A stretch of 64,000 bases of DNA, taken from positions 23,186,671 through 23,250,670 of the forward strand of contig NC_133227.1 of NCBI RefSeq assembly GCF_040436345.1. The letters run 5' to 3'. A program made the position numbers and the translations under genes. Positions 1 to 64,000 of this stretch are shown piece by piece (positions within the stretch are counted from its first letter, which is position 1; each line of letters begins with the position of its first letter). Origin of the DNA: Pagrus major (lineage: Eukaryota; Chordata; Actinopteri; Spariformes; Sparidae). The notes below the pieces were generated by a model. The model made no database searches and was not told the origin of the DNA. It was given only the letters and a program-made list of their open reading frames with translations.

Positions 1-76
1 AGCTATAATTAGCATGCTTAATTAGCAGATGTCAAAATGACTGACAGATTAGTGTCTCACCCGAAGCACACACACG

Positions 77-77
77 T

Positions 78-129
<52 letters not shown>
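77..129. repeat. (TG)n microsatellite
   Basis: A nearly pure TG dinucleotide run of about 50 bp, preceded by a short CA run that makes a small inverted CA/TG pair. Confidence 0.9.
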
Positions 130-130
<1 letters not shown>

Positions 131-369
131 CCTCTGGGCGACAAGTGTTAAGAATTTCATCTCATCTTGAAAAAAGCCGTAAAGAAAAGCTCATTAAGAA
201 GATCATATAAATGCATGTGAGTGTTTGTAAGTCGCTACTGATTCTTCTTGTTGTTGTTGAAGCTTCAGACAGATGAAGAGTCACAGTGACATAAATAATA
301 AATAAATAAGATAAATGCTACAAAATACAAACTTCAGACTTGTAGCAGCCAACTTCCTCCAATCATTTT

Positions 370-930
370 AGAGTTTCTGTACCACAGTGTTTTTATTTAG
401 GGACACGATATATATCAGTGTAATACATTGGGAAATTTATTGCCAAATTTATTTCATTGAATGAAAACGGGCAGCATTTACAGACTCTGATACAATAGAT
501 ACACCAATAAAAACAGACAAGAATATGGATTATGGATTATTAAATCATCTATCTCTGCTCACTACATCTTCACCTTTCTTACCCTCAGGTGTGCATAAAC
601 CACAGGTTATGAACTTCTTTCTAAAATACAAAAAATGTGAAATTATCTGTTATGTTATCGTCATCAGCCATGAGAAGCAGGTAATTATCGGTTACTGGTA
701 TCGGCTGGAAAAAAATCCACATTGTGCATCCCAATACTATCTACGGAAGCCGTGAGGGGCGAGGGGGACGTGTGGCGCAGAATGTACGAGCTTGCTGGTG
801 GTCGGCTGTAATCTTTGCGGTGTGTTCAAGTGCAGCTCTTTTGGCTTGGAGACACAGGCGATGTGAGGCGACCCCAACAGTCAGCCTTCGTCTCTGCTAG
901 TTCCTCGACGTTGGTTTGGTGTGTCTCGGC
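370..930. repeat. Probable degenerate dispersed repeat(s)
   Basis: The stretch contains a TATCGGTTACTGGTATCGGCTGG-like block (about 684-707) and a following GC-rich block (about 757-925) of a style typical of old fish transposon copies. No terminal repeats or reading frame are visible. The call rests on general appearance only. Confidence 0.25.
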
Positions 931-1531
931 CTTTAGACTTTAATAAAGATTCAGTGATGAAGCGATGACTAGATGACTTTTTCTCGTCCTTGTAAATTCA
1001 TGACAGTCTTTTAAGCGGTGTAAGTCTTGAAAGACCCCACTGGAGCTGTTGTTACTCCAGGTCAAATGGACTCAGAGACCCTCTAACATGATGAAGTGAT
1101 GAGACTTTAGGACAGTCTCTATGTAGGTCTATACTGTCCATGTTTCATTAGCCAGTCGTTTAAATTCACCTGAGCGTGTCACCTGTGAACCTGCCGTGTC
1201 CTCTGATGAAGGCCAGTTTGGACGTTTTAAACTCTGAAAACAGGCGAGAACAGTGAAGTCTTTTCATCTTTCTGTTCAGCAGAGTTTTAATCCAACAGAG
1301 ACGCTCCGGTGGTCACAGAGAGGAGGAACCACATACCGAACCTTTCACCTCCGTCACCTGCCTGACAGATCTGACAGCTTAATGAAAACACCACACACAC
1401 ACACACTGACACACACTTAGGATTTTATTAAAAATACTCAAACTGCCACGTTTTTTGACCGAGGTCAGAGACGGAGAGATCAAAGGAACAAGAATATTAT
1501 TAACTCTGTGCACGCACGCACACACATGCAT

Positions 1532-1566
<35 letters not shown>

Positions 1567-4500
1567 GAGAGTTAATTAAAATGTTGTAAAGGTTGCGTCT
1601 ACAGTGAAGATAAAGTCTCGTTGTTCTCAGAGTCACAATGCAAGTACAATTTTGAGGTACTTGTACTTTACTGAAGTATTTCCATTTTATTTTACTGCTT
1701 TAGTTACTGATTACTTTACAAATCAGGATTTTAAACAAACAAACGATCATCTTATAAAATCAATAACAGTTTGTTAAATATGTCTCAGATGTCTCTAAGT
1801 TGTTGATGAGACTTTCCGATGGTTTCAAAAATAACTGTAAATTGAAAAAGAGAGATCAAATTGTCCAATATTTCAACAAAAGCCAAAGACTGGCCCAGTG
1901 ACCAGTTGAAGGGACCCGACCCCAAAGTTGGGAGCCACTTGACCACTGCTTGTGCTTTGTTTTAATAATGTAAAATTTAATAATATATACCGACTCGGAA
2001 AGTCAGAGAAAATTTTGGTACACGAGTTGCAGAGTTGAAGTCATATAACGCTGAAACATGGCTAATTAAACACTGGGTTGATGGTTAGAAACATTTACCA
2101 TAAAGTCATGTACTGCATAGTTATTGTATCGTTTCCTTTGCTCTTCCTTTCACTCAAATATGGGAAACAGCTTAAATGCTCTGAGCGATAAAATTAAAAA
2201 CAACTTCTTTTTGACATCCATGTTGCTCCATCATTCCAACACAACACGTGTGTCCATACCGAAGTCTGAAGAACGACTTCCCAACTCGGGAAATGGGACT
2301 ATCGGAGTAACACGTGAATGCAGCATTAATCCAATCCTTCCTTTTGAAAGCATTGCAGCCTCAGCTGGAGACTCACTGCATGAACTCCAGTTTCTGGTGT
2401 CAAAGTCTTAAACACTGGATGTCCAACCATCCACCTCGACCTCTGACTTCAACTTACAGTACAACAATGTCACATTTCCTCGGCTGGAGAAAACAAATAT
2501 CCAATGTCTCAACTATCACACTTCTGGCGTAAGACAGCAGCTTTCAGGTTCCCTTTTAGTCCATCGAAATGAATGAATGAGAAATAAGAGGCAGGAACGA
2601 AGCTGTAACTAAGATACAGTTCAGGGATTTAATCAGAGTTTAACAATGATCACTAGCTGAGTTTTACTGTTAACGTAATCTCATGTTCTGCAGAAACAAT
2701 ACTTGTTGAAAGTGAACGTAATGCATACAGAAAATATGTTCCTCTAAAACATATCTGACGTGTCCAGTCAGTCATATATAAACGATGTAAAGAATAAATA
2801 TAAATACATATTCTATCACAGTGAGTGATTGTTGTATCATCAACACTCTGCAGCGTCTCGTTCAGGTTAAAGCTTCCCCGCCATCAGGAAACATCATGTA
2901 TGAAATGGAGGTCACGACGATAACGAAACATCTCTGAACTTATTTTCTTTGATGAATGTGTTTCTGTGAACTCTGAAGAAAATAAAACTGTTTTCATTCT
3001 TTGATCAGACAGGAAGCAGCTCTGTTCCTTACGTTTGTTTTCAGCCACGTTCAGTGACAGTCGGGACAATTTCGACAGAAAACAAGATGAATTTATCAAA
3101 CTGACATGTGTTTATTTACTGTGTGTGTGTGTGTTTATTATAAAATCACTCTTGTGCATCTCAGTGTTTCCTGTTTTCACCACCTGAAAGATTTCTGTAA
3201 TCGACTCTCTGCTGAGAGAAATTATTCTTATACATAAAATGTTTTTATTTATTCATGTTTTATCAGTAAAAAAGACCTCCTCTGTTTAAGAACAGTCAGT
3301 ATTTTATTGGAGTCTGATCCATAAAATGATGACTGCACTGGAAAATCACAGACTGTATTATAAAATCTTATCAAAGTGTTTCACATACAATACTTTCAGG
3401 TTGAAAATCAAAGTGTTGAGCGAGTTTGGAGTTGTTGGACGGTGTATTTTTTTCCATTCTGATGGCGCTCACAGTCCCCCTGCGTCCAGTCTTTATGTTA
3501 AGCTAAACGTGTCCTGGATTTATCAGTACCGGACACACAGACATGAAACACGCAGCTGATCTGAAGCCAGTTTCAAAGTCTCTAGACATTAAATGTTCCA
3601 GTTTCAGAAGCTGAAATATTAAAAGAATGAAAACAGAATCTCCTGCAGGGAAACACTGAGAACAAAAAGATAAAAAAAAACTTGCTTTGTCTTTCTGTGT
3701 TTTCGTTCATCAGGAGGTTTTTTTTAACGAGCCGGAGGGTTGCGGGTGACGGTGGGGGGGTCGCTGTCCGTTCGTTAGCAGGAGTCCCTCGTTAATACTA
3801 ATTGAATTAATTAGAGGAGGCGATTAATTGGGCCAAGTGGCTGCAGGGAGAGAGAGGTGGTCGAGAGACAGCGACAGTCACTGGAGAATTTCAGGCTGCC
3901 AGTGTTATTAATTATTGATCAATCACCAACTTCTGAAAAAGCATTTGGAACATTTACCTTCATCTTCATCCCCAAAGATAAAAAAACATGTGCAGCATGA
4001 AAATGTACAAAAGTGAAATATGGGCAGAATTAATCAAATGAACAATTATTAGTATGAAAACTGGCTTGTCAGATTAAACTTCCTGCTCTCCAGAGAACAA
4101 ACTCTTCAGATTTTATAACAACATGATCTTTTCTCTTGCGCCAGGAAAAACTGTAAACTGTAAACACTCCACGACTATTCAGACGCCAAGAACAGATAAA
4201 TCATCAGGATGTAGTTTCTTCATCACTTAGCACTTTAGGTTCATCACCATTAACCAAATAATGAGATCGTGTGTTTGTTGTGTGTGCATTTTTTTCTTCA
4301 TAGATCGTGAACATATGCATTTTGCCAAAGTGCAAATGTATTTACCTTTCCTAACTCAAACTCAGTAGGAGCATGTTTTTGCTAATTTGTTTCTTGCTTG
4401 TATGGCAAGTAGTAGTGTATGTAGTCTGTGCATCTCGTATGTCGCAGTTTTAGATAAGTACTAAGCAGTGTTGGGGGTAAAAAGCTCCAAAAGTAACACA

Positions 4501-4928
4501 TTACAGCAATATATTACTTAAAGCTGTCACACCAGAAGAACCGACGAACAATTTGTTCAGGTTTGCCGGCATGGTGAGCAAAAGAGATGGAAAAAGTGAA
4601 GACTCCTTCCCTTTGAAGATTCAGAAAGTCCTAACTTTTTCATTTTTTAAGTCTGTAAGGGTCCACTTGTCAAAGGATGTTTTATCATTTCAAATCAATT
4701 AATCTAAAATGATGTAGCTAGTATTTTCTTGCTCTGTGTTAATGCCACATAACAGGCTAATTAACAAAAATTTTAATTATCATGATAATTACATTCACTC
4801 AAATGTTAATCTGAGATAAAAAACATGAATGACACAGATTTGTATGTATGTTGAGGCCTGTGTTCAGGCGTTCAGGTGATCTGTCAGCATCTCACCTGTG
4901 TCAGGTGTCCTGTATCTCTTCTCCGCAG

Positions 4929-7900
4929 GTCTGACGGCGGCTGCGATGGCCGAGGCTCTGAAGCTGCAAAAGATGAGGATGATGATGGGTTTCCATGGCA
5001 ACAGCGATCAGCAGCGCCATCACAACGGAGAGAGAACGATGTCACCATCAGAGAACGACGACACAGGTAGGAAATTACATAATTCGTCAGTCCCGCTTGA
5101 ACCTGACTGACATCATGAAGTTAATTGTGTCTCCTCCTCCCTTCATGCAGGAGGCAGCGAAGGATCCTGGGAGAAGGAGCAGCGCCTCCTCTCTCCTCCT
5201 CCCTCCTCGGTTTTAGCGCCCCCTCCTGGTTCAGCGTCTCTCCACCTCAACACTCTGCAACAACACAGCACGCTATTGGCCAACCGTGAGTCACAGCTTT
5301 TCTCTGATTGGATAGCTCAGTGACTTTTCTCCATTGTTAGCTTAGCATCGTAGCACCTCTGTATTTCATATTATCCTTCTGTCTCTGTGACTCCGCGTCC
5401 TCAGGTCTGTCAGACCTTCCTTTTATGGTCATGCCACACCCCCTCCTTCCTGTGGGCCTGCCTCCTGCTAGCGTTGCCATGGCAATGAACCAGATGAGTC
5501 AGCTGAGCGGTTTTGCAAACATGGCCGCCGTGTCACAGGTTCAGAGAGAAGAGAGCAAGGTGACTGCAAGCTTACACCGCTAGAGAAGATGCTAATAGTA
5601 CGAATCTCAACAGCGCTTACGTTAAAAGAGTCTAATGCTAACATTGAAGAGTTAATGCTACAGGTACCACGGCGACAGTGCTAATGATAACAGCCTTAAT
5701 ATTATTGTGTTGGGGCTAACACTGCTAAGGCTAACAGCACTAATGCTTACATTGTAAATGCTAAGAAATATGTTAGTGATGCTAATGATAAGAGCATTAA
5801 TATTAACAGTATTAAGGTTAAGATGCTAATGCAAATTAATAATGCATGAAGGGCTAATATAAAAAAAACATCACTAATGCTAACAGTGCTAATGCTAATG
5901 CTCAGTCTCTTCTTTGTTTAGGAGTCTACTCCAGGAAGCCCCTCCCCCTGCCCCTCCCCCAGTGATGATGAGCTCCAGCCTCAAGAACCAACCAGCCAAT
6001 CACCTTCTAGAGCATCTTCATCATCCTCATCATCACCTCCTCCTCCAGCACATACGCCAGAGCTGGGTTAGCTAAAGAGTTTTTTTTATTTATTAATGTT
6101 GAACATTTTGAGGTTTTCTTAATAAAAATGCTCAACAGGTACGAAAAATAGCCCAAATTAAATAACATTTTGCCAAGTGGGCAGCCGCTTCAGGTGCGAT
6201 AGGAGTGATTTCAGGGTCTGGGACAAATACTTTGTACTGTTGGAGTGTTTTCTGTGGAAAAGTGAAATAACTTGTTTTGTATGAACTCCACAGACGGTGA
6301 TATCACGGAACAAGAAAACATCATGAAAAAGGTGTTGAAAGAAAAAGGTAAGAGAGAGTGTGTTTGAGAGCAGATGGTTTCACAGTAACAGTAGCATATC
6401 CGGAGGCGTTTGGACTCCAGTTTTCTGATTTTTAATTTATGAACACACACTGACTGTCTCTGGGTTAACATTCCTTATTCATGTCTCCTCTTCCATCACT
6501 CCTCACTTCTCATGTGATCCGGTGATCTTATTACTGTTTGGAGGATCGAGGAGTGATGTCAGAGAAACATGAGATCAACCTTCACTGAAGTCTTTTTTAA
6601 GGCTGACACACCTTTCTGTGATCAGCTGATTGGACTGATCTGAAACCACATCCCGACGACAGACTTTTTAGTTTTAGATTTTGTTTTTGATTATGATTCA
6701 CCATCAAAACTACTAATACTAATACTACTACTAATATTTTCTCTTCAAGAGAACAGAATCTGATGTTTATACGCACAAATAACATAACAATGCATAACCC
6801 AGATAGCGTAGTGTTACTGAAAAGCAGCAGATCACCTGCAGAGAACAATATGATGTGAGGACTGAAGGAAAAAGAGGAAAGGAACAACAGACACCATAAA
6901 TAATAGAAACACACTTTGCAGTTAGTCCAGGAGTTGGGCATCTGGTCACCAATAATGTGTACATGTGCTTGTACTTGTGCACACACACAGATAGAGATCA
7001 TGAATAATACAAACAGGAAGCTTTTTCCCACTGTTTCAAATATTTAAGGGGTTGATTGTTTCTTGAGCTAAAACAAAAAAAAAAAGATGCATCAACAAAC
7101 ATGAATTCTGTGTCAATTTTTTTTATTTCACCCTCGTGTCTTTACTTTGTTTATCCCTACAGATGACAGCATGTTGCCCCTCCCCCTCCTCAAAACAACC
7201 TATGAGAAGCTGCCGCTCACCTCTCAGCCGCTGTCCATCAACCACGCAAACCCCGCCTTTACTCCGTTCCTGTTGGCTGAGGGTCTGTCGTCCATGGAGA
7301 CACTACTGACCAACATACAGGTGATGGAGTAAACTGTTAAAACAGATGTTAATGTACAAACAGTAACGTAGAGACAATAACGTATGGAAAATACTGTAGA
7401 GACGATAACGTAGAGACAGTAACGGAAATCCAATAAAGCAGAGAAGATAATGAAAAGACAGTAACATAGACATAAGAACAAAAAGACATTAATGCAGAGA
7501 TGATCATGTAGACACAATAATGTAGAGAACATGTAGATATGATAGCATACAGACAATAGCGTAGAGGAAATAATGTAGAGACGATAATGTAGAAAAGGTA
7601 ACACAGCGATTATCAAGGTAATGTACAGAAGACTCTCTGTCTCCAGGTGGACCGTCAGTTCATTGTTTTGTTTTATCAGGACATCTTAGTGAATCATCAC
7701 TTCGCCATCTTTGACCGTTTGTTCTCAGGGCCTCCTGAAGGTGGCGGTGCAGAGCGCTCGATCTCAGGACAAACAAAACCAGATGGAGAGGAAAGAGTTA
7801 AAGCTAGAGCTGGAGAGAGAGAGAGGCGCCCGACAGACACTACAGAGACAGCTGAGCTCCGAACTACAGACCAGAGGTGAGACAGGTTACACTGTGAAAC

Positions 7901-9068
7901 TACAGACCAGAGGTGAGACAGGTTACACTGTGAAACTACAGACCAGAGGTGAGACACTGTCAAATTCTCTGTTTCTTATCATCAGTGTCGATCCAGAGGA
8001 GGCTGAAGAAGGAGAAGAAGGCGAAGAGGAAGCTGCAGGAGGCGTTGGATTTTGAGTCGAGGAGGAGAGAGCAGGTGGAGCGAGCGCTCAAACACTCGGA
8101 CTCCCTCACAGGTGACCAGATACAACACTCCTCTTTCTTCTTCTGTGCTCGTCTTCTCCTCCCTCACTACATTTGGATGAATTATAGTTGCTTTATTATA
8201 TCAGCTAATAGCACAGGAAGCTAACATATATCATCGCAGCTAACAATGTATTCATGTGTTTCTGGTGTTTTTGCAGATGCAGTGATTCCTGAGAGCGAAC
8301 TGGAGAACAAACAGCAAGAAAACTCTGTGGCTCAAGGTAACTGTTTTTCTCATAAAAATGGCTTTGACTTTAAATACATTCACTTTTTCTTGAATTATAA
8401 TCCAACTTCATCTTTGAAATCTTGTTTTACCCCCACAAATATACGTCTCCTCTAATATATTTATCTAAATGTCGACAAATGCACTAGTTCCTCCAGTTTC
8501 TCTTTAGTTTCTGTTTTCTATCACAGTAAACTGAATATAAATGTGTTTAGGACACAACGAAACATTTAAAGACTGAGATGGACAAGATTTTATGGACTAA
8601 ACTAATAAATGAGAAAACTAGAATGGCACTCAGTAGAGTGCATACCTCCTCCGAGGCCCAACAGTCCCTTTTGTACTCATTCTCAGATACTGAAATCAAC
8701 GAAAATGTTGGAAAACAGTCTATTTCAGAATGTAATACAAGTGAGAAAAAATTCCTGTATCTGTCCCTTTATCTGGATCCTCATCAAACGTTAATGGGGT
8801 CTATTCTGGGCTCAGACCCATCCTCCACCCAAGTTACGTGGAGATCTGATTGGTAGTTTCTGTGTAATCCTGCTTACAAACCAAACAAACTAACCAACCA
8901 ACGGATACGGGCAATAACATAAACATAAATAAACCTCCTTGGCTGAGATAACAATCCTCAGATTAATCTTTAAATCTGTTACAGATGATAAAACTAAGAC
9001 TTAAAGTTTCTCCAACACACACACACAGAAGAGTTTCTGTCACTTTAAATAATGTGTTTATTCTTTCT

Positions 9069-9116
<48 letters not shown>

Positions 9117-9753
9117 GACTGTGAAATTGAACTGGGAAAAACAATCACAAACTACACAGCAGAACTAAACACACACACTTATAAACAGTGTTTATACAAC
9201 AGTGCATGTGTGTGTGTGTGTTTCCTCCACACTGACATGATAATGAGATTCATTTATCAGAGCACTGACGTGTTGGTGTTGTTAGAGTGTTGGTTGATTG
9301 GTTTGTTTGTGTGTTGGTTTATTATTTTGTTGGTCTATTTGTGTGTTGGATTGTTAATTTATTTATTTATTTATTTGGTTTGTTTGTGTGTTGGTTTGTT
9401 GTTTTGTTGGTTTGTTTGTGTGTTGGATTGTTGCTGTATTGGTGTGTTGGTTTGTTGATAAATTGGTTTATTGGGGTTTTATGGTGTGCTGCTATGTTGG
9501 TGTTTTGGTTTGTTGATGTGTTTGTGTGCTGGTTTGTTTATTGCTTCGTTGGAGTGTTAGTTTGTTGATGTGTTGGTACATTGTCTCGTTGGTTTATGTG
9601 TTATATTGTATTTAACAGAAACACTTTGTGAAATCTGTATTTTATATATTTCTGTCCAGTTTGACGGCAGGAGGAAGCAGAATAAATTAATGAAGCGTTC
9701 TGTCTGTTTCTCCAGAGAACCGACCGTTCATCAAACCTCCACTCCTCTTCTGA
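4929..9753 (+). CDS. dach: Dachshund family transcriptional corepressor, C-terminal half (partial)
   Basis: Ten in-phase exons: 4929-5066, 5151-5285, 5405-5559, 5922-6066, 6294-6347, 7163-7320, 7729-7876, 7986-8111, 8277-8336 and 9716-9753 (the last is tentative). They encode the part of Dach after the DNA-binding DachBox-N. Visible blocks are AMAEALKLQKM, then HPLLPVGLPPASVAMAMN, a Ser/Pro linker, GLSSMETLLTNIQGLLKVA, and a basic coiled coil with RLKKEKKAKRKLQEAL, which matches the DachBox-C/SKI-like helical region. Dach proteins are nuclear cofactors of the Six-Eya-Dach network in eye, limb and muscle. The N-terminal exons lie left of the window. The known vertebrate C-terminus (ending in a GGNYYCLE-type peptide) is not found; the candidate final exon instead gives ENRPFIKPPLLF and stop. 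Teleosts have several dach paralogues and I cannot say which one this is. Confidence 0.88.
5565..5905. repeat. GCTAAT/GCTAACA degenerate short repeat in dach intron
   Basis: The whole intron between exons 5405-5559 and 5922-6066 is built from imperfect GCTAAT, GCTAACA and TTAATGCTA units, with no coding potential. Confidence 0.7.
7345..7625. repeat. Degenerate ~18-bp repeat in dach intron
   Basis: Imperfect copies of GTAGAGACRATAACGTAGA occur throughout the intron before exon 7729-7876. The 130-aa reverse-strand ORF across it is a by-product of the repeat. Confidence 0.65.
7861..7956 (+). repeat. 36-bp tandem triplication across a dach 5' splice site
   Basis: The sequence around the exon end, CTACAGACCAGAG followed by GTGAGACAGG, is repeated at 36-bp spacing. 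This gives three near-identical donor sites at 7876/7877, 7912/7913 and 7948/7949. Each unit is 12 codons and contains no stop in the exon frame, so use of the second or third donor would insert 12 or 24 residues in the coiled coil without a frameshift. Confidence 0.9.
9070..9115. repeat. (GT)n microsatellite
   Basis: A pure GT run of about 46 bp in the last dach intron. Confidence 0.9.
9285..9600. repeat. TTGGTTTGTTTGTGTG-type low-complexity repeat
   Basis: Imperfect GTGTTGGTTTGTTG units fill about 300 bp of the last dach intron. They produce long Val/Leu/Cys/Trp ORFs that are not genes. Confidence 0.75.
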
Positions 9754-10439
9754 GACTTCCCATCTGTCAGACCAGATGGAGGGATGAACTGATGAAGAGG
9801 AGGAGGAGATGTGATGGACTCAAGCAGGAGAAAAGGAAAAACAGATGATGGACGAATAAAGAGCAAGAACAAAAGAAGATATAAATACTCAATATCCCAT
9901 CAGCCACTTCTTTCTGCTTCCTGTTTTTAATGAAGATTTCATACTATTACAACTGTTATTATTATTATTATTATCATTATTATTAAAGAAAACAGCGTTG
10001 TGTGGACACCTTGTGGGGGGAGGAGTTAAGATGTCACTACCCAGTGGCGACCTGTGATGTCATCAGGTGAAACACTTTGACGCTGGAGAGGACTTACGTT
10101 TGTAGGATTATTTATCTTTATAAATAACTTCAGGGACCCCAACAGGTTTCTATCAGGGGCCCAGAATCCTCTCCCCACGGCCCTGTTGGATCTGAACTGG
10201 TTTCACAAACTGGAATCTGCTTTAAAAGGCGTTGACAGTTCCCACCTGTCGGGGGGTGGATTCAAACCTGAACATGTATTTAATGTTTCTTTCCTGCTGT
10301 AAAACTTAATTTAGTGTTTGTTAGTTAGAACTGATTGGAGTTGTAGTTCTGGTACTACCCGCTGTAGTACTTGTTTTAGTAGTGGAAGTACTGTTAATGT
10401 TCATTTGTCAGGATTCTCGCTGTAACAAGTAACCTGGCC

Positions 10440-10990
10440 CTGAATGAGTTCTGTGGTTTAACGATTAAACGGTCCTAGTCTGAAAATCTTGAGTCCATCT
10501 CGAGGTTAAACTTCTCAGACCTCATCATCAGTGATGTCACTTGTGACTACAGTGCAGTATGACATCACAGTGTGGACGCGCCGAGAGAGGTCAAGGTAGC
10601 AACATCCCAGCCTGAAAATGACCTCAGGAGTGACATCGCCCTTACCTGGGGAGCAGTGTGACATCACAAAGTGGGTGTGGTGTTGTGATCATTAGCATTA
10701 GCTCTGAGTTTTAACGAGTGGAGAAATCACAGCCTGAGAAACCTGCTGTTGTTTAAAAAGTTTAAGAATTTAATGATCCCAAGTGATGTCACCACGCACT
10801 GTAGTGCAATGTGACGACACACATTAGATGTGGTAAAGGCAGTAAGATGCTTAAGAGACTCCTTAATGATTTCTGATCCATAACGAGTTTCAGTCTTAAA
10901 ATCCTGCTGTTGCTGCCATTTCGAGGTTAAAATCTAAAACCACACCAGTGATGTGACGTTATACCGTGGGACGGTGTGACAGAAGATCAG
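10440..10990. repeat. Four degenerate ~130-bp repeats with TGATGTCA/TGACATCA arms
   Basis: Four diverged units share the order CAGYCTGAAAATC, then (in some) a GAGGTTAAA block, then TGATGTCAC, a TGTAGTGCA-like spacer, then GTGACATCA-like sequence and GTGGG. TGATGTCA and TGACATCA are reverse complements, so the best unit (about 10529-10567) can fold into a short hairpin. The units lie about 0.7-1.2 kb downstream of the proposed dach stop codon. Confidence 0.55.
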
Positions 10991-11063
10991 CGACATGCTC
11001 TGTTACAGTCTTACAGCTGATTTATTGATCATGTTTGTCATGTTTGTTTTTATTTTACAGCTC

Positions 11064-11069
11064 AATAAA
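11064..11069 (+). terminator. Candidate dach polyadenylation signal
   Basis: AATAAA on the + strand lies about 1.3 kb after the proposed stop codon and is followed by T-rich sequence. Another AATAAA lies at about 9855. I cannot say which is used. Confidence 0.35.
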
Positions 11070-12580
11070 CTGTACAGTGTTTCATTATCATTATCATTAT
11101 TTTAAGTTTTTAAAATGTAAATAATGAACAGAAGATGTTTGAGTCAGAGTCGGTGGCTGTTTTCCCCTGCAGGAACGTAAACCTGTGACCTGAACTTTGT
11201 GTTGTACAAACGTTTCAGAACAAACTATTAAAAATCAACACCAGGACTTTGTCGTCGTCATTTATGAGAGTTATTTATGAAACATGGTAGAAGGTTGTAG
11301 CACGGCCAGTGAATTTGGAGAACTGGTACTATTCTGCCCCACATTGCCAAAGAACAGTGACTACAATTTTGGTTAAAATTGCGTAAAAAGACTGAAATTG
11401 AACTTTTACATTTCTATTATACTATTATCTACTGCAGTAAGTGGTTACTGCGCTTTGCTTTGGTTTCACTGAGCTTCGGCTGCAGTTACTGCGGTCTGTA
11501 ACAGCTACTTGCGGACTGCTTGATTTTCTTGATTACTCACGTATTTCAACTTTTTAAACATGCAAACATTAAAACAATTTAAAACACATACATGTTACAA
11601 CAAACAAAATCAGATTTAGATTCTCAGGAAGAAAACTAGTAGAAGATTGTCGTTACTGCACACTGCCGTTACACTACCTATATATCTTTTCTGTTTCTGC
11701 ATTTTTAGGGTCATAGGTCAAATAATTGGTCATGAAAACGTACAAATTAATTGAAAAATACATATTTAATAAGAACATAACCTCTGTTCTACCTTTTGCC
11801 CTTTCAACTGAACAAAACGGCAAGTTTACTCGTGTTATAGTCAGTGTAGTTGTGGTTGCAGTTGTTCAAACACAAACGACTGTTTTTCATAACAAGCTGC
11901 CATGTTCATGATGTTATTTCAGTCTTAGTATTTGATATTTGTACATATGTACATGGTAATAAAGGTGTTTTCTGGTTTTCACAGATGTATGTGACATATT
12001 TACAGTTTAAAAGGACATAATAAACGAACAGCTGAGATGATGAAAACAACCATACTTTGACATAACTAATAGATTTGGAAATATATCCAGATATAAGTTT
12101 GCATATCATAGAAGTGTATTATTGGCCTTTAGAGGAGGTCTGAGCTCTCAGTGCTCTTTTACTATAATCTGTTTTCATAAGAAACTGAGAGAGTTTGGAA
12201 ACAACAAATTATTTTCATGTTTGTTGACCGCAAAAAAATCCATCAGATCTTAACCTGAAACAGAAGAAGAAACTGTTGTTGACCATTAAATCTTAAACTT
12301 CGACTCACACATCTGCTTTCTCTCTTTTTCTCTCACACACAGAAACACTGGAACCGAATCCTTCACTCTGTAGGAAGGTTCACCTCCGACCCACACACAG
12401 CTTAGTGTGTGTGGTGTGTGTGATGGATGGCGGTGTGAATTGTGTCATGACATTAACCCGCTGCGTTTTAGCCCAGTTTTCACTCCATCAAACACACACA
12501 CACCTTGTTCCCACGGCGACCCAGTTAAGTAAATGAGAACATTGGGTCACCTTTTGGCTTCATTGCCTCTTTGAAACACA

Positions 12581-12619
<39 letters not shown>

Positions 12620-12765
12620 TGCCCTGTGTGTGTGTGTGTGTTGCAATCTGATTGGTCAGCTCAGTCTGTCACTGTGATGAATGAGACCATCGGAGCAGGA
12701 CGGCAGTAAAGTCGACCAATCAGAGAGAGAGAGTTCAGCTCTTCAGGGAACAAAAGAAAAATTCA

Positions 12766-13174
12766 GTTGCGTATACATATACATATACACATACATATAT
12801 ATATACATATACACATACATATATATATATACATATACACATACATATATATATATACATATACACATACATATATATATATACATATACACATACATAT
12901 ATATATATATATACACATACATACATATATATATATACATATACACATACATATATATATATACATATACACATACATATATATATACATATACACATAC
13001 ATATATATATACATATACACATACATATATATACATATACACATACATATATATATATACACATACATATATATATACACACATACATATATATATATAT
13101 ACACATACATATATATACACATACATATATACATATACACATACATATATATATACACATACATATATACATAT

Positions 13175-13213
<39 letters not shown>

Positions 13214-13300
13214 TACATATATATATATAAATATATACTTGTATATACTATACATATATACACACATATACATATATACACACACATATGTGTGTATATA
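12766..13300. repeat. TA/CA compound microsatellite (~535 bp)
   Basis: Units of CATATATATATACATATACACA are tandemly repeated, almost entirely A/T with spaced CA steps. The long Tyr/Ile/His ORFs on both strands are artefacts of this alternating sequence. Confidence 0.95.
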
Positions 13301-14810
13301 TGTATAGTATATATAGTAGTAGTATATATAGTATATAGTATACTGTTGTATGCACTGATTATATGGGTACTGTGTGTCTGTACCTCCCTGCTTCATTGAG
13401 CTCTGTGCTGTATTTACAGGGTTAAAGGAGCTGCTGGGATCTTTGGACTTGTTTCACCAATCTGAATAAACTTTGAGTTTGAAGTTCAAACTGAAAGAAA
13501 ATCTTAAGTTTGCTGAATGTTAAATATTCAGGACAAAATAAATAATGGAATAAATCAGGTTGTAAATAAAAAAACACCATCAAATTAAAGACGAAAAACA
13601 AAACAAACTTTGCTCTTTGATGTTCGTCCGGCTGAAAGATCCACTTCCTGTTGGAGCCGCCGGTGGGCGGAGCTCCGAGGCCTCGTTAGCCGCTCGTTAA
13701 CATCTCGTTATCATCTTCAGAAACATCCAGATACATATTCATCAGTCCAGCTGTCCGTCAACACACACACACACACACACACGGGCTAATTAACAAACAC
13801 TCGTTAGCGTTGTTGATGCTAATTTGGAGGGCTAATAAGTCCAGTTGTCCGTCAAAGTGTTGAACATGTTTCTATCATCAACAACAACAAACACAGACAG
13901 TTTGATCTCTTAATGAGCTGCTGCGTCTTAACGAGCTCAAAGACTCCTGTAACAACAGCAGCCCCTTAACGAGATCAACAAACACTAATTAGTACAAACA
14001 GTGTTAACACACACACAGAGACACACACACAGGCAGGTTCACATTCACCTCAAAATCTTCCTGCACTGATTATTTGCAGTTTAATCAGACGGAGCTCGCC
14101 TCTTAATTTACGAGTTCATCTGACGATAAACAAATAAAGTCTGAATGAAGATAAACCGTCAGTCTGAATTATTTTTAACATCTGAATCTGTTGCTGAAAT
14201 GTTTTTGTTAAATCACTAAAACATCAACTCTTCTCTTAATTATCATGTTAAAACATTAAAGGCACCAGTTTGAGTCCAGAAATCATTGACTTGTTTTGAT
14301 GTTTATTGAAGTTTCAAATCTCTCAGGAAACAAAATCACTAACTAATCAATAACATCACATATCAGGTTACTAACAGACTTATCAAGATACTGAAGTTTA
14401 AATTATTTTAAATGACACATTGCTCCTTTTTACACGACATGTTCAAGGCAGGAATGTTGCTGTGTTATTCTGCCTCGTCGTTCTGTATAAAACGTACGAA
14501 CTCAGAAGACGTTGTTGTTCCTCCTCTGTGACGACAACGTAGGAAGAAAAATCAACCAATGAAATCAGCCAAATCAACGTCCGTGTACAAAGAGTGAGCA
14601 GGCAGGACAACATGACGTGGTATCTTCGTTACTGTAGCTTTGTGTAAGAGGTTAAAGTCTGAAGATGATCGTCACTGACTGCTGACGTCAGTTTCTTTAC
14701 ACTTTGTTTTCAATAAAAACTAATAATCACTTCACAGATCGATACATGACTATTATGTGTTTGTGTCAATAACAGATATAAATATTCATCCTGATGGAGA
14801 GCAGCGTTCT

Positions 14811-17800
14811 TCAGTATTTGGGCCTCTTCACGTCCACCCTGAAACACAAACACACGTTTACACACTGTTTCCTGTACATCAACAGAACTGACCGGCTGAT
14901 CTCGTCGTCATGTTTACAAATGTAATCAATACACAAGAGTAAGGGACTGCCTGCTCTCTTCTGATTGGCCGAGCAGATGATGATGAGCTACAGAAAACAG
15001 GAAGCACTCACCCGTCGGCCTCCATCTTCTTCCTCTTCTCAATGATCTGAAACACAGAGACAGTCAGACCTCGACACTTTACTGACTGTGTACAGTTTAC
15101 TGACTGTGTACAGACCATTTACTGACTGTGTACAGACCGTTTGCTGACTGTGAACGTTCCATTTACTGACTGTTTACAGACCGTTTACAGTTTACTGACT
15201 GTTTACAGACCGTTTACTGACTGTTTACAGACCGATTACTGTTTACTGTCCATTTAGTTTACTGTCTGATTAATTTTTGTTTACAGACTGTTTCAACATG
15301 AGTTTACCAGCTGTTTACAGTCTGTTCACGGTTTACTGCCTGTTTACAGGCTGTTTCAGCACAAGGAGGTTTAAACATGTCGACTCACCGCGCTGATCTT
15401 CTTCCACTGTCGGTCCAGTTCTGCCTTCTCATTGGTCTCTTTGAAGCGTCGAGTCTTTCTGCCTTCAGACATCTTGATGCCGTACTGGAAGGCAGCCCTG
15501 CAGGGACAAACTTCGTCATCAACACACCGTAGACACACGATATCCACAGAGCAAGAACCATTTTGTCTTTGAACTTTAGAGACAAGAGAGGAACAGGTAG
15601 AATGACAGAGCCTGTCAGTCAGAGCTGAGGGAACAATCACATACTTTGGCAGCGCCTCCTTGTTGTTCATGTAGTCTGAATATTCCTCCTGAGTGTCGAA
15701 GTCCCACCGACCCAACGGGCCCTTTTTATTACCCTGAAACAGAACAGACAACATTCACCTCCTGTTCGCTCTGTGAATGAACTCCTTCACATTAAAGCTC
15801 AGGTTCTACGGCACAATTTACTTTTTTCAACACTCATCAAAAATAAAACTATATAAAAGCTTCAGGATTGTTAAAGGCTAAATCTGCTGTAACAGAGTGA
15901 GCTGCAATGCAACAGCGCCCCCTACTGCAGCTTCACTCAAACACATTCAAACCTGTTCATAAAGCAGGACAAATATTAATATAATTATAAAATACAACAT
16001 CAGGCGGGAAAGAAATCCTCTTCTTCTTCTTCTTCTTTATATCTAAGTGGATTTATAGATGATTATTCTGGTTGGACATCAGAGATAAAGATATCCCCAG
16101 GAAGTGTAAGTCACACTGCATGATATCGACATGCGTTTCATGTCTGTGTGTTCACATCTGACACACTTATGACTCTGAGAAGAAGGCGTGTTTTAAAGCT
16201 TCTGAATACGTTTGAGAGATTCGTTGTTTATTGTTTAAGAATGTGTTTGAAAGCGAGTCTGGAATCTGAAGCGTTGAAGCTAAAACTGTCTGTTAACAAT
16301 AAACTCATCCTTTATGAGAAACTGAACAAAGCAGTGATGCATGCTTGGAGTTGTAGTTACCTGGTCCATCTTACTGTAGTCCACCTCCTCATCACTGTCA
16401 ACAGCCAGGTCGTCCATCCTGCTCACACACAGAGGTAAAATAGTAACACACGATTAACTAAATGTTTGTCTGTGTGTGCAATTAAATGTATTAGGTAACT
16501 GGTTTGGAGAACAAATTCAAACTGTACATTTTATTTACAACATTAATGAGGTAATAATACACACTCAGAAATATTTATATTTTCCATTAGTGAATAAACA
16601 AGCTGTTCTCAGAGGAAAATAAGGTCCCCAGACAGTTCGAAGCTAGAAAGGTGGCAGGGTATCAGTTAAATATGGTGTGTGTGTGTGTGTGTGTGTCTTA
16701 CGTAGCAGGGTAACACTCTGCGTAAGAGTTCGATCCTCCGAAGAAATCTCCCAGCTGTTCTTTGCCGCCCCTCTGAGAACCCGTTCAGCCTGGTTAAGGA
16801 ACAGAACTGCAGTAATACTACACACAGTACTGCTCTCCTATGTACACGTACTACACTCATGTTAACCCTTTGCGTTACAGAAGGATATGGTTCCTGGCCC
16901 GGCCATTGGCTGCCTGCTGCTCCTGCAAACTTCTCGTTGATCATCTTGATTTGGTCTCTGACTGATCCAGGACCTGAAGGACAGAAACACAAGCAGTTAA
17001 TGAGGCAGTTGTCGCGTCTACTATGGCGAACATCTTTATTCTGATGACACCTTCAAGAAATAAATGAAGTGATTTACCTGTATCCACCTCCATCACCTGC
17101 AGGCAGACACATACAAAGACAGACAGACAGTTAGATTCAGACAATAATAATAATTAATAAATAAATAAATAAACACCAGTGAGTCTGTCTGTGTCGTTCT
17201 TATCACCTGGTCGTCTCCTCGTGGTTTCTCAAAGTAGCTGTGTCTCCTGCTCTTGCTGTCCTCCTCTCTCTCTCTCTCCCTTTCTCTCTCTCGCTCGCGC
17301 TCTCTGTCTCGGTGTCTCTCTTTCTCTTTGGGAGGTTTGGAGGACGAGGTGGTGGACAGGATGTAGTCCCCTACGTCGTCAAAGATACTGAAACACAAGC
17401 AGAGACGCAGTTTGAGACACTCTGTCTGACCGTTAACTAAAAACAACGAGTTGCAGCTTCATTTTGTGTAGTTGTTAACTGACCTCAGATCAGCCTCAGG
17501 AGCCCTCTTCTCATCCAGTTTACCTGAAACACAGTAAGCGTTATTAGCATTACATAACAGTTTGCTTCTTTATCGATTATCAAACATGAATCCTCCTTAA
17601 GAAACAAGCTACAGCAGGTCTTTGACACTTTAACACTGAACTGAACTATACTGATAACAACCAGAGATCCTTGATTCATTTACTTGAGAAGGTGGTTTAC
17701 TCTGGACAGGTCTGAGACACCAGACTTTATAACAAACTGATTTCTATCTTTTGTCGTTTATTGTCGCGGATTTGGAGAATCTTGGCACCCCGACACAGAA

Positions 17801-20800
17801 GTGTTATGTTCTGTATTAAAATATGATAAATGTTATAATAAAACATTTATTCATAAGAGAAATTAGAACAAGTAATCAACATTTATAAAAACTTAGATAT
17901 GTTCTTAAATCTGCTTAGAGCTACACTACAGTCTTTTATAAACCATGTTATATACTTATGACACATGATACTTTTCTCCAAACACAGCAAACACACAGTA
18001 ACATAACATAATTTGATCTTTATTGTGGTTTGATCTTCCTCAGGTGCCCCTGTTGGGTTTCTGGAGCTACTCACAGTCCAACTTTGCTCTGATGATGGTG
18101 AGTGGTGAAATGCTGCTGTCACCATTTTACTGTCTTACTTTAAAAATAAGCTATTTAGGTCAACAGTAATACTAGATGTTATTAATTTTGTGAATGTAAA
18201 TAAGTCTGTGTGTGATGCTCAGTAATACTGCTGCCTTGTTTACTTTGTCCACCAGATGGCAGAGTTTCACATTTTTATTTTATTTCTGTTTTTTTTTTTG
18301 TATATTTTTTAACTTTTTAATGCCTTTATTGGCAGAATAGTTTAAAGAAATGATAGCAAAAGGGGGATTACATGTAGCAAAGGGCCACATGTCAGATTCA
18401 AACCCTGGGCCGCTGCAGTGACGACACAGCCTCAGCCAACTGAGCTACTGGGGTGCCCCTAATTTCTGTTTTTTAAAACGTTTTTTATTTGACATAAGGA
18501 CGAGAAAAAAGTGCTTTTCTGATCAATTTTATACATTCATCCAAATAACTATGTGAGACTGAACATACTCTACAGTCACTGCCTCACATTTATTATAATG
18601 TCAGCAACCATGCAGCCTTCACCAACTATTCAAATGAAACTGTGGTCCCAATGAGTCGAGCTGTAAACAACAGCAGGTGTAAATGAAGTTACCTTTGTCC
18701 TTCTTCTTGATCTTCTTGTGTCGTGTTCCCTGTCTGAGGTAAGACAGGATCTGGGTCAGCTTCGAGATTACGATGTCATTGGTGGTCAGAGTCGTTTGAG
18801 CCTGAAAGAAACATAGATAGTATTATAATTAATGACATGGAGCCTGAGAGACGAACGAGGATCAGAACTGGGACACTGAAGTAGAGCTGCTCCCTGAACA
18901 TTAAACATCTGTATCATCAGTGGAGGAGACTGTAAACTTTGACGAACTGAGTCTGTGGAGACTGTACAACTGTGAAACAGATGTTTACTGTGATGGAGAT
19001 CCAGATGTTTCAGTACCTCCATGCTTGGACAGTCAGCTTTGCTGCGGATCAGAGTTGTCGGGATGTCGGTGTCAGTGAACTCATCATCCAAATCGACCAC
19101 GTACGCCATCCTGCCGGGCAGGAAGAGCTCGTTCCTCTCTATCTGACCCGTCCTGAACACCATACGGTAGATATTCCTACCTGAGGAGGGAGACAGAAGG
19201 AGGTTTTAATATTATTTTACTATTACAGTTTATCACAGCTTACTGCTCAAACTTAAGTGATCTGTCTCACCAAGACGAGTCTTAAACTCGATCTTCTCCT
19301 CCGGCTCCATGTCTTTCCTGAAACAGACGGACAGACAGGTCAATGGTGAGACAGACAAAAGGTGTTTCTCTCAGTGAGTCCAGTTTAGGGTGAGCTGTTT
19401 GATTAAAGATTTATCCTTTTTACAGGAAAACCACATTTTGAAAGAGCTGAGTAATACAGTGACATCAAGCAACAGGAAGAGATTCATTCAACTGTAGAAA
19501 CGACGTTTTAATTATAATTAAAAATAATTGTCTATTTGTCTGGTAATATACAGACATTACACTTTCTAACATAATGATTATGCCTGTAAATTATCCAGCT
19601 AAACATTTAATATCTGAATAAATGTGAGAGAAGTTCATCAGTTAAGCTTCTTTTGCAGAAAACTAAGTTTCTAACTGAAGCTTCAAAAAACTTTTCGCAT
19701 CATTTTATCGGATTATTAATGTAGAAATAAAACATTATGTTTGCTAAAAATGTGTCTTATTTAATAGTGTGGAAAATACAAACAGCTCTTTGATTTTAGA
19801 AAGAACTGAAACATTATATCAAGTGGTTTAAATGTGGTGTCATACTTTGCCTCTTTCTGGACTTTCTCCATCATGTCCTCTTCTTCTTTCTCTTTACTGG
19901 TGATTTCAGCTCTCACCTGTAACACACAACACACACTGCAGTTTAGTCACATGAGCCTGCAAGGTGGAAAAATTCTCAGAATAATCACATTTTTATCAAG
20001 ACCTACAGAAGCGTCAACAGACTAATGTCAGTTACATCTGAACACAGTCCATTCAGCTCATTTTATAGCAACTGTGTGTTTCTATCTCGTTTCAGCAGTA
20101 TCTAATTTAAGCTGCTGATCTGGTACAGCTACCAGGTTAGCATTAAGGCTAACCGCCTGTAATAATGTGTAACCACTCCAAAGTCAAAATAATGATCTTC
20201 CTGTTTTGCTGCCATGTAAACCCGTCTCTCACCTTCTGCAACAGAGCGAAATCCAGACCTTTCACCAAGTGAGTATGCTCCATGTCACCTCCCAAGAACT
20301 TGGACTCCTGGATCAACTGACGACGTTTCTCTGCTGCAGATTTATCTCTGAAAAATACACAACAGATATAAATACAAATATACTCTAATAACACAGGACA
20401 TCAAAACAACTAATAGTGTTGGCATTAGTGTTACTTACGCCTCAGCAGTGGGTCCCACAGCTCTGTAGTTAGCTGTGGTGCTAATCAGCTCTGTCTCTTC
20501 GTAATCTTTGTTGACTCCATCTCTTCTCTCTCGAGCTCGGTCTCTGTATTTCTCGGCCAGCTCTCTCTCACGCTCCATCTCCTGCTGACGTAGCTTAGCA
20601 TAGTAGCTGCAAAAAATATAAATAATAATTATCAGTAATATGATCATATCACCTGGAGATCACAGCCGAGGCTCCATGTGGCACTGTACTAGGGTCGCCT
20701 GTGTTAGCATACAAGCTGCTAAAGAAGTCAATAGTGCACAGAGTTGCGTCTGGATTGGACTGAGCAGTAGCTTCTCGTTCAGTCAACAAACAGCAGAAAC

Positions 20801-22227
20801 ACCACAGAGATCAGTAAGAACAATTATTATGCAATCAACACTCTCACCTCTTCTTCTTCCTCCTTCTCGCTGCAGGATCCTCGTCTTCATTGTAGTCTCT
20901 TGGCATTCTGGGAAAACAAAACAATCTGTTACTTCCTTCATCATCATCATCATCATCATCATCACTGGTCAGAGATACTCTGTCCTGATAGCAGGCGTGT
21001 TTCTATCCTTCGTCACTCACTCATGGTGTCTGGACTTAGAGGGCGGGGCCGAGGATGGCGTCGCCCGAGGCGTCATGAGCAGCTTCCTGAAGTCATCGTT
21101 GGTGAGTTTGGATCTGAAGAGACATACATGGTTAACACACACATACACAAACACACACAGAGTAACATACACACACACATACACAACGTATTGATACTCA
21201 CTGAGCAGCAGCTCTGTGGTCTTCCACCTCGTGGCCATCAGGAGCCAGAGGGTTGGAGTAACTCTCAGCTGCATGAAGAAAAACACACATATTAGCGAGT
21301 GACAGCAGGGGAAACTGCAGTACACGGAGGGGCTTTCTGCAATCTTGTCTGTACTTGAGTTTTTGTATCATGGGGAAATGGAAATCATGGTATTATTTAA
21401 AGGCAAAAGTAAAGCCTCAAAACACAAGTTTGAATTCTGCAAATACGGTTAAAAATCCCGGAAAAGTTCTTGACACATTTTCACTGGGAAAATTCAGCTG
21501 GCCATGAGCTCTTCCACTAAACTGTTAGCTAGTAGAGACAGACAGTCACCTCAGTTTCAAAGCTCCATCCATATGGCTTTGATTATGTCCCTGGTAAGTC
21601 TAAAGGCTGGTTTCAGTTCAGCAGAATATAGACACATTGTTGTTTCCCTTCAATGGATTGTATTTAATATTCAATTATGTATGAATAGTTCTTGTTCTTT
21701 TCTCAGGTTCTTATTTTTAATCATCATTTATTCCTTGTAGTGTCTCTATGATGAAAATGTCTGCTCCATTTCTATCTCATTATTTATATTTAATTAAAAA
21801 TGTGATTGTTAATGGCAAAAACTGAACGTTTGTTTGCATGCAAACTCCACACAAAGACTTAATAATAGACAGTTGTGTAGCTGATATAAAATTAAGGGCC
21901 ACTCACGGACAATTATTTTAAATTCAATCAAATGTGAATGAAGTTTGGTGTGATGTTATCGGACTCGAGCACGGTATAGCTAAACTAAACTAACTAAGCC
22001 TGATGAAGAGGGTGACTGAACGTAGATACTGTTTGGTAAAACATTCCTGACACTCTTCAGTTAAAGTTTTATCTGAGCTTTGCCAGGATTAAAGACATTT
22101 GTACGTTAAATACCTCTTGGGCTATCAGGTCGGCTAGCATGGTGCTAACGCAGGCTAACGGTCTACTAGCGTGCAACTAAATCATAAACTAGCAGACTTC
22201 TGCAGCTCCAAACTTACTTTCAGGCAT
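14811..22227 (-). CDS. ik: IK/RED spliceosome-associated protein
   Basis: Twenty coding exons on the - strand: 22218-22227, 21202-21268, 21021-21113, 20848-20907, 20439-20606, 20233-20347, 19846-19916, 19271-19317, 19017-19180, 18693-18801, 17484-17523, 17207-17387, 17078-17096, 16879-16973, 16702-16772, 16361-16418, 15645-15733, 15389-15497, 15012-15046 and 14811-14838. All phases close, giving 542 aa (human IK is 557 aa). Hallmarks are SKLTNDDFRKLL near the N-terminus, YYAKLRQQEMERERELAEKY, an Arg-Glu run, FFGGSNSYAECYPATMDDLA, GPLGRWDFDTQEEY and the C-terminus VKRPKY. RED is a nuclear protein of the spliceosomal B complex that works with SMU1 and is needed for mitosis. The RED dipeptide tract typical of mammals is reduced here to an RE run. 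One exon is only 19 bp, and the donor of 16879-16973 (TCT|GTAACG) is weak. Neighbouring ndufa2 lies upstream on the same strand, as expected from vertebrate synteny. Confidence 0.95.
15060..15365. repeat. ~20-bp tandem repeat in ik intron
   Basis: Imperfect copies of TTTACTGACTGTGTACAGACCG, running into TTTACAGTTTACTG variants, fill the intron between exons 15012-15046 and 15389-15497. Confidence 0.8.
18311..18460 (-). mobile_element. tRNA-derived SINE
   Basis: Read on the - strand, the element starts with a tRNA-like head. An A-box-like TAGCTCAGTTGGCTGAGG is followed by a B-box-like GGTTTGAATCT. A tRNA-unrelated body follows, and it ends in CAATAAAGGCATTAAAAAG. It lies in an ik intron. This is the standard Pol III SINE layout. 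Confidence 0.8.
20937..20962. repeat. (TCA)n microsatellite
   Basis: About nine TCA units in an ik intron. They give poly-His or poly-Met ORFs of no significance. Confidence 0.85.
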
Positions 22228-23492
22228 CTTAGCGGAGTTTCGGTCCTCTCCTTTACTGAGAAGACGAGTTTGTTCCCGTGAGAAATAAAAGCTGAACCTC
22301 TCAGGGTTTTTTTTTTATCTGCACTGCTAATCAGTTAGCTTCTCCAGCGGGTCTTCACTCTGTGTTGTGATGCTGCGTCACTTCCTGTTCTGGTGCCGCT
22401 TGTAGGAACAGGTTCAGCTCACAGCGCCTCCTGCAGGCCGCCGACATGCATGACAGGTTTCAGTTCTGGAGATCTTTGCTCTTTAAAATTAAATCAAATC
22501 AAAGAAAAGTATCACACAGGGATTCATTATTAGTTTTAGTCATTTTCATTCATAGTTTCTTTCTTTTTCCTGTTTTTTTAATTATTAGGTTAAATACTGG
22601 AGTGTATTTTGTTGTTGTCCTACAGCACAGCACTGCCCCCCTCAGGACAGCTGAGTCAATGCTGAAGGTTCTCCAGGACCAGCTGGTGTTTCTGCTGCAT
22701 CAGGGGTTTATCTATTTTTTTATTCAACAGCTTTATTGAAAGATATTGGTGCTCATTAAATATTTAAATCTAAGATAGAGGAACTCATCATGTCAACTAA
22801 AGAAATGCACAAAGTTGTAAAACAGCTTTAAAAAGGTCACTGTAAAAACATCTGAACAGTCAAACTGACAACCACAGACAAGTGTGCTACTTAGAAAATA
22901 TTAATTTCTTTTATAATCAGAGGACAGTAAACATGATCTTCTCACAGGTAAGGTTTCCTATTCTAGTATCTGAATAGACTGACAGTAAACAATGTGTCAA
23001 TTCATCTTGTTTATACTTGCAGCTGTTTCAGAATCATTTTCATCCTGTCAAAGTCCTCCAAACCCCAGTGAATTCCCCTTAAATCTCAAAGAAACCTGTG
23101 AACCTCCTTAAAAACTTCTTATAATCTAAGTTTATGCACTCACACCAGTGAAACCCTTTAAAACCAGATGATTAACACCTCAAAAGATTCAAATCCAGTG
23201 ATCCTGTCATGCCTGCTTGTAACTCATTCTTTGTAAAAACAGCAAAACCTTGTAAATTCCCTGTAAAATGCCTTAAAACATTAAACCCTCGTAAAAGCCT
23301 TTAATACCTGCTTAAAAAGTCAGTAAAACAATGATCCAGAGTAAACAAAGTACAAAGCATAAACCATCAGGAAACAGAGTGGCATTAATAATATCGAGGT
23401 TTATTCATATCAACACATTTACATACAAAGTGAACGAATGAAGCAGATGAGTCGATCCTGGACTGAACCACTTCCAGCAGACAGAGGTGGGT
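22228..23492. other. ik 5' UTR/promoter and ndufa2 3' flank
   Basis: The ik start codon is at 22225-22227 on the - strand. The CpG-containing stretch to about 22445 is the likely 5' UTR and promoter; no TATA box is obvious. From 22450 to 23390 I see only AT-rich sequence without exons. The ndufa2 3' UTR occupies roughly 23385-23492. Confidence 0.5.
23400..23405 (-). terminator. ndufa2 polyadenylation signal
   Basis: TTTATT on the + strand is AATAAA on the - strand, about 90 bp beyond the ndufa2 stop codon. This is a normal spacing for a short 3' UTR. Confidence 0.65.
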
Positions 23493-25065
23493 TTAAGGTT
23501 TGGACTGAGCCAGCGTCTGTAGAGTTGTGGCCACCTGATCAGCTGACATGTTGTCCACCAGGACACTGCTCTCTTTACCGAAATCTAAACACAAAACACA
23601 CACAATAATGTTATTATAAGGACATTAACACAGATATTAACTAGTAAAAAGGATATTAGTACAGCCATTTCCAAAAACATAACTTGTTTTAATGACGGCT
23701 CACTTAAAATCAAGATGAATTCAGTAAAAAGTGATTAGGTCTGATCATTCGTCTATCAATTCAACAAAACATTTTATTCAAGTAGAAAAGGCTCAATTTA
23801 TTTTAAAGGAAACTGAAGCGTGCTGTGTGACAGAAATCTGCACGTTAAATCATGTAAACATGTTAAAATGTTAACGGTTGTCATGAAACGTATGAAAGTA
23901 GAAGTTTAAATAAATAATTTGAAGTGTAATCATTAAAAACGTGAAACTTTAAGACTTTCTAGAGTTAAATTTTTCACGTGCTGAGCTCCCGTCTATTTAC
24001 ACGTCATCACTGCCCGTTAGCTTGTTTGTTGACTTAAATATAATAATGCTTAAAGAGTGAAATACACCTTTGGGTGATCAGTATCGTGTAAACTCACCGT
24101 ATCTGGCCCAGACTCGTGCCTGAATCCCAGAACATTCTCTGATCAGGATCGGGAAGTCTGGGTTGGACTTCTTCAAACTCACATAGTGCTGCTCCACAAA
24201 ATCTCTATAAAACACACAGAATCACAGTCAGTACTGACATAATCAGAGGGGGAAGGATCACAGTGACAGACAACACCTGTCCTACACCTGTGATGAAATC
24301 ACTGCAAACAGAATTACTGATTTTTAGGGAATATTTGTTTTCACAAGCAGATAGAGACCATCATATTTGAACCTAACCCTTCTTTTGAAACCTTAAAATA
24401 AATTCAACAATGTGTTCAGATGATAGAACCAGATATTATGTTTGTCTCCTTTTCTATGTATAATTTCCTTCTTAATATATTTTCTGTTAAGCTGCTTGTT
24501 AGATTGTTTTAATAGCACAAAGCTGTTTGAGTTATTACAGATCTGACATGTTTGTATTAAACAGGACCAAACATGAAACTTCTCATATTATGTTCTGACC
24601 TCTATTATCATTTCAGCTCTGTATCAGGACGTTTATTACAACCAAATAACAATAATACATTATTTAATAAATATACAAGCATGTTTAAACGTTTTATTTT
24701 GTTATTAATGAAATCAATCGGTACATTGACTCTTATCTGCTCTGTTTACGATTCAATGCTAACAGCTAGCTGCTAGCTTGATGCTCTCAGGTCATTCAGA
24801 TGTTTGCGGCAGCTAGCTGTTAGCTGTTAGCTGTTAGCATTGTTCAGGTCATTCTCTATGATGCTAAGCTAACAGGCAGCTGAACTCGGATCGTTTTTAT
24901 TGATATTTCGGTGTATTTATTAGCGGCTGTGCCCGCTGCATGACGCCGTCTCGGAGCTCACCTGGCCCCCATGCTGGCCGCGGAGGTCTGGCAGAGGTGG
25001 ATGCGGATTTCTCGGAGGTTTCTACCCAAGCTGGAGCCGAGGCTCCTCACTGCGGCGGCCGCCAT
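23493..25065 (-). CDS. ndufa2: NADH dehydrogenase [ubiquinone] 1 alpha subcomplex subunit 2
   Basis: Three exons on the - strand: 24962-25065 (start), 24098-24204 and 23493-23584 (stop). Phases close exactly to 100 aa, the usual family length (99 aa in human). Matching blocks are [10 protein letters not shown] near the N-terminus, [35 protein letters not shown] with the conserved Cys, and [15 protein letters not shown] near the end. It is an accessory subunit of mitochondrial complex I with a thioredoxin-like fold, on the matrix side of the peripheral arm. The start codon lies in a GC-rich CpG patch and is followed by an Ala-rich N-terminus, as in mammals. ik lies downstream on the same strand. 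Confidence 0.97.
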
Positions 25066-26101
25066 CTTAGCTTCCTGGTGTTTGTCAAGGACAGAGTGGG
25101 GAAACTTCAGCCCGGAGTTTATGCTGCCAGGTTTAATAATGTCGGAGCCCCGAGTTTGTCCTCACAGGCAACGATTATCTGCCACAGTCTGCATGCAAAA
25201 ATCACCTCGTTTAGATGTTTTTTTAATGCTGGGAAGTTACTTGAACATTTGCTCAAATAGCCCACTGTAACTGAGTAAAGTACTGGTATTTGTACTTTCT
25301 TTTTTTCTGTTACTAAAGTATACTGGGATACATTTATCTAAAAGACAGAGTTAGTGGTTACTTTACACTATTAACAAATCATATAACTAACTAAACATCT
25401 CATCTTATGAAATATGATGATTTTCTTATAGATGAAAAACAGAGTATGAAATAAAAATACTCCGGCCACAACACGAAAATGCTGATAACGTCTTCCAACA
25501 TACGTATCTAATCAAAAGGCTATAAAACTAATTTGCTTTTGTTTTTTGTTTTTAACTTCTTTCACCACTGACTTCATAATGAAAATATTCAAGCACTACA
25601 ACCATCCTTCCGGTGACAGAGAATGAATCTGCATCCAATTTGTTAATCGTTTTAGTCATTTTTCAAGTTAGTTCCAGTTTTTCTCTTGTTTGTTCTCTGA
25701 GAAACTGACAGACATTTTTCATTATTTTGACATTTTTGAAACTAAATTTATCAAGAACATAATGCCCAGATCAGTTAATAATGAAAACATTTATTTGTTG
25801 CAGCCCCAAAAATATTCAAAATGGGATTATTGGAAAGGACAAAGAGGTTGTATGGCAGAGGTTGAATTTACTGTTTAAGAAAGAGTTGAAGTAGTTGACT
25901 TTAATCCAAATCTGCCTCCTTAATAAACAGTTTATCTCTGTAAATAAATTTCTTCCCACCAAAGCTTTGACTCTACTCAAAAACACAAATAAAATAAATA
26001 CAATTTATTAAATCACTAACTTATTTGTTTTATTTTTCAATCAATAATACATTAATTTAAAAAAGCCATCAGGAATCTGATTATCCCCAGTGAACAACAC
26101 A

Positions 26102-26834
26102 TTAAAGGAACTTGGGGCAAGATTTGTGAAAAAATAAACATGCATTTTAAGTTTTTTAATGCTAATGGGCAATGAAGCGTTCAAAACCAAAAAGAATGAG
26201 CCCACCCACGTATCTCTCCATTGCCTTGAACAGGCTGTGTGCTGCATAATGTACTGCAATTCGTGGTCCAAATTTCCCCGCCAGTCTTGCGGACGTGACG
26301 TCAGATGACGCTGAATGCGCGTCCTCGACGGCTTTCGACTTGGATATGGGAAGAAGACAAGTGTGGTGGACCCAAACTAGTGTTTGGGTAGTAATGAATT
26401 CTACTACAGCCAGCAAACGACCCACCACCACACAAAGTCCGCTAAAAAGTCATACTAAGAAGAAAACAAAGGTTTTATCAGCGGCATGTTGTGAGTCGAA
26501 AATAAATTACGACCAAAGCCGGGCTGGCACCCGAATAAACATCATATTATAAAAAAAAATATAAAATATAAAAAATATTGATAAGCGATCAAACATCGCT
26601 TGACATGATGCTGTTCGGAGTTGTAGGCTACCAACGTCATTCCACGGAGACATGTGCTTAGGTCTTGCAGTAAACGAAGAAATAACAGTGTCACAGCATC
26701 AGCTGCACTGCTGTGAAGACTTCATGCGCGCTCCCGCGGCGGCTTGTCTGATGGCTGCAGTTGCCCTAACGGCCGCAATGGCCGTCGTGTCACTATTGAG
26801 TCTTTTTTCTTGATCCTGCCCCAAGTTCCTTTAA
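26102..26834. mobile_element. Non-autonomous TIR transposon with TTAA ends
   Basis: TTAAAGGAACTTGGGGCA at 26102-26119 recurs as its exact reverse complement at 26817-26834, enclosing 733 bp. Both ends can be read as a TTAA target duplication plus a 14-bp perfect terminal repeat. The interior has higher GC and CpG content than its flanks. It encodes no recognisable transposase; the 89-aa reverse ORF is not homologous to anything I know. TTAA targets suggest a piggyBac-type origin, but the family is not proven. Confidence 0.7.
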
Positions 26835-27741
26835 ATATTTACGTCTTACCTTTTCTTTTTGGATTTATTTTTATTCTCATATCGTTTTTGTCCATCCAAA
26901 ATAAAATCAGAAAATAAATCATCTTAAATGTTTGTGTTTGTTATTGTTCTGTGTTACAAAAGAATAAAGGGGAAATTTTATGTGGTTACAGAACAGAAAT
27001 GAACCTGACGTTGAAAACATTTATCTTGGTTTGATGCTGCAAACTGACTCTTCTGTCATATGGATGTGATGGAGGAAAGAAAACAAACATGTTTAAACTG
27101 GTCAGCTGTTTCCACTGATCCAACTAAAACTGCAGACATTAATACGTGAAGCTGCTGTGATTCATCTGATCTGAATTCAGTTTGATGTTTAACAGCGAGC
27201 AGCTGCTCTTCATGATACACACAGAGAGAATTTAACAATCACTGAATCAGTGCCTGAAAAATAAAACACCACAGAGAACAAACTGATCCAGAAACTGCTT
27301 TGAACATGAGAATGAAAACATCAATAATTTTGACACCAAAAAAATTGTTAAAAACAGCTTGGACTTGAGGATTTAAATGGATAAAATTAAGAAATTAGAC
27401 AGAATGTATTGTTTCAACATTGTGGTTTGTGTTAAAAGTATTTTAGTTTTAGCCCACCTGTTTATACTGTTTTTTATTGAACTATTACCTGTTAGAGGAG
27501 GGAATTGTTGTTTTCACCAAGTTTTTGCATAGGCTAGATGAAACAAACAAGACATAATAGCTGTTTCCCCCGTTTCTATTAGCAATGCTAGGCTAAGCTA
27601 AACAGCTTTAGTTTAAAATCAAGCTGAACTTTTATTTCTCAACAAGAAAGAGCAGAAGAGGATTTCACTAAATGCTGAGTTGTTGCTTTCAGGGTTAACA
27701 GGTGTTCATGACTCGTGATGACATCAGCAGCTGAATGAGAC

Positions 27742-27747
27742 TTTATT
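27742..27747 (-). terminator. Candidate adamts polyadenylation signal
   Basis: TTTATT on the + strand (AATAAA on the - strand) lies about 570 bp after the adamts stop codon. If it is used, the hairpin MITE at 27871-28046 is part of the 3' UTR. Confidence 0.35.
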
Positions 27748-27870
27748 TAGAAACAGGATTATTTTGTACAAAAATCATGAATATAAAAACCAACAACTGA
27801 AAACCAGGAAAAAAGTTTTAGGAAGAAGAATGAAGCAAACGTTTCCACGTTCTCGTCTCGCACTGTTAAC

Positions 27871-28046
27871 CTTTAAAGACACCGTTTGTAAGAAAAGATT
27901 TTGATTTTTGAGTCTCATTCCCAACTCATTCAAACACTGATACTTTGGTATGGCAGCCGACCTGTCCTGCCATCCCAAAGTGTCACTTTTTGATGAATTG
28001 GGAATGAGACTCAAAAATCAACTTTTCTTACAAATAGCACCTTTAA
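27871..28046. mobile_element. Palindromic (hairpin) MITE
   Basis: Two arms of about 60-65 bp are near-perfect reverse complements. Both contain TTTGTAAGAAAAG and TTTTTGAGTCTCATTCCCAA, and they are separated by about 50 bp that itself has the short inverted pair ACTTTGG...CCAAAGT. The outer ends CTTTAAAG/CTTTAAG resemble terminal repeats. The foldback MITE lies about 270 bp beyond the adamts stop codon. Confidence 0.8.
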
Positions 28047-28316
28047 GAATCAAGTCAAGAATTCAGGATACTTTCTTCTAGGTTCAAGCACAGCTAACGT
28101 TGCTGCATGGCAAACATGACTGTAAACTTTAAAAAACATGAAGTTGATAGTTGAGAACCTGGTGGAACATCATCATAAGTCATTTGTTTTGGCAGTCGGC
28201 GCTGCAGTCCGTTTCTGTTTCTCATTAAGAGTTCGTAAGCATTAGCACAAAGTGAGCAAGCTGCACATGCGGCATCATGAGTGAACAATAAAACTTAAAC
28301 GATTGCAGAATTATCT

Positions 28317-31300
28317 TTATAATCCAGCATGTTTCCTTTCAGTCCTGCCCTCTCTGCTCCTGGCGGATCTCTTTAGAAGATCCTGACGTCGTTTCTCGTT
28401 AAGAAGCTGCTGGATCCGTTTGTTTTGTGTTCGCTCACGGAATGGCGGCATCCGCGGCACAAAGTAGTTCTGCTGTCCCCTGGTGATATCACTGTCCAAT
28501 CCCACGATCCGATACGGGACCTCATCCACTGAGTTGTTCTCCTTTTTAGGGAGTGGGAAGAAGAACGACGATGAAGACGCTGTTGGTGTTGGTTCAGTCC
28601 CTGTCAGATTAATTTTAGTTTGAAGGTTCCCTCCTTCTGATGTTCGGTTTGGTGATGATGTGGCGATGACGACGTCATCAGGATCAGCTGACAGTGAGGT
28701 GGGGAACTCTGGAACGGCAGACGTCATAACCGGCATCAGTGTGGGACCTTGACTCTCAGCATTTGCTATGGGAACTGTAGCAGGGGACATTGTGGTAGTG
28801 GTAGTTTTCCTCTTGAATAAATGAGATGGAGCAGTCCTCCTTGCACGTCTCGTAGTAGTAGTAGTAGTGGTAGTAGTAGTAGTAGTTGTTGTTGTCGTTG
28901 GAATGATATCAGGAGTTGCAGAGGGAATAGAGGGATCCTCGTATGATGAATAATCATCATAATCGCCATACTCCACGTATACAAAGTCGGTAGTGCTCCT
29001 GCTGGTGGGGGGCGGAGTTACAGTGAAGCTTGGCGGTGGAGTAGTGATTATTTCACTGATTCCAGACCAAGAGGAGGTGGATGATAAAGTCATCGCCTCT
29101 GTGGTTAAACTCCACGAACTAGGAGACAAAAACAAGAAAGATCAGTGACATCAGATCAGGAGAGTTTAACACCCCTAAAAAATTGGTTTCAAATCTGAAT
29201 TATTTATCTAAATGCTGCATATTTCTAAATGCTGAAAGGGTTAGATGTTAATAAAATATTTCATGTTGCTCTTACTCTGACCTGCTACTGGAGGTCGGGG
29301 GATTTGTGCTGCTAAAGTTGCTGAAGTTGCTGAAGTTGCTGACGTTTCCCTCGCTGCAGGACTTGCAGCACATCTGACGGTATCCAGCAATGGAGCAGTA
29401 CCGACTCAACACCTCCATCCGGCAGAACACTGAACGGTCAGCACGACACCGCTGCCCTGGAGACAGAGCAATGGTTCAGTTAATGAAGTTTGACCACAAG
29501 AGGGAATAGGTGATCAGTGAGTTCAGAAGAACTAAAGATATAGATTTATCCTTTTCTATCCTCCTGTCCTGCCACTCTGCAGAATCAGTAAAAATCATAG
29601 TCCAATACAATCAACCTTTAAACCATCAGCCGTCATCCCAGATGAAAAAAAAAGTTGGGAAATGAGGAGGAAGAGGAGAGATATGTAGAGGAAGAAGAGT
29701 AAGAGCAAACAAATTAGCAGAAATAGCAGGAAGATAAACAAAAGACGCATGTAGGGGAATCAGGACGATCGGGCACAAAGAGAGGAGGAGGAAGTGTGTT
29801 TTACTGGAGGAGATCTTTGGAGCTTTGAAGTCTGTGTTGGACCTGGACAGCCACTGAATGATGGAGTTCTTTGGGTCGCCTGCAGGGAGAGACAAACACA
29901 GTCAGCTACACACAAACTACGACTACCAACATCCCTCCCTTACGTTCATAAAAGGTATAACAATGATTGGTCAATGCCTACCACTACAGGGCGGGGCCTG
30001 GCAGGTGCGGGTTGTGATTGGTTGAGGCTCACTGCAGTTTCGGGCTGAACCCTCGGAACTTGAACATGCAACTTGGCGCTCCTGAGTCCCATTTCCACAT
30101 GACACTGAACACTACAAACATAACCAGGTCAATCAGATTTTGATCAGTTAGTGATCTAGGGTCATACTTAACAAACATCCTAAGAGTGTCAGGTAGTCCA
30201 GAAAGAAAGAAGTTAAAGATAATAAATAGTAAAGAAAGAGAAAGCAATAAGTAGTCTGGAGAGAAATAAATTAGAGTTAGTCCAGTAAGAAGAACGTTAT
30301 AGGTAGTCCAAAATGACGTAAGTTACAGTTTGCCCTAAAAGAAGGAAGTAACAGGTACAGTAGTCCACAGAGAAAGAAGTTACAGGTAGTACAAAAAGAA
30401 GGACGATAGAGGTAATCCAGAAAAACAGAAGAGGTAGTCCAAAAAGAAGTGCATTAGAGGTAGTCCAGAAAGAGGGAAGTAAAGGTAGTCCAGAAGAAAG
30501 TAAAAAAAAACAAACAAACAGAAGTTACAGTTATACATAGCTCAAAAAGACAGAAGGTACTGTAAGCCCAAAAGGAAAGAAGTTACAGGTAGTTCAGAGA
30601 AATAGAAGTTAGAGGTCGTCCAGAAAAACAGAAGACAGAGGTAGTCCAGAAAGAAAGAGGCTAGAAGTAGTCCAGAAATACAGAAAAGGTAGTCAGACAG
30701 AAGGAGGCTAGAAGTAGTCCAGAAATACAGAAAAGGAAGTCAGAAAGAAGGAAGTTCAACGTAACTAGAAAGAGAAATTTAGAGGCAGTCCGGAAAGAAG
30801 AAGGGAAAAGTAGTCCAAAAAGAAGAAAATCAAAGGTAGTCCAGAAAGAAAGAGTTTATAGGTAGTCCAGAGAGACAGAAGTTAGACATCGTCCAGAAAT
30901 ACAGAAGAGGTAGCCAGAAAGAAGGAATTTCAAGGTAACTAGAAAGAGAAATCTAGAGGTAGTCCGGAAAGGAGAAGGGAAAAGTAGTCCAGAAAGAAAA
31001 GAAGTTATAGGTAGTCCAGAAAGAAGTAAATTAGAGGTAATCCAGAAAAACAGAAGAGGTAGTCCAAAAAGTAAGTTCAAGGTAGTTCAGAAAGAAAGAA
31101 GAGGCAGCCCAGAAAGATGGAAGTTACAGGTTGTCCAAAAAGAAAGAGTTCATATGTAGATCAGAGAGACAGAAGTTACTGTTGCCCCAAAAGGAAAGAA
31201 GTTCTAGGTAATCCAGACAGAAGGAGGTTTAAGGTAGTCCAGAAAAATAGAAGTTAGTGGTCATCTAGAAAGACAGAAGACAGAGGTTAGAGGTAGTCCA

Positions 31301-34300
31301 AAAGGAAAGAAGTTATAGATAGTACAGAGACAAAGGAAGTTGCACATAGTCCAGAAAGAAAGAGGTTAGAGGTAGTCCAGAAAGAAGGAAGTTTGAGGTA
31401 ACTACAAAGAGAAATGTAGAGGTAGTCTGGAAAGAAGAATGGAAAAGTAGTCCAGAAAGAAGGAAGTTATAGGTAGGCCAGAAGAAAGAGGTTATAGGCA
31501 GTCCAGAAAGAAGGAACTTACAGGTAGTTGAGAAAGAAAAGAGGTAGGGGTTGTCCAGAAGGAACAAAGAGATAGTCAAGAATGAGGGAAGTTAGAGGTA
31601 GTCCACAAAGAAATGAGTAAGAGATAGTTCGGAAAAAAGCAGGTGGCAGTAGTCCAGAGAGAAGTTGGAGGTAATCCAAAAAAGGGAAGTAGGCAGTAGT
31701 CCAGAAAGAGGGAAGGTGGGGGCAGTACAAAAAGAGAAAGGCAAAGGTAGTCCAGAGAGACGGAGGTTACAGCTAGCCCTGAAAATAAGTAACAACAAGT
31801 CAAAGTAAGTTAGAGGCTGTCCAACGATTTTGGAGGATAGTGGTAAGGTAACTTTGTGACTTTCTGAATAGTCTCCTGGTTTCACTGTTCATACCGGAGT
31901 CCAGGGCCCAGCTCGCCAGGAAGCAGGACAGGGGAGGCGGTTGCAGGTTTGTTTCCCATCTGGGCGGTCCTCACCACAGAGTTTGCTGTTCACCGAACGC
32001 TTTTGTTGTTGCTGCCCCGTGCTGGAAGTCTGCTGGCAGCTCACCCAGCGACGCTGCCACCCAGTCTGACCACAGGAGGCGCTGCAGTCCTCCCACTCCC
32101 CGGTCACCCAGCTGAGGCAGTAGAACAATAGGTTTTCATGCAATAAACTGTGCTTTGTTATTGGATGTGAGGTACACTGACATTTTACTTCCCCTTAACC
32201 ATTAATTTCTAGCCAGTTGGTTTCCCCTTAATAGGAGTGCGAGGTTGTGTGAGTCATTTGAATGTGTATCTGTATATCTATGTACATCTTGCCATTTTGT
32301 TATGTGAACCATTCCTATTGAAAGAGGGTTAAAATTGATCAAATTTGGTGTCAGTACAGAACCACCTTTACAGAACCACCTTTACCTGCACCTGCAAATT
32401 TGCCTAACATGGCGAGCTGTAGTGTGTTACCCTGGCAACCTGTAGTGTGTTACCGTGGGGAACTGCAGGCGTTGGAGTTGCAGCTGCGGCTGATAGCTCT
32501 CGGTTTATTAATGCTGGAGCAGAACATCCTGTGAACCATTTTACCATCAGCCTTCCTCCTGCAGCCGAACCGTGTGTACTGTTTTCCTGGCAACCAGACA
32601 ACAGTGTTAAACAACATGCAGCTGTTACCCTGGAAACCACATAACACAGCTCACTACCACGCTGATGACCAGCAAAAGAGTTCAAACCTCCTCCGCAGGG
32701 TTTCGAGCAGTGGGACCACTTCTTCAGCGCCCATTCATAAAAGATGCCGTCCTCGTGCAACAGGTTGGACTCAAGCGAGGACCGGAGACGGTCCTGGATG
32801 ATGTACTTGTAAGATACTGTCACCTTTGAGTCGTCATGGGAATGCACCTAACAGGCAGAAACAAAGGTAGGCAGTGGTTTCTCCAATTTAGACTCTATTA
32901 AGATGCAATGTCAGCATGTTGGACTTAGTTTGTCTTGTTGGTGGACTGACCATGAGCAGGACTCCGTATTTCAGTGGACCTGTGGTCTGGACAGACTCCT
33001 TCTCCTCAGTGTTGCTGTACTGCCACATCACACCCTTCTCAATCACCACTCGGGATTCTGGGAGCTCGTCTTCATCGTTGAGGAAGAGGTGACCCGTGTC
33101 CTGGTTCTTCACCGCTGGAGCAGGAAACAATGAAAATAAGATTTTTCACGTAATGGTGGGCTGCAGAGTTCTTTAAGGTCCTCCTCCCTTCTCTTACCCA
33201 GGATGTGAGGAGTCCCTTTGAATTCCTGGATCAGCAGGTGTCGGGCTCCTTTGGGGATCTCCAGGATCTTCAGGTAACCTACGTCATGGGAAGAGTAATC
33301 ATTAATTGATCATTGATCATTAATCGGTCAGTAATGAAAACTACCAGTCCCCATCACTGTCTTTTGCATGGCAGGACTGGCTTAAATACCTGTGTAATAA
33401 TAATTTCGGGGCCCTGATCTTCACTTCTTCATTCACAGGACATCAACTTCCTGTTCAACAGTTCTGTACTGAATGAGGTTAAAAGAGCTCCAGTATTTGA
33501 ATGGAACATGTTTCAGTCTGACACAAAAACTTCAGGAACCTGAAGTATCTCCTCTGATGAGATATTTTTCAGAGACCTTGTTTCTTGGTGCTGCGGGTGA
33601 AATTTCCTTTGATGATTTTACAGCTGGAGTTATCTCCTCCACAGACACCACATCGATCCTCCTGCATGTCTGAAGCGATCTGTCCGTCACAACCTACGTG
33701 CTGCATGGGGAGAGAGGAAACAGGGAGAAGAAGATTTTAGTTTGATTTTAGCTTAAAAATGGTGTGTAAATAACATCTTTTCTAATTAGTTAGGGATATT
33801 TGGGCTTTCAGTGACTTCTTCTTATGTTCTTTTTCGGTTGATTTTTACAATTTAAAACAAGTCCCCATTTACTTCTTTTGTTTGAGGTGAATCTTGGAAC
33901 ACTGTTTTGCTGTGAAGCTCCAGAAATGTTTTCTAACCCTAAAACACTTCACCCGCCTTTCCATCAATATGGGAAGGAGATACCAATAGAAATGAGAGAT
34001 TTCATTTTTGGTTGCACTTTTCCTTTAATGTCTAGATGTAATGTAATTTAGGCGATGCAATAAATACTTAATGCAATAAAATTACACTAATACAATAACA
34101 TAAGCTTAAGAAGTTGAGAAACTAAATAAAGACCTCACACTCTCCTCCTACGCAGACACTATGGCCGTCACTGTAGGAACACGGCGTCCCATCATACACC
34201 ATTCTGTTCATGGAAACCACTGCGGCCGTTTCGTTTGACTGACAGTACAGACGACAGCGCTCATCAGCTGCAAACACACAGAAATATAATGATCCAAGAC

Positions 34301-37300
34301 AGCAGTGTCAAAGCAACGTAAGGTAGAACATTTAAAGTGGAACATTAAGAGTTTAAAGAAATGGAAATCAAAATATTTTCAGACTTTAAAGAGTTAAAGA
34401 GAGAGGAGAGGCCACAAGTTTCCTTCCAATAACAGATTCCTGACTGATGAGTTTAACATATGAACACACACGCATACACACACACACACACACCCAAATA
34501 CACATTAAAACACACACACACACATTTTTTCCAAACTTACAGATTAGATTAAAGTTTCCTCTCTGCTCTGCTCTGTGTGTGCAATGCACAGGGTTTCTGT
34601 GTGTGTGTGTGTGTGTCTGTGTGTGTGTGTGTGTTTGTGTTTGTGTTTGTGTTTAATGTGTATAATAAAATATGTATTAAAATGTGTGTTTTACAAATTA
34701 TGTGTGTATTATGTGTGTATTTATGATCAGGGTGTAGGTGTGTGTTATGTGTGTATTATAATGTGTGTATTTACGGTCAGGGTGTTGGTATGGCAGCCAG
34801 TGATGTTTTCTTCCTTCATGTTCATGAAATGGATCCCAGACTTTACACTGATCCTCCCTGAAAGAGAAAAACAACACATATCAGCCTGCAGAAATACACA
34901 AACACAACTCAACTCAACTAGAGCAACACAACACAAAACATGATGACACAACACAACTTAACATAACACAACTAAACTCAACACAACACAAAACAATTAA
35001 ACACAACACAACACATAACGACATAAACACAACTAAACATAACACAAATATAATGACATGACACAAGTAAGCACAACACGACGCACCTTAAGATAACATA
35101 ACTCAACACAACACAACTCAGTACAACTAAACATAACACAACACAAGAAAACACAACATAAAACAGCACAACACACCTCAACATGACGCAAAACAACACA
35201 AGCACAAACACAACCCAATACAATGCAACTCAGCACAACTAAACACAACACAACACAACACATTTGTAAATGCACACACTGGGGTACATGGGGTCCAGTC
35301 GAGTCCAGTTGAAAGGATTGGACAGTAGATCTACTGACCTGAAGTCGGTCAGTGGTGGACACTCTTCTCTGCTGCACAGCTGGAACTCATAACTATTTCC
35401 GAAGCAGGTGCGCCCACCGTTGGCTGGACTGAGAAAAACAACAGGTTAGTCTCTCTGATTGGTGCGTCTCATGTGTGACATCACTGATGACTTACAACTC
35501 ACTCACGCTGGATTGTCGCAGTGCCTGGCCCGAAACCTGACCCCGCCCCCACAGCTCCTGGAACAGCTGCCAAACGGAGTCCATGTTCCCCAGCTGCCAT
35601 CTTGTCTCAGCATGTCAGGGGTCAACTTCATGCAGTAACCTTTGAAACAGTGCTGCAAAGAGAGACAGCTATCATGGAGATGTAAAGGAAGATGAGACCA
35701 GAGCTGGATTCAAGACTTGTTAGCCTAGCTTAGCATAAAGACTGGTAGCTGTGGAAAACAGCTGTTGCCCAGACTAGCAGTCTACAGCCATGCTAGCAGC
35801 TCTGCTTTGCACAGTGCTAATATCAGCATGCTAATATGTTCACAGTGACAATGCTAACATGCTGAGTCTAGTTTGTTAGCATGCTAGCACATTAGCAGTA
35901 ACCACAAAGTGCAGCTGAGGCTGATGGGAATATCATTGGCTCTGCAGGTATTTGATCATAAACCAAAGGGAGTTATTAATTGCTGACCTGACATAGAGTC
36001 TATCCATAGTCGTTGACACTTTTCAGTTTGAGCCAAAATGGTGGATTGAAATTTATCCTCAGAGATAATTTACTGACCTCCACTCACTAATAAATGTGAT
36101 GTATCTCTTTTGTTTGGCCAATGAGATTTTTTTTCTCTTTCACATACTGAAATCATAAGAAATGGTTTTGTTGATATAAACCTGCCAATGTCTGATCCCA
36201 AAAACCTGTCTGGGATAAATTAGACATCCTGTCATCTAGTGAGCAATGACCCGAATGTGTCCTCACCTTCCCCGGTCCACACTTTGTCCCGTCGAGTGGC
36301 GGACCTTTCTTGGTTTTACAGTAGAACGGGTTGTTGTAGTCACTGCACCACAGCTGTTTACAAGGGTCAATGGTTGCGTACTAGAGACAAACACACATAC
36401 ATACAGATACACAGAATATCTCAAAATACAAAAATAAAATCATAAACATCAGCCCAAAACACAGACAAGCAGCATGAAAAACTAATGTTCATTCAAACAG
36501 CAGAAACAGAAAGTACAAATGTGTTTTAAATCTTCATAAAACCTGCCTGACTTCTTAAATCTGAGCCAGAGAGGAAACAATCAGGGCCAAACTGAAAGAA
36601 ACTGTGAAAAATGGATCAATTCAACACAAACAGGATGATCAGAACCAGGAGAGAAAACAATATAATTTCATCATCATGTTGCAATGTTGGAAACGCCCAG
36701 AACAGACTCCATCTGATTAAAGACTGCCGATACATTTGATCTAATGTGTTAGTTTAAATAGTCCTCCTGGGGAGGTTTTCTGTGTGATGTCATCAAACGG
36801 TTCTCAGTTAACATCCTGAACAGATGTGGTGTTGGCCTCCAACCCAAAAACACATCAGCAGGTCACATCAGCACACATCAGTCTCACTAAAACACATCTG
36901 AAAAACTCAAACATTCAACTCCTGCTTCAAGTGTTCCTTTGGAGGTCTTTTCATCCTCAGACTGATATTTACATAGTTTTCTGACATCCTTATTGGGTTT
37001 ATTTTTATATCTTGCAGTCCTATTTCAAAAAGTACTTTAATATGTGTAAAAAAAAAACTAAAAAAACAGACGGACATACTGCAGTACAGAGACTGTATCC
37101 TGGTCCGAAGTCGAAGCGACACTGTTGGTCCATGGAGTACTGAAACCCTGGCAACTGAGGCAGAGCCGGCCAATCATGGTTGAATGGGTCATCACGGAGA
37201 CAGTCATAGGTACTAAAGAGAGACAGATAGATGGACAGATAATCGGTTCAGGTGATGCCTGATGTGGAATTAGGGCAAAAATATTCACATTACAGTCAGA

Positions 37301-40300
37301 CAGAGTTCAGTGTTTCTGTTGTTTACAGTAAGTATACTAGTAGTAGTGCAAGTAGTACTCACTGCAGGTACTTGTGCAGCTCCATCCAGCTGCACCTGGA
37401 CCAGTGATATCGATGGAAGGTGGCCTGAACTCGCGGAGACATGATGCTGCCCAACGGCACATCGTCCTCACAGTCATTGGCCTCACCGTCATGCTCCATC
37501 CCTAACCTGAGACAGACAGAAAGATAATAAATAGAAACAACAGCAAATTCCAGTCAGCTACAGCACCTTGAGATGGTAATACAGTATTGAATCTTGGAAG
37601 ATTTCTATACATTGTCGTAATGATGAAGGTGAGTCAGTTATTGTTTCTATGTGGACACTTGGATGACCTTTATCATCTCTACGTGGACACCTGCAGGTCA
37701 GTATCATCTCTAAGTGGACACCTTGGAGTAATTATTGTCTTTGTCTGGACACCTGGGATTTGTTTGTGTCTAAATGGACACCTGGGTGTCAGTACCGTCT
37801 CTATCCTCTCTACTCAGACACCTGGGTGTCATTATTGTCTTTACCTGGACATCGGGAATTTGTTTTTGTATCTTAATGGCTACCTGGAGGTCATTATCAT
37901 CTCTACGTGGATGTAGGAGTAATTATTGGATCTACTGGGACACCTGGGAGTCATTACGCTCTCTACATGGACGCTTGGGAGTGAGCCATCATGTCTACGT
38001 AAACACCTGGGAGTCATTGTCTTCTATGTGGACACCTGGGAGTCATTACCATCTTTACCTGGACACCTGGAAATAGTTTTTGTCTCTACATGGACACCTA
38101 GGAGTCAATTATCATCTCTACATAGACACCTGGGAATCTTGATCATCTCTATGTGGACCCCTGGGAGTCATATTGTGTCTACATGGACACCTGGGAGTCA
38201 CTAATGGCTCTACATTCTGTTATCATCTTTACATCTGAGTCATTTTGATGTTGTTTTTAATTGTTGTTGTTTTATTCAGAATGTTTATTTTGTAGAAATG
38301 TGAAATTGTTTCTTAATTACAAGTGCTGCCAACAAATTTGCTTTTAGTTGTAGTGTCTGTGTGTCTCACACGTGTCCTGTTTCATGGGCAGCTACGAAGG
38401 CTGACGAAAAACCGTCCTCAAAGACGAGAACACAACTCCGATGCAGGTGACACATTCCTGTAACAGGAGCATAACCTGCGGAAAGAGATCAGAAGTTCTT
38501 CGTCAGGTGTAAGAGGTCTGGGCATGGTCAGGCAGGTGGTGTTAGTAGCAGTACTCATAGTATTAGTGGCAGTTTTAGCAGTAGTACCCTGCATACCAGA
38601 GAGGGAAAACGCATGCCTTCGCAGGTAGACAGTGTTACTAGTAGTCCCTTAAGTTTTAGCAGTAAAATTAGTGCCTTGAATGGCAGAGAGGCCAAACTCT
38701 TGCCTGATCATGTAGAAGATGTTACTAGTAGTACTTGAAGTATTAGTGATGATAGTAGCCGTAGTGTCATGCTGAAGGGTCTGAACCCCAGCCTGATCAG
38801 GTTGATGGTGTTACTACTCGTACTTGTAGTATTAGTGGAGGTATGAGTAGTAGTACCTTGCATGCCAGAGGGCAGGAGCGCTTGCCTGGTCATGTAGATG
38901 ATGTTACGAGTAGTACTTGTAGTATGAGCATTAGTGCTTTGCATACCAGAGGGACCAAACTCCAGTCTGATCATGGAGATGTTGTTACTAGAAGAAGTTG
39001 AAGTTCTAGTGGTAATATTAGCTGTAGTGCCTTGCATGCCAGAGGGTCTGAACCCCAGCCTGGTCAGGTAGATGGTGTTACTACTCGTATTAGTGGAGGT
39101 ATTAGCAGTGGTCCCTTGGGTGCCAGGCTGTTGAAACTCTTGCCTTATCATGTAGATGGTGTTACTAGTAGTACTTGTAGTATTAGTGGAGGTATTAGTA
39201 GTAGTACCTTGCATGCCAGAGGGAACAAACTTTTGCCTGATCATGTAAATGGTGTGACTAGTAGTACTTGCCGTTATAGCGGTGGTATCGGCAGAAGTAC
39301 TTTGCGTGCCAGAGAGACTGAACTCCAGGCTGGCCAGGTAGATGGTGTTACCTCTAATACTTGTAGGATTAGTGGAGGGATTAGCAGTAGTACCTTGCAT
39401 TTTGAAGGGACCAAATCCTAGCCTGGTCAGGTAGATGGTGTTACTATTAGTACTTGTAGTATTAGTGGAGCTATTCGCAGTCGTACCCTGCATGCTGAAG
39501 GGGCCAGAATCTTGCGCAGTCAGGTAAATGTTGTTACTAGTAGTACTTGCAGTATTAGTGGAGGTATTAGCAGTAGTACCCTGCATGCCGGAGGGACCGA
39601 ACTCCTGCCTGGTCAGGTAGATGGTGTGGTCGTGTTGCTCGGCATGACTCTGCTCTCTCTGCTGGAGATACGACCATCCACAAACATTCTCCAAACTCTT
39701 CTGGGGATTCCCCACAGAGACCATATCCAGGGACTGATGGAGAGACCCATTTTGCATTTATTGTTTCTTTTGAATTTACATACAAAATGTAAGAGTAAAC
39801 ATTTAAAAACATCAATTTGTATTAATGGATTTGCCCGGGAGTTAAGGCATTGTTTAGTATCAGTAACAGTATGCTCTGTTGCACTTTTTCTCTTGGAATT
39901 TATTTTGTTGTGTTGTGAAAGTACCATACAGGATGGACATCCTAAAGTACATAAACTTAAACCACAAAAACTATACAAATACTATTTTTGGAATAAAACG
40001 TCCAGGGAGATTTGATAATAGAGCTCACCAAAGCAGTGGAACCAGATCATTTGAAAGCAAGGTGGGAAATAGAAATGGTGGTTCTCTTTATGAACAGCTG
40101 CAACACCACCTCCCTGACCCTCGTTATCTATCTAGATTTTAAAGTGAAACTTTCACAGAGCTAGTTATAGCGAGTACAACATTTGAACACCTGGGGATCG
40201 ACAGGCGCGTAGGAGAAAACCAAGGGCTGAAGAAATCAGGAAAAAAACTCCTGCACACTCTCCTGACATTATCAAGATAACCTGATGAAGCTGAGATCAA

Positions 40301-43300
40301 ACAGCACTGACTTTGTTGGCCTGTTGCAGGAGGACCCCACAAAGCAGTAGGTGAGACAAACTGAAGTTTCCACGACATTTATTGAAAACTTCTACCCTGA
40401 CAACACGTAGAACTGAAAAAGAAAACTTGTCCTTCCTGAGTAATATATTAAAACAACTAGACAACTGATGTTCATTTATAGACACCATAAACCTTTGGTA
40501 GCTTTGAAAGATTGTTTAGTACCTTTGATGGAGACAACATGATGATTCTGACCAGAACTACATTGATGTTGGCACCAAGAGAATGATCTTGATAGATCTC
40601 ATTAACCTGGAACAGACAAAGAGAGAAAAGTGCTGAAATATTCATAGTAAAACAATCAATTCATCAGCCTATCTGACCATCTATTCTTGATTCTGGAAAA
40701 TCCATTTGCCCCTGAAATAAAAAATATGTGTTTCCACTTACAATGTTCATGAGTGTCAGTAGATATTTCTGAATGTGGTCTCGGCCATGGAAAAGAAGAA
40801 CAGAATAATCCACAGCTAACAGAACCTGCAAGAGGAAAAACCGAACTTTCAGATTGGTTAAAAAGTTAAGTAAACTCTACATGAATCACAGTTTATCAAA
40901 CTATTTCATTCACCTCAATGTTAAAGAGTTCAGCCTCCTCAATGTAACGCCGCCGTCGAGCTGAGCCTGATTTTGACCACAGCTCATTCTGGTTCAAGTT
41001 CAGAGAACCTAAAAGAGGACCTGGAGACAACCAAAAGAAACGTCTCAGTAATCATGAAAGTCATTCGTACGCACAGGTCTCTAGTGAAGTGAAGTTTTTT
41101 TAGCTTGTTTGACATTGATGTACATGTGCATGTCAAAACGAGTCTTGGGTGACCTCAGTGACTCTCAGGTGACTCCGACAACTCTAACTTAAGTCCAACA
41201 ACAATCAGGTGACTTAAAAACTCTCATGTGACTCTGAGGACTCTCAGGTGACCTCAAAGACTTTCAGGTGACCTTAATGACTCTCAGGTGACTGTACCAA
41301 CTCTCATGTGACTCCAATGACTCTTGCATGACCTCAAAGACTCTTAGGTGACTCTAACAACACTTGGATGACCTTAAAGACTCTCAAATGACCAAAGCGA
41401 CTCTCATGTGACCTCACCAACAATCAGGTTACCTCAAAGACTCTCAGGTGACTTGAACGACTTTCAGGTAACCTCAGCGATTCTCAGATGACCCTAAAGA
41501 CTCTTAGGTGGCCTTAAAGACTATAAGATGGCATCAACAACTATCAGGTGATGCCAATGATTGTCAGGTGACTCTAAAGACTCTCAGGACTCTCAGGTGA
41601 CTCTAATGACCTTCAGGTGACCTCAATGACACTCCTGTGATTGAAATGACTTTCACATGACTCTAACGACTCTCAGGTGTTATCAATAACTCTTGGGTGA
41701 CTGATTCTCCACAAAATAAAGTTTTGGAAAAAAGTGTTATATTCTCTAGCAACCACTCTCCTTGTGAGTTCTTGTCTATTATATAAAAGCTACATCAGTT
41801 TAAAACTAGCTGAATCTTTGCTGATCTGAGGACAGACAGAAACAGATGTTTGCTTCTGAAGGTGTGCCATTGAGCATGAACCAGAACGAATCTCTGCGTT
41901 ATAGTCATTTTACATATAAGTGCTACCAGAGTTGAGGTCATGCTGTGTTGCCAGATGTTGGAGCAAAGCTGGGTTTTCAATGGCCAGTGAAGGAAACAAA
42001 ACAAAACTACTCATGCTAACATCTCCTAAAGGCCACAGTGTTCATCACAGCCTCAATATGAAAGTGTTGGAAGAGAAATAATTAAAATTTTCAACTTTAC
42101 GTTTGAACAAATGATTTCCCCATTTGTTTTGTTCTTCTGTTGTATTCCAAAAATGACCTAAAATAAAGACCTCAAAGATGGTTTGATTTGAGATTTTTAA
42201 AGCACATAAATCCATCCTTCGATCCATTACGACCCCTGTTGTCTGTGATAGAGAGTAACTAAGAAAGGGTTTAGCTCTACAGCCTTAATGGAGAAACTCG
42301 TCCTGTGAGACCAAACATGAATATTGTGGCTGCAGGATTGACTGTTTACTGTAACACAGACCAGAACAGATGGTCAGATGTTGAAGATGTTTTCACTGAG
42401 ATTAAACATGCAGGTCAATGTACTGTTGTCTAGTAAACCTCCTGAATACAAACAAGAACAAGAATGCAGTTTCTGTTTCTCTGAGTCAGATTTTTCATCT
42501 TCATGTGACCATTGCTCACCGTGTAATGTTGCTTTATTCTGTAAACAACAAAAGTAAGTCAGCTGATCTGAGGCTTAACATCCAACATCCACTGGAATGT
42601 AATGAAAAAACAAACTTTATTTACAAAATGGAAGCCCCAGCAGGGTTATCTTCCCAAAACTAGTAAGAAGGGATTGAATGCTAGTGACTGTATGCAAAAC
42701 AGGAAGGAACAAAGACAGTCAATATTTAATATTGTTGACATATTTTCATAATCGGAGAAGAACTTTAAGAGATACTTGCATTTTATCTCTTAAAATTATA
42801 TTTATTTTTTACAAATATATATATCACATTGTCCTGCCAAAAAGAAAATAAGTAGGTTTAGTGATCATAGCTCTGTGGATCATGTCCCTTATAGAGTTAT
42901 TGTTCATTTTTTTACTAGCAACAAATAAGTCCTGACGCGAACTCTTGAGGTTTGTGCATGTTCTCTACAGGAACATTAAAGTCAAATAAAAACATGTGTT
43001 ATATGTCAACATATTATAATCCTTTCTTTTGTTACAAATCTGACATACATGTATGTTGTTACTGTCCGTGTTTTGTGTTTGAAACATAAATCCTGGTTAC
43101 TTTAAATGTTCATAAAAACATCTGTTGAATCTGTTGTGAAGGAAATGACATAAGCGATCAGTAACAGACACTCTGAGGTCACGCTGTTCTGCCGGAGGCT
43201 CGGGATGGGTTTAACTGAGGTGAACAAAAACTTGCTCCTCATTGGCTGATGCTGCTTTGAGGACAAACAGATTTGAGTAGTCAGTGACTGAGAGGACGAG

Positions 43301-46300
43301 TGAATCAGGAGCTGAACTATCTGTCAACTCTCAGTCCAAAACCTCCAAAACCTCCAAAACTCTGAACCTCGCACTGCCACGTCGCAGCTGGCTGAGTGTG
43401 TGTGTGTGTCTGTGTGTGTCTGTCTGTGTGTGTGTGTGTGTGTTGCGAAGCTCCCATTGCGTCTGCCAAGCTTCCTGGAACAATTTCTCTGTTTTCAGTT
43501 TGATTCTTTCCTTCTGCAGAAACAACATAGCAGGAGCTAAAAACAGTTTCTGCTTTTGTTTATCACTTGATTTCACCTCTTAATAATGTCATGTGAGGGA
43601 CTGACCTGCCAAACCACATTTCATTCATATAACTAACCACAAATTCATATTTCATATTGGACTACAGCATTCAGATAGAGAAGCAGTTCCTGAAGAAAGT
43701 GTGTGTGATTTCTGAAATATTGATTGTGAAAAGCCTGATGACAGTGTTTTTGAAAAAGTAACAGTTATACTTGAGTAAAAGTATCTGAATTGTACTTAAG
43801 TATCAAAAGTACAGGTAAATAAGTTATTTATATATTCATGCGTATGTGTATACTATATACTATTTGGTCGACCTGCACGATTATGGGATCCGATTTTCAA
43901 CAGTTTTCTGATTATCGGAATCAGTTTTGTTTTTTTTCATCCGATAACCAATCAAACAAATTTGAAGCAAATTTAAAAATACACTACTTTGGCTCTTAAA
44001 AATAACTACTAACTAAAGTTATCAAATAAATGTAGGGATTAGTACGTTATTTGCCTCAAAAAATGTAGTGGAGTGGAAGTATGAATATGGAAAAACGGAA
44101 ATACTCTAGTAAAGTACAACTGCCTCAAATTGTATTTAAGTAAATGTACTCTGTTACATTCCATCACTGGTTTTCTTACCTCGGAGGAAGTCATCAGCAG
44201 TTTGATCGACAGCTTCAGATTGATTGACAGCCTGTTGGTTCTTGATGATGGCTGAGGAGCGATAAACAATGTGTTGTCTTCCTCCTTCCTCCTCCTCTTC
44301 TTCTTCTTTACTTCCTGACCTCGGTCGATCCCACGGCTCGATAAAAAATTCCTCCTGACCCATTCGGATCAACCCAGCCTGGAGACACAGAGAGCTGTTA
44401 TCTAGTGTTGTATGATCTAATGTTTCATCTACTGTTTAATTTACTGTTTCTTTTACTGTTTCATCTTCTGTAAATCTAGTGTTTAATCTACTGTCTAATC
44501 TACCGTGTAATATACTATATATCTACTGTTTAATCTACTGTAAATATATTATTTCATCAATTGTTTTATTTACTGTAAACATACTGTTTAATCTAATGTC
44601 GCTCCACTGTTTTCGTTAACTGTTATTCTGCTTTAAATGTGCTTAAATGTACTGAAGTTTGAGTTAGTGTTATTTCAGTGTGAGTGAATCAACATTATTG
44701 AAGTGTGAGTCAGCATTATTTTAAATGTGAGTCAGCATTATTTAAGTGTGAGTCAGCGTTATTTATGTATGAATCAGCATTATTTTAGTGTGAGTCAGAA
44801 ATTATTTTAGTTTGAGTCAGCGTTATTTATGTGTGAATCAGCATTATTTTAGTTTGAGTCAGCGTTATTTATGTGTGAATCAGCATTATTTTAAATGTGA
44901 GTCAGTATTATTTAAGTGTGAGTCAGCGTTATTTATGTGTGAATCAGCATTATTTTAGTTTGAGTCAGCATTATATTAGTGTGAGTCAGCATTATTTTAG
45001 TTTGAGTCAGCGTTATTTATGTGTGAATCAGCATTATTTTAGTTTGAGTCAGCGTTATTCAAGTGTGACTCAGCATTATTTCATTGTGCATCAGCGTTAT
45101 TTCCGTGTGAGTCAGCAGTTACCCTCCTCAGTTGAAAATCTCTACATGATAATCCCGCAGCATCACTAATGACCGAACACGACCAATTCAACACAAACAG
45201 ATTAATGCTGTTCAATGTGTTTAGACATTCCTGTTATTTTGTCCACCATCAGTTGTTCCTGCTTTAAGTTACATCAGCGGTTGCAGCAGGAAAATATTCC
45301 TCTCTTCTTTTTCCCTCTTTCCATTTCTTTCCTTCTTGTCTTTCTCCCTTTAAACGCCTCTCATCTTTCCTTCACATCTGGCTTCAATCAGGCGGCTCAG
45401 CTCACGCTGTAAGAAGTGACGATAAACTGAGACACAGTCGGACAGAGTTCAGTGAGTTAAAGCAGCTCAGGTCTTCATGTTTAACAGTGTTTTTTCTGTG
45501 TCTCTGCAGCCTGAAGTCTTTTTAGTCTCACATGAATCGACTTGTTTCCCTGCACTGTTTCCCTTCCTGCTGACTTTAACTAAACTTCTGAAAATAATCT
45601 CTCTTTATTTGTTTTGTTTTACAAGCTGGTTTTATTGTGATATTATTAATGTTATTGTGGATCCTTTAACATAAAAAATGTTCCTTTAAGATTTTTGTGT
45701 GATGAGACATTTATCATCAGTTAAACGAAAGCTGCAGCAGCGACACCTTTCTTCTGTTTTAATGATATGTGAAGATTGTCCCTGTGTGGCTTTGTGCTCA
45801 GAAAAAAATATTCTCATCATGCTGCACTTTTTTTGAGTGTTAAACTCCCTCTGTGGTTTCAGCTGCACATATGTCAGCTTATACGAAAAGTCAGAAGGCT
45901 CAAAAAATACCAGCAGCTGTCAAAACATCTGCCTCCATCAGCAGCTTCCTCACAGAGGATGATGCTGATGATAATGTAAAGATTTAAGGATGTTTCTGTT
46001 CTAATATGTTTATATCCTTATAATCTTATCCAACTGTTGTTTTTTTATGATGCAATGTTTTATGTAACATTTAGAAATAAAAATAATACAAATGATGTGC
46101 ACACGCAAAATCTTCTGATGATGGAAATAAGAGATGTACATTTATAGAAAATCATTTGTTTACATTGTTTGCTGAATTCACTGCTTCTATTATTTTGCCG
46201 GCTATACAGCATAAGATAATTTATAAACTTAATTTTTGTTGAGGAGGGGGTCAAAAGGGAGTCAGAGAAGAGATTGAGAGGAGTGAATGTAAGGGGGTAG

Positions 46301-48821
46301 TGACCAAGAGGTAGTGAGTAGGAGGTTCGTGACCAGGGGGGGATTAAGAGAAGATAGTGATCAGGAGAAAGTGTGAGGAGGGAGTGACCAGAACATAGTG
46401 AGGAGGGAGTGACCAGGAGGGAGTGAGGGGAGAGAGTGACCAGGACATAGTGAGTAGGAGGGAGTGATCAGGAGGGAGTGAGGGGAGAAAGTGACCAGGA
46501 CATAGTGAGTAGGAGGGAGTGACCAGGGGGGAGTGAGGGGAGAGAGTGATGAGGAGGGAGTGACCAGTAAGGAGTTGAAAGGAGAGAGTATGAGGAGGGG
46601 GTCAAAAGAGAGTCAGAGAAGAGATTGATAGGAGTGAATGTAAGGGGGTAATGACCAGGACTCAGTGACCAGGAGGGAGTCAGAGAAGGGAATGATCAGG
46701 AGAGAGTAATAAGGAGGGAGTTGAAAGGAGAGAGTGTGAGGAGGGATTGACCAGGGCGTAGTGAGTAGGGAGTGACCAGGAGGGAGTGAGGGGAGAAAGT
46801 GACCAGGAGGGAGTAAGAGAAGATAGTGATCAGGAAGAAGTGAGTGATGAAGATGGAGTAAGAGGAGGGAGTGAGAGGGGAGAGTGAGTTAGGGAGTGAC
46901 AAGCAGGGAGTGATAAGGGAGTGATGAGGAGGGGGTCAAAAGAGAGTCAGAGAAGAGATTCATAGGAGTGAATGTAAGGGGGTAATGACCAAGAGTTAGT
47001 GAGTAGGAGGGAGTGACCAGGAGGGAGTCAGAGAAGGGAGTGACCAGGAGGGAGTGAATAGGAGGGAGTGACCAGGGCGTAGTGAGTAGGGAGTGACCAG
47101 GACGTAGTGAGTAGGAGGGAGTGATCAGGAGGGAGTGAGGAGAGAAAGTGACCAGGACATAGTGAGTAGGAGGGAATGAGGGGAGAGAGTGATGAGGAGG
47201 GAGTGACCAGGAAGGCATTAAAAGGAGAACTATGAGGAGGGAGTGACCAGGAGAGAGTAAGAGAAGAGAGTGATGAAAAGGGAGTGACCAAGAGGGAGTG
47301 AGAGGGGAGAGTGAGTTAGGGAGTGACAAGGAGCGAGTGATAAGGGAGTGATGAGGAGGGGGTCAAAAGAGAGTCAGAGAAGAGATTGACAGGAGTGAAT
47401 GTAAGGGGGTAATGACCAGGAGTTAGTGAGTAGGAGGGAGTGACCAGGAGGGAGTCAGAGAAGGGAATGATCAGGAGAGAGCAATAAGGAGAGAGTTGAA
47501 AGGAGAGAGTGTGAGGAGGGAGTGATCAGGACATAGTGAGTAGGAGGGAGTAACCAGGGGGAATGAGGGGAGAGAGTTATGAGGAGGGAGTGACCAGGAG
47601 GGAGTGATGGGAGAGAGTGACCAGGACATAGTGAGTAGGAGGGAGTGACCAGAAGAGAGTAAGAGAAGGGAGTGATGAAGAGGGAGTGACCAAGAGGGAG
47701 TGAATAGGAGGGAGTGACCAGGAGGGAGTTAGGGGAGAGTAATGAGGAGGGAGTGATTGGTAAGGAGAGTATTTAGGAGGGAGTGATGAGGACGGAGTCA
47801 CCAGTAGGGAGAGACCAGGGGGGAGTGAGAGAAGGAAGTGATGAGGATGGAGTAAGTGGAGGGAGTGACCAGGGGGGAGTGATGAAGGGGAGTGAAAGAG
47901 AGAGAAGTCAACCGTCATCAGATGACACCTACCAGTCCGTCGCAGTTGCTGATTGCGACAGACGTGTCCTCCATGTTTGACACCTCTCCTGTGTAAAAGC
48001 AGTCTGTGCCTCCTATTGGCTGAGAGTATGTCTGTCCTGACTCCTCCCACCACTCCATGGTGGCGGTGGGGGCAACGAGACGTGAGTTGGGACGCAGCTG
48101 CAGGTGGAGCTCCTGTCCGAACACTGTCACGTTGTAGAAAAGCCCCGCCTCCTCATCCCTGTAACCCCGCCCCCTTTCACTGTGTCCTGTCTGGCTTGGC
48201 GTTGACGCTTCAATGGGCGGGATCTGGTCTAAGATGTCTGTTTGAGTCTGTCTTTTGTTTCTGATATTGTTTATATCAGTGGGCGTGTCCTGTGTAGCGT
48301 GGGCGTGTCTTTTGCTTCGGTGCAGGTGGTTGGCGGAGACTGACGCTGACAGGAAACGCCCCTCTGAGTTGGTCCTGATTGGACGAACGACATTGAACTC
48401 TGACAGGACCTGGTTGAGAGAATCTGAGAAAAAGAATAATTAAAATAACTTTTGTGTTTCTTCACCTGCCAGACTTCTTTGTAGTGATGACACTGTGATG
48501 TTGCTGGATCTTATTATAGCTTTTATAAATGTCAGTGGGATTTCCAATGAGGATTTCTTCTTCTTCTTTTTCTGAAAAAGGATCTCAAAGTTCTGTTTTC
48601 ACTTTAAATCTCCATAAGGAGAAAAACACAGTCCACAAACACTTGCTTAAATGTCTAAAATTGTGACTGCAGTCTGGTGGGAGAGATTAATAAATGCACC
48701 ACATGTTGTGCAAAATGGTAAAACCTGAAAAACAGAGTGAAAGCCTGTAACATCTGGAACTGAGAGCCAATCAGAGTCAAGCCTCCTTCTGCAGAGTGAC
48801 ATCAGCTAAAGGCTGATCTCA

Positions 48822-48876
<55 letters not shown>

Positions 48877-50401
48877 CAATATCTCAGATGATTTACAAGA
48901 AAGGAGACTGCTCTCATTCTGTCTGAGGTCATGGAGGTCAAAGGTCACACACACACACACACACACACACAGATCATACACTCAGGATATGATGAAATAT
49001 GATCTGAATCGTCCACATTCCCCAAACGCCAGAGACACATAAACACGAAGATTTATGGGAAAAACGTGGAGAGGAAAGTTCCGTGACTCAGAGACAGAAC
49101 TTCTTCTTCTTCGTCCAGAACAGTTTCCATCTGCCGCCGCAACTATGAGAGCTGAACTGGGTACACTGGGAAAACTGGGCGAATGTCAGGTGCTCGGTGA
49201 TGGGTCAGCCTGTGTTAATGAACTGTTTCATCTTCACTGCAGAGGTCAGAGGTCACAGCCTGGAGGACTAAACAACAACCGCAGACGAAGAAGAAGACAG
49301 AACTGCAGGAGCTGTTACTGTCAATAAGATTAACAGCAGTGCTGGAGGTACTTACTGTACAGTTAGTAGGAGATCATGGAGTAAAACAGTAGACGTATTA
49401 ACAACCATGGTCTGGGTAAATACTCAATTCTGATTGGCTACTGGTTGTCCAATAATTCTTGACTGTGGACACCTCAACATTAGAAATAAAGAAATAAATA
49501 AAAAACTGAATATCTTATTTACACCACTGAGTTTAATCCTTTAGTGCATCATCCTCTGAACACTACAGCACATGTAACACGTAGTGATGGAATGTAACTA
49601 AGTACATTTACTCAAGTACTGTACTCAAGTACAATGTTGAGGTACTTGGTCTTGAGTATTTCTATTTTCTCCAAATGTATACTATTTTGTCCAAATTCAT
49701 ACTTCCACTCCACTATATTAGGAGGCAAATATTGTACTTTTTACCAACTACATTTACTAGATAAATGTAGTTACTAGTTACTTTGCAGATTACTGCATCT
49801 GAGCCGCAGTGGTGCATTCTTAAATCAATTTATTTGATCAGCAATCAGATTTAAAAAAACAAAAAACAAACACTGATTCCAATAACAAGATAAATGTTGA
49901 ACTGATACTTAAGTACATTTAACAGCAGATACTTTAAGATGTTTACTAAAGTACTATTCATATAGGTGGCTTTCACTTTTACCAGTTAAAAAGTAGTAAC
50001 AGTAGTAGTAGTAGTAGTAGTAGTAACGATAGCAGTGCTAATAGTAGAAGAAGTAGGAGTAGTAATAACAGTAGCTGTACAGCAGTAGTAGTAAAAGTAG
50101 TAGCAGTAGTAGTGTAGTTGCAGCAGCAGTGTGTCCCACTTGTGTTGACAGTGATGTATTACTAACAGTAACAGTTGTAGTACTTACTACAGCATTAACA
50201 GTGCTACCACCAGTAGCTGCATCAGTGGAAGTAGTAGTAGTAGTAGTAGTAGTTGCAGTATCAGTAGTAGTTTCAGTAGTTATTTGTGTAGTTGCAGCAG
50301 CAGTGTGTCTCACCTGTGTTGTCAGTGATGTAAACTGAGTGTAAACCGTTCATCGGCAGAAGAAACACAATGATCAATAATCCATAATGAAACTGGTCCA
50401 T
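28317..50401 (-). CDS. adamts2: Procollagen N-proteinase, ADAMTS2/3/14 clade
   Basis: Twenty-five coding exons on the - strand: 50314-50401, 47933-48423, 44180-44378, 40914-41020, 40742-40825, 40523-40606, 39580-39733, 38370-38475, 37363-37506, 37080-37212, 36267-36380, 35507-35652, 35339-35428, 34775-34857, 34134-34267, 33577-33700, 33198-33278, 32951-33114, 32688-32847, 32454-32586, 31895-32111, 29982-30111, 29805-29879, 29276-29456 and 28317-29118. All phases close to 1407 aa. In order: signal peptide, propeptide, furin site RRRR (281-284), metalloprotease with HETGHVLGMEHD (about 433-444) and SIMSP Met-turn, disintegrin-like and Cys-rich domains, four TSP1 repeats, PLAC (exon 29276-29456), and a long Ser/Thr-rich tail. 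Enzymes of this clade remove amino-propeptides of fibrillar procollagens outside the cell. The catalytic residues are intact. The tail (about 290 residues, with a run of about 17 Thr) makes it longer than human ADAMTS2 (1211 aa). The assignment to adamts2 over adamts3/14 rests on human 5q synteny and is tentative. Confidence 0.93.
28851..28903 (-). repeat. Thr-coding trinucleotide repeat in the adamts last exon
   Basis: GTA/GTG/GTT triplets on the + strand read as about 17 consecutive Thr codons on the - strand, inside the Ser/Thr/Pro-rich tail. This is a likely length-polymorphic, O-glycosylated, mucin-like stretch. Confidence 0.85.
30180..31830. repeat. ~30-37-bp minisatellite in adamts intron 21
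   Basis: Imperfect units of AGGTAGTCCAGAAAGAAGGA followed by AGTTAG or AGAGGTT variants fill most of the intron between exons 31895-32111 and 29982-30111. Unit length varies and the sequence is purine-rich on the + strand. The Phe/Leu/Ser-rich ORFs on the - strand are by-products. Confidence 0.9.
32421..32456 (-). repeat. 23-bp duplication of the adamts exon 20 donor region
   Basis: CTGTAGTGTGTTAC occurs twice, 23 bp apart, on the + strand. On the - strand both copies read GTAACACACTACAG, the true donor (at 32453) and a downstream copy (at 32430). The shift is not a multiple of three, so use of the second site would break the frame. Confidence 0.7.
34447..34680. repeat. CA and GT microsatellites
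   Basis: A CA-rich stretch (about 34466-34525) is followed by a GT-rich stretch (about 34595-34655) in the intron between exons 34134-34267 and 34775-34857. The opposed runs could pair. Confidence 0.8.
34905..35265. repeat. AACACAAC-type low-complexity repeat
   Basis: Imperfect AACACAACACAACTAAACAT units fill most of the intron between exons 34775-34857 and 35339-35428. Confidence 0.85.
37660..38215. repeat. ~30-bp minisatellite in adamts intron 8
   Basis: Imperfect copies of GGACACCTGGGAGTCATTAT followed by CATCTCTACGT fill most of the intron between exons 38370-38475 and 37363-37506. ORFs across it in two + frames are repeat artefacts. Confidence 0.9.
38525..39630 (-). repeat. 93-bp tandem array carrying copies of the adamts exon 7 donor
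   Basis: About twelve 93-bp units run from inside exon 7 (39580-39733) into intron 7. Each unit is the last ~48 bp of exon 7 (encoding [16 protein letters not shown]), the donor GTACTACT, and ~45 bp of intron coding for Thr/Ser/Asn-rich peptide. The unit is exactly 31 codons. The reading frame continues open from exon 7 through about nine further units (to 38708). Most copies keep CAGG|GTACTA or CAAG|GTACTA. Confidence 0.93.
41130..41705. repeat. ~20-bp minisatellite in adamts intron 3
   Basis: Imperfect units GACTCTCAGGTGACCTCAAA are repeated about 27 times. The motif contains AGGTGAC on the + strand, opposite to the gene. Confidence 0.9.
44030..44168. mobile_element. Dispersed GTAAATGTACTCTGTTACATTCC-type MITE fragment
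   Basis: The stretch ends in AAGTAAATGTACT...GTTACATTCCATCACTGG. It is the reverse complement of the element at 49578-49830, with shared AATACT, GAGTGGAAGTATGAAT and GTTACATTCCATCACT blocks. The same family is seen in degraded form at about 1645-1740 and 25270-25390. Confidence 0.6.
44690..45125. repeat. ~20-bp minisatellite in adamts intron 2
   Basis: Units of GTGAGTCAGCATTATTTTA and GTGTGAATCAGCRTTATTTA are repeated about 22 times just upstream of adamts exon 3. GTGAGTCAG contains TGAGTCA, the AP-1 consensus, so the array holds many AP-1-like sites. Confidence 0.9.
46250..47895. repeat. 1.6-kb purine-rich minisatellite in adamts intron 2
   Basis: Units GAGGAGGGAGTGACCAGGAGG and AGTGAGTAGGAGGGAGTGAC run for about 1.6 kb, almost free of pyrimidine blocks on the + strand. 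Higher-order copies of about 400-430 bp are visible, for example the GGGGTCAAAAG...GTCAGAGAAGAGATT block near 46246, 46596, 46930 and 47358. Pro/Ser/Leu ORFs on the - strand are artefacts. Confidence 0.92.
48825..48873. repeat. (GT)n microsatellite
   Basis: A GT run of about 49 bp in adamts intron 1. A CA run lies at 48949-48970. Confidence 0.9.
49578..49830. mobile_element. MITE-like dispersed repeat (GTGATGGAATGTAACTAAGTACA)
   Basis: It begins GTGATGGAATGTAACTAAGT and contains TTTACTCAAGTACTGTACTC and CATACTTCCACTCCACT, all shared in reverse with 44030-44168. I recognise this as a common fish-genome repeat style. The family name is not assigned. Confidence 0.6.
49995..50335. repeat. (TAG)n-rich repeat with a 174-bp duplication reaching adamts exon 1
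   Basis: TAG/CAG triplets dominate. The block GTGTAGTTGCAGCAGCAGTG plus about 30 bp, which spans the exon 1 donor at 50313/50314, recurs 174 bp away at 50112-50158. There the donor reads AAGTGGGAC instead of CAGGTGAGAC on the - strand. Confidence 0.75.
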
Positions 50402-50914
50402 TCTGACAGAGAGAGAGACAGAGATGCAGATACAGAGAGGAAGAGAGACAGAATAAGTGAGAGCTGCTGTGTGCAGACTGAGCACTCTAACAGACACTCC
50501 TCCACTCTGTCTCATTATCTCCTCCCTCTGTCTGCCTGCATGTGTCCGTCTGTCTCTCCACCCACTCACCGCTCCGTCTCTCTCTCAGCAACAGTACATT
50601 AATACTGCAGTAGTGTACCTACAGAAGTACTCTGCAGTAACACAACTCTCTCCGTAAGTTGTTTCAGATGAGCAGGCAACAAACACACCCACGTGCACAC
50701 ACATTGTTCAGTTGTAGTATCTCTTATTGTCCACTAGATGGAGTTGCAAGTTATATTGAATTAGATATTTTCTGTCCGTGTTTCTACACCTGGCTGTACC
50801 ACACCTGACCTCCAGGTGAGTTTATCTGCTGTGTTCAACATCTGATCACCAGACTGCCACGTCTAATAGTCCCAGTCGTGAGTCTAATGGTAGCAGTAGT
50901 AGTAATGCTCATTC

Positions 50915-51438
50915 GTCTGAGCCTGAACCTTCATCGTCCAGCTTGTCTGAGCCTGAACCTCCATCGTCCAGCTCTTCTGAGTCTGATCCTTCATCGTCCA
51001 GCTCCTCTGCGGCTGAACCTCCATCGTCCAGCTCCTCTGAGTCTGAACCTTCATCGTCCAGCTCCTCTGAGTCTGAACCTTCATCGTCCAGCTCCTCTGT
51101 GGCTGATCCTCCATCATCCAGCTCCTCTGCGGCTGAACCTACATCGTCCAGCTCCTCTGAGGCTGAACCTCCATCGTCCAGCTCCTCTGAGCCTGAACCT
51201 CCATCGTCCAGCTCCTCTGCGGCTGAACCTCCATCGTCCAGCTCCTCTGAGCCTGAACCTTCATCGTCCAGCTCCTCTGTGGCTGAACCTCCATCATCCA
51301 GCTCCTCTGAGCCTGAACCTCCATCGTCCAGCTCCTCTGAGCCTGAACCTCCATCGTCCAGCTCCTCTGCGGCTGAACCTCCATCATCCAGCTCCTCTGA
51401 GCCTGAACCTCCATTGTCCAGCTCCTCTGAGCCTGAAT
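50915..51438. repeat. 30-bp minisatellite, copy A (~17 units)
   Basis: Tandem units AGCTCCTCTGAGCCTGAACC followed by TCCATCGTCC, with single-base variants (GAG/GCG/GTG, CCT/TCT). The unit is 10 codons and lacks stops in several frames, so three overlapping ORFs (Ser-Glu-Pro, Leu-His-Arg-Pro-Ala, and reverse Arg-Ser-Trp-Thr-Met) appear. The same unit makes array B at 60451-60902. Confidence 0.95.
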
Positions 51439-51929
51439 TTGGTGATTACATTTTTTTTCCTGCTGGCCTTGAAAAACTATTCCTGCTGCACTCAGTGTTT
51501 TCTTCTGTTTGCATTGCTGAAGTCAGAAACACAGTAAACAGACAGCAGATGTAAACATGTGTTTAAGTGTCTAATTATACAACTGAAATATTGTTTAGAG
51601 CAGAAAAAGCCTCAAATGGCTGCTGCTGCCAAACACTGTTGTGGTCTGTCTGCCTGAAGCTGTCAGGTCACACACATCTTTTAAAAAAACTTTACAGTTT
51701 TCTTTATTTTAGTTCAGTTATAATCAGGTTTTACTGACAACATCAGCAGGTCACAGTCAGTCTGCTGGTAGCTGATTTTAGCCTCATTTTACATTTCATT
51801 CACTTGACTTGAATTTCTTTGATTGATTTTGATTGATTGGGTCCTCAGCTGGAGCCGCCAGCTGCTGACAGGTTAGCAGTAAACCTGGATGTGTCCGTAG
51901 ACTGTGTGGGAGTTTTCTGCCACGACTGC

Positions 51930-52460
51930 AGTGTTTATGTTGAGCTGCTGTATTATAGCAGAACTCAGCTGGAAACATAATGTTGCTATTAAAACTTTTA
52001 TATTGTTGTAAAGTCTGATGATGGAATCTGTCTGTATATTCATTGTTTTTCTCTGCTGTGTTTTCTGTTCACTAACAGCCAAGTTTAGACTTTTTGCTTG
52101 AATTAGTCCAGTGAATTGTTTAATTAAGTAATTAACAACATGCATCCATGCTTTCTCTAACACTAACATCCTGTTCGCAGGCTCACGGTAGATGGAGTCT
52201 ATCCCAGCATGCAGCAGCAGCACCACCGCCTGGAGAAAAGCCTGACTTACAGTTAGTGAGGTGAGAAATATTCAGATCCATCACATAAAGAAACTCTTGT
52301 TAAAACTCTGGCAACTGTGTTTTGTACAAGCTGAAGTCTGTTCACTGATTTTTTTTCCTTTTTGTAACCTACTTAAAAGTGTCATGATTGGTGAATTCAG
52401 GCCACAGAGGGAAGTTGACTAAAATACAAACACACACAGACACACAAAGGCAGGTAGAAT
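51930..52460. repeat. Duplicated segment, copy A
   Basis: It begins at TGTTGAGCTGCTGTATTATA and is nearly identical to 60908-61375. It has a different short insert near 52095, and about 85 bp around 52295-52375 absent from copy B. Both copies contain ATGGAGTCTATCCCAGCATG and a CAGCAGCAGCACCACCGCC block. Confidence 0.9.
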
Positions 52461-54546
52461 AGTAGCTCTCTTTGCCTCTTTCTTGTGTTTAACATTACCT
52501 GCCCTGTTTGGTAGTATAAGCCATCATTGGTAGTGCTGGACTTGGTAGATTTCTCTGTTCCCCCATTGCTGGTGTTGGTACCAGAACAGGAGGGTCCTGC
52601 TCTCTTCGTGTTCCCCGAGAAGGATCTGTCTCTTTATAGAGTTCAAGAGAACATACAAGATACAAGAAAATGTATTTTCTTTGTCACTGCATACCAAACA
52701 CTCTAACAGTGATTACTTATATAGTTATTTTATTCAGAAAATGGTGCTTACAACAGCTTTAACTCTGAACTTACATTATGCCCTCTGTTGGCTCGCCCGA
52801 GTACGAGAAAGAATCAAATCAAAAATGAATCCAGTCACTCCCAGTGTCAGCAGAGACTTTAAAGCACAGATCATTAAAATGACTTGTCTTGGTTTGACAG
52901 GAATAATATTGATATGTCACTTTATAGACTTATGGATGTCTTTAATTTTAAGTTGTAAAGCTCGTCCCATTATCTTTTTCTTTATTTCTAATCATAGTGT
53001 AAAACTGTTCACAAAGAGGAAGAACAATGACAGCATTAGCCATTTTAGCAAACGATCATAAACCCCATCTTTTATGCACTGGGAAAGCCAATCATCAAAA
53101 CATTTCCCAATGTAATAAAAAAGCAAAAAGTAGAAATCCATGTTCCAGTTTCCCTGCATAAAACCAATTGAATCAAACAAACTGATCAACAGATTAAGGA
53201 GATATCAGTATCGTGTCCAAAACCAACAGAATACAGAGTTTAACAGGTCCAGAAATCAGTTTTCAAATTTTATTGATTTTTTATTAGAAACTTCAACATT
53301 GCTTTTATGTGAGAAAATTGTATTTAATCAAAAAATAATTACATTCTGACATCATTTATATTGTGTAATCACTGTTTACTCTGTTAAATCACTCACTAAA
53401 ACTAAAACCATGATTTTTAGAAAAATAAATGAGAAAAATAAAACAAGATTTATGTTAGACTTCATGAAGAAAGTTTCTAAAATAAGCCAAAGTGATTTAT
53501 AGATACAACACATTACCCTGTTTATGAACAACAAAAACGGTTTATAAAATTGAAGAGAATTAATTACTTAATTAGGCCTTATTCATTTTCAGTAAAAAAG
53601 AAAATAATACAAAAATAAGATAATCATTTGTAAAAATTAAAAAAATAAATGATCAAAATAAATTCATAATCATATGAATATATGGATATTAAGGCATGAT
53701 AAGGCTAATAAATGATAAATCAGAACTTTATGCTATTCTGACTGAAAGTGCAGCTGGTTTTACAAACACACAAAAGATCAAAGGGCAAACTGAAAACAGT
53801 CAAAAACTCACAAATGCATTTGAAACATTCATCCCAAACCAAAATCAATATCAATTAAATTATTTATTTACAAATGATTTAAAAAATACAGAAGAGTCAC
53901 AGCCCAAGTTCTGAGTCTAGATTGCTGAAAATAAAGCCAGAACTAGAAATAAATGTTTCACATGAGGCCCTAATCCTGTCTTTAAAAAAAAAAGAAGAAA
54001 AATCAGATAGTACACAAAATCATGAGTTTACTAAAGACAGAGATTCCTCTGAGCAGTGCCAACCGTCTACAAGAGGATCTACATGCTGGAAGACACATGC
54101 CATTTGGATCAGCTTCTCTCTCAACATAATGTGGGAAAGTTGACACAGTTTTTTATTTGTTTCGTTCCAGTTTTGTCTCCTGACACTAAATCCTAATTAA
54201 ACATCCTCTCTGGTTCTGTTTAGAGCGTCAGGTTCTGGTTCAGGTTCAGCATAGCTGGAGGCGTTAAAAAGTCAATGCAATACTACAACTAGAGATTTAG
54301 TATCGCAACCAACATGAGGTGGGAATCAGGAGAGGGACAAGAAAATAACACTTCCTGGACTGGAAAAAAAATCACCATGAACAAATCCAGGCTTTAAGTA
54401 CCTTCCTCCTCAAACGTATTAAGTGAAACCATTAAGTCATGTACGAATTGTATTATTATTTTAATTATTAGAGTACAGGGTTGCCAGTGCAAACTCATCC
54501 CACACAGCTACTGAGCCTGCAGCCTCTTTGTCACTGTTATCCAAAA

Positions 54547-56133
54547 TTACCAGCCCATTTCATTCATTTCAACTCTAGTGTACTCATTTTTATGTGCATC
54601 TATTTTCTTGAGCTTCCGAATGAACCATTCACCTAGTTTTTGCCATTTTATGGAAATTTTCACATGAAGGGGCTGAACCTTGAGGAACATCTCTGAGGTG
54701 TAGTATGTTTCTCCATTAGCTCTGGATATCTGATCTATTTTATCCAGAAGGTTTTTAACCTGCACCCTGTTTCCTGTCTTTGTGTTGTCAAACACACAGT
54801 GTCTACCACCACACTTAGAGACCAGTTCTGACACATATCTGTTGTCCTGGATCAAATCATTAACGGACTTCTCTTTCAGTCTGTCTCCATTAGTGAAAAG
54901 GACCATCGTATACTTAGGAGCATCTCTGCTGAACAGTTTTGGCAGCATCTTTAACAGTTTGATGTCTGCAGCAGAGATCCTGTCAATCTTCAACACAATG
55001 ATGAAGGCATGTGGTCCTGGATCAGCCTCTGCTACTGCTTTCATGATCTCATTAAACAGCTTTTTGGGAGACAGACCTTTCCCAGTGAATCCTGGAGTGT
55101 CCACCACTTTGACCAGACGACCCTCCACTGTGTCTGATTTAGAGACAGTCTCTTCACTGACTGAATTAAAGCCACACACTGATTCAAACCGCACTGATCC
55201 AAGGATGTTGTTTCCTGATGCACTTTTCCCTCCTCCTGGTAGTCCAAGCAGCACGATCCTTATTTCCTCCTCAGTCTCAGACTCCCAAGAATCAGCAGCT
55301 GGAGGAAAGATGATATTATTATTATTATTATTAATAATAATAATAATAATAATAATAACCATAAGAAGAAGAATGATATTATTATTATTATTATGTAAAC
55401 TAATGTGCAGTGAGAATGAGTCACCTCAGACTAAGTTATCTAGACTGATCTGTGGTTGATACTATAATGTGACAAACAATACATAGCAGCTGTGCACATC
55501 CAGAAACTGTTATTATTTTTTTTTTTTTACATCAGATTAGATAAGCTGATCTACTGATGCACAGTCTTGTGTATAAGATTATTACTGACCATTTCTGAGG
55601 TGGCCTGATTTCTCCAGCAGCTTTTTGACTTGTTCCTGTCCTCCATCTTTATTGTTGAACACATGATGTCTTCCTTCAAAACTTTCAACAAGAGGTCTAA
55701 GCTTTGGATCTTCACTGATGAACTCATCCAGCATGTCATCTAATTCATCTCCTCCTGTAAAAAGGAGGTAGCAATTGTTGAACTGATCACCGATGACACT
55801 GACGGCAGCATCCACAGCATTTTTCTCCTCGATGGTGAATCGATCTATTTTAACCACCACCAGGAACAAACAAGGTGTGGAGGACTGCAGGAGCTCCTGG
55901 CAGCAGGTCCTAATGTCAGTCTCAGAACCAAATATTCCCGGACTGTCGATCACTGAGATATGTTTCCCAAAAACTGTTTCAGTATTTTTTGAGATCTGTG
56001 TTGTCACTGATTTGAAGGATCGTTTTGACAAAAATGCTGGTCGTCCCAGGATGGTGTTTCCTGAAGCACTTTTACCAACTCCTGAGTTTCCCAGGAGGAC
56101 GATGGTGAGACCAGGATCAGGAATTGGATCCAT
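54547..56133 (-). CDS. gimap: GIMAP-type (AIG1) GTPase with two G domains
   Basis: Two coding exons on the - strand, 55590-56133 and 54547-55298, joined in phase across a 291-bp intron, give 431 aa. The first exon has an AIG1 G domain with P-loop GNSGVGKSASGNTILG and switch DSPGIFG. The second has another, with GLPGGGKSASGN, DTPGFTG and a conserved-box-like block. GIMAPs are guanine-nucleotide-binding proteins that form scaffolds on membranes and affect lymphocyte survival; teleost genomes carry many multi-domain versions. An acceptor at 56150/56151 precedes the start, so at least one upstream non-coding exon is expected. MDPIPDPG (56133) is the first Met in the exon; a longer ORF reaches 56220 only by crossing the acceptor. 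No transmembrane segment is seen at the C-terminus. The exact GIMAP orthology is unknown. Confidence 0.87.
55318..55395. repeat. (TAA/ATT)n microsatellite
   Basis: TAT/TAA triplets with a polarity switch (ATT runs, then AAT runs, then ATT) form a foldable AT repeat immediately upstream (in - strand sense) of the acceptor of the second GIMAP exon. Confidence 0.8.
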
Positions 56134-57139
56134 GTTGAGCAACACAAAACCTGCTGGAGACAACAGAAAGAGGTTGGAAAATCTAAAAGATATTTCTGGA
56201 AATAGGCTGAAAAAAGCCAATGTCAGATGATCAACAAACCATCTGATCTGCTGTATTACCTGTAGTTGTCACAAAGTTTTCTGGTGCCGAGATGGATTAT
56301 TAGCAATATGTTCTTACTTTCAGTTTGTCCTCCAAACAATGTGTTCCAGATGATCTGATCAACTGTTGGTTTGCTGAATATCGAACGTGATAATTTGCCA
56401 GGCCAAATCGTTCGATTCATAGTTTACATCATATACATGTAACTATATATATACACTCAGAATTCTGAGTCTATACTAAGAATTGTGACTTTAATCAAAT
56501 TTGAGTAAGAAATTTGAGTAAAAGTAAGAATTCAGAATTTACTGAAATTTAAAATGCTCAATTTAATTGAATTGACCAGTGATATGAATTCCGTACATAT
56601 AAAATAAATATATAGAATATATCTGTTATAAAAACATCAAATGGCGAAAATAACATTAAAAACCATAAAGATCATGATTTTATCATGTTGTTGAGAATGT
56701 CTTAAAAGTTCTCTCAGAGTTCAAATTATGTTTTAGGGAAAATGTGACGCTTTTATTCATCAACATATTAGACAAAAATTGTTGTTAACTGTAATATGCT
56801 TGTGACTGTGACTGCAGCAGAAAGAAGATGCAACTTGAGAATCTCCACACTACCTTCCATTGTCATTACTCAATGTTGTATATCAAGTGCCATATTCATA
56901 CTCATCCGTGTTTAAGTCCTATAAAACATGTTTCTTACAAATGTTTCTTGAAAATTAAGAATGTGTGAAAAGATAATATGCAACGTCAGAGTTGTCGCAT
57001 TTGGCGATGAACCAACAGAATTATCAGAGAATCTGCAGCTAAAGTCCACGTGAAGTGTTTATTGACGCTTCAAGTGAAAAAGCAGGAATTACAATCAGAA
57101 TGAAGAAGTGAAATTTTAAAACTTGAACTGAAAACTGTA

Positions 57140-57286
57140 AAAAAAAAAAAAAAAAAATCTGCCATAGACCGCAGGGTTCGTCCCTGCAGCCCTTTACTGG
57201 ATGTCATCCCCCTCTCTCATCCCGTTTCCTGCCACAATCTCTCCTATCAATAAAGCCATGCAAAAGCCCAAAACAGACTATATATA
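57140..57286 (+). mobile_element. Truncated SINE copy
   Basis: After an A-run, CGCAGGGTTCGTCCCTGCAG (a B-box-like core) is followed by CCTTTACTGGATGTCATCCC. The copy ends in TATCAATAAAGCCATGCAAA. The tail matches the AATAAAGGCATTAAAA end of the SINE at 18311-18460, and the 5' tRNA head is mostly lost. Confidence 0.6.
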
Positions 57287-57419
57287 CACTCGGAATATAC
57301 TCAGAATTCTGAGTTTAAACTCAATATTCTTACCTTTTTTTCTTAAGTTTCAAAAGTACAGTTTCACCAGTTCATCGACACAAGGTATTTTGTTGAGGCA
57401 GTCATATGTGCTATTTCAT

Positions 57420-57610
57420 ACCGTCTCAGAAGGTCGACTTTATTCTTGAAATGTCAAGTTTATTCTCGACGTTTCGACTTTATTCACGAAATTGTATTTC
57501 AGCTTTACTCTAGATATTTCGACTTTTTTCTTGAAGTGCATAATGAAAAAAAAACTTTCTCTTTCTTTTTTTTTCTCATCCCTGGCCCTAATACTCTTCC
57601 GTATCCTCCG
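57420..57610. repeat. Degenerate TCGACTTTATTCTCGAAAT repeat
   Basis: Four or five imperfect copies of TTTCGACTTTATTCTTGAAAT lead into TTTTCTCATCCCTGGCCCTAATACTCTTCCGTA. This arrangement is common in fish transposon-derived repeats. It lies between the GIMAP coding exons and the proposed 5' exon. Confidence 0.55.
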
Positions 57611-57726
57611 TATATGAATATGTACTTAGATTAAATAATGAAATGTAAGTTAAGACAACAGGTGTAATATTGTAGGCCTATAAAAATGACCAATAAGAAC
57701 CGATAATATCAACAAAAAACACTGAC

Positions 57727-57890
57727 CTGAGAGAAGAGCAGGTGGTTTCCCTGAGTCCAGAGAGAATAAAGTATTTCTGTTGATCTCTGGTTTTAAACAG
57801 TTCGTTCGCACCACTTCCCAAATTGGCCTTCAAAATAAAATGCCTGTTTTTTCTTTTTCTTCCAGACTGGTGGTGAAATAAATCCAATCA
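57727..57890 (-). other. Possible 5' non-coding exon of the GIMAP gene
   Basis: On the - strand, TGCTCTTCTCTCAG is followed by the donor GTCAGTG at 57726. The GIMAP coding exon starts at an acceptor, so an upstream exon is needed, and this is the best nearby donor I see. Its 5' limit is a guess. Confidence 0.25.
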
Positions 57891-58291
57891 CATAGGCATA
57901 TTTTGATGTGTCTTTGGGTCTCTTCTTAATGCATTTGTTGGTATCATTTTTCTCTAATTTTGACTGATCTTGTGTCCAGCAGGGTTTTATTTTTTAGACC
58001 ATAGATATTTGTTTCCGCTTGTCTAAAAGTAATTGTTGAGTCAAAGGGAACAGACAGCAGCTGAGAAGGCAGCGAGAGAAATACCCACTAAGTTTTATTC
58101 ATGTCTGATTTCACAGTTTGAAGTCTTGACAATAACTTACAGTTTTATACTAAGCTGTCAGTAAACTGATCCGCTCATTGCTATATTGATATTACTGTGT
58201 GGACTCTTCTTTTGTCGCAAACAAAAGTGACAGGTCTCATGAGCTGAATGTTTTTTAATGATTTATTATTTCTTCATCTTGTCTGCCTTAT

Positions 58292-58308
58292 TTTCACTTT
58301 CGTTTCAG
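58292..58308 (-). promoter_or_regulatory. ISRE-like interferon response motif
   Basis: The - strand reads TGAAACGAAAGTGAAAA, containing GAAAGTGAAA (GAAANNGAAA), the core recognised by IRF/ISGF3. It lies about 2.2 kb upstream of the GIMAP start codon and about 0.4 kb upstream of the possible 5' exon, in the right orientation to drive the gene. Confidence 0.5.
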
Positions 58309-58429
58309 ACAAGATGGCGCCAGAAACAAAATGGGGCCAGCACAGTGACAGTGAACATTTGCGCATTGAAAATAAAATTTCTCACTGAAAACAAAACCTG
58401 AACTAACAACATTGGCGTTGAAACATTTG

Positions 58430-58673
58430 TATAGTCGCTATAAAAAAGTATTCACCCCTTTAATTGTTTTCCTGTTTTAATGCTTTTATAAATGGAATCA
58501 TGGTCAATATACAAAACAAAACATTTACAAAATATATATACATAGTACATAAATGTAAAATATGTGATTGCATAAGTATTCACCCCCTTCAAGTCAGTAT
58601 TTAGTAGATGAGACTTTTGGCCTCAATCACAGCACTGAGTCTGTGTGGATTGGTCTCAATCAAGCTTGCACAT
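58430..58673. mobile_element. Tc1-like transposon fragment, outer part
   Basis: It contains TATAAAAAAGTATTCACCCC, a second GCATAAGTATTCACCCCCTT, and GCACTGAGTCTGTGTGGATTGG. I know this text from fish Tc1-like elements. It continues logically into 60236-60450 on the far side of the inserted TIR element. Confidence 0.7.
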
Positions 58674-60235
58674 CAGGGCCCAGTATTTCAAAAGTGATCT
58701 GACAGGATTATCCTGGTCGGATTGGATTAAATCTAGATCTGATCTGAAAACTGGGTATTTCAACACAGATCCAGAGAATCCTGATCCTGAAGATCAGGAT
58801 TCAGCTCTGGTAATCCAATCCTCCCTTGAATCCAGATAAAAGGCTGGATTTGGGTATTTCAAAACGCAAGGCAGATATCTGGATCAACTTGATACCAAAA
58901 TTTCAGGATCACTTGAATCGCACCTCAGAGGTGGATTTGACTTGGATTGACAAAGTCTCAGCTCCACTTCTCCTAGATATTGTTACTCAAGATGTTCATT
59001 ACACTTAATCTAAAGTGTTAGTGTTTTACTTTTAACAAGTAATTAAAGTAATTGTAAGAAATTTAAAGCATAGTAAAATATTTTTGACCACACTTCCTGA
59101 AACTGCTGTAAATTAAAGTAACAATTACAGACCTATTTCTCAAATTCTAGTTCACCGAACATTGTAACTTGCATGTACCAAAACATCAGAGAAAGACCAC
59201 AGGAATGCAGGGTCCAAACAAAGTTTAATTCCAACAAAACAAAGACATTTCAAATAATGTGGCCACTAACAAAACAGGGACCTAACCCATCTCAGAGGTT
59301 AGAAGTTATAGAGAAGTAATAGTTTTATTTTCAGTTCCGTTTTTTCTTTGCTGAAGCAGCGTCAGCTTTATTTGTTCGTTGGCCAGTTCAATTTGTTTGA
59401 CCGCCCTCTCGGTCTCCATTTTGAGGAGCTTTTCATAGGCGTCCTCATCACCAGCATGCCTCTTCTGTCTCCGTCTCTCTGGCGCTGGCTCTGGCCCACG
59501 AACCTCATGTGGTGGATCGGGTGGAGCAATGCTGGCACTTGTTGATGGTTCACCCTCTGGATCCTCCACAGGTGTGAGAAACACACTCAGACGAGAGGTT
59601 GAGTGGCTCTGAAAGTAGAAGGTGTATGAGTATCTTAATCCACAATCCCAAATTGTGTTTATGTACACAAAAACATGATATCATCACCAGCATTACTGTA
59701 GCATTCTGACACTTCTGAACCAACCGTATAGTTAATACTCATACTGTGTAGCGTTATGTTTTCTAAGTACTGCAGCAGGTCTGTACACTGTGGCCTCTTT
59801 ATAAGTCTGCTGTGTTGCCAATGACGTCACGCTAATGATAGCCCGCGAGCTGCTTAACACACAAGTCAATGGAGCCGGGTTAGCTCCCGTTAGCACGGCC
59901 GCGGCTCAATTACAGATCGCTACGGCCTGGTTTTAATAAGGTGACAGTTCAAATAGTTGGCTTGCATGATATGTTGGTTGGCGTTCGTATGGTCTTAAAA
60001 CCGCTACACATTAGACAACAGTAAACTTACACTTTTGACGTGAAAGTCGCGCTCAGCTACTCCTTTCGTGAAGTAGTCCGCCATGTTTCAGATCCCGGAG
60101 GCGGAGACTTGAGATTTGGAAATCCGTATCCGGCCAGGTCGGGATCACGGTGATCCACCCTGCCAGTGTTTTGAAATACTCAGATAAAGTCAGCAGGATC
60201 ATCGTGATCCTGAAGTTTTGAAATACTTGGCCCTG
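58674..60235. mobile_element. 1.56-kb TIR element (Harbinger-like) inserted into a Tc1-like copy
   Basis: The left end CAGGGCCCAGTATTTCAAAA (58674-58693) matches the reverse complement of the right end (60216-60235) with one mismatch. GTATTTCAA motifs recur inside both ends (about 58756, 58854, 60170), giving subterminal repeats. Flanking Tc1 sequence on the two sides joins up when the element is removed. The only coding potential is a two-exon - strand ORF resembling the accessory (Myb/SANT-type) protein of Harbinger elements. No DDE transposase is present, so the element is non-autonomous. Family assignment is inference. Confidence 0.75.
59306..60084 (-). pseudogene. Remnant Harbinger-type accessory protein ORF
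   Basis: A short first exon begins at 60084 with MADYFTKGVAERDFHVKS and ends at a good donor (GTAAGT, 60030). A terminal exon (59306-59608) follows acceptor CTACTTTCAG. It encodes a Pro/Glu-rich linker, a basic RRRQKRH patch and a helix EKLLKMETERAVKQIELANE, typical of the C-terminus of MADF/Myb-SANT proteins from Harbinger elements. The DNA-binding domain normally between these parts is absent in this copy. Whether the two exons are ever joined is unknown. Confidence 0.4.
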
Positions 60236-60450
60236 GACATTCACCCTGTTGTCTTTAAACAAGTCCTGTGTAGCTTCCGCTGTATACTTTGGGTCATTGT
60301 CTTGCTGGAAAATAAATCTTCTCCCAAGTCTTAGTTCTCTTGCAGACTGAATCAGGTTGTCCTCCAGGATCTCACTATATCTTGCTGTATTCATTTTACC
60401 CTCTACCATTACAAGACTTCCAGGGCCTGCTGCTGAGAAGCATCCCCCCA
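60236..60450 (-). pseudogene. Tc1-like transposase fragment
   Basis: The - strand encodes VEGKMNTARYSEILEDNL, then LRLGRRFIFQQDNDPKYTAE and LFKDN, the region around the second catalytic Asp (in QQDNDPKYT) of Tc1/mariner DD34E transposases. The N-terminal half is missing; the sequence breaks into the 30-bp minisatellite at about 60450. The C-terminal end is cut by the TIR element insertion at 60235. It is not functional. Confidence 0.88.
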
Positions 60451-60902
60451 GCTCCTCTGAGCATGAACCTTCATCATCCAGCTCCTCTGAGCATGAACCT
60501 CCATCGTCCAGCTCCTCTGAGCATGAACCTTCATCATCCAGCTCCTCTGAGGCTGAACCTTCATCGTCCAGCTCCTCTGAGGCTGAACCTTCATCATCCA
60601 GCTCCTCTGAGCATGAACCTTCATCATCCAGCTCCTCTGAGCCTGAACCTTCATCATCCAGCTCCTCTGAGCCCGAACCTTCATCGTCCAGCTCCTGTGA
60701 GGCTGAACCTTCATCATCCAGCTCCTCTGAGCATGAACCTTCATCATCCAGCTCCTCTGAGCCCGAACCTTCATCATCCAGCTCCTCTGAGCATGAACCT
60801 TCATCATCCAGCTCCTCTGAGCATGAACCTCCATCGTCCAGCTCCTCTGAGCCCGAACCTTCATCGTCCAGCTCCTGTGAGGCTGAACCTTCATCGTCCA
60901 GC
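60451..60902. repeat. 30-bp minisatellite, copy B (15 units)
   Basis: The same unit as array A (AGCTCCTCTGAGCATGAACC plus TTCATCATCC here), with GCATGAA variants more common. On the - strand it reads SEELDDEGS repeats, fusing in frame with the Tc1 fragment into a 333-aa ORF that is not a gene. Confidence 0.95.
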
Positions 60903-60907
60903 CTGAA

Positions 60908-61375
60908 TTTGTTGAGCTGCTGTATTATAGCAGAACTCAGCTGGAAACATAATGTTGCTATCAAAACTTTTATATTGTTGTAAAGTCTGATGATGGAATC
61001 TGTCTGTATATTCATTGTTTTTCTCTGCTGTGTTTTCTGTTCACTAAGAGCCAAGTTTAGACTTTCTTCTTCCTGTCTCTGTAAAAAAAAAGTCCAGTGA
61101 ATTGTTTAATTAAGTAATTAACAACATGCATCCATGCTTTCTCTAAAACTAACATCCTGTTCGCAGGCTCACGGTAGATGGAGTCTATCCCAGCATGCAG
61201 CAGCAGCACCACCGCCTGGAGAAAAGCCTGACTTACAGTTAGTGAGGTGAGAAATATTCAGATCCTTCACATAAAGAAACTCACTTAAAAGTGTCATTAT
61301 TGGTGAATTCAGGCCACAGAGGGAAGAGGACTCAAATACAAACACACGCAGACACACAAAGGCAGGTAGAATGAC
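60908..61375. repeat. Duplicated segment, copy B
   Basis: Near-identical to 51930-52460, directly downstream of array B as copy A is downstream of array A. Differences include a CTTCTTCCTGTCTCTGTAAAAA insert near 61065 and the missing ~85 bp. Confidence 0.9.
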
Positions 61376-61604
61376 GGGAAACTGACTGACGGCAACTGTC
61401 AGGAAATCCAAGAGGGCCGTTGGACCTCATGGGACCCAATTTCAGAGAGATTTGTGCAGTAGTCAATGGAGTAGAGACAAATCACTTATTTAATTCTTTT
61501 TGAACTGTGTCATGAATCACAAATATGCTGTTTGTCAATTAAAAAGATCACTTTTCAAGTCAATAAAGTAGCTGTTTATCGTAAAGATAATAGATAAACA
61601 TTTA

Positions 61605-61720
61605 TGTTGATGAAGGTGCTCAGTCGTCCGGGTCATGATTATTCTAAGTGCTGTATCGTATGCAACTGGACTTCTTCAGTTCAAACTAACTGGAGGGGAG
61701 TTGCAGGCTTTTAAACCCTG
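61605..61720. mobile_element. Dispersed repeat fragment (retroelement 3' end style)
   Basis: GTTGATGAAGGTGCTCAGTC is followed by a CCGGGTCATG block and CAACTGGACTTCTTCAGTTC. This text is familiar to me from the 3' ends of a common fish retroelement. No ORF remains. Confidence 0.4.
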
Positions 61721-62679
61721 TGGTGGAGTGTCTTTACAGAGTCGTTAAGGACACGTGTGAGCTCTGAGTTCACAATAAAAATCTAGTTTTGACAGTGTAG
61801 TTTGTCAGTTCAGCGAGCTCCTAATATACAGGAGCAGCTCTACAATGTTTAAGTTACGGGTTTTGGTGACTGTTCATCGAGAAGACTTCACTAACGCGAC
61901 TGCTGGCTGCGTAGTCTTTGTAATGACGTATTTTCACAGTCTGATATTTTCTTTTGTCTTATGACAAACTGCGACTTTGTCAAATTAAAAAATGATCTTT
62001 AAAATTGACAAACATCGTATGTGTGATTCGAGACACAATTCAAATGGGATCAAACAATTGTTCGTTTCCTTCCATTCACTACCATTCAAAGTGTTTCCCA
62101 GTGTTGAAGTGTGTTTAAATGTGTAATAAATCCCAGCAAATGTAAACCTGTTTTGCAGTAGTTAGTGTTGCTGTTCTAATAAATTGTGGTTACTGTTGTG
62201 GTTGAAGACATCTTTGCACTATGAGTCATTCATAAGGTTGACGACATCCTTCCTGTGTGGTTACAGTTGTCACCTGTTAGTACAGAACAGGTTAGTAATG
62301 GTGTAGTCTGTGGTCCTATAACCTGGAAATCAGTTTGCATTTTTGCACGTCCAGTTCTCTCGTCTCAAAACACATCATTTTCCTTTAGCTCATTTAGCTT
62401 TTTTTCAGCTAAATGAGACGACAGACGTTGTAACGTCATCACACCGAACACAGAGACTCACCTACTCACTAGTTCGTCTTTACAGGCCGACTTTAGTTAC
62501 AAACTATTCTAACTCTACAACTTGTAGATTGATCAGTTTATAGAAAACATGTATAGTAATTGTGTAGTAAGACGCTTAGTGGTGGTGACATTTAAGTCAT
62601 GTGACCTTGATGTAGTCTGTTTATAGCCTAACATTAACTTTTTTAATTTACGCTACAGAACATGTTAGTATCATAAACT

Positions 62680-62960
62680 TGTGTTTGATACAGAGCTTAT
62701 TTTTGGCGATATCTAAAAATCCAATTTTAAAAATCCCATAGGCTTTTTATCGAGGGAACCAGCGTGCGCTAACTTCTGGGTTAGCCTGCACAAATACGTC
62801 ATCGCTACACCACTCTATTCGTGAGCGTTGGAGAAAACCAAAAGTACTTGGAGTAGTACATCTCTCTCTCCATGATTTTTTGCTATAAGAAACCCATACC
62901 TGCGAAAATATGATGAATTCTTTATACACAATACATATCAATAATTTTCTCTGCATATAT
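62680..62960. mobile_element. Probable degraded dispersed repeat
   Basis: The block GGCTTTTTATCGAGGGAACC through TACGTCATCGCTACACCACT resembles dispersed fish transposon sequence. It gives a 69-aa reverse ORF without known domains. Ends are not resolved. Confidence 0.3.
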
Positions 62961-64000
62961 GTAGAGTTTGTACATGTATGTTAATAATGATGTATGTGTC
63001 AAAATATGAAGGACGACAATCACAGGTGTGGAGCTCTTCTTCTTATACATTCAGTTTTATTTTCTTTATTATTAAACTGTTTTATTTTAATGTAATTTAT
63101 TATGTTTCTTTTTTTTCTGTTCTTCTCTGACTTTATTGTTTCATGTATTTCACTGTTGTGGATGGTGAGACACCTGCACACAGAGTGCAGAGGAAATACT
63201 ATAACAAGGCACGCAGTTAGAAAAGAAAGTGAACTATTGAGAAAATGCTCGTACTCTGAAGTCAGCTATAAATAATTAAAATTGAAGTTTGGTGTTAGAC
63301 TGCAAAGGAACTAAGAAATGTAAATCAGATGTATAATTGTTCTCCGGGTGAGAATATGAAGTTGTGTGTTTGTGGCTCCAGTGAAGCTCGACAGAATTTG
63401 AATTAAAGTTTCTGTTTTGTGTCGACTGTCAGCCTGAATAAAAGTATTCGCACCTAATTTAGCTCCATGTGAACAAACTGAAACAATGTGGTCTTGAGGT
63501 TGGTTCAAAGTTTCTGATCTCGTTTCCTGCTTCACTGTTTGTGAGTCGGCTTCGTCGCTCAGACAGGTAGGACCAAAACTCTGAACATCTTTACCCCAAC
63601 ATTTTACAGATTATATATCTGTGTTCTGAGTTAATCCGAGATAGACAAATTCAGACTTTTTTTATTTAAGTAAAAGTAGAAATACCAAGATTTAAAAATA
63701 ATTAGTTAAAAATTTTTGCATTTAAAGTATGTTCGTATTATCAGCAGATAATACGACTATTATACAGTGCAAGTACTCAATTTACAGCCGAAATGAGCCC
63801 ATTATATTTTATTTAATATTCTATAATCATTATTGATGCATTAACATGTAGCAACAAAATAGTTTATTTTACTCATTTTATATCGTTTCAGTTGGATTAT
63901 TTTATTGTGTCACAGTTTTGTTTTTATGTAAAATCCTGTAATTAAAGGGGCTCTATGTAACAATTTGTTGCCATTTAAATGTATTAATCACTTTTTTATC

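Follow-up and report, generated by a model that had tools for sequence, protein, structure and literature searches.

A 93-bp tandem array spanning a 5' splice site of an adamts gene in Pagrus major

The adamts gene and its surroundings

On the minus strand of the window (the whole 64-kb stretch of Pagrus major DNA that was analysed, 64,000 nucleotides), twenty one exons of an adamts gene were mapped from position 48409 to 29982 by reading frame and GT/AG junctions. The mapped set begins after exon 1 and stops at aE21, short of the exons that lie 3' of it, and the exon numbers (aE2 and onwards) are those of this analysis. When joined through the first donor of the array described below, the twenty one exons were found to give 1021 codons with no stops. 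Reprolysin, propeptide, TSP1, cysteine-rich and spacer domains were identified in the protein above Pfam cut-offs, with the ADAMTS domain set represented by PF01421, PF19030, PF17771, PF19236 and PF05986, and its protease part matched ADAMTS-5 (2rjq, 5.5e-41), ADAMTS-1 and ADAMTS-4. These domains and protease matches bear out the ADAMTS identity given in an earlier sequence-only reading of this DNA. We take the gene to belong to the ADAMTS2/3/14 collagen-processing group.

Exon aE6 (39580-39733, 154 bp; exon 7 of the sequence-only reading) was assigned by frame, GT/AG junctions and its ADAMTS-5/ADAMTS-1 protease match, and ends in CAGG|. The next exon, aE7 (38370-38475), was assigned by frame and junctions and encodes YAPVTGMC...AHETGH(V), the AHETGH(V) of which is presumably the start of the zinc-binding motif. 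With splicing at the first donor, the query carries no extra residues at the aE6/aE7 junction, where the solved proteins (ADAMTS-5 and two ADAMTS-1 chains) have three more.

Additional repeats were observed in the same gene, namely a short 9-bp repeat encoding Ser-Asn-Phe repeats in apparent adamts coding sequence (29310-29346, minus strand), and minisatellites with different units of their own in the introns at 46356-47882, 30271-31784, 37882-38200, 41148-41679 and 44415-45117 (minus strand). Elsewhere in the window lie an IK/RED gene (15046-21109, minus strand), of which one exon matches RED_N (Pfam) and another encodes Arg-Glu repeats from a CT-rich tract (17264-17327), and two AIG1/GIMAP-like GTPase frames (54547-56268, minus strand), the first matching PF04548 and the second named by eye. 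The plus-strand gene that holds an array at 7862-7956 we assume to be dachshund-like; a Pfam search with two of its exons returned no match.

Structure, donors and frame of the array

The intron separating aE6 and aE7 (39579-38476, minus strand) is 1104 bp in length and, as the array ends approximately 50 bp short of the next exon at 38475, consists almost entirely of array. Tandem Repeats Finder reported a period of 93 with 10.6 copies (38669-39627) and a period of 279 with 3.9 copies (38562-39627). Segmentation and alignment on the minus strand resolved twelve units (38541-39625), with u1 starting at 39625 and u12 at 38633, followed by a partial thirteenth unit (38522-38540, its end approximate) that holds the exon-derived part only and was anchored at unit offset 1086 with the aid of the sequence. 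In each unit a 46-bp exon end is joined, through the 5' splice site, to 47 bp of intron that are largely ACT/AAT triplets; u1 holds the real exon end (...GGCATGCAGG) and the real donor |GTACTA. Eight units are 93 bp long, while u6, u8, u10 and u11 measure 84, 81, 89 and 87 bp, respectively. Mean pairwise identity among the twelve units is 0.728 (range 0.632-0.882). The best downstream copy of the array's donor region scored 118, whereas none of 60 dinucleotide shuffles exceeded 30, and the 93-bp array is thus real and far beyond chance.

These measurements agree with the description in the sequence-only reading of about twelve 93-bp, donor-bearing units that join an exon end, its 5' splice site and an intron start directly before the zinc-site exon; the region it had delimited, 38525-39733, comprises the upstream exon together with the array, and the junctions it implied (39580 and 38475) coincide with the last exon base and the start of the next exon, the first intron base being 39579.

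Units farther apart in the array were no less alike than neighbouring ones (r -0.08, p 0.31), but units three apart were found to be more alike than chance (lag-3 identity 0.768, permutation p 0.0024), which, together with the 279-bp period, suggests growth in blocks of three units. The exon-derived part ends in CAGG in u1, u2 and u12 and in CAAG or CAAA in u3-u9 and u11, as if the array edges had escaped homogenisation.

At the donor position, GT was identified in seven of the twelve units (u1, u2, u3, u4, u5, u9 and u12) and GC in three (u7, u8 and u11), with the donor broken in the remaining two, by GG in u6 and by deletion in u10. The reading frame is open through u9 and is then interrupted by a 4-bp deletion in u10 and a stop in u11; the u12 donor retains GT, but its use would be out of frame and bring in a stop. 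This leaves five in-frame GT donors within the intron, which would lengthen the exon by 31 to 241 codons: u2 (AGG|GTACGA, last exon-like base 39487, intron from 39486, +31), u3 (AAG|GTACTA, 39393/39394, +62), u4 (AAA|GTACTT, 39300/39301, +93), u5 (AAG|GTACTA, 39207/39208, +124) and u9 (AAG|GTACTA, 38856/38857, +241), all on the minus strand. The proposal that any of the array's donors could be used without a frameshift was hence upheld as regards the frame, which is open as far as u9, but applies to these five intronic donors and not to all twelve. Likewise, CAAG|GTACTA, said to be present in many copies, occurs exactly in only three of the twelve (u3, u5 and u9).

Donor strength was estimated with a simple 5' splice-site matrix, by which 31 mapped donors were scored, the donor of aE4a being left out. 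On this matrix the native u1 donor (1.14) is the second lowest of the 31, and u2 (5.53), u3, u5 and u9 (3.48 each) and u4 (2.04) all outscore it, so that some copies look like better donors than the first, as the sequence-only reading held; u12 scored 1.14. The preceding exon, aE5, has the same AAG|GTACTA 9-mer as u3, u5 and u9 for its donor. Away from the unit donor position, other GT sites of the array reached scores of up to 6.09 on this matrix.

Donor-spanning repeats elsewhere in the window

Duplications running over a donor were identified at three further sites. An array of 2.6 copies of a 36-bp unit lies in the dachshund-like gene (7862-7956, plus strand), with three identical, strong GAG|GTGAGA donors whose first intron bases are 7877, 7913 and 7949. 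Its copies are 100% identical, and introns of 109, 73 and 37 nt would remain depending on the donor used; the intron acceptor was set at 7986 by frame, while the window-wide duplication and array-coverage counts used 7997. Use of the second donor would lengthen the exon by 12 codons with the frame kept, and these residues would presumably fall in a likely coiled coil. The other two sites are on the minus strand in adamts, and consist of a 23-bp unit in 2.1 copies at exon aE19 (32410-32458) and a duplication at exon aE13 (34698-34792, aligned range) with an offset of 47 bp and a copy without GT. For none of the four duplications (aE6, aE13, aE19 and dachshund-like) did any of 60 shuffles reach the observed score, and in two of the four the offset equals a whole number of codons. 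A borderline fifth case was found at aE8 (score 34, offset 9), situated in a triplet repeat, for which 0 of 60 shuffles were as good. Donor copying was not supported for the arrays near the donors of dachshund-like exon dD2 and IK exon iI10, for which 8 and 45 of 60 shuffles, respectively, were as good. The Tandem Repeats Finder rows taken by themselves place three donors, those of aE6, aE19 and dD3, within arrays.

Using a copy score of at least 40 within 500 bp as the threshold, donor-spanning copies were found at 4 of 32 donors, 0 of 29 acceptors and 0 of 20 adamts exon midpoints. The contrast between donors and acceptors rests on counts too few to settle it. Of 150 random positions, 23 passed the same threshold, as did 41 of the 80 intron interiors sampled; an origin of the minisatellites by seeding at donors was accordingly rejected and, as donors are not enriched over this repeat-rich background, no claim is made that arrays begin at donors. 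Arrays make up 36% of the mapped intron bases of the three genes (6215/17449). In introns of at least 250 bp, array sequence occupies 13% of the 20 bases that follow donors and is absent from the 20 that precede acceptors, but makes up 28% at 100-200 bases from either end. These results show that arrays sometimes run over donors, with no preference for donors seen. The presence of the same kind of duplication at further donors in the window, a point absent from the sequence-only reading, suggests a general mutational process.

Origin and splicing of the array

In amphioxus, exon-intron boundaries repeated in tandem in the manner of a minisatellite have been described as 'mirages'; many of the copies carry splice signals, and the arrays are unstable in length and leave regular splicing unaffected (PMC3087553, PMC3902484). 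The two reports describe cases in Adh3 and the globins BflGb6 and BflGb9, with similar repeats in PGBD5 and TnC, and give 81-100% identity among the BflGb6 units (PMC3087553, PMC3902484). As in those cases, the tandem units of the adamts array lie across an exon-intron boundary and many copies retain GT (GT or AG in amphioxus); every unit joins an exon end to an intron start, with the first unit among those keeping GT. From these shared structural features it was concluded that the adamts array is probably an old mirage, although it differs from the amphioxus examples in its ray-finned fish host gene, its 12 units at 73% mean identity and its unit of a whole number of codons. In addition, donors alone are affected in the window, whereas both 5' and 3' boundaries are affected in amphioxus. 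Among titles and the beginnings of abstracts found under fish and teleost terms, no fish mirage was recognised, and one may be in print elsewhere; tandem repeats in an earthworm metallothionein intron, in the part of the account available, were not described as copying a donor (PMC12783039).

Human genes in segmental duplications also carry tandem repeats at exon-intron boundaries, which are variable, can activate cryptic sites and are reported to be retained in some alternative transcripts (PMC2812944). The human repeats are recent and lie in duplicated genes, while the adamts units are much diverged and known from the genomic sequence of one haplotype. Tandem duplication of AGGT-bearing segments, a further duplication that carries splice signals, has been linked to the gain or change of introns (PMC4974935, PMC3443670); in contrast to such gain, an existing intron seems to have grown here, with no sign of a new intron.

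The array is therefore best explained, with a probability of about four in five, as an old exon-intron-boundary minisatellite that is diverging neutrally and is spliced mainly at its first donor. A 93-bp stretch, in which 46 bp of exon meet a triplet-repeat-like intron start of 47 bp at the 5' splice site, would have been tandemly duplicated; unequal exchange or slippage, acting in part on blocks of three units, would then have enlarged the array until it occupied the intron. Its copies would now be diverging neutrally and, with normal splicing at the first donor, would leave with the intron. We infer this mechanism of duplication and the use of the first donor, the latter because a conserved protease domain results without an insertion; the site itself gives no preference for the first donor, as it scores below five of its copies. 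Since several copies still have weak to moderate donors, and since human boundary repeats are reported to be retained in some transcripts, minor in-frame extended isoforms are possible, and at a low level would be plausible as noise.

Neutral divergence was assessed against a null in which the changes of each unit were kept and moved to other sites of the same base; it takes the consensus to be the ancestral unit and assumes that the history was star-like. Stops in u2-u9 were not significantly rare (0 against 2.06 expected, P 0.11), nor were those in u2-u12 (1 against 3.3, P 0.16). No excess was found of synonymous codon changes in u2-u9 (20 against 22.4 expected) or of silent changes in the exon-derived half of these units (9 against 12.1), and changes in u2-u9 were spread over the codon positions as 36/37/42, with 15/26/25 in the exon-derived half. 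The exception is the exon-derived half of u2-u12, which has no stops against 3.4 expected (P 0.02, one of six sense-frame stop tests), a hint of some retained openness. The openness of the extension frame is mostly explained by the consensus of the 93-bp unit having no stop. The donor T(+2) survives in 6 of the 11 intronic copies, where columns average 8.8, and is among the ten of 93 columns that no more than six copies retain. The GT pair likewise survives in 6 of 11, the mean for all dinucleotides being 7.4; this loss is not unusual, since 29 of the 92 dinucleotides are retained by no more than six copies. In Pfam the read-through frame gave a match to SPT16 (E 0.0044) that fell below the cut-off and was taken as chance. 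Selection on the extended frame or the donors, by which a functional switch would be recognised, was thus not found, with one of the six stop tests leaning the opposite way.

These results bear directly on the length-variable splice switch proposed in the sequence-only reading, in which alternative donors would add steps of 31 residues before the zinc site and so tune the protease. It is favoured by the five in-frame intronic donors, all scoring above the native one, by the 9-mer that u3, u5 and u9 share with aE5 and by the scarcity of stops in the exon-derived half, but an evolved switch fits poorly with silent changes that follow the neutral null, a u2-u9 stop shortage within chance and the poor retention of the donor T. 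The lost donor of u6, the GC of u7, u8 and u11, the frameshift of u10 and the stop of u11 also count against it, as does the placement of the insertion within the protease domain, at a point where neither ADAMTS-5 nor ADAMTS-1 has one and where it may affect folding; we consider such a switch quite unlikely. The copies may instead compete for U1 snRNP as a load of decoys or a buffer, lowering or buffering use of the weak authentic donor so that array length would affect expression. The weakness of the native donor, second from the bottom on the simple matrix and exceeded by u2-u5 and u9, speaks for this reading, which is nonetheless unlikely given that donor positions are kept no better than other columns. 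Tandem arrays are in general prone to misassembly, but a spurious repeat is most improbable where units differ by 12-37% and an intact exon is joined in frame at each end, even if the copy number may still be off. It is very doubtful that arrays have repeatedly spread over 5' splice sites across the lineage as a store of in-frame spare donors; were this so, the adamts and dachshund-like genes would make tunable families of extended proteins, their number following array length.

Taken as a mirage, the adamts array would extend the lancelet phenomenon to a fish gene, with an old, decaying array and a young, identical one in the dachshund-like gene within the same 64 kb. With such a pair, the choice that the spliceosome makes between nearly identical donors can be addressed directly, as can the question of whether arrays that expand across splice sites contribute to longer introns or to extended exons. 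The dachshund-like donors at 7862-7956 are the cleaner test case of donor choice.

Two other arrays in the window (50916-51437 and 60448-60902) lie approximately 9 kb apart, and their 30-bp units are almost the same, agreeing at 28 of 30 bases when compared by eye. Near them are reading frames with the same start (51873-52271 and 61057-61257), and the arrays and frames are perhaps parts of a minisatellite-bearing mobile element.
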